From IMG/VR virus record IMGVR_UViG_3300006802_000444, positions 1-27,065 of that record: DNA of 27,065 nucleotides; one strand, given 5' to 3'. The position numbers and the translations under genes are program-made. Under the pieces are notes generated by a model. That model searched no databases, had not been told where the DNA came from, and worked only from the letters and a program-made list of their open reading frames with translations. Within the stretch, counting starts at the first letter, position 1; every line of letters begins with the position of its first letter. The DNA comes from a virus. Positions 1-27,065 of the stretch are shown piece by piece.

Positions 1-569
1 GAGGTTACACAGGATCCGCTTCTACTGTTGCAGGGTTTACAGGATCTAGGGGTTATACGGGTTCTGCCTCTACTGTTGCAGGGTTTACAGGATCTAGGGG
101 TTATACGGGTTCTGCCTCTACTACTCCAGGTTTCACTGGATCTAGGGGGTATACAGGATCCGCTTCTACTGTTGCAGGGTTTACGGGTTCAAAGGGTTAT
201 ACGGGTTCGCAAGGACAAACTTCCTCTACGTTTATTGTTGCGCTTTCGAATGAAGTAGATGCAATTACAACAGGCAATGGTAAAGTTAAATTTAGAGCGC
301 CATTTGCGTTCACATTAACGGGTGTTCGTGCTTCTCTGAGCACTGCTTCTTCGAGCGGAATTGTAACAGTAGATATAAATGAAAGTGGAACAACTATTCT
401 CTCTACTAAATTAACAATTGACGCAAGCGAAACAACAAGTACAACAGCAGCAACAGCAGCAGTTATTTCTGATTCTGCTATTGCTGATGACGCTGAAATT
501 TCGTTCGATATTGACGGAGCGGGAACGGGTGCAATTGGTCTAAAAGTAACTTTATTCTATACATTATAA
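1..569 (+). CDS. Collagen-like tail fibre protein, C-terminal part (5' truncated by window edge)
   Basis: The reading frame is open from base 3 to a TAA at 567-569, and the start lies upstream of the window. The visible 188 residues begin with about 72 residues of Gly-X-Y-type collagen-like sequence (GYTGS and GFTGS motifs), encoded by four tandem 48-bp units. A compact C-terminal domain of about 115 residues follows, rich in Thr, Ser and Ala, with beta-strand patterns such as VTVDINESGTTILSTKL and a hydrophobic end LKVTLFYTL. This C-terminal domain pattern recurs at the ends of phage tail fibres, where it is thought to fold as a trimeric tip. Collagen repeats in phage fibres form a trimeric stalk, so the likely role is host attachment at the virion surface. 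The next gene starts two bases after the stop. Family is judged from sequence pattern only; receptor specificity cannot be read. Confidence 0.8.
   Translation, partial: GYTGSASTVAGFTGSRGYTGSASTVAGFTGSRGYTGSASTTPGFTGSRGYTGSASTVAGFTGSKGYTGSQGQTSSTFIVALSNEVDAITTGNGKVKFRAPFAFTLTGVRASLSTASSSGIVTVDINESGTTILSTKLTIDASETTSTTAATAAVISDSAIADDAEISFDIDGAGTGAIGLKVTLFYTL
3..194 (+). repeat. Four tandem 48-bp units coding for collagen-like repeats
   Basis: Units at 3-50, 51-98, 99-146 and 147-194 each encode 16 residues of the form GYTGSASTVAGFTGSR, with unit 3 reading TTP in place of TVA and unit 4 ending in Lys. Units 1 and 2 are nearly identical in their last 30 bases, and unit 3 is the most diverged. The array continues upstream of the window, so its full copy number is unknown. 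Confidence 0.9.
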
Positions 570-570
570 T

Positions 571-2277
571 ATGAGTATTACGATAATAAATCCATTTGTT
601 CTTGATGCTGTAACAAATATTACAAGGACATTTCAAACTGCTGGTTATATTGCGGGTGGAACTACAACTACGAGTACAACATACACAGACTTGTCCACAT
701 TAAGCTCGACAGAAGTAAGCGGCTCAGATTATGCTACGTTTTGGCAAGCAGCGCAAGATAACCCATCTACCACTAACGATGCGCGTGCTCGTTTATTTGA
801 AACATCGCAAAGGCAATTATCAAATATAGAATCTCAGGACACCACAGACGTATTTTCTACGGGCGGCGTATATTCATTTTCTTCTAATGGGGCGAGTAAA
901 ACATTTACAGTACAACATTCTAGTGAGGGCGGACAATCTGTTTTAACTTCAGGTATCGCATTAAATCTATTAAAACTAGAAGGTGGCGAATTTCAAAATT
1001 ACAATTCTGGAAACACTAATGGTACTTGGAGCACTGCTGCTAGTGTAGTTTTAGTCGGAAGTTTAACATCTCCGTTTACATTAAATTATATCGTTATAGC
1101 TTCTGGTATGGTTGCTGGTAGTGGAAACGCAAGAGTATTTGACGGCTCAACTGCGTACGGAGAACTTGGTGTTGCTATGAACCAAGATGGAACCTCATAT
1201 TCGCCATATTTTCACATAGAAAGGTTTAGCGTTTCTTCGAATACGACTATTAGTTTACAACAAAACGTAGATATAATGAGACAAGCTACAATTATTGCGT
1301 TGAGAGAAGATTTGTTTCAAAATGTTTACTATAGTAATCAAGCGACGCAAACCACCACGACTTCTAACTCTTTTGTTGACGCATTTACATATGCACCTAG
1401 TTTACAAAATCCTGGAAATTACCATTTATTAATTGCCTCCGCACATTTACAATCCAGCGCTACTAACCAATCAGCTGCTGCTGCGTTACAAAATCAATCT
1501 AGAGGAACTTATTATAATACGACGCATTTTAGAGAAAATAACGCGACAACAGAATGGTATCCAACAATCGTCAATAGGATAGTTTCTTTCGTCGATACAA
1601 ATCCAACTATTGCATGGGAGTTTTATTCTGAAGCAGGAAATACTGCAAGATTAAGAAATATGGGTATTGCTATATTTGATTTAGGTGTGCCTGCTCCAGA
1701 TGCGTATTTTATTGCGTATACAAGTTCTACCACAACTTCTATAGATATTTCTAACCTCGCGGAACCAAGTGATGTGGTTGTAATTGCTTCTCATTCGACT
1801 AGTACCTCTCAAACAACACCAACTGGTTTTACAAGTATATCGAATAGCAATAATGGAACTGTATATTGGCAAGCGTCTTATAAAGTTATGGGCGCAACAC
1901 CAGATACATCCGCGACAGTAGGTAGCAATGCCTCTCACATCGCAATGATTTTTAGAAATGTTAATACCACTACTGTTATAGACGTGACTCCAACAGAAGC
2001 AGACCAAACGGGCAACTCAGGCATGCCAGATGCGCCTTCTATAACAACATCAAATCCATCTATTTTATTATTACTTGGTGCATTGGACGACGATAGCATT
2101 TCCGCAGATGTTACTGCACCAAGTGGGTTTACTATGTGCGGTCGTGAAGAAAATTCTGGAACTATTATGGCAGCATTTCAAGTTCAAGCGGGGACTGGTA
2201 CTACAGACCCAAACGCATTTGGTGGTGGTGGAAACGACGCTTGGTGGGCAGCTAGTATTCCATTAAGGTTAGCATAA
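571..2277 (+). CDS. Tail fibre/appendage-like structural protein, 568 aa
   Basis: I do not recognise a named family for the whole protein. It is rich in Thr, Ser, Asn and Gly, has few charged residues and few Cys, and shows no signal peptide or membrane segment, which is typical of phage fibres. The N-terminal 200 residues contain beta-rich stretches. The last ~190 residues (from about 375) follow a pattern seen at the ends of many phage and bacterial surface proteins: alternating strands, a PTGFTSISNS-type turn, an aromatic YWQASYKV strand, an HIAMIFRNV strand, a PSGFT turn and a final WWAASIPLRL strand. The start ATG sits two bases after the stop of the collagen-like gene with no clear Shine-Dalgarno, suggesting translational coupling. 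A late promoter for the next gene follows. Virion adhesin is inferred from composition and neighbourhood. Confidence 0.7.
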   Translation: MSITIINPFVLDAVTNITRTFQTAGYIAGGTTTTSTTYTDLSTLSSTEVSGSDYATFWQAAQDNPSTTNDARARLFETSQRQLSNIESQDTTDVFSTGGVYSFSSNGASKTFTVQHSSEGGQSVLTSGIALNLLKLEGGEFQNYNSGNTNGTWSTAASVVLVGSLTSPFTLNYIVIASGMVAGSGNARVFDGSTAYGELGVAMNQDGTSYSPYFHIERFSVSSNTTISLQQNVDIMRQATIIALREDLFQNVYYSNQATQTTTTSNSFVDAFTYAPSLQNPGNYHLLIASAHLQSSATNQSAAAALQNQSRGTYYNTTHFRENNATTEWYPTIVNRIVSFVDTNPTIAWEFYSEAGNTARLRNMGIAIFDLGVPAPDAYFIAYTSSTTTSIDISNLAEPSDVVVIASHSTSTSQTTPTGFTSISNSNNGTVYWQASYKVMGATPDTSATVGSNASHIAMIFRNVNTTTVIDVTPTEADQTGNSGMPDAPSITTSNPSILLLLGALDDDSISADVTAPSGFTMCGREENSGTIMAAFQVQAGTGTTDPNAFGGGGNDAWWAASIPLRLA

Positions 2278-2280
2278 TAG

Positions 2281-2288
2281 TATAAATA
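2281..2288 (+). promoter_or_regulatory. T4-type late promoter box TATAAATA
   Basis: This is an exact match to the T4 late promoter -10 element recognised by gp55-RNA polymerase, lying in the short gap between two fibre genes and 21 bases before the next ATG. Transcription would be expected to start about six bases after the box, leaving a leader of about 15 bases that contains a weak AGAGA ribosome binding site. Confidence 0.75.
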
Positions 2289-2309
2289 AAATAAAAATAG
2301 AGAATTTAA

Positions 2310-3242
2310 ATGGCACTCAATTTTCCATCATCCCCCATTACGAATCAAACCTATACTGATGATAATAACATCACATGGATTTTTGATGGTGTAAAATGGG
2401 AAGTTTATGCCAATACTCATTTTAAATTATTTGATGGCGTTAAATGTAAGATAGCGACTGATTATAATTTAACCGATACGAGCACAGCGATTTCATTCGA
2501 TAATATCGAAATTGACGTTGGTGATTACCATTCTTCGATTTTACCAACTAGGGTGACAATTAATAAAACTGGTTTTTATAGAATAAACCTTTCTTTATTT
2601 TCTTCTTCTATCGGTGCGGCATATAATGTTAGTATTAAAAAGAATGGTACAACAGAGTTATCTTCAGCAGCTTTTTCTCCAAGTCAATTTATCAATTATG
2701 ACGAAATATTAGAATTAAATAGCGGTGAATATATCCAGGTTTACGTTTCTGAAACATCTTCTACTGGAGCGATTCTTTCTTCTGGATTTACATTAGAGGT
2801 CACAAGAGAAGGATTAACTTTAGGTTCAATAGAAGAAACATTTAGCGGTGTTAAAACCATTATCGACAATGAATATTTTACATCTGATTCAGCTACAGCG
2901 ATCTCTTGGGAAGGTGTGGAGTTTGATCAATACTCAAATGCTGGCGGTGATAATTATTGGTCTATTGTAACTCCTTCTGTAATTACTATTGGTAAAAATG
3001 GATTTTTTAGAGTTAAAGGTGTATTAATTACTAGTAATGTAGATAATTATGTTTTTAATTTAAAGAAAAACGATTCCGACACGCTTACTTCTATCTCAGT
3101 AGGCGCTAACAATACAATTCAAATCGATGAAATTTATCAATTCTCGGCTAATGATTATTTAAAATTGTTTGTTAACGATTCGGCATCTACAGGAAGTTTA
3201 ACTACAGATTCTTATCTGGAAATTATACAAATAGGGATTTAA
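2310..3242 (+). CDS. Fibre/adhesin protein with two tandem C1q-like beta-sandwich domains
   Basis: The 310-aa protein opens with the motif MALNFPSSPITNQTYTDDN followed by WIFDGVKWE, an N-terminal module common in phage fibre and virion-attached proteins. Two homologous repeats follow, at about residues 38-168 and 172-310. Each has a conserved sequence of strands: an SxTAISxxxxE element, then T(I)xKxGF(Y/F)R, then a strand ending in KKN, then a DEIxxxxxxxYxxxxV element and a Ser/Thr-rich final strand. This layout resembles C1q/TNF-like jelly-roll domains, which trimerise in phage receptor-binding proteins. It is preceded by a late promoter, and the next gene starts two bases after its stop. 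The attachment role is inferred; the internal duplication is seen directly. Confidence 0.7.
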   Translation: MALNFPSSPITNQTYTDDNNITWIFDGVKWEVYANTHFKLFDGVKCKIATDYNLTDTSTAISFDNIEIDVGDYHSSILPTRVTINKTGFYRINLSLFSSSIGAAYNVSIKKNGTTELSSAAFSPSQFINYDEILELNSGEYIQVYVSETSSTGAILSSGFTLEVTREGLTLGSIEETFSGVKTIIDNEYFTSDSATAISWEGVEFDQYSNAGGDNYWSIVTPSVITIGKNGFFRVKGVLITSNVDNYVFNLKKNDSDTLTSISVGANNTIQIDEIYQFSANDYLKLFVNDSASTGSLTTDSYLEIIQIGI

Positions 3243-3243
3243 T

Positions 3244-3552
3244 ATGAGTATTGGAATAGCGGAAGCATTGGTAAGTTTAAGACCTGGTGCAGCTTGGAAA
3301 TGTATGGATAATTATAACAGCATTGTTTGGTTAGACGAAGTTCAAACTATTCCGACCGAGCAAGAAGTAGCTGATGAAATAATACGGTTACAACAAGAGT
3401 ACGATTACAATCTTTATCAAAGGCAAAGGGCGAACGAATATCCTACAATCGAACAACAAATGGATATGCAATATTGGGATCTGGTAAATGGCACTACAAC
3501 TTGGAAAGATGCTATTGAATCAGTTAAAAATAAATATCCAAAACCAGAATAA
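3244..3552 (+). CDS. Small conserved phage protein with YPTIEQQMD motif (102 aa)
   Basis: The C-terminal half reads RxRANEYPTIEQQMDMQYWD, then a GTTTWKDAI stretch and a KNKYPKP end. This arrangement (a YPxIxxQxDxxxxD core, a Gly-Thr-Thr-x-Trp turn, an Ile-x-x-(V/I)-K-x-(K/R)-Y-P tail) recurs in small proteins encoded beside tail-fibre genes in many phages. Their role is usually unassigned or guessed to be fibre assembly. The N-terminal part contains SLRPGAAWKCMDNYNSIVW, consistent with the same group. The ATG follows the previous stop (TAA at 3240-3242) by one base, with AGGG a few bases upstream. A fibre-associated structural or assembly protein is the best guess; no catalytic motif is visible. 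Confidence 0.65.
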   Translation: MSIGIAEALVSLRPGAAWKCMDNYNSIVWLDEVQTIPTEQEVADEIIRLQQEYDYNLYQRQRANEYPTIEQQMDMQYWDLVNGTTTWKDAIESVKNKYPKPE

Positions 3553-3564
3553 TTGGAGAAACAA

Positions 3565-3930
3565 ATGAGTTTCTATACATCAACACAAGCGACTACTCAA
3601 ATTGCACAAACGGTGCCAAATTTGAGCGGTGGTACTAATGGTAGGGTTGTCCGCGTCAGCGCAGATAATATTTGCGTTGATGCTTCGTATAATAATACGG
3701 CATCACAATTAAATGCTGTATTAATAAAACAAGGCGATGTTTATTATTCTTCTGGGATCGTTTCTGGATTTACAGGATTAACGCCTGGTTCTTCTTATTT
3801 CCTTGCAAGTGATGGTTCTTTAACTGCGACTCCACCAACTCCGACGAGTTCAGTACGTTCTTTATTTATTGGATTTTCTGTCAACTCTACCAGTATTATT
3901 TTCAGACCAGGCATTCCAATTACAGGTTAA
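3565..3930 (+). CDS. Small beta-rich virion-type protein (121 aa)
   Basis: I place the start at ATG 3565, six bases after a GGAG (3555-3558), rather than at the upstream in-frame TTG 3553, which would overlap that ribosome binding site. The protein has no Cys apart from one in ADNICVDASY, is Ser/Thr-rich, and has a central GDVYYSSGIVSGFTGLTPGS segment followed by YFLASDGSLTATPP and a hydrophobic strand pair. The YFLxxxGxLTxTPP turn is a recurring pattern in phage fibre and capsid-decoration-type proteins. It lies between a fibre-associated small gene and the giant fibre protein, which supports a virion role. I cannot assign a specific function. Confidence 0.6.
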   Translation: MSFYTSTQATTQIAQTVPNLSGGTNGRVVRVSADNICVDASYNNTASQLNAVLIKQGDVYYSSGIVSGFTGLTPGSSYFLASDGSLTATPPTPTSSVRSLFIGFSVNSTSIIFRPGIPITG

Positions 3931-3936
3931 TAATAA

Positions 3937-6900
3937 ATGGCTAATATAATTGGAACCGTAAATCAAGTATTAACCTTTATCGATTCTGACTATCTTTCGC
4001 ACCCAGCAAATGCGGGTTTAGATAGAAATGGATTTTGGTTTAAGTATCACCCTAATAACGGATTAGCAAACAATCAATTGTTTGCTTCTATCGTACCATA
4101 CCGTTGGGATTCTGCTTTATCAATTAATAGCGTAGATAGTAATCTTACAATCGACGGTACTATCCCTTTGATTATGCAGCCTCTTGGAGCAGATAGCAGT
4201 ACTGTATATCATGGCTCTAGTATGATCCATATTGGGGCTGGCATCAACGACATTACGCAAACAGTTGAAGATGACGCCATGTTCTTTTCTCACCTTGGGT
4301 CTTTGAATACATCTCCAGACGATGATGGGTTTTATTGGGATAGATTGTATTTAACGCAAGGGGGTACTGAATGGGATTATTATCAATACCATTTACACCT
4401 CCCTTCGTTTTACCCGCAATACGAGCAGGGCAGATTAACTTTATCGGCAATAGATTATATTAATCCAGACGATAAAGCATATGGTTATACGATCCCTATT
4501 AGAATTAAATCTGGTGCAAATTTTTATCAATCAATATTGGCAAGAATACATACGCCGAGCGTAGGTGGTGCGCATAATTCGCATAATGATGTTACGCTCC
4601 CGACTACAACTGCAAAAAATTATCAGATGGGCGGTATTATTAAAGGCGCTGGAAATACATTTCACGCATTCTATATCGCGGCTAATGGAGGCAATTGGGA
4701 TTTATTTTCTAGAACATTTATTGCTGCATCCGCTTCTTTCACGACAGAAATTAATTTAGGCACATATAATTTTGCGGACCCAAATTTAAATTTAAATACT
4801 AGTGCTGTTGGAACAAATGATGGGTATCCTGTACGGGCGAGTACTGGTGAATTTTTAAATGGCAGAATTTATTTTCCAGTCGTGATGAACGATTCGGTGA
4901 GTGGATATGATTTAGAAGTTTGGTCTTTTACTAGCGCATCGAGTTTAAGTTCTAGTACATTAACTAGATCTTTGCTTTTAAAGGGGCAACCAAATAAACC
5001 AGATGCTCATATTACCGCTGTTGGCGGCGAATTACATCTTGCTGCTTCTGCTCAAAATATTGGAAACGGTATCGGCGGTGTTTGTTTTTTTTCGTTAGAG
5101 AGCGATGGTTGGCAAATAAGCGATTCGTGTATTGTCACTAATGGTGTAAACAATCCATTACGTTTACATGGTCTTAGGTATAATAGTGAAGATGTTAATT
5201 ATTATGTGATTATTAGTGGTGAAGCAGATTCTGGTAGTTACGCTGGTCCAGGCGTTTATTCTTTTAATTTAGTTGGCGATTTTGCGGGTTATACGCATTA
5301 CTCTTACGATTATACCAATTACTCTTTAGTTAGAAAACAAGCATTAGAAACAGGTTATCTAAAATATAACACAACTAACGGCGTTATACAATTTATAGAT
5401 TCCCCCGAACCAGAGGGTATTGTTTCTGGTGAACAAATTTTAATTCCAGAAGCGCCTTCGCCTTCGTTCTTCAATAAAACTGTTATCGATAATGACGGCG
5501 ATACTGAGAAATACTATTATCAAAGTATTTTGCTCGATGATAATAGAAAATTTTTAGTAGGTCGCATAGAAACAAGCTCTAGCGGCGGCGGCGAACAAAG
5601 CGATTTATTAATTAGTTTAGTTAATCAAGATAATACTAAACAATACCATTTTTGTTATGGCGGCGCAGAATATGACGGCGCTTTAACTGGCGGTAACGAT
5701 TATATTACGGGTGCATATCAATCAAATTATGACCCAGATAATATTTGGATAACTGGTTATACAAAAAGCGAGTTAATCGAAAGAAAAGATATTTTAATTC
5801 ATGGGTATACAAGAAGAATAACAGACGCGCCTAATAACTTAAAACATATAGACATCGCAAAAGATTCAGTGGGTAATATTTACATCCTTTGCACGAATGA
5901 AGTTGATGGCGTTGCGCTTTTTATAAAATATGATTATAATTATGAATTACAATGGCAAAGAACAGTACTCTGGGACGATACATTCAATTCAGTCGCATTG
6001 GCTGTAGATAGTGAAGACAAATTTTATGTTTTAGGTACATTGTTTGAGAACGGTGTTGCAATAACCAAATTCGATACAGAGGGCGACGAAGTTTGGTCTT
6101 ATGCTTACACTAAATCGGGTGTAGATCAAGCGAGCGGATTATCAATCATTAATGATGGTTCAAATGAATATCTGGTCATTTCCGTAGAAGATGGTCCCTA
6201 TTTTACAACTACTACTACTACATTTATTTCTTTAGATACCGATGGCAATATTTTAGCAGAGAGCGAAGCGCCATCATTATTTGTAAATAAATTAAGACCA
6301 TTCCAATCTGAGCCAGATAAGTTATTATTTGCTGGGTATGAATTAACTGAAGGTGAAACTTATAACATTATTAATGCTGGCTTAAACGACTATCTTTGGA
6401 ATGGTGGAATTTATACAAATGCCACAGACCCATCTCCGATTACATTATATAGAAATACAGTTTATACTTTTAATATAAATGCAAGCGGTCATCCATTTTG
6501 GATTAAAACTGTAAATTCTACAGGAACTGGTAACGCATATAATGATGGCGTAACGAATAATGGAACTGCTGTGGGAACAATTACATTTGAAGTTCCTAGT
6601 GACGCGCCAGATACTTTATATTATAACTGCCAATATCATGCTGGTATGGCTGGAACATTTTCCGTACAAGATAATCCGACAACTGGTAGATTTGGGATGT
6701 TGGATTTAACAAATGCGCAAGTTCCTACTGTTCGTTGGGTAGCAAATTTCGCTAACGAAGCTGTAGATATCGCAAACCTCAATAGTTCTGCAAGTCCAAG
6801 TTTCGCGATTGCATGTAATTCTGGTTCTGACGGTACTCTTTTGAGGGTTGGTGTTTCTCAAAGCGGAAGCAATTATACAGTTTCTAAAACATGGGCAAGA

Positions 6901-8511
6901 ATAGTTACTGATTGTCGTTTTAATGCTATATTAACCTCGCCTTATTCTGAGGCTAACAGATACATCTATCTTGCTGGCAGAATGGAAGATACGGGTACAA
7001 CTGAAATAACCAATGGCGGTTGTCTTTTGATCAAATATGATGACGATGGTTCTTTATTATGGCAAAATGCTTATGGGCACATGTCTTCCGATGAAGAATT
7101 TGTTAATTTAACTTGGGATATGTATGATAGAAATATCTTTACAGTAGGATATAGTTCAAGTCACAGCAGCGCAATAGATGGAATATTCTTTAGATTCGCG
7201 CCAAATGGCTTCGGTACTGGAACATATCATCTTGCTGGAAATCCAGGAATGCCTTATTATTATTTGGCATCTTCTTTAACAGAAGGTAATAATTCTTCAT
7301 CTATTACACAAGTTGCAGCTTCTAGTAATTATGTTGAAAAACATTCAATAGATACAGGAATAACAATGATTTATGATATAGGGGGTGGTACGAATCAAGT
7401 ATTCGACGGCTCCTATGGACCAAACGGCGTGTTCATGTTATTCTATGGATATATCAAGTTAAGCGAGATACAAACATATTTAAATAGCGTTGAATATAAA
7501 CAAAGCGTGGCTGCTGGTAATACGGTACATGCTTCTGCTGGATTGTTTACTCATTTATTCCAAATTGCGACAGTTGGTGATGGTTCTGCTGACGATGGTA
7601 ATGTATTCGGTTACGATATCATCGAATCTTCTAATAATTTAATATATGTTGCATGTCAAACTTCGGGTAATGTATCTGCAACAAATGCTGGCGCAAGTGG
7701 CGTTTATGATGTTCTTGGAATTGAGTATTTTCAAGTCCCATATAGTTATCATCCAGCGGGAGATGTTTCTTATTATCAAGCTGGCGATGAACTAGACGAA
7801 GAAATTTACGCATTAACAGAAATGGCTAATGGTAAAATTGCTTTCGTTGGTAGAACAGCTGGTGAGATAGGGGGTACTAATTACGGTGGTTATGATATTC
7901 TTCTTGGAATTTATAACCCAGTAGATGATAGTATTGTTTGGGATCAGATAGGTTCTGGTCTTAACGATAAAGCAATGAATGTACACGATATTGGAAATAA
8001 TTTACTCGCATTGGTTTATTCTTCATATGGCGCTCTTGGTGATCAAATAAATAACGGCACAGAAGATATAGGTGTAATTCTTTACGATTACAGCACAAGT
8101 TCTTGGTCTTATGCTTATCAAACTGGAACATCTGGTGCCGACTTATTCGATCAAAACGGTAAGGTAAGTGCATTAATGGGCGATGGTCGAATTGCGATTG
8201 GTTTTTCGACTGGCGGTAATTTTAACGCAGCAGATCCTAATAGCGCAAACCAAGGTTTCTTAGACTTTGCTGTTGCAATATTAGATTTGCAAAAAGATAG
8301 TGATGGAAGTTTCACTGGTGTGGGCACATTCTCCAAAGGACAAGTCGGTTCGCAAACTAACGAAATTTGTACAAGTATTTCGGCTAATGGTGAACAATTA
8401 TTAATAAGTGGCTATATACCTGATACATTCGATGGTCAAGCACATGGTATATTTGTTGAATGTGATGCATCTAGAGTAATAAAATCTATCTCTAGAACAG
8501 ATAATCTATAG
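3937..8511 (+). CDS. Giant adhesin-like protein with propeller-type repeats and a cupredoxin-like domain (1524 aa)
   Basis: This is by far the largest gene in the window. Residues 1 to about 480 are beta-rich, with blocks such as FWFKYHPNNG and GGELHLAASAQ. From about 540 onward there are repeated SBBP/propeller-like elements: runs of the form KxDxxGxxxWxxxY followed by a hydrophobic strand and a GNIYILC- or KFYVLG-type strand (about 618-730, 1030-1110 and 1300-1420). Residues about 837-912 form an inserted cupredoxin-like domain with a TVYTFNINASGHPFWIKT strand and a YYNCQYHAGMAGTF loop. These place His852, Cys898, His901 and Met904 where a type 1 copper site has its ligands. No signal peptide or enzyme motif was seen elsewhere. 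A long distal tail fibre or adhesin is the likely role, expressed late. It is immediately followed by the head gene block. Confidence 0.7.
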   Translation: MANIIGTVNQVLTFIDSDYLSHPANAGLDRNGFWFKYHPNNGLANNQLFASIVPYRWDSALSINSVDSNLTIDGTIPLIMQPLGADSSTVYHGSSMIHIGAGINDITQTVEDDAMFFSHLGSLNTSPDDDGFYWDRLYLTQGGTEWDYYQYHLHLPSFYPQYEQGRLTLSAIDYINPDDKAYGYTIPIRIKSGANFYQSILARIHTPSVGGAHNSHNDVTLPTTTAKNYQMGGIIKGAGNTFHAFYIAANGGNWDLFSRTFIAASASFTTEINLGTYNFADPNLNLNTSAVGTNDGYPVRASTGEFLNGRIYFPVVMNDSVSGYDLEVWSFTSASSLSSSTLTRSLLLKGQPNKPDAHITAVGGELHLAASAQNIGNGIGGVCFFSLESDGWQISDSCIVTNGVNNPLRLHGLRYNSEDVNYYVIISGEADSGSYAGPGVYSFNLVGDFAGYTHYSYDYTNYSLVRKQALETGYLKYNTTNGVIQFIDSPEPEGIVSGEQILIPEAPSPSFFNKTVIDNDGDTEKYYYQSILLDDNRKFLVGRIETSSSGGGEQSDLLISLVNQDNTKQYHFCYGGAEYDGALTGGNDYITGAYQSNYDPDNIWITGYTKSELIERKDILIHGYTRRITDAPNNLKHIDIAKDSVGNIYILCTNEVDGVALFIKYDYNYELQWQRTVLWDDTFNSVALAVDSEDKFYVLGTLFENGVAITKFDTEGDEVWSYAYTKSGVDQASGLSIINDGSNEYLVISVEDGPYFTTTTTTFISLDTDGNILAESEAPSLFVNKLRPFQSEPDKLLFAGYELTEGETYNIINAGLNDYLWNGGIYTNATDPSPITLYRNTVYTFNINASGHPFWIKTVNSTGTGNAYNDGVTNNGTAVGTITFEVPSDAPDTLYYNCQYHAGMAGTFSVQDNPTTGRFGMLDLTNAQVPTVRWVANFANEAVDIANLNSSASPSFAIACNSGSDGTLLRVGVSQSGSNYTVSKTWARIVTDCRFNAILTSPYSEANRYIYLAGRMEDTGTTEITNGGCLLIKYDDDGSLLWQNAYGHMSSDEEFVNLTWDMYDRNIFTVGYSSSHSSAIDGIFFRFAPNGFGTGTYHLAGNPGMPYYYLASSLTEGNNSSSITQVAASSNYVEKHSIDTGITMIYDIGGGTNQVFDGSYGPNGVFMLFYGYIKLSEIQTYLNSVEYKQSVAAGNTVHASAGLFTHLFQIATVGDGSADDGNVFGYDIIESSNNLIYVACQTSGNVSATNAGASGVYDVLGIEYFQVPYSYHPAGDVSYYQAGDELDEEIYALTEMANGKIAFVGRTAGEIGGTNYGGYDILLGIYNPVDDSIVWDQIGSGLNDKAMNVHDIGNNLLALVYSSYGALGDQINNGTEDIGVILYDYSTSSWSYAYQTGTSGADLFDQNGKVSALMGDGRIAIGFSTGGNFNAADPNSANQGFLDFAVAILDLQKDSDGSFTGVGTFSKGQVGSQTNEICTSISANGEQLLISGYIPDTFDGQAHGIFVECDASRVIKSISRTDNL

Positions 8512-8522
8512 GAGAAATAATT

Positions 8523-8855
8523 ATGGCGGATGATAACGAAATGGAAATTCTTGATATTAGTGATGAAATTGAAAGCGAAACGGTGGATACATCTCCCGAG
8601 GCTATAAACGACTTCATCGATAATATCGCAGCTAAAAATTTCGCACAAGCAAAATCCCATTTTGATAATTTGATCAATAATCGTGTTAATGATGCATTAG
8701 AACAAGAAAAGATAAATTTGTCTTCTTCTATTTTTAATGACGATGATGATGAAATCGAATTATCGGATGAGGAAATTGACGAACTTCTAGCTGATACCGA
8801 AGAAGATGAAGGTTTTGAATCTAATTTCGAAGAAAATGATGAAGAAGAATCTTAA
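8523..8855 (+). CDS. 67: Prohead core protein, gp67-like
   Basis: This 110-aa acidic protein has the layout of T4 gp67 (Pip): a short helical core containing AKNFAQAKSHFDNLINNRV and DALEQEKINLSSSIF, then a C-terminal half made almost entirely of Asp, Glu and Ser. T4 gp67 has the same A-x-x-x-F...(R/N)...EEKIxIA core and acidic tail. In T4 it is an essential component of the internal scaffold and is degraded by gp21. The position agrees: 67, a small gene, then 21, 22 and 23. A GGAG at 8511-8514 precedes the ATG. The N-terminal 25 residues (MADDNEMEILDISDE...) are an extra acidic extension relative to T4. What is unusual is its left neighbour, a tail fibre gene rather than the portal gene. Confidence 0.8.
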   Translation: MADDNEMEILDISDEIESETVDTSPEAINDFIDNIAAKNFAQAKSHFDNLINNRVNDALEQEKINLSSSIFNDDDDEIELSDEEIDELLADTEEDEGFESNFEENDEEES

Positions 8856-8867
8856 AAAATAATTTAT

Positions 8868-8875
8868 TATAAATA
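8868..8875 (+). promoter_or_regulatory. T4-type late promoter box TATAAATA
   Basis: An exact late-promoter box lies between the gp67-like gene and the next ATG at 8881. Only five bases separate box and start codon, so transcripts starting about six bases after the box would begin at or just inside the start codon. The promoter may therefore mainly serve gp21, gp22 and gp23 downstream, or give a leaderless message. Confidence 0.7.
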
Positions 8876-8880
8876 TATTA

Positions 8881-9081
8881 ATGAAAACTTTTACCGAAGT
8901 TAGAAATACAAGTACACCAGACAAAACGGTGTTTAACAGCAGGGTAGGAAAATATCCTGTTAAAATCGTACAGACCAAAAAAGGTTTTACGGCATATGTT
9001 GACGGTGATTTGTTGGATACTTACAAATCGCAATCACAGGCATTACAGTCTGTGAAAACTGCTATAAAGGAATTACCATGA
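8881..9081 (+). CDS. Small protein in the gp68 position (possible prohead core component), 66 aa
   Basis: It occupies the slot between gp67 and gp21 that gene 68 fills in T4. At 66 residues it is much shorter than T4 gp68 (about 140), and I do not recognise convincing sequence identity. The visible pattern is a Lys-rich alpha/beta fold: MKTFTEVRNT, then VGKYPVKIVQTKKGFTAYVDGDLLDTYKSQSQA and a C-terminal helix. A KxFxAYxDGxxLDxYKSxxxA pattern occurs in small T4-like phage proteins from this locus. The stop overlaps the ATG of gp21 (ATGA), so translation is coupled. No Shine-Dalgarno is visible before its own ATG. Role assigned from position only. Confidence 0.6.
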   Translation: MKTFTEVRNTSTPDKTVFNSRVGKYPVKIVQTKKGFTAYVDGDLLDTYKSQSQALQSVKTAIKELP

Positions 9082-9734
9082 AACTTATATCAGAATATAC
9101 AGAAAACGATATTCATGTAATTAGCGAAGCAAAAGAAAATGGTGAGAAGTCATTCGCCATTGAAGGTATTTTTGCGCAAGCTGAACAGAAGAATCGTAAT
9201 GGTCGCATTTATCCCAGAGGAATTATGGAAAATGCGGTTAATAAGTATGTTACTGAACAAGTTTCGCAAAAGAGAGCAGTTGGGGAATTAAACCATCCTG
9301 ATGGACCAACTGTTAATCTCGACCGTGTTTCGCATCTCATCACTGACCTTCGATTTGAAGGTAATGATGTGATCGGAAAAGCATCTATTCTTGACACTCC
9401 TATGGGTCGAATCGTAAAGGGTTTGCTTGAAGGCGGCGTCAAACTAGGTGTATCAACTCGTGGTATGGGTAGCCTCGAGGAAAGAAGTGGCGCTATGTTC
9501 GTTAAGAACGATTTTATTCTTAGTACGATCGATATTGTACAAGACCCATCTGCACCAGCAGCATTCGTTAATGGAATTATGGAAGGTGTAGAGTGGTTCT
9601 GGAATAACGGCGAACTTGTTTCTCGGGAATGTGAAAGAATTGAGACTGAAATCCGCAAAACTCCTCGCAAAGATCTTTACGAAGCTCAAGTGCGTGAGTT
9701 TAAGAATTTCCTCTCGTCGCTCAAAAACCAATAA
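9078..9734 (+). CDS. 21: Prohead core scaffold protease, gp21
   Basis: The 218-aa protein matches the T4 gp21 / HK97-type serine protease fold. Key segments are AIEGIFAQAEQKNRNGRIYP at 27-46, GELNHPDGPTVNL at 69-81 carrying the catalytic His73, and LGVSTRGMGSL at 123-133 carrying the nucleophile Ser126; T4 has GELNHP and GVSSRGLG at the same places. This protease cuts the scaffold (gp22, gp67) and the gp23 N-terminus after (L/I)-x-E during head maturation. The ATG overlaps the preceding stop, with AAGGA just upstream. The C-terminal 40 residues are charged and helical, and in the family this end is trimmed by self-cleavage. Length is similar to T4 (212). Confidence 0.93.
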   Translation: MKLISEYTENDIHVISEAKENGEKSFAIEGIFAQAEQKNRNGRIYPRGIMENAVNKYVTEQVSQKRAVGELNHPDGPTVNLDRVSHLITDLRFEGNDVIGKASILDTPMGRIVKGLLEGGVKLGVSTRGMGSLEERSGAMFVKNDFILSTIDIVQDPSAPAAFVNGIMEGVEWFWNNGELVSRECERIETEIRKTPRKDLYEAQVREFKNFLSSLKNQ

Positions 9735-9746
9735 AGGAGTCCGCAC

Positions 9747-10658
9747 ATGGATAATCAAGTAGAACTCCACGACGACGATCAGGAAATCGTGGAAGCTCAA
9801 GTAAATCCCGACGCTGGAACGGAAGAACAATCTATTGCTGCAGCTGCTAAAGCAGGTGGCGCAACTGGTTCTGCCAAAAAGCGGAAGGGTGACAAATCTA
9901 ATGGCGAAGGCATGACTACAGTTAAGAAGGAAGATTACGATTTTTCTGAAGATCTTGACGCGCTCGTTAATGGAGAAGCCACTCTCTCTGAAGAATTCAA
10001 AGAGAAAACAGCTATTATTTTTGAAGCAGCCATCAAGAGCAAAGTTGCTCAAGAAATTGATCGGCTGGAAGAACAATATACTACAAACCTCGACGAAGAA
10101 GTTGCTACAATTCGTAGCGAACTCGTAGAGAAAGTAGACAGCTACCTCAGCTATGTAGTTGAGTCTTGGATGGAAGAGAACCGTGTTGCTATTCAACAGG
10201 GTCTGCGTACTGAAATTGCTGAAGATTTCATGGGCAAGCTGCATGCGTTGTTCACAGAATCTTACATCGAAGTACCTGAGTCCAAGGTCGACCTGGTTGA
10301 CGAATTAGCAGAGCAAGTCGAATCGCTCGAAGGGCAACTTAATGCTGCTACTGAGAAGGCAATGTCGATGAGCGAAGAACTCGAAGCACTCAAGCGCGCA
10401 GTTATCATTAGTGAAGCTGCTGAAGGCTTGGCTGCTACCGAAGTAGAAAAACTTCATGCTCTGGTAGAAGATCTCGACTTCGAAAGCGAAGGTTCTTTCG
10501 CTAAGAAAGTCAAGACCGTTAAGGAATCTTACTTTAAGAAGGATTCGGTTGTTACTTCGCAAGAAATCGTAGAAGAAATTGATGCTGACGCTACAGTAGA
10601 AGTTTCGTCTTCGATGGAGAAGTACCTGACTGCAATCCGCAGAGTAAATAAGCAATAA
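9747..10658 (+). CDS. 22: Prohead scaffolding core protein, gp22
   Basis: This 303-aa, acidic, coiled-coil-rich protein sits between gp21 and gp23 exactly as in T4. After a low-complexity N-terminus with a basic patch (SAKKRKGDK) comes the conserved core: YDFSEDLDALVNGEATLSEE at 64-83, KTAIIFEAAIKSKV, YLSYVVESWMEENRVAI, then GLRTEIAEDFMGKLHALF. A long heptad-type helix follows (QVESLEGQLNAATEKAMSMS). These blocks are typical of the cyanophage-like gp22 group. Several (L/I)-x-E sequences are available for gp21 cleavage. It forms the inner scaffold on which gp23 polymerises. A strong AAGGAG (9734-9739) overlaps the gp21 stop. Codon choice is visibly more GC-rich than in the fibre genes, in keeping with high expression. 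Confidence 0.92.
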   Translation: MDNQVELHDDDQEIVEAQVNPDAGTEEQSIAAAAKAGGATGSAKKRKGDKSNGEGMTTVKKEDYDFSEDLDALVNGEATLSEEFKEKTAIIFEAAIKSKVAQEIDRLEEQYTTNLDEEVATIRSELVEKVDSYLSYVVESWMEENRVAIQQGLRTEIAEDFMGKLHALFTESYIEVPESKVDLVDELAEQVESLEGQLNAATEKAMSMSEELEALKRAVIISEAAEGLAATEVEKLHALVEDLDFESEGSFAKKVKTVKESYFKKDSVVTSQEIVEEIDADATVEVSSSMEKYLTAIRRVNKQ

Positions 10659-10679
10659 TTGTCTCATAGGAGAATAACA

Positions 10680-12017
10680 ATGGATTTAAATTACGATACT
10701 TTAGTTGAGAAGTGGAGCCCAGTTCTCAACGAGGAAACCTCGGGTCAAATCTCTGATCCATATCGCCGTAAAGTAACGGCTGCGATTCTTGAGAACCAAG
10801 AGCGCGCATTTACAGAGCAGACAAACATGCTGGCAGAAGCTGGTACGACAACTGCTAATGTTGCTAACTGGAACCCAGTACTGATTTCGCTGGTTCGTCG
10901 TGCAATGCCTAATCTGATGGCGTATGACGTTTGCGGCGTTCAGCCAATGAGCGGTCCTACTGGTCTGATTTTCGCGATGAAGTCGCGTTATAAGACAACT
11001 CGTGCTAATGCTACTAATGGTGGCGAGGCTCTGTTCCAAGAAGCTCTTACTGGCTACTCGGGTGACTCGAGCACAGGTCAGGATTCGGCTGCTCTTGATG
11101 TTGCTGGTCCTTCGGGTCTTGCTGCTGCTACAGACGGCGACGGTGACAGCACAATTGCTGACTCTGTTTCTACTAACATCTTCGGTGTTGGTATGTCGAC
11201 AACAGATGCTGAGCGTCTGGGCAATGGCACCAACAGTGCTTTCGCAGAAATGGGCTTCACCATTGAGAGAGCAACTGTAACAGCAGTTAGCCGTGCGCTG
11301 AAGGCTGAGTACACGCTGGAACTGGCTCAGGATCTCCGTGCTATCCACGGTCTGGATGCTGAAGCTGAACTGGCTAACATTCTCTCGGCTGAAATCCTCG
11401 CAGAAATTAACCGCGAAGTTATCCGTACGATCAACAGCCAAGCAAAACTGGGTTGCCAGCAAGCTGGTCTCGACATCAACGGTATTTTCAACCTTGCAAC
11501 GGACGCTGATGGTCGTTGGTCGGTTGAGAAGTTCAAGGGTCTGCTTGTTCAGCTCGATCGCGAAGCTAACGTAATTGCTAAAGAAACTCGTCGTGGCAAG
11601 GGTAACGTAGTTATCTGCTCTTCGGACGTTGCTACAGCACTTGCTGCTTCGGGTGCTCTTGACTATGCTCCTGCTCTGAGCACGAGCCTCCAGGTTGATG
11701 ATACTGGCAATACGTTCGCTGGTGTTCTTAACGGTCGTCTCCGTGTCTACATCGACCCATACGCAGTCGCTGACTACGTTACGGTTGGTTACAAGGGCAC
11801 GAACCCATACGACGCTGGCGTTTTCTACTGCCCATACGTTCCTCTGCAGATGGTACGTGCGGTTGGTGAGAATGACTTCCAGCCACGGATCGGCTTTAAG
11901 ACTCGTTATGGCATGGTCTCGAACCCATTTGTTGGCGCTGCTGCTGCAAGTGGTCTGGCTACTGCTAAGACGAATCAATATTACCGCATTTTTCGCGTCG
12001 ACAACATCCTGGCTTAA
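10680..12017 (+). CDS. 23: Major capsid protein precursor, gp23
   Basis: The start ATG at 10680 is set by AGGAG at 10668-10672; the in-frame TTG at 10659 would place that site inside the gene. The 445-aa product carries the gp23 signature NVANWNPVLISLVRRAMPNL at 60-79, followed by MAYDVCGVQPMSGPTG and IFAMKSRY. A (L/I)-x-E maturation site occurs as Leu51-Ala52-Glu53 just before AGTTTAN, so gp21 is predicted to remove 53 residues. The C-terminal part has the FLVGYKG-like patch YVTVGYKGTNPYDAGVFYCPYVPLQ typical of the P-domain/E-loop region in the cyanophage-like group; those residues are quoted in part only as landmarks. T4 gp23 is longer (521). A strong terminator follows 58 bases after the stop. 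Preferred codons (CTG, CGT, GGT, TCG) differ sharply from neighbouring genes. Confidence 0.95.
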   Translation: MDLNYDTLVEKWSPVLNEETSGQISDPYRRKVTAAILENQERAFTEQTNMLAEAGTTTANVANWNPVLISLVRRAMPNLMAYDVCGVQPMSGPTGLIFAMKSRYKTTRANATNGGEALFQEALTGYSGDSSTGQDSAALDVAGPSGLAAATDGDGDSTIADSVSTNIFGVGMSTTDAERLGNGTNSAFAEMGFTIERATVTAVSRALKAEYTLELAQDLRAIHGLDAEAELANILSAEILAEINREVIRTINSQAKLGCQQAGLDINGIFNLATDADGRWSVEKFKGLLVQLDREANVIAKETRRGKGNVVICSSDVATALAASGALDYAPALSTSLQVDDTGNTFAGVLNGRLRVYIDPYAVADYVTVGYKGTNPYDAGVFYCPYVPLQMVRAVGENDFQPRIGFKTRYGMVSNPFVGAAAASGLATAKTNQYYRIFRVDNILA

Positions 12018-12075
12018 TGCTAGGTTGTTAAAACCGAAAGAGTTTTCTGCAAAAACTATAAAAATAGCAGAATAT

Positions 12076-12103
12076 GGGGGATCCTTCGGGATCCCCCTTT
12101 TTT
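12076..12103 (+). terminator. Rho-independent terminator after gp23 (UUCG tetraloop)
   Basis: A perfect 9-bp GC-rich stem, GGGGGATCC (12076-12084) with GGATCCCCC (12089-12097), is closed by a TTCG loop in the C(UUCG)G context, an exceptionally stable tetraloop. Six T residues follow directly. It would end the head-gene transcript. There is no T-tract on the other strand, so it works in the + direction only. Confidence 0.95.
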
Positions 12104-12167
12104 ATGGATGAGTTTTCCATCCAGTTATACGCCCACGAACAAATCCTTTAGGGACAGGATCACCATC
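12102..12167 (-). pseudogene. Possible remnant of a homing-endonuclease C-terminus
   Basis: On the minus strand the frame between stops reads 21 residues ending at TAA (12102-12104), including PVPKGFVRGRITGWK. A P-x-G-(F/W)-x-x-G-R stretch near the C-terminus is common in phage HNH/GIY-YIG homing endonucleases and their relatives. No start codon or upstream coding sequence remains in the frame. It lies in the short gap beside the capsid gene, a typical site for intergenic endonucleases. This is a pattern guess on a very short stretch. Confidence 0.2.
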
Positions 12168-12175
12168 TTATAACA

Positions 12176-12183
12176 TATAAATA
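12176..12183 (+). promoter_or_regulatory. T4-type late promoter box TATAAATA
   Basis: An exact late-promoter box lies 30 bases before the ATG of the tail-tube-like gene and 72 bases after the gp23 terminator, restarting late transcription. The predicted leader is about 24 bases and includes a GGGG that could act as a ribosome binding site. Confidence 0.8.
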
Positions 12184-12213
12184 TACAATATAATATATCC
12201 ACGGGGATACAGT

Positions 12214-12717
12214 ATGTCAGAGTTGACAGATAACATTAATTTATTTCAACCAACAGGGTTTCGTGTTCTGATTGACAGAGCCAACTATGGTAATCTTCAA
12301 TTTTTCGCGCAATCTATTAGTCATCCTGGAGTTAATATCGGACCAGCAGAAGTCCCTTACCAAAGATTAACTTCTATTCCGATCCCTGGAGATAAGTTGT
12401 CTTTTGGGGAAGTTACTATGAATATTCTTCTTGATGAAGATTTAAATGCGTATGAAGAAGTTTTTAATTGGATGGTCAGACTGGTGAATACCAAATTCAC
12501 TACGAAATACGAAGCGTTAAAAGAAGGCACAATATCCAGTTACGCAGATATTACTCTTATTGCTCTTACGAATCATAATAACAAAAATAAAACTATAAAG
12601 TATGTTGATTGTATCCCAACTTCTATTGGTGATATATATTTTGAGGCGAACCAAGGGAGCGTCGAATACATAACTGTACCAGTGGGGTTTAGATTCTCTT
12701 ATTTTGAAATTGATTAA
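12214..12717 (+). CDS. Tail-tube-fold structural protein (gp19/gp54-like)
   Basis: The 167-aa protein has the conserved blocks of the T4 gp19-type tail-tube superfamily as found in T4-like marine phages. They are an N-terminal FRVLIDRANYGNLQFFAQSI strand pair, PGVNIGPAEVPYQRL, then IPGDKLSFGEVTMNILLDED and a helix YEEVFNWMVRLV. The C-terminal half ends in strands YITVPVGFRFSYFEI, matching the typical -FxVxFxFxYxxx ending. In the fold family, hexamers stack to form the tail tube or its baseplate initiator. In T4 the slot after gp23 holds gp24, so the location is not the T4 one. It could be the tube (gp19), the tube initiator (gp54) or a paralogue; the sequence alone does not tell me which. It has its own late promoter. 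Confidence 0.65.
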   Translation: MSELTDNINLFQPTGFRVLIDRANYGNLQFFAQSISHPGVNIGPAEVPYQRLTSIPIPGDKLSFGEVTMNILLDEDLNAYEEVFNWMVRLVNTKFTTKYEALKEGTISSYADITLIALTNHNNKNKTIKYVDCIPTSIGDIYFEANQGSVEYITVPVGFRFSYFEID

Positions 12718-12731
12718 ACTTGGATAATATT

Positions 12732-13172
12732 ATGGATTTGAATGAACTGCTTGAAATGTGGTCGAAAGACTGCGAGATCAGTAATAAACTTGATGATGTT
12801 TCTAGAGATACTCCAAAACTACACGCAAAATATTTAAGTATTCTTAGTTTATCTAAGTTGCAATTGCAAAGGGCAGAGAACGCTCAGAAAATTTTATTGC
12901 GTGATAAATTTTTGTATTATAATGGAAAAATGGATCGAAACGATATCGAAAAATATGGTTGGAGGGAAGATCCACTTGATGGTTTAAAAGTAATGAAAGG
13001 TGATATGGACCGTTGGTATGAAGCTGATATTGACATTCAAAAATCAGAAGAAAAAATTCTTTACTATAAGACTATGATAGATACTTTAAAAGAAATTGTT
13101 GATGCATTAAAATGGCGCCATCAGACAATAAAAAATATAATCGATTGGCGTAGATTCGAAGCTGGGGGATAA
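12732..13172 (+). CDS. uvsY: UvsY recombination mediator
   Basis: I use ATG 12732 (GGA eight bases upstream) rather than the TTG at 12720, giving 146 residues; T4 UvsY has 137. The start MDLNELLEMWSKDCEI is typical of the group, followed by LHAKYLSILSLSKLQLQ, the KFLYYNGK motif, DRWYEADIDIQKSEEKILYYKTMIDTLKEI (given here as landmarks in part) and the C-terminal IKNIIDWRRFEAGG. UvsY loads the UvsX recombinase onto gp32-coated single-stranded DNA in recombination-dependent replication and repair. The stop overlaps the uvsW start (TAATG), so the two are translationally coupled, as in other T4-like phages where uvsY and uvsW are neighbours. Confidence 0.88.
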   Translation: MDLNELLEMWSKDCEISNKLDDVSRDTPKLHAKYLSILSLSKLQLQRAENAQKILLRDKFLYYNGKMDRNDIEKYGWREDPLDGLKVMKGDMDRWYEADIDIQKSEEKILYYKTMIDTLKEIVDALKWRHQTIKNIIDWRRFEAGG

Positions 13173-14641
13173 TGGAAAAACTTACTATCCAAATGGTAGA
13201 TCACGCCATGATGGCGGTATTATGTGAACCATCTGTACGGAACGAATTAAAAGAATATTTTACTTTCGAAGTTCCAGGTGCAAAATTTATGCCAGCTGTT
13301 AAAGCGAGAAGGTGGGATGGTAAGATCCGTCTGTATAATTCGCTCACCTGCGAAATTAATACAGGTTTATATCATAAAATAAAAAAATTTGCAGCCGAAC
13401 GCCATTATGCGATAGAGCTTAAACAATCCAGATATGGAATTCCTGGAAGCACTAATGAAATAGATCATCAAAAGCTGGTGAAATTTTTAGGTTCTTTTAA
13501 TGCGCCATATGAGCTTCGAGATTATCAATATAGTGCTGTAACGCATGCAATAGAAAATAAACGGGCAGTATTAGTTTCCCCAACTGGTTCTGGTAAGTCG
13601 TTTATCATTTATAATTTGATGCGTTGGTATCTAGAAAATAAAAATAAACGTGTGCTTGTTGTCGTACCGACTACTAGTCTAGTCGAGCAGATGTATAAAG
13701 ATTTTAAAGATTACGGGTTTGACGCTGAAAACGAGTGTCATATTATTTACTCTGGTAAAGAAAAAGAAACTGGTAAGCGTGTTATTATCTCTACATGGCA
13801 AAGCATTCATAAATTACCAAAGGATTGGTATGCTGAGATAGGTTGCATTTTTGGAGATGAATGTCATCTATTTAAAGCCAAATCTCTGAATAGTATTATG
13901 AATAAATCAATTAATGCTGAATATCGTTTTGGCACAACGGGCACTCTTGATGGAACGCAAACACATAAATTAGTTTTGGAAGGGTTATTCGGACCAGTAT
14001 TTAAAGTCACCACAACTAAGAAACTACAGGAAGAAAATACTTTAGCTGGACTGAGTATAGATATACTATTGCTCGAGTATCCTAAAGAAATTTGTCGCAT
14101 GATGGTCGGTAAAAAATATCAAGAGGAACTTGAATTTATTGTTACGCATGAACCGAGAAATAAGTTGATACGAAACTTGGCGCTAACTCAAACTGGAAAT
14201 ACTCTTGTGTTATTTCAGTTTGTAGAGAAACACGGCGAAATACTTTATAAGATGATTAAAGAAAAAGCAAAAGATGTATATTATGTACATGGGGGTACGG
14301 ATACTTCGGATAGGGAAGCAATTCGCGGAATCGTGGAGAGGAAAGATGGAGCTATCATTGTCGCATCTCTTGGAACTTTTAGCACGGGTATTAATGTTAG
14401 GAATCTTCATAATATTATTTTTGCTAGTCCGTCAAAATCCCAAGTACGAGTTTTACAATCAATCGGAAGAGGACTCAGAAAAGCGGAAAACAACCAAGAC
14501 ACGAAACTGATCGATATTGCCGACGACCTTCATTGGGAATCCAAGAAAAATTTTACCTTGCTACATTCGGCTGAAAGGATTAAAATATATACTAAAGAGC
14601 AATTTGATTTTAAACTTCATAAAGTTACATTATCACACTAG
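13172..14641 (+). CDS. uvsW: UvsW superfamily 2 DNA helicase
   Basis: The 489-aa protein has the full set of SF2 helicase motifs: Walker A PTGSGKS at 137-143, motif II DECH at 229-232, motif III GTTGTLDG at 254-261, ASLGTFSTGINVRNL near 398-412, and motif VI QSIGRGLR at 429-436. The N-terminal domain includes KARRWDGKIRLYN, the DNA-binding part seen in UvsW. T4 UvsW (503 aa) unwinds R-loops and branched recombination intermediates and switches replication from origin-dependent to recombination-dependent mode. It directly follows uvsY with a one-base overlap, and a GGAG for the next gene is formed at its stop. All catalytic residues appear intact. Confidence 0.93.
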   Translation: MEKLTIQMVDHAMMAVLCEPSVRNELKEYFTFEVPGAKFMPAVKARRWDGKIRLYNSLTCEINTGLYHKIKKFAAERHYAIELKQSRYGIPGSTNEIDHQKLVKFLGSFNAPYELRDYQYSAVTHAIENKRAVLVSPTGSGKSFIIYNLMRWYLENKNKRVLVVVPTTSLVEQMYKDFKDYGFDAENECHIIYSGKEKETGKRVIISTWQSIHKLPKDWYAEIGCIFGDECHLFKAKSLNSIMNKSINAEYRFGTTGTLDGTQTHKLVLEGLFGPVFKVTTTKKLQEENTLAGLSIDILLLEYPKEICRMMVGKKYQEELEFIVTHEPRNKLIRNLALTQTGNTLVLFQFVEKHGEILYKMIKEKAKDVYYVHGGTDTSDREAIRGIVERKDGAIIVASLGTFSTGINVRNLHNIIFASPSKSQVRVLQSIGRGLRKAENNQDTKLIDIADDLHWESKKNFTLLHSAERIKIYTKEQFDFKLHKVTLSH

Positions 14642-14653
14642 GAGTTCGAAGAT

Positions 14654-15064
14654 ATGAGTAATGATATTAAACAAATAAAATTATCTAGTGGTGATGAAAT
14701 TATTTGCGAAACAGTGACCTGGAGTGAGAAAGAAGGTTTTATTGTGAAAAATGTGTTAAAATTTTCCGAAAACGAAATTTTTGAAATTGACCCAGACACT
14801 GGATTAAATTATAGTTACTACAGTTTGAAAAATTGGATGACTGGTCAATTTGATCCTGCGTCGATTGTTGTTATTAATCCTGTAGCAGTTGTTGGGATCA
14901 TGACTCCACCAGAAATCGTAATAAGTCAGTATAGAGATATGCTTGTAGAAATTTCTGCTGGTATGGAAGAAATAAAGAAAATTCAAAAAGAAGAAGAAGA
15001 AGGTAAGAAGCCAAAACTAAAACCATCCGCCAAGGGCAACGTCATAAGTTTCCCAACTGAATAG
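14654..15064 (+). CDS. Small conserved T4-like phage protein (possible LSm-like fold), 136 aa
   Basis: The N-terminus reads IKQIKLSSGDEIICETVTW, then a strand IVKNVLKF, a resemblance to LSm/Hfq-type small beta-barrels in which a GDEI turn joins the first strands. The middle has NYSYYSLKNWMTGQFDP followed by VVINPVAVVGIMTPP. The C-terminal third is a charged helix (YRDMLVEISAGMEEIKKIQK) with a Lys/Glu tail. Short proteins of this type occur beside uvsW in marine T4-like phages and are usually annotated as hypothetical. GGAG at 14641-14644 sets the ATG. The LSm suggestion is a hunch from strand pattern only. Confidence 0.7.
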   Translation: MSNDIKQIKLSSGDEIICETVTWSEKEGFIVKNVLKFSENEIFEIDPDTGLNYSYYSLKNWMTGQFDPASIVVINPVAVVGIMTPPEIVISQYRDMLVEISAGMEEIKKIQKEEEEGKKPKLKPSAKGNVISFPTE

Positions 15065-15085
15065 GGAATAGCCCCCACCCGACCG

Positions 15086-15128
15086 ACATGCTTATTCTAT
15101 ACTGAAAATCAGAAAAAGTCAAGCATGT
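15086..15128 (+). other. Nested inverted repeat upstream of gp55
   Basis: ACATGCTT (15086-15093) is matched by AAGCATGT (15121-15128). Inside, CTGA (15102-15105) pairs with TCAG (15109-15112) around an AAA loop, with exactly eight unpaired bases on each side. The gap contains no gene. There is no following T-run, so it is not an ordinary terminator. It may be an operator or RNA structure just upstream of the gp55 promoter. Confidence 0.45.
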
Positions 15129-15145
15129 TTAAATATATTGTACAT

Positions 15146-15174
15146 TTGTTTTTGTCGGCGATTTAGTATATAAT
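15146..15174 (+). promoter_or_regulatory. Host-type (sigma70-like) promoter upstream of gp55
   Basis: TTGTTT (15146-15151) and TATAAT (15169-15174) are separated by 17 bases, a consensus -10 with a fair -35. Transcription would begin about 15181, some 20 bases before the gp55 ATG. This would let gp55 and the recombination/modification operon be expressed before late transcription begins. Confidence 0.6.
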
Positions 15175-15199
15175 ATTTTTGTTTGTAATGGAGTTTATT

Positions 15200-15802
15200 A
15201 TGAAGACCGAAAATGCGCACTATGTTAATAACGCAGATTTTTCTAAAGCGGTAGTTGATTATGTGAGAACTGCTAACGAAGCCAAGAAAAATGGAGAAAA
15301 GAGACCCATTGTTACTGACTATATCGCACAATGTTTCTTAAAAATTTCCGAGGGTCTTTCTCATAAAGCAAATTTCGCAAGGTACACATACCGAGAAGAA
15401 ATGGTTATGGATGCTGTCGAAAATTGCCTAAAGGCGATTGAAAATTATGATGTAGATGTCGCAACAAGAACGGGTAATCCGAACGCTTTTGCATATTTTA
15501 CCCAGATTGCATGGTATGCATTTCTACGCAGAATTGCTAAAGAGAAAAAGCAGCAGGAAATTAAACTCAAGTATTTAACTGAATCGAATTTGACAGATTT
15601 CATGATAGACTCCGAAGAGGATCCAGAAGTCTCGCAAATTATCCAGTCTTTTATTGATAATTTGAAAAAGCGAATCGACGAAATTAAAGAGAATGATAAA
15701 AAATTCGATGAGTATAAGAAAGAGTATAATAATCGTAGAAAGCAGCGGTCGTATGATTCTGACCTTATGGATTTTTTTCTTAATGAGGAAGAAAATGAAT
15801 GA
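15200..15802 (+). CDS. 55: Late-transcription sigma factor, gp55
   Basis: ATG 15200 is fixed by GGAG at 15190-15193; upstream in-frame starts at 15179 and 15188 overlap or precede that site. The 200-aa protein resembles T4 gp55 (185): it begins with YVNNADFSKAVVDYV (T4 YVNNKELLQAIIDW), followed by IAQCFLKISEGLSHKANFARY and EEMVMDAVENCLKAIENYD. Next comes NPNAFAYFTQIAWYAFLRRIAKEKK, the sigma region 2-like core helices (landmarks abbreviated). The end SDLMDFFLNEEENE parallels the T4 SPSLDFLYEANDE clamp-binding tail. gp55 directs RNA polymerase to TATAAATA boxes, coupled to the gp45 sliding clamp through this tail. Three such boxes occur in the window. The stop overlaps the gene 47 ATG. Confidence 0.92.
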   Translation: MKTENAHYVNNADFSKAVVDYVRTANEAKKNGEKRPIVTDYIAQCFLKISEGLSHKANFARYTYREEMVMDAVENCLKAIENYDVDVATRTGNPNAFAYFTQIAWYAFLRRIAKEKKQQEIKLKYLTESNLTDFMIDSEEDPEVSQIIQSFIDNLKKRIDEIKENDKKFDEYKKEYNNRRKQRSYDSDLMDFFLNEEENE

Positions 15803-16860
15803 AAATTGCTATATTAAACGACACCCATTGCGGCGTTAGAAACAGTTCTGATATTTTTGTAGAGTATCAAGAGCGGTTTTATAATGAAGTATTTTTTCCA
15901 TATCTATTAGAAAATAATATCAAACATATTCTCCACCTCGGAGATTACTATGAGCACAGAAGGTTTATTAACTTTAAAGCACTGAATAGTAATCGAAAAG
16001 TTTTTTTACAAAAATTACGTGATTATAAAATCGCCATGGATATTATCCCTGGGAATCATGATACTTATTATAAGAATACTAACGACCTCAACTCGCTGAA
16101 AGAACTGCTCGGTCATTATATGAACGAAGTGAACATCGTTATGCGACCAACAGTGTTGGAGTATGACGGATTGAAAGTGGGTCTTGTTCCGTGGATGGCT
16201 CCTGATGTTGAAGAGGAAACCTATGCATTTCTAAGAAATTGCGAAGCAGACATTATTGGGGGTCATTTCGAGCTACAAGGGTTCGATATGTATAGGGGTA
16301 TACCCTGTATGGAGGGTATGACTTCAGAAAGCCTCTCGCGCTTTGAGATGGTCCTCTCGGGTCATTTCCACACTAAATCCCAAAGGGATAATATATATTA
16401 CCTTGGATCTCAGATGGAATTTTTCTGGAATGATGCAGGGGACGATAAATTCTTCCATGTATTGGACACAGAAACTCGTGAGATAACTGCGGTACAAAAT
16501 CGCCTAAAACTTTTTAATAAGATTTATTATGACGATACAAAATATGATTACAAGAATGCGGATGTAAAATTCTTAGATAATACTTTTGTAAAGGTTATTG
16601 TGTTAAATAAATCAGATCCCTTGACTTTTAATCTGTTTTTAGATAGAATACAAACTAGAAATATCCATGAGCTAAAAATTCAAGAAGATCTTACAGAATT
16701 TTCTGGCGAAAGGGTTTCTGATGAAAACATCTCTGTTGAAGACACGAAAGAACTCTTAGCAAGTTACGTTGACGCAGTTGAGACTGTCTTAGATAAAGAG
16801 CGTATAAAGAATAAAGTTTTTGAACTTATGCTTGAGGCTCAAACTATGGAAATGGTATGA
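15799..16860 (+). CDS. 47: Recombination nuclease subunit gp47 (Mre11-like)
   Basis: The 353-aa protein shows the metallophosphoesterase motifs of Mre11/SbcD nucleases in order: NDTH at 7-10, GDYYEHR at 48-54, GNHD at 85-88, GGHFE at 154-158 and SGHFHT at 187-192. All metal ligands appear present. T4 gp47 is 339 aa. With gp46 it forms the end-resection complex that makes 3' single strands for UvsX/UvsY and degrades host DNA. The start overlaps the gp55 stop by four bases (ATGA), and the end overlaps the gene 46 start. First-motif sequence DTH in place of the more usual DLH or DxH is within family variation. Confidence 0.94.
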   Translation: MKIAILNDTHCGVRNSSDIFVEYQERFYNEVFFPYLLENNIKHILHLGDYYEHRRFINFKALNSNRKVFLQKLRDYKIAMDIIPGNHDTYYKNTNDLNSLKELLGHYMNEVNIVMRPTVLEYDGLKVGLVPWMAPDVEEETYAFLRNCEADIIGGHFELQGFDMYRGIPCMEGMTSESLSRFEMVLSGHFHTKSQRDNIYYLGSQMEFFWNDAGDDKFFHVLDTETREITAVQNRLKLFNKIYYDDTKYDYKNADVKFLDNTFVKVIVLNKSDPLTFNLFLDRIQTRNIHELKIQEDLTEFSGERVSDENISVEDTKELLASYVDAVETVLDKERIKNKVFELMLEAQTMEMV

Positions 16861-18569
16861 TTATCTTTAAAAAGATACGATATAAAAATTTTCTAAGTTC
16901 TGGTGATAATTTTACTGAAATAAATTTGAATAATTCTAAGTCAACTCTTATTGTTGGACAAAACGGTTCTGGTAAATCGACAATGCTCGATGCATTATCG
17001 TTCGTCCTATTTGGAAAGGCGCATAGAAATATCAATAAACCTCAATTGATTAACTCTATCAATCAAAAGAATATGTTGGTTGAAGTAGAGTTTACCATAG
17101 GTAATGTTGATTATACTGTATTTCGCGGTATGAAACCAAATGTGTTCGAAATTTGGCGAGGCGAAGAACTGATTAATCAAGATTCGCACAATAAAGATTA
17201 TCAAAAGGTTTTAGAGCAGAATATTCTCAAACTTAATCATAAATCTTTTCATCAGATTATCGTCCTTGGTTCTTCTTCTTTTGTTCCGTTTATGCAATTG
17301 CCTGCGCAACATAGGCGCGAAGTTATTGAAGATTTGTTAGACATTAATGTGTTTAGTAAAATGAATCAACTTCTAAAAGAGAAAAGTCTTTCTTTAAAAG
17401 AAGAAATGAAAAGTAATGATCATGCGATAGAAATAAATTATACCAAAATCGTTTCCCATAAAAAGTATATTAACGATATTCAAAGATTAAATGATGACTA
17501 TCGCCAAGAAAAACAAAATCAAATAAACGATTACTCAGCTGAGATAAAACAGCTGATGGAGAAAAATGTTTTCCTTAACGATGAATTAGTTGACAAAGAT
17601 AAAACCCAATTAGATATATCTTCTTTGACTGAAAAAGTTAGATCTTTGCAATCTTCTGATATTGAATATAAAACTAGAATGAAGGTGATTGTAAAGGAAG
17701 CAAGATTTTATGAGAATAACGAAACCTGCCCCACTTGCGAGCAAAATATACAAGCCGAACTTAAAGAAAGAAAGCTAGAAACTGCCAGGGATCAAGCAAA
17801 GGAAATACAATCTAATATTAATATCATAGCCGATCAGTTATCTATTTCGAACGAATCCCTCGCTTCTTTGAACAAAAAGGTTGAAGAAATTCGCGGGGTA
17901 CAAAACGAAATTCATTCTAATAACAAAACAATCGAACGATTGCAGAAGTCTATGCAAACTGCAACTCTCGAACTGTCGAATATGAACGACAGTTCAGGAG
18001 ATCTTTCGCTCGCGAATCATGAGCTAGAAGAATTATGTTCTGAAAAGAACAAATTACAGGCTAAGAAATTTGACCTTAACGATAATTTTTCGTATAATCA
18101 AGTTATAGCGGAATTGCTTAAAGATACTGGTATCAAGACTAAAATTATCAAACAGTATTTACCAGTGATGAATAAATTGATTAATCAGTTTCTTCAGATT
18201 TTAGATTTTTATGTTCTATTTGATATCGACGAAACTTTTAAAGAAACGATTAAGTCTAGGCATCGAGATATTTTTAGTTATGAGTCATTTTCTGAAGGCG
18301 AAAAACAGAGAATCGACTTAGCGTTGTTGTTTACCTGGCGTATGATTGCTAAAATGAAAAACAGTGTAGCGACTAATCTACTCGTTCTTGATGAGACTTT
18401 CGACTCGAGTCTAGATACCGATGGAGTGGAAAATCTAACAAAAATTCTCGACTCTTTGGGTGAAGAAACTAATGTGTTTGTGATTAGCCATAAAGGCGAT
18501 ATGCTGGAAGGTAAATTTGATTCTAAGATTGAATTTGTGAAGCATAAAAATTTTAGTAAGGTGGCATAA
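16857..18569 (+). CDS. 46: Recombination nuclease ATPase subunit gp46 (Rad50-like)
   Basis: At 570 aa it matches T4 gp46 (560). The N-terminal Walker A GQNGSGKS lies at 34-41. Two coiled-coil arms flank the zinc-hook CPTC at 291-294. The ABC signature SFSEGEKQR lies at 477-485, and Walker B VLDETFDSSLD has Asp512 and Glu513, followed by an FVISHKG switch segment. The partner is gp47, whose gene overlaps by four bases. It provides ATP-driven control of end resection at breaks and replication ends. Codon use is AT-rich, like its neighbours. The following gene begins at the next base after the stop. Confidence 0.95.
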   Translation: MIIFKKIRYKNFLSSGDNFTEINLNNSKSTLIVGQNGSGKSTMLDALSFVLFGKAHRNINKPQLINSINQKNMLVEVEFTIGNVDYTVFRGMKPNVFEIWRGEELINQDSHNKDYQKVLEQNILKLNHKSFHQIIVLGSSSFVPFMQLPAQHRREVIEDLLDINVFSKMNQLLKEKSLSLKEEMKSNDHAIEINYTKIVSHKKYINDIQRLNDDYRQEKQNQINDYSAEIKQLMEKNVFLNDELVDKDKTQLDISSLTEKVRSLQSSDIEYKTRMKVIVKEARFYENNETCPTCEQNIQAELKERKLETARDQAKEIQSNINIIADQLSISNESLASLNKKVEEIRGVQNEIHSNNKTIERLQKSMQTATLELSNMNDSSGDLSLANHELEELCSEKNKLQAKKFDLNDNFSYNQVIAELLKDTGIKTKIIKQYLPVMNKLINQFLQILDFYVLFDIDETFKETIKSRHRDIFSYESFSEGEKQRIDLALLFTWRMIAKMKNSVATNLLVLDETFDSSLDTDGVENLTKILDSLGEETNVFVISHKGDMLEGKFDSKIEFVKHKNFSKVA

Positions 18570-18890
18570 GTGCATAGATTGAGGAATAAAACATATCCTG
18601 CTTTAACTTCTGTTTATGACGAAATAAACAATTATAAAAAAGAAAAAGTTACTTTCTTTGATGGTATTCGTATTATAACAGATAAAAATGTTTATGCAAT
18701 GGTGGATAGTATTGTTTATGTAACTCCGATTGAAGAATACAAAGAAAGGGAAAGACAATTAAAATATCAGCAAGATGAAAGAAATTCTATAGAAGAATTG
18801 AGAGTTAAGGCTCGATTGGAAAAACAGTTCGACGAACCTAAAAAGCCCAAAAAACGTGCAGTTAAACGTAAAACATTTAAGAGGCAATAA
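18570..18890 (+). CDS. Small basic protein of unknown function (106 aa, GTG start)
   Basis: I do not recognise this gene. The only workable start is the GTG at 18570, immediately after the gp46 stop, with AAGG about nine bases upstream inside gp46. The N-terminal half is a small beta-like module (VTFFDGIRIITDKNVYAMVDSIVYV). The C-terminal half is a charged helix (YKERERQLKYQQDERNSIEEL) and a Lys/Arg tail (PKKPKKRAVKRKTFKRQ) suited to nucleic-acid binding. The stop shares one base with the start of the dioxygenase gene (TAATG). Its place between gp46 and the dioxygenase suggests a DNA-associated helper, but this is inference. Confidence 0.7.
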   Translation: MHRLRNKTYPALTSVYDEINNYKKEKVTFFDGIRIITDKNVYAMVDSIVYVTPIEEYKERERQLKYQQDERNSIEELRVKARLEKQFDEPKKPKKRAVKRKTFKRQ

Positions 18891-20275
18891 TGAAAGGAAA
18901 TATTGATACGAAAAAATATATCTGTTATGACGATAATGGAGTAAAAGTTGTTGTTTCCAATTTTTGGGAAAATTGCGAATCTAAACTCGGCACATATATG
19001 GAAGATACCGATTACGATTTTGTGGTAGAAGAAGATACGGATTTCTATGCACCATTAAACGATCAGTTAGTCGAGGAAGGCATTTCTGAAAAGAATATTA
19101 TTTTTAAATTTCGTAAAGGTTCTTTCACTGAAGAAGAACAACTTGGTGCATATGATGGTTTGATGGCTGCAGCGCAACCGACTCAGAATCGTGGTGTCGC
19201 TGCTGGTCCAAAGGGCGAAAAGTTGCAGGGACGCGATTGGGTCACCAACGAGCAAATAGAAATTATGGAAGCGTATATCCAAGATTCGAATAATCTTTTT
19301 GGTGAAGATGTTATCGAAAAAATTATAAACAAATATAAAACTGTAGACAATGTTGCTACTCGCGGTTTAGTATGGCTTAGAAATAAAGTAACTGAAGATT
19401 TCGGCGAATATGACGGGTTTTTCGATAAACTTATGATCGAATGGAAATCAATGTCTTCTAATAAGCGCATTGAATATATTAAAAATGTAAAGAAAAAATA
19501 CATTTCTGATACGACCTATGCTAATGCCGTCAACTCTGGTATCGCTGGTTTCTTTGACCGATATCCTCGCATTCCTTATGGTCGCGCTACTTCATATACA
19601 GAAAAGAATAGAGAACTATACGAAAAATGCTATCCTTTTATGAGAAAACTCTCGAACGAATTCAAACGATTGCTTCCTAATAGATATGCTGTACAAGAGG
19701 ATTATGCTAACAAGATCGATCCGCGTTTTAGGGTTGCTGGGAAAGATACCCCATTCACTACTATTACTGTTAATAAAAACTTCCGTACAGCGGCTCATAG
19801 GGACGCAGGAGACCTACACGAAGGGTTCTCTAACCTTACGGTAGTGGCTAAAGACAAAGAATGGAGAGGCGGGTATCTAGTTTTGCCAGAATTCCGTGTT
19901 GCTGTGAACATAAGACCAGGTGATCTCCTCCTAATCAACAATCATACTGGTATTCACGGCAACACGGAACTTTTCCCGCCAGAAGGTAAGCCAATCGAAG
20001 AAATGGAACGAATTTCTCTAGTTTGCTATTTTCGAGAGAAAATGCTAGAATTGGGTTCTTGGGAATACGAACAACATCGGTATGAGTTTGTAGAATCTAG
20101 GCGCTTGAATAAAGATCATCCTATGTGGAAACCATTATGGAACGGCGTATCTCCTGGGATGTGGGAAGATCAAGAGTGGTTTGATTATTTGAAAACAGTT
20201 GGTGGTGAATCTATGTTGAATCAATATCATCCAAAACAAACAACTGCTACTTCACTCGAAGATTTTTTTGCATAA
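18890..20275 (+). CDS. TET/JBP-family 2-oxoglutarate/Fe(II) DNA base dioxygenase, with N-terminal extension
   Basis: The C-terminal half of this 461-aa protein has a complete TET/JBP-type double-stranded beta-helix core: AAHRDAGD with iron ligands His303 and Asp305, NLTVVAK, GGYLVLPEFRVAV, RPGDLLL, then HTGIHGN with the third iron ligand most likely His356. ERISLVCYFRE follows, with Arg374 placed to bind 2-oxoglutarate. The helical stretch before it (about 215-265, FFDRYPRIPYGRATSYTEKN) is also typical. Such enzymes oxidise the 5-methyl group of thymine (JBP) or 5-methylcytosine (TET) in DNA. The N-terminal ~200 residues are not recognised. No cytosine methyltransferase is in the window, so I lean towards thymine, but the substrate is open. 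It is fused into the gp55-47-46 operon with one-base stop/start overlaps on both sides. Confidence 0.8.
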   Translation: MKGNIDTKKYICYDDNGVKVVVSNFWENCESKLGTYMEDTDYDFVVEEDTDFYAPLNDQLVEEGISEKNIIFKFRKGSFTEEEQLGAYDGLMAAAQPTQNRGVAAGPKGEKLQGRDWVTNEQIEIMEAYIQDSNNLFGEDVIEKIINKYKTVDNVATRGLVWLRNKVTEDFGEYDGFFDKLMIEWKSMSSNKRIEYIKNVKKKYISDTTYANAVNSGIAGFFDRYPRIPYGRATSYTEKNRELYEKCYPFMRKLSNEFKRLLPNRYAVQEDYANKIDPRFRVAGKDTPFTTITVNKNFRTAAHRDAGDLHEGFSNLTVVAKDKEWRGGYLVLPEFRVAVNIRPGDLLLINNHTGIHGNTELFPPEGKPIEEMERISLVCYFREKMLELGSWEYEQHRYEFVESRRLNKDHPMWKPLWNGVSPGMWEDQEWFDYLKTVGGESMLNQYHPKQTTATSLEDFFA

Positions 20276-20940
20276 TGTGTGGAGTTATCGGAATTAGTTT
20301 AAAAAATGTAACACAACAAGATCTAAATTTAGTAGAAAAGGTATTTTGTGAAACAATAATTCGTGGAAAACATGCGACTGGATTGTCCTATGTGAAGGGT
20401 GATAAGGTGCATACTATAAAGGAAAGTAAACCTGTTACTGAATTTATAAACGATAAAAGATTTGAAGATTATGTTAATGAAGACGGCAACCTATATTTGA
20501 TCGGTCACATTCGATATTCGACTTCAGATTTGAGATACAATCAACCTTTTTCTGACGAATACATTTCTATTGCGCATAATGGTGTTATTTCTCAAGAAAA
20601 TCCATCTACATGGAAATACAAATGCGAAACCGCTAACGATAGTGAAATGATATTCCACTCTTTAAAAGCTGGTAATGATCCGCTAACTGATTTTCTACCA
20701 GCATCAATGGCAGTTGTTTGTTTAAATTATAAAAAACAACTCATAGGGTTTCGTAACAACGAAAGACCATTATATTTTTCTGAAAAAGAAAATGGTATTA
20801 TTTTTACTTCTACTAAAGATATCGCTGCTCGATCTGGTTTGACTTTTACACAAAAATGTGATATGTTTACTCGATACATGTACGATAGTAAAATGACAGT
20901 AGAAAAAGTTTTACATGCAAAGGTAGATGATTTACAATGA
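20275..20940 (+). CDS. Class II (Ntn-type) glutamine amidotransferase
   Basis: The 221-aa protein begins MCGVIGI, with Cys2 as the N-terminal nucleophile after Met removal. Further landmarks are IIRGKHATGLSYV near 28-40, GHIRYSTSD (GHxRYST motif) near 97-105, IAHNGVI near 118-124 and NDSEMIFHSL near 141-150. All are hallmarks of GATase type 2 domains that release ammonia from glutamine. It lacks any synthase domain, so ammonia must go to a partner, most naturally the amidoligase encoded next. Genes of this pair (stand-alone class II amidotransferase plus amidoligase) are a known phage and bacterial association. Its start shares one base with the dioxygenase stop, and its stop overlaps the amidoligase ATG by four bases. 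Confidence 0.88.
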   Translation: MCGVIGISLKNVTQQDLNLVEKVFCETIIRGKHATGLSYVKGDKVHTIKESKPVTEFINDKRFEDYVNEDGNLYLIGHIRYSTSDLRYNQPFSDEYISIAHNGVISQENPSTWKYKCETANDSEMIFHSLKAGNDPLTDFLPASMAVVCLNYKKQLIGFRNNERPLYFSEKENGIIFTSTKDIAARSGLTFTQKCDMFTRYMYDSKMTVEKVLHAKVDDLQ

Positions 20941-21812
20941 TATATGATAGTAAAACTTGGACTTGGGGTTATGAGATCGAATGGGGTGATATTGATCGCA
21001 CTATCGAAATTCCTAAACATCTCGGCTCTTGGGAATATGCTGAAACAGATATTGTAAACATTCGCGAGCCATATAAATTTATTGCGTGCGATCCACTCGG
21101 TATAGAACCACCTATGGGCGGCGAAATTAATACTAGACCAACAACAACTTGGATGGAACAAGTTGATCGTGTAATGGAAATACACGATTTTTTTGTTTCA
21201 CATGGAAATCAACCTTCAGCGTCAGTTATAAATCATGGACATCTTCATGTTTTTGTGCCTGGTTTGAAAAATGATATTTCTGCACTGAAACGGTTGATCT
21301 CATATATAAAAATAAATCAGGAAAAAACTATAGAAGCATGTTATCAATTTCGAGAAAAATCGGAAATGAAATTGCTCAAGGGTTCTAAAATGTATTTAAA
21401 ATTTGATGGCGGTCGAACGATGCCAGATTATATGTGTGATAATATCATAAATCTAGCCACTGATTTTGATCATTTTATAAAATTACATGCAGCTGGTAAA
21501 GATGGTGTTTCGATGGGTAGACCATTTAGATATGCTATTAATACTTATTGTATGAAACACACTGGTACGATTGAGTTCCGTTGTTTTCGCTCGACTACTG
21601 AACGCAAACAAATTGAAGATCAATTTGCCTTCGCAGAAGCGTTTATCGATGCAGCACTAAACAATGGTTCTAGTGTTGAAAAGATTTTATCAGAGCATAA
21701 TTATAATTTTCCACCATTCGTTTGGAATCCAGGCGAGTATAAAGGTTGGATGAATACCAAATACGATAAGTCGCGTGGTGAAAAGAAGCGAGAGTTTCAT
21801 GAACTTGCGTAG
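20937..21812 (+). CDS. Amidoligase (glutamine synthetase-fold COOH-NH2 ligase)
   Basis: The 291-aa protein has the amidoligase family landmarks: WGYEIEW at 10-16 with metal-binding Glu13 and Glu15, GGEINT at 61-66, HGHLHVFV at 100-107, FRYAINTY at 197-204 and TIEFRCF at 211-217. These correspond to the glutamine synthetase-like active site, which uses ATP to activate a carboxylate and join it to an amine or ammonia. The gene lies between a class II amidotransferase and a GNAT gene, an arrangement noted before for this family and interpreted as synthesis of a small amide or peptide-like conjugate. Here, beside a base-oxidising enzyme, the acceptor could be a modified base or its precursor. Its end overlaps the GNAT gene by 14 bases. 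Confidence 0.85.
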   Translation: MIYDSKTWTWGYEIEWGDIDRTIEIPKHLGSWEYAETDIVNIREPYKFIACDPLGIEPPMGGEINTRPTTTWMEQVDRVMEIHDFFVSHGNQPSASVINHGHLHVFVPGLKNDISALKRLISYIKINQEKTIEACYQFREKSEMKLLKGSKMYLKFDGGRTMPDYMCDNIINLATDFDHFIKLHAAGKDGVSMGRPFRYAINTYCMKHTGTIEFRCFRSTTERKQIEDQFAFAEAFIDAALNNGSSVEKILSEHNYNFPPFVWNPGEYKGWMNTKYDKSRGEKKREFHELA

Positions 21813-22341
21813 TTGTTCCGCCGAGGAATTCAAAGCAGCAATCACTGATAATCCTGCGGATAAATTCGCAAAAACTTTTGTTGCGAAAGCAAACATGCAA
21901 AACCAATGGGAATTTTGTGTTGGTGCATGGGAAGACGATACACTGCTTGGTGCAATCATTACGACTATTAGTAAACGTCCTCCCAAGATAGCAAATCTAC
22001 AGTTACTCCATACTTTCGCAGAACATAGAGGCAAACATGTGGGTAGTATTCTTTGTAAGGACTCTCTCCGCATTGCGATACAAAACGATGCCCTATACTT
22101 CCGAGTATCGGCTGAACCTGATGCAGTGAAATTCTATGAGCGTATTGGATTCACTATGTTAGGGAAACAAAAGAGCGGTAGTCAGCTTTCTATGTTTAGA
22201 ATCGATGGTGATACATTTGAAAAGGGTGATTATAGTTTAGAAAATGAACCTATCTATAAAGCTGTTCATAAGAAAGGTAAAGGCGGTTGTGTTGAAATAT
22301 TTGTTCCAGATCCTGTAGGAATAACTAACTTCTTGATTTAA
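21799..22341 (+). CDS. GNAT-family N-acetyltransferase
   Basis: I choose ATG 21799 (preceded by GAGAG), giving 180 aa; tandem GTG codons at 21775 and 21778 are possible but lie deeper in the amidoligase gene. The GNAT acetyl-CoA motif appears as HRGKHVGSIL (motif A, RGKHVG at 77-82), preceded by the strand ANLQLLHTFAE, and the C-terminal AVKFYERIGFTMLGK is the usual motif B helix and strand. The last 45 residues (from GDYSLENEP) are an unrecognised tail. It overlaps the amidoligase gene, so co-translation is likely. GNAT proteins appear with amidoligases and in phage base-modification clusters, where they acylate an amino group. Substrate unknown. Confidence 0.82.
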   Translation: MNLRSCSAEEFKAAITDNPADKFAKTFVAKANMQNQWEFCVGAWEDDTLLGAIITTISKRPPKIANLQLLHTFAEHRGKHVGSILCKDSLRIAIQNDALYFRVSAEPDAVKFYERIGFTMLGKQKSGSQLSMFRIDGDTFEKGDYSLENEPIYKAVHKKGKGGCVEIFVPDPVGITNFLI

Positions 22342-22357
22342 TGGTGAAAAAAAACGG

Positions 22358-22386
22358 TTGATTTCTACCTCTAAAATAGCTACAAT
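22358..22386 (+). promoter_or_regulatory. Host-type promoter before the ParB-like/transferase/kinase genes
   Basis: TTGATT (22358-22363) and TACAAT (22381-22386) are spaced by 17 bases in the intergenic gap after the GNAT gene. Transcription would begin about 22393, inside the palindrome that follows. A good ribosome binding site (GAGGA, 22441-22445) precedes the ATG at 22453. Confidence 0.6.
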
Positions 22387-22391
22387 TGGTT

Positions 22392-22413
22392 TGTAGATTG
22401 ATGATAATCTACA
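22392..22413 (+). promoter_or_regulatory. Perfect inverted repeat at the predicted transcription start
   Basis: TGTAGATT (22392-22399) and AATCTACA (22406-22413) are perfect inverted repeats around a 6-base loop (GATGAT), five bases after the -10 box. The position and symmetry fit either a repressor operator overlapping the start site or a 5'-end RNA hairpin protecting the transcript. It has no T-run, so it is not a terminator. Confidence 0.55.
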
Positions 22414-22452
22414 TTAACCTAAAATGCTAATTACCGAGTAGAGGACAAGCAT

Positions 22453-23754
22453 ATGTATTTAGAATCAAAAGTTATTGTTTATGGGTTTCGTAACATCGAA
22501 ACGCAACAGGTCTATATTGGTTACAAACCTGCTGGAAAGGCTCATTATATCAGTTCTTCTGGTAATGAGGATTTTTGGCGAGATTATTCTCAAGGTTTGT
22601 TGCGCCAACATATTCTTTTCATTGGAAATGGTTACGATGAAAAAGACTCTCAAACTGCTGAAGCGTTAGAGTGGTTTGCACTTGATTATGCGTTTAAAAT
22701 CTTGGGTAAAAACAAGATGTATAACTCACATAACAATGCGCACAAAAAACATGAATCTCTACTTACTTCTGAGATTAAGTCTGTTGTGGTCGACTGGATT
22801 GAATTTCGTTCTGTAGGCATTGTTTTGGAAAATTCTTACCAAAAACATCGAGAAAGAGTCCAAGCGATTGTCGATCGTATAAAAGAAAGTTTCTATACGG
22901 TCGAGAAAGTCTCTTTGTCGAAAGTTTCCAAGTTCGGATTTAATCAGGTTCGATGCGAGCAGTATATTCCCTCTCATGTGAACGAAATTGCCCAGCGAAT
23001 AAAAGAGAAACCAGACAATTATGAGAAAAACGTCGAACCGATTATTGCAGTAGTGGGCAAAGATATTACCATTCTTGATGGAAACAACACTGCCCGTGCG
23101 TTGCAAAAAGTTCTTGGTATTACTGAGGCACCAGTCATTTTCATTAACGAAACTGAGTTTGGTGAAACCGAAGAAGTACGTGCAAGTTGTTATAACTTGT
23201 TCGGTCTGATTATGAACAAAGAACCCGAAAAGGTTCGTGTCAAAAACAGTGACTCTGACATCAAACGCCAGATGCAGCTGCTACTTGATAACGAGGGGTT
23301 GGATCTTACAAAACCAATTCACGTTGATCGTGCTAGGAAAGTTGTGGAGGATTTCTTTCTGCACAGCGTAATCCCTACCAAGCAAAAACTCAATGGTTTG
23401 TGGAAGTCTTTTATGACTGACTTTAAAAAGGGGCAGTCTGAAAAATATAGACAAAATATGAAAGTTTATGATGATACATTCCTTCATAGATATTGCTGGG
23501 ATAAATATGAATCGAAAGATGTGGCTGTTATTCACGCTAAGATGTGTAAAACTGAATATGCGCAAGTATTAGGATATATTTGTCGTCGTATGAAAAATGT
23601 AGGCGTCGATAAAGGTGCGATTGTGCTTCATTACACTAGTCCTTATGAATATCTAAAGTTCAATAATGAGGAATGGTTGGAAGATCTCAAATCTACCGTC
23701 AATCATATTGGACTAGATATCACAATAGAAGTGCTACCAGTATTTAATGAGTAA
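22453..23754 (+). CDS. GIY-YIG-like / ParB-like fusion protein (433 aa)
   Basis: Residues 1-115 resemble a GIY-YIG nuclease domain: KVIVYGFRNIETQQVYIGYK carries the YG...VYIG strands, then HYISSSGN and a later Glu-containing helix. The catalytic Arg is not evident, so this domain may be inactive. Residues about 165-235 resemble a ParB/sulfiredoxin-like domain: VRCEQYIPSHVNEIAQRI, then PIIAVVGKDITILDGNNTARA, where DGNNTARA stands for the family DGxHRxxA motif. The rest is helical and unrecognised, ending in an alpha/beta segment (AIVLHYTSPYEYL). ParB-like domains bind nucleotides and occur in predicted phage base-modification clusters. The gene has its own promoter, and its stop overlaps the next ATG. 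Confidence 0.65.
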   Translation: MYLESKVIVYGFRNIETQQVYIGYKPAGKAHYISSSGNEDFWRDYSQGLLRQHILFIGNGYDEKDSQTAEALEWFALDYAFKILGKNKMYNSHNNAHKKHESLLTSEIKSVVVDWIEFRSVGIVLENSYQKHRERVQAIVDRIKESFYTVEKVSLSKVSKFGFNQVRCEQYIPSHVNEIAQRIKEKPDNYEKNVEPIIAVVGKDITILDGNNTARALQKVLGITEAPVIFINETEFGETEEVRASCYNLFGLIMNKEPEKVRVKNSDSDIKRQMQLLLDNEGLDLTKPIHVDRARKVVEDFFLHSVIPTKQKLNGLWKSFMTDFKKGQSEKYRQNMKVYDDTFLHRYCWDKYESKDVAVIHAKMCKTEYAQVLGYICRRMKNVGVDKGAIVLHYTSPYEYLKFNNEEWLEDLKSTVNHIGLDITIEVLPVFNE

Positions 23755-24715
23755 TTGTGCAATATTTGTAGAGTGGTTCGGTCGCAGTCTTGAAATTGAA
23801 GACTGCGACCCTGCCATTTTTATGACAAATTATTTTTTCGATCGGTTCGAGTATAATACAGAACAAAGGCTCTGGTTATCTTGGATTTATGGTACAACCT
23901 ATTATTGGCCAACAGCTTATATTGTTTGGAATGAATTTCCTGATATGGAACTCGTTGGTGTCGAAAGGTTACGCAATTGGAATAATGAAAATTATAAACG
24001 ACTGCGATACCAAAAGGATACTAAATGGAATAAGGGGCATTTGGCAGCTCAATTTGAATCTTATAAAGATTGGGTTGGCGATCGCCCGCAGCGCAAAGCA
24101 TTAACTGAAAAGTTTGTTGGCGATCCTGTGAAAGATTTTTATACTTTATGGGATGATGTCAATTCCTGGCATAAATTTGGTCGGTATTCTTCTTGGTTTT
24201 ATATTCAAACACTTAAACAATGTTGTAATATGCCAATTGAACTAGATAGTCTTTGGCTGCATGATTACAGCGGTTCTCGTTCGCACCGCAATGGATTATG
24301 TTATGCGGTAGGAAAGGAAGAATGGATCGATAAAAAGTTAAATGCTCAAGAAATAGATTATCTAGAGGGTATTGGGCGCGAACTTCTATCTGAAACAAAG
24401 TTGTCGTTCCCTAATGTTGCCGACAAAGCGGATGTTTTTTCCATGGAAACTGCGCTTTGCAGTTTTAAAAAATTATTTCGGAAACGGGATGGTCGATATC
24501 TCGGATATTATCTCGATAGACAAGCAGAAGAAATTAAACAAGTTGAAAAAGACGGGTGGGTTGGAATTGATTGGACCCCGATGTGGGATGCAAGAAAAGA
24601 ACTCCTTCAAGATAAATTCTTGACTAATTCCATAAACAAAGGTAAAATGGAATTATTCCTTGATACTGGAAATTTCGATCCAACTGAACGCAAACATTTG
24701 GAATTATTTTTATGA
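23747..24715 (+). CDS. Helical protein of the alpha-glutamyl/putrescinyl-thymine pyrophosphorylase (amino acid:DNA transferase) superfamily
   Basis: The 322-aa all-helical protein carries the pattern I associate with this superfamily: an N-terminal YFFDRFEYNTEQRLWLSWIYG helix (landmark, part shown), W-rich helices, WHKFGRYSSWFYIQTL at 141-156, HDYSGSRSHRNGL at 172-184, and METALCSFKKLFRKRDGRYL with GYYLDRQAEEI at 233-263. Members act on DNA containing 5-phosphomethyl- or pyrophosphomethyl-uracil, replacing the phosphate with an amino acid or amine, or form the helical half of the 5-hydroxymethyluridine DNA kinase. The adjacent P-loop kinase gene, overlapping by four bases, strongly favours that pathway. 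The ATG overlaps the previous stop without a clear Shine-Dalgarno. Superfamily assignment is from motif memory; the clade is uncertain. Confidence 0.65.
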   Translation: MSNCAIFVEWFGRSLEIEDCDPAIFMTNYFFDRFEYNTEQRLWLSWIYGTTYYWPTAYIVWNEFPDMELVGVERLRNWNNENYKRLRYQKDTKWNKGHLAAQFESYKDWVGDRPQRKALTEKFVGDPVKDFYTLWDDVNSWHKFGRYSSWFYIQTLKQCCNMPIELDSLWLHDYSGSRSHRNGLCYAVGKEEWIDKKLNAQEIDYLEGIGRELLSETKLSFPNVADKADVFSMETALCSFKKLFRKRDGRYLGYYLDRQAEEIKQVEKDGWVGIDWTPMWDARKELLQDKFLTNSINKGKMELFLDTGNFDPTERKHLELFL

Positions 24716-25254
24716 AATTAATTTACATAATCGGTGTCCCAGGAACTGGTAAATCTACTGTTATGAAACAATTTATGTCTCACTATTCAGAATGGAAACA
24801 AGAAAAGGTTGTTGATCTTTTGGAGACACATGTCTCTGGTAACATTAGGGTTCTTGGGAAATATGAAGAAGGGGAAACTTTTTCTGGCACTGATCGTTTA
24901 AGCATGGCAGTGGCTCCGAAAGCCATTGAGTGGATTAATACTAAACCAAATGAAATAATTTTCGGTGAAGGTGATAGGTTGAATAATAAAGCATTCTTCG
25001 AGTCTGCTGGTGATAATCTTGTTATAATTCATTTAACTGTTTCTGATCAAGAACGAAAAAGAAGATACCAAGAGCGAGGCTCCGATCAATCTGAGAAGTT
25101 TATTCAAACTACAAAAACAAAAGTGAAGAATATCATAGATCACTTCGGACCAAAGAACACTCTATTCGGCGAAGAACCTGGATATGTGTATACTTTCCCT
25201 CATGAAACTCCCGAAGACACAAGAAAAATCGTTGAATTCATGCTAAGTTATTGA
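24712..25254 (+). CDS. P-loop kinase, candidate hydroxymethyl-pyrimidine DNA kinase
   Basis: The 180-aa protein starts MKLIYIIGVPGTGKSTVMKQ, a Walker A at residues 8-16, in a nucleotide/polynucleotide kinase-like P-loop fold. NEIIFGEGDRLNN is the probable Walker B/substrate segment, and VSDQERKRRYQERGSDQ has the Arg-rich lid. Proteins of this size beside the pyrophosphorylase-superfamily gene are the activating kinases of thymidine hypermodification, which phosphorylate 5-hydroxymethyluridine in DNA. Here the pair is encoded as two separate polypeptides with an ATGA overlap. Ordinary dNMP kinase is possible, but the sequence does not resemble T4 gp1 or thymidylate kinase to my eye. It ends the second modification operon. 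Confidence 0.75.
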   Translation: MKLIYIIGVPGTGKSTVMKQFMSHYSEWKQEKVVDLLETHVSGNIRVLGKYEEGETFSGTDRLSMAVAPKAIEWINTKPNEIIFGEGDRLNNKAFFESAGDNLVIIHLTVSDQERKRRYQERGSDQSEKFIQTTKTKVKNIIDHFGPKNTLFGEEPGYVYTFPHETPEDTRKIVEFMLSY

Positions 25255-25274
25255 TTTTAAAAGAGTTTTTACGG

Positions 25275-25303
25275 TTTACTTAGGTCACTCGATAAGCGAT
25301 AAT
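25275..25303 (+). promoter_or_regulatory. Host-type promoter before the small-gene cassette
   Basis: TTTACT (25275-25280) and GATAAT (25298-25303) are separated by 17 bases in the gap after the kinase gene. ACTTAG (25278-25283) and CTAAGT (25308-25313) form an inverted pair flanking the core, which may be chance. An early-type promoter for the following small genes is plausible. Confidence 0.5.
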
Positions 25304-25335
25304 ATATCTAAGTTGAGGGAACAGAGAGAAACGAA

Positions 25336-25650
25336 ATGAGCAATTTTACAGCAGATCAAATCGCACTTCAGGCTCACATCGAGGAGTCTAATTCTAAGTT
25401 CGTGGCTGATTGTCAGGCACGTGGTGCTGATGCTTGGTCTACCACTGTTTCGGACCCTGATCATTGGGCAGAGTACGGTATTTACACTGTAGCTCAGTAC
25501 GAGCGTTATAATCTCGAGCAGGATGTTTGGGAACTGTACAAGGATGTGCATGGCTTCCGTCCTCGCCATATGGACTCTATGTCTGACGCCGAGTTGGAGT
25601 CGGAGTACCATAGCCTGCTCAAACAGTTCGAGGAAGAGGTTATATACTAG
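25336..25650 (+). CDS. Small conserved phage protein with LYKDVHGFRPR motif (104 aa)
   Basis: The product is an acidic, mostly helical protein. The segment VWELYKDVHGFRPRHMDSMSDAELESEY is its hallmark (partially quoted): an ELYxxVxGFRPR helix-turn followed by a short (M/L)SxxELExE helix. This signature appears in small hypothetical proteins across many unrelated tailed phages. Function is unknown. ATG 25336 lies behind an AGAGA and follows a sigma70-like promoter, suggesting early expression. Codon choice includes more GC-ending codons than the modification genes upstream, resembling the other small genes to its right. Confidence 0.75.
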   Translation: MSNFTADQIALQAHIEESNSKFVADCQARGADAWSTTVSDPDHWAEYGIYTVAQYERYNLEQDVWELYKDVHGFRPRHMDSMSDAELESEYHSLLKQFEEEVIY

Positions 25651-25663
25651 AGAACGACATGCA

Positions 25664-25744
25664 ATGGACGACAGCATGATGTTTGAGCTGGGTGCAGGTG
25701 ACGAAGAAACTGCACTCCGTTGGTTGACTCAGGACAATGGTTAA
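25664..25744 (+). CDS. Possible micro-ORF (26 aa)
   Basis: ATG 25664 to TAA 25742-25744 encodes MDDSMMFELGAGDEETALRW plus six more residues. An ELGAGDxETALRWLTQ pattern is, to my recollection, the C-terminal part of a small conserved phage protein that is often encoded in such cassettes. If so this is a real tiny gene or a truncated copy. No good ribosome binding site is visible apart from AGAGAACGA. It fills the 108-base gap between two better supported genes. Confidence 0.4.
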   Translation: MDDSMMFELGAGDEETALRWLTQDNG

Positions 25745-25758
25745 GAGAGAGAAAAGAG

Positions 25759-26100
25759 ATGAAGAAAGTTATTGAAAACGGAAATACCATGGTGCTGGTC
25801 AAGGGCGACTATGGTGGTGGTTGGTCTACGTGGAATAAGGATTTTCCTGAATGCGTATTTGATCCTGTTGTGGTTGATCTTGTGCGCCAATATGAAGCAG
25901 GAACCATTAGTGATGTACAATTCATGGATGCAGTATATGATCATTGTACGAAAACGTATGGTGATCGGTTTTATGCTACGGCGGATATAACATCTTTGTG
26001 TGTGGTCCCTGTTCCTGTGGGCAGTAGGTTTGTCATTCAAGAGTATGACGGGCTGGAAGCTCTTATTCGAGAAGATGACATGAAGTGGGTGACAGCGTGA
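25759..26100 (+). CDS. Small conserved phage protein (113 aa), unknown function
   Basis: I take ATG 25759 behind GAGAGA as the start; an in-frame upstream start at 25720 overlaps the micro-ORF. The sequence has the pattern MVLVKGDYGGGWSTWN, FDPVVVDLVRQYEAG, a central YGDRFYATADITSLCVVPVP segment and GSRFVIQEYDGLEALI. A GxGWSTW start and an (F/Y)xIxEYDGxE end recur in small hypothetical proteins of diverse phages. It is a compact alpha/beta protein with no visible catalytic motif. It belongs to the same cassette as its neighbours. Confidence 0.72.
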   Translation: MKKVIENGNTMVLVKGDYGGGWSTWNKDFPECVFDPVVVDLVRQYEAGTISDVQFMDAVYDHCTKTYGDRFYATADITSLCVVPVPVGSRFVIQEYDGLEALIREDDMKWVTA

Positions 26101-26128
26101 TGTTTGAAGTGTGTGTTGGAGTTGAATG

Positions 26129-26335
26129 ATGAACGAACGGATTAAAGAACTTGAAAAACGATGCTGGGACCATCAGACCAATCATTTGAATGCCGAAAAG
26201 TTCGCCGAGTTGATTGTTCGAAACTGTATTGATGAAATGGTACAGCAAATGTGGAATTATGGAATTGACGAGTCTAATAATCCTTCATTCTATAAAGCAG
26301 TAGAGAAAGCGAAACAACATTTTGGAGTTGTGTGA
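26129..26335 (+). CDS. Small helical conserved phage protein with MNERIKEL start (68 aa)
   Basis: Two adjacent ATGs (26126 and 26129) are available; GGAG at 26118-26121 is seven bases from the second, which gives the usual family start MNERIKELEKRC. Then comes EKFAELIVRNCIDEM, a helix conserved in short phage hypothetical proteins (KFAELIVRECI type), and a C-terminal AVEKAKQHFGV helix. Function is unknown. The stop shares one base with the next ATG (TGATG), so expression is coupled. Confidence 0.75.
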   Translation: MNERIKELEKRCWDHQTNHLNAEKFAELIVRNCIDEMVQQMWNYGIDESNNPSFYKAVEKAKQHFGVV

Positions 26336-26715
26336 TGGGCACTAATTATTATGTTATCGAGAATCTTTGTGAATGCTGTAATCGGTATGAAGAAGTGTAT
26401 CACATTGGCAAGGCATCGTATGGCTGGGCATTTTCCTTTCGTGGATATCGTGACAAAGAGTTGACTTCTTGGCAGGCATGGAAAGAATTTCTGAAGGACA
26501 AACACATTAAAGATGAATATGGCGAAGATGTCAACTATTCTTGGTTTGTAGAATATATTGAATGTTATAAGGCACCAGGTTACATTCGAGAAGATGGACA
26601 CAAAAATCTTTCTCATAATGAACAGGGTCGCATTGACAAGTATCCGTGGTTTAATCCCGAATATGATTGGGACGATCCGCAAGGTTATTCTTTTGGCACT
26701 CGGGAGTTTTCGTGA
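26335..26715 (+). CDS. Small conserved phage protein with CECC and HIGKxSxGW motifs (126 aa)
   Basis: ATG 26335 is seven bases after GGAG (26324-26327); the GTG at 26332 is a less likely start. The product begins MGTNYYVIENLCECCNRYEE, followed by YHIGKASYGWAFSFRGYRD, then WQAWKEFLKD and a Gly/Tyr/Asp-rich end. The MGTNYY...CxCC...HIGKxSxGWxFxFxGY pattern is widespread in small phage hypothetical proteins; the clustered Cys residues with the nearby His could bind zinc, but no function is known. Its stop shares a base with the next ATG. Confidence 0.78.
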   Translation: MGTNYYVIENLCECCNRYEEVYHIGKASYGWAFSFRGYRDKELTSWQAWKEFLKDKHIKDEYGEDVNYSWFVEYIECYKAPGYIREDGHKNLSHNEQGRIDKYPWFNPEYDWDDPQGYSFGTREFS

Positions 26716-27065
26716 TGAATCGTGAAAATGTTATTCGCCTGGCGCGAGAGGCTGGTCCGCTTGTAAGCACGCCGTTTGATGTTTGGTGCGACAGATTCGC
26801 TGCCCTTGTCGCCGCAGCAGAACGTGAGGCGTGTGCCAAAATTTGCGACGAGTGTATGTCAGATAGCGTTCGACGGCTGACTATGGCGAACAAGCAACTG
26901 ACCAAGATGTGCGATCTGTACCTTGCAGAAAAGCAACAGGCTGACACCGAAATGACCAGCCTGCGCACGCTTATACACAAAGCCAGGGAGTTGTTGGACC
27001 GAGAAATGCCGTACCTAAATTCAAACAGAAAATGGGAGGCTTTCTGCGAGCTTGTGGTCGAGATC
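26715..27065 (+). CDS. Conserved phage protein, 3' truncated by the window (117+ aa)
   Basis: The frame is open from ATG 26715 to the window edge. It reads MNRENVIRLAREAGPLVS, then VWCDRFAALVAAAEREACAK and a long charged helical region. The MNRExxIRxAREAG start with an FAxLVAAAEREACAK helix is a very common signature in small phage hypothetical proteins. Base composition is clearly more GC-rich than the rest of the window, a possible sign of recent transfer. The start overlaps the preceding stop (TGATG). Function unknown. Confidence 0.75.
   Translation, partial: MNRENVIRLAREAGPLVSTPFDVWCDRFAALVAAAEREACAKICDECMSDSVRRLTMANKQLTKMCDLYLAEKQQADTEMTSLRTLIHKARELLDREMPYLNSNRKWEAFCELVVEI

Follow-up and report, generated by a model that had tools for sequence, protein, structure and literature searches.

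The seven genes at positions 18890-25254 of this viral DNA raise the question of whether they form one pathway for modifying DNA and, if they do, which base is modified and where its hydroxymethyl group comes from. The window analysed is the whole stretch of 27,065 nucleotides, positions 1 to 27,065 of IMG/VR record IMGVR_UViG_3300006802_000444. As an explanation of the whole locus, we consider it probable that these genes are an operon with which T4-like phages hypermodify thymine after replication; neither biochemistry nor data on virion DNA are available. The owners of the operon are T4-like phages, and a group of T4-like bacterial viruses from natural waters has the seven-gene kit.

Genes of the locus

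All seven genes are on the same strand, and their open frames match the coordinates in Table 1. TAATG junctions connect the ORF on the gp46 side to the TET gene and the TET gene to the GAT gene. Overlaps of 4-14 bp were found for GAT/AML (4 bp), AML/GNAT, and ADDT/kinase, and one of 8 bp for GYParB/ADDT. The sole real gap in the cassette is the 111 bp between GNAT and GYParB.

Table 1. Features of the window (position 1 is its first nucleotide) and the basis for each assignment.
Feature	Positions	Strand	Length	C-terminal end	Basis and proposed role
gp47 and gp46 recombination nuclease genes	15799..18569	+			PHROG matches; anchor of the insertion place
TET/JBP Fe(II)/2OG dioxygenase (TET)	18890..20275	+	461 aa	...ATSLEDFFA	PF12851, invariant catalytic residues
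SLEDFFA tail of TET, like a sliding-clamp-interacting peptide	20252..20272	+			Motif shared with the phages' own polymerases
Class II (Ntn) glutaminase/amidotransferase (GAT), nucleophile Cys2	20275..20940	+	221 aa		GATase_6; proposed ammonia donor
Glutamine synthetase/gamma-GCS-fold amidoligase (AML)	20937..21812	+	291 aa		Family and fold; proposed ATP-dependent amide former
GNAT N-acyltransferase	21799..22341	+		...GITNFLI	Acetyltransf_10; longest frame from 21775
GIY-YIG-like and ParB/sulfiredoxin-like protein (GYParB)	22453..23754	+	433 aa		Relatives and fold; GIY-YIG by eye only
ADDT-family base:nucleophile transferase	23747..24715	+	322 aa	...HLELFL	PF18724; proposed displacement of 5-methylphosphate
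P-loop kinase (Ploopntkinase3)	24712..25254	+	180 aa	No clamp-like tail	PF18751; proposed 5hmU DNA kinase

The dioxygenase matched Tet_JBP (PF12851) with 89.2 bits against a cut-off of 34.9 (91.9 bits in the search of its own record), and the best solved-structure match of its profile was TET2. In the alignment to TET2, the HxD...H iron triad and the 2OG-binding arginine (H303, D305, H356, and R374) were present in 33/33 relatives. The GAT matched GATase_6 (37.1 bits, cut-off 27); C2, RYST, HNGV, and ND(S/T)E are conserved in 30 relatives, and M1-C2 is invariant. The GNAT matched Acetyltransf_10 (44.6 bits, cut-off 23.6).

The window amidoligase itself had only a weak match to Amidoligase_2 (PF12224; 16.4 bits, below the cut-off of 22). 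This family was matched by 28/34 of its relatives (best 1.8e-4), and the structure model (pLDDT 90.9) gave Z scores of 9.4-11.1 to YbdK, GS, GCS, GmaS, and PafA (Z 11.1 to the YbdK-like 1tt4, with 219 aligned positions at 4.5 A; about 10 to GS; 9.6 to GCS). We accepted its identity as an amidoligase because of the family matches of the relatives together with the predicted fold.

The transferase matched the ADDT (amino-acid:DNA transferase) profile PF18724 with 88.9 bits (cut-off 26.2) and is related to the ADDT family of phage ViI. Its match to aGPT-PPlase3 (PF18746) was 18.1 bits, below the cut-off of 25; as the ADDT profile fits far better, an aGPT-PPlase proper was rejected. The kinase matched Ploopntkinase3 (PF18751) with 73.3 bits (cut-off 27), and the HMUDK and HMUD2 families were absent from its 25 best profile matches. 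PDB sequence searches with the ADDT and AML profiles returned no match. ParB_N was matched by 6/21 GYParB relatives (best 5.3e-8) and not by the window member; fold matches of GYParB were to Noc, PadC, and sulfiredoxin.

Spread and conservation of the cassette

Loci were retrieved by the amidoligase alone and counted according to the available flank. Where the upstream flank was present, GAT was found in 56/56 and TET in 54/56 loci; where the downstream flank was present, GNAT, ADDT, and kinase were each found in 41/41. These counts reject a chance neighbourhood of the cassette genes. Of the viral loci with ADDT whose flanks were long enough, 72 of 72 contain TET, GAT, and kinase, the kinase gene standing after ADDT or TET. 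The middle module is variable and consists of AML plus GNAT, of a different GNAT alone, or of an AML-phosphatase fusion. GYParB was present in only 19/41 cassettes and was rejected as a core part; it is an optional passenger, probably with a role in DNA binding or homing.

Could these genes be unrelated metabolic morons, for example for surface or amino-acid metabolism, that became neighbours by accident? GAT and amidoligase genes do occur in other phage contexts, which is in favor of this reading. The invariant co-occurrence and order across many divergent contigs speak against it, as does the membership of ADDT, TET, and the P-loop kinase in DNA-modification-specific families, and we consider it all but excluded. 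A cellular origin was also rejected: the cellular finds were limited to a single 3.6 kb MAG contig carrying a close amidoligase and a single, distant WOR-3 locus. No IMG/VR relatives of the amidoligase of phage Simon were found.

In many relatives gp46 lies upstream of the TET module. About 20 loci have, at the same site after gp46, TET paired instead with the TET-associated glycosyltransferase (TAGT, PF20691), which makes the 5-hydroxymethyl base the apparent branch point.

A preliminary description of the window, which had proposed a candidate hypermodification gene set at these coordinates, held with respect to frames, strand, profiles, and co-occurrence. Its TET/JBP placement, offered as refutable, held with a match well above the cut-off, and its amidotransferase, amidoligase, GNAT, and P-loop kinase calls held as well. 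The placement of 23747-24715 in the aGPT-PPlase superfamily was not met as worded; the gene remains a transferase, but of the ADDT type. The ParB-like call is supported by relatives and fold, with membership in the pathway corrected to that of an optional passenger. The GNAT start, given as 21775, was corrected to a probable ATG at 21799, judged from the sequence and relatives. The combination had been called unusual; in one sense this was wrong because relatives of the cassette are found on hundreds of viral contigs and are common in uncultured phages.

Source of the hydroxymethyl base

No dUMP/dCMP hydroxymethylase-type gene (PF00303) was detected in 38 records from IMG/VR (the longest of 168 kb; possibly incomplete), and no cytosine-C5 methyltransferase (PF00145) in 42 records, comprising these 38 and four cultured or complete phage records. 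ThyX was detected in the searches and served as positive control. PF00303 genes are present in ViI, D506, phage Simon, and Cr30. The cultured Caulobacter phage Cr30 has TET, ADDT, and a kinase, yet also this thymidylate-synthase-family gene, whose function is inferred from its family only.

Since PF00303 and PF00145 are missing and ThyX was found, TET probably makes 5hmU from thymine already in finished DNA. This is inferred from sequence alone; the window TET is a proposed thymine-to-5hmU hydroxylase acting on DNA, and oxidation of a 5-methylpyrimidine is itself an inference. The key inference of the preliminary description, an oxygenase in place of a dUMP hydroxymethylase, thus survived the search outside the window. 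That description had called for a whole-genome search for hydroxymethylase and methyltransferase genes; run on related records, it found neither in the 38 from IMG/VR.

The alternative is that TET acts on 5-methylcytosine and that the cassette hypermodifies cytosine. The TET2 match favors this alternative, and the phage TETs characterised so far are reported to oxidise 5mC (Burke et al. 2021). Against it, neither a C5-methyltransferase nor a PF00303 dCMP enzyme was found in the 38 records, the window TET has other residues at the two base-contact positions of TET2 (D308 for N1387 and R382 for H1904), and the ADDT and 5hmU kinase families are linked to thymine in ViI. We regard action on 5-methylcytosine as very unlikely, and a cytosine pathway was rejected for want of a C5-methyltransferase in the records searched.

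Proposed pathway

In the preferred reading, thymine hypermodification, TET/JBP would first hydroxylate thymine within DNA at its methyl group, giving 5-hydroxymethyluracil, and would thereby stand in for the dUMP hydroxymethylase that ViI-type phages use at the nucleotide level. By homology, the kinase would phosphorylate the hydroxymethyl group, and the ADDT-family transferase would exchange the phosphate for a nitrogen nucleophile. We propose ammonia as this nucleophile, with 5-aminomethyluracil as product, because the glutaminase accompanies ADDT in every cassette, even without amidoligase; the proposal rests on gene co-occurrence only. The swappable last module may then convert the amine to an amide; the enzyme would be either an ATP-dependent ligase of the glutamine-synthetase fold, accompanied by a GNAT or not, or a different GNAT acting by itself.

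AML is absent from 17 loci, and each of them retains GAT (17/17). The partner of GAT is therefore probably in the core, and a GAT serving the amidoligase only is disfavoured. The same 17 cassettes argue against a second route, in which ADDT adds an intact amino acid, as happens in ViI and M6, ammonia from GAT is used by the amidoligase to amidate its carboxyl, and GNAT caps the amine. This route remains possible: the name ADDT itself refers to the transfer of amino acids, the amidoligase shares its fold with glutamine synthetase, an enzyme that uses ammonia, and there is a 4 bp overlap between the genes for GAT and AML.

Under the ammonia route, an N-acylated 5-aminomethyluracil is our best guess for the final base, which is unidentified. 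The purpose would likely be protection against host nucleases. Stenotrophomonas phage DLP6 is another cultured phage with TET; the DLP6 paper offered nothing usable on whether its DNA resists restriction. The oxidation-initiated hypermodification given in the preliminary description is thus supported as the best reading, with the order of steps after phosphorylation remaining an inference.

C-terminal tails

Tails, which the earlier description did not mention, were counted in a discovery and a replication set. An SLEDFF-like tail is present in 72/78 and 39/40 TETs (111/118), and in 8/906 and 7/378 other ORFs (15/1284). It was found in 58/110 ADDTs and 24/41 alternative GNATs, and is nearly absent from GAT, AML, and kinase. 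The DNA polymerases of the cassette phages end in the same tail. The C-terminus of T4 gp43 is ASLDFLFG, and the SLxxxF-type peptide of TET resembles its SLDFLFG; SLDFLF of the T4 polymerase is a clamp-interacting peptide that binds the sliding clamp gp45 (PMC12746103). ViI and Vibrio D506 have different tails, specific to each lineage and common to its polymerase, ADDT, and 5hmU kinase.

Because TET, ADDT, and the alternative GNAT copy the polymerase peptide, the DNA-level steps would probably take place behind the replication fork, on the clamp; clamp binding is inferred. The shared tails suggest, from sequence alone, replisome-tethered hypermodification, in which DNA would be decorated during copying. 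Matches to gp45-like clamps were found in 11/30 records, mostly below the family cut-off. Several observations limit the tethering idea. The window ADDT (HLELFL) and GNAT (GITNFLI) tails are looser than that of TET, and only about half of the ADDTs fit the motif. T4 alpha-glucosyltransferase (alpha-GT) binds gp45 (PMC13216743); its C-terminus lacks a polymerase-like motif, and it failed as a positive control for the tail. Since the kinase should act on DNA without a tail and the tail-less alpha-GT binds gp45, such a tail is not required and its role is unproven.

The tail could instead be some other sorting or stability tag. The tail-less binding of alpha-GT, and the fact that clamp binding of the tails is only inferred, favor this. 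We think it unlikely: the polymerase tails from the same genomes match, the polymerase C-terminal peptide is the clamp contact observed in the T4 and RB69 structures, and in ViI and D506 the tail changes together with that of the polymerase. In the titles and abstracts searched on hypermodification and the sliding clamp, no claim about such tails was found (subscription journals were outside the search), and the T4 alpha-GT work was the only report of a clamp-bound modification enzyme in the literature searched (PMC13216743).

A bolder reading joins these inferences. Phage hypermodification would generally be a replisome-coupled assembly line whose DNA-acting enzymes have lineage-specific polymerase clamp tails; here, a clamp-riding TET would make 5hmU on nascent DNA, followed by glutamine-derived amination and an amide cap. 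Taken jointly, we would lean slightly against it.

Comparison with known systems

Iyer and colleagues reportedly predicted phage TETs that act on thymine without a nucleotide-level hydroxymethylase, and the present data make a strong genomic case for such enzymes. They also name a modular cassette on hundreds of uncultured viral contigs, with an unidentified modified base, and raise the possibility that enzymes of hypermodification in general travel with the sliding clamp. If true, a TET specific for thymine and an enzyme that amidates DNA would be useful tools for DNA labelling and sequencing.

The 5-NeOmdU pathway of ViI (Kuttervirus; Lee et al. 2018) likewise has an ADDT-family transferase and, as is proposed for the cassette, a DNA-level hydroxymethyl kinase step, and its ADDT, 5hmU kinase 2, and polymerase have a common tail. 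However, the thymidylate-synthase-family Vi01_060 supplies the hydroxymethyl group in ViI, whereas the cassette has TET and no such gene; ViI has a PLP enzyme where the cassette has GAT, amidoligase, and GNAT.

Burke et al. 2021 reportedly described cytosine systems of phage TET with C5-methyltransferase. There, as is proposed for the cassette, a phage TET/JBP starts hypermodification, and some cassette relatives pair TET with PF20691 TAGT, but the cassette records searched lack a C5-methyltransferase. In kinetoplastids, base J arises through oxidation of thymine in DNA by JBP1/2 (TET/JBP), followed by derivatisation. That derivatisation is glucosylation, in contrast to the phosphorylation and amine/amide chemistry proposed here, and the TET-TAGT sister loci are nearer to base J than the window cassette.

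The THM genes of Rhodococcus phage Tonitrus combine ParB-like, TET/JBP-like, aGPT-PPlase2, and 5hmU kinase genes; no GAT or amidoligase is reported, and aGPT-PPlase2 takes the place of ADDT (PMC11955845). In the CmoA/CmoX/CmoY 5cxmC-glycine pathway of phage S-B43, a phage ligase forms an ATP-dependent amide on a DNA base handle, as is proposed for the window cassette, but the handle is carboxymethylcytosine and the ligase an asparagine-synthetase homologue (PMC12783734). T4 alpha-GT is a DNA-modifying enzyme bound to the sliding clamp gp45 (PMC13216743), as is inferred for tailed enzymes of the cassette; unlike it, several enzymes of the window pathway have a polymerase-like C-terminal peptide.

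Gene layout and family placement

The window, an IMG/VR virus record of 27,065 bases, carries T4-like genes for head, tail, UvsY, UvsW, late sigma factor, gp47 and gp46. Only a small ORF separates gp46 from the seven-gene cassette, which lies on one strand; the cassette's gene ends overlap or touch, the sole exception being a 111-base gap. The preliminary description had assigned the first gene to the TET/JBP family, and this held against the Pfam profile; the gene that it had called a transferase was placed in the amino-acid:DNA transferase family (ADDT).

Features of the window and of the compared loci
Feature	Source	Coordinates	Placement or content
TET/JBP dioxygenase (TET)	window	18890-20275 (+)	Tet_JBP, 89.2 bits
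Class II glutaminase (GAT)	window	20275-20940 (+)	GATase_6, 37.1 bits
Amidoligase (AML)	window	20937-21812 (+)	Amidoligase_2, 16.4 bits; weak, under cut-off
GNAT	window	21799-22341 (+)	44.6 bits; start at 21799 likely
GIY-YIG/ParB-like protein (GYParB), 433 aa	window	22453-23754 (+)	Not placed by Pfam
ADDT	window	23747-24715 (+)	88.9 bits
Kinase	window	24712-25254 (+)	Ploopntkinase3, 73.3 bits
Tandem repeat	window (contig start)	3-208	Collagen-like Gly-x-y, 48-base unit, 4.3 copies; probably in a tail or fibre protein
gp55 homologue (late sigma factor)	window	15179-15802	Ends SDLMDFFLNEEENE; also LxxFF close to the C-terminus
Small CxxC zinc-ribbon-like protein	L026 and relatives	9681-10010	Immediately upstream of TET; clamp-like tail GSLEEFMV
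TET-less cassette	L181 (WOR-3 MAG)	2331-10395	5hmU-kinase-like P-loop protein, GAT, ADDT, amidoligase-phosphatase fusion, radical SAM with SPASM; broken PF00303 match elsewhere on the contig
Distant amidoligase and class II GAT	L006 (Vibrio phage 2.275.O)	9887-15095	Inside a 7-deazaguanine cluster (QueC-like, reductase, GTP cyclohydrolase)
Amidoligase locus	L007 (phage Simon)	about 7000-14543	Amidoligase, separate low-molecular-weight phosphatase-like ORF, TS-family gene, ADDT
99-aa protein	L188 (Vibrio phage D506, VPHD506_0077)	5591-5890	Adjoins DNA ligase gene; RLW tail in common with D506 polymerase

The two weak assignments were resolved through relatives and fold. PF12224 matched 28/34 AML relatives, and the AlphaFold model (pLDDT 90.9, pTM 0.90) matched glutamine synthetases, gamma-GCS, GshF, YbdK, GmaS and PafA across the whole top 50 listed, with Z up to 11.1. 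ParB_N was found in 6/21 relatives of GYParB, whose fold matches were Noc, PadC and sulfiredoxin; its N-terminus may be GIY-YIG-like, on an alignment read by eye only. Invariant catalytic residues were the iron triad and 2OG arginine in TET (33/33 sequences), Cys2 with RYST, HNGV and ND(S/T)E in GAT, and E13, E15, E63, H102, H104, E213 and R215 in the amidoligase.

Conservation and exchange of modules

IMG/VR was scanned using TET (59 loci), the amidoligase (226 loci, 80 kept) and the ADDT family (at least 537 loci, 80 kept) as queries. The cassette is conserved and common. In amidoligase-found loci, GAT (56/56) and TET (54/56) lay upstream, and GNAT, ADDT and kinase downstream (41/41), with GYParB in just 19/41. 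When all loci with enough flank were pooled, TET, GAT and kinase accompanied ADDT in 72/72. The middle module is either AML plus GNAT (GYParB optional), a different GNAT alone, or AML fused to a low-molecular-weight phosphatase; GAT was retained in 17/17 cassettes without AML.

At about 20 loci, TET and the PF20691 TET-associated glycosyltransferase (TAGT) occupy the post-gp46 position in the cassette's stead. We read this as TET making a common 5-hydroxymethyl handle while the modules downstream are exchanged, an inference from gene neighbourhoods. In several such loci (L010, L022, L026, L031, L043 and others) both proteins have SLEDFF-like tails, and neither PF00303 nor PF00145 was found in the records searched; these could be phage base-J-like systems.

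The gene content of phage Simon suggests an amidoligase within a hydroxymethylase-type pathway. Given its place in the 7-deazaguanine cluster of 2.275.O, the amidoligase-GAT pair may also have a role in modifying DNA bases in other ways.

The substrate base

Whole records were searched for PF00303 (thymidylate synthase, dUMP and dCMP hydroxymethylases) and PF00145 (C5-methyltransferase), which represent the two alternatives to thymine as a hydroxymethyl or methyl handle. The preliminary description had proposed looking for dUMP hydroxymethylase and cytosine methyltransferase genes, and none was found in 38 IMG/VR records, including contigs of 168, 162, 155, 154, 150, 133 and 131 kb. PF00303 was also absent from phages DLP6, C48C1 and S-CBWM1, Cr30 being the only TET-bearing record with a match; PF00145 was absent from the IMG/VR records searched and from all four phages. 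The positive control, ThyX, was detected in 12/30 records. In contrast to the TET-bearing IMG/VR records, ViI, D506 and Simon have PF00303 genes and an ADDT without TET (in the parts examined).

D308 of TET aligns to TET2 N1387 (D in 25/33, S or N in the remainder) and R382 to H1904 (R in 32/33). The two TET2 residues are base contacts, and an Asp at the D308 position would, by inference, suit N3-H of thymine. The absence of both families from the IMG/VR records searched and the replaced contacts make thymine in DNA the likely TET substrate, as inferred from sequence and gene content without experiment.

Clamp-like tails

TET proteins end in SLEDFF-like C-termini, as in the co-encoded pair of L022 (polymerase KASLEDFFV, TET KSSLEDFFI). 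T4 gp43 ends ASLDFLFG; SLDFLF is its clamp-interacting peptide, and gp43 without its six C-terminal residues no longer associates with the clamp (PMC12746103). For RB69, a crystal structure shows the peptide on gp45 (PMC3012046).

The pattern [STGNA][LIM][EDQSATN].[FML][FML], within the last ten residues, occurred in the discovery set in TET (72/78), ADDT (29/57), the alternative GNAT (11/15), TAGT (11/13) and DNA polymerase (25/32), and rarely or never in other ORFs (8/906), GAT (0/61), AML (0/51), kinase (1/45) and GYParB (0/29). Frozen and then run on new loci, it was found in TET (39/40), ADDT (29/53), alternative GNAT (13/26) and polymerase (6/6); the low classes were other ORFs (7/378), GAT (0/44), AML (0/26) and kinase (0/43). 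Sequences were unique by their last 40 residues and still kin by descent, so Fisher values are not true probabilities.

A 294-aa background ORF, judged by eye to be a Dam-like DNA methyltransferase, ends STLDAFFG and is conceivably a clamp rider, on sequence alone. gp55 is known to bind gp45, which the C-terminal LxxFF of the window's gp55 homologue fits.

Two other lineages have tails of their own. The LLSMM-type tail of ViI, whose DNA carries 5-NeOmdU (PMC6449724), occurs in only 3/101 ORFs of the parts examined: DNA polymerase, ADDT and 5hmU kinase 2. In D506, C-terminal [KR][KR]LW occurs in 5/159 ORFs, namely polymerase, ADDT, two 5hmU-kinase-family proteins and the 99-aa protein. Neither phage's nucleotide-acting TS-family enzyme has the lineage tail. 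Both patterns were picked after the tails were seen. The picture in Bue1 is less distinct (ADDT NLLSLFGR, polymerase NLMAMLKKQQDKG). Even so, one class of enzymes has taken up the tail of the resident polymerase in each of three lineages, which is difficult to account for unless they share a partner, the clamp being the obvious one; we consider this probable, though inferred from sequence without binding data.

Proposed pathway

TET would oxidise T to 5hmU, the kinase would convert this to 5-phosphomethyl-U, ADDT with ammonia from GAT would give 5-aminomethyl-U, and the amidoligase and/or GNAT would yield N-acyl-aminomethyl-U. Alternatively, ADDT might transfer a whole amino acid; we favour ammonia over this because GAT, unlike AML, belongs to the core of the cassette. 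Under the ammonia model the amidoligase would act like GmaS or PafA, enzymes that couple the carboxylate of glutamate with a primary amine. Small molecules may be the substrates of the tailless GAT and AML, or these two enzymes may be recruited through partners; the tailless kinase is a loose end that fits the tail model poorly.

Comparison with known systems

Iyer 2013 reportedly predicted TET-initiated thymine hypermodification, and may already contain parts of the cassette; Lee 2018 and Lee 2022 are reported to have established ADDT-type thymidine hypermodification (also PMC6449724). TET, kinase, ParB-like and aGPT-PPlase2 appear jointly in a Rhodococcus phage report (PMC11955845). As far as the literature searched shows, three things are new: a cassette of GAT, amidoligase and GNAT whose middle can be exchanged, a test across whole genomes for where its hydroxymethyl group comes from, and polymerase tails that are matched within each lineage. 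It is the clamp-tail idea that could prove to hold more widely. A phage modification enzyme bound to the clamp is already known in one case, T4 alpha-glucosyltransferase (PMC13216743), whose C-terminus, unlike that of the cassette TET, lacks the tail motif.
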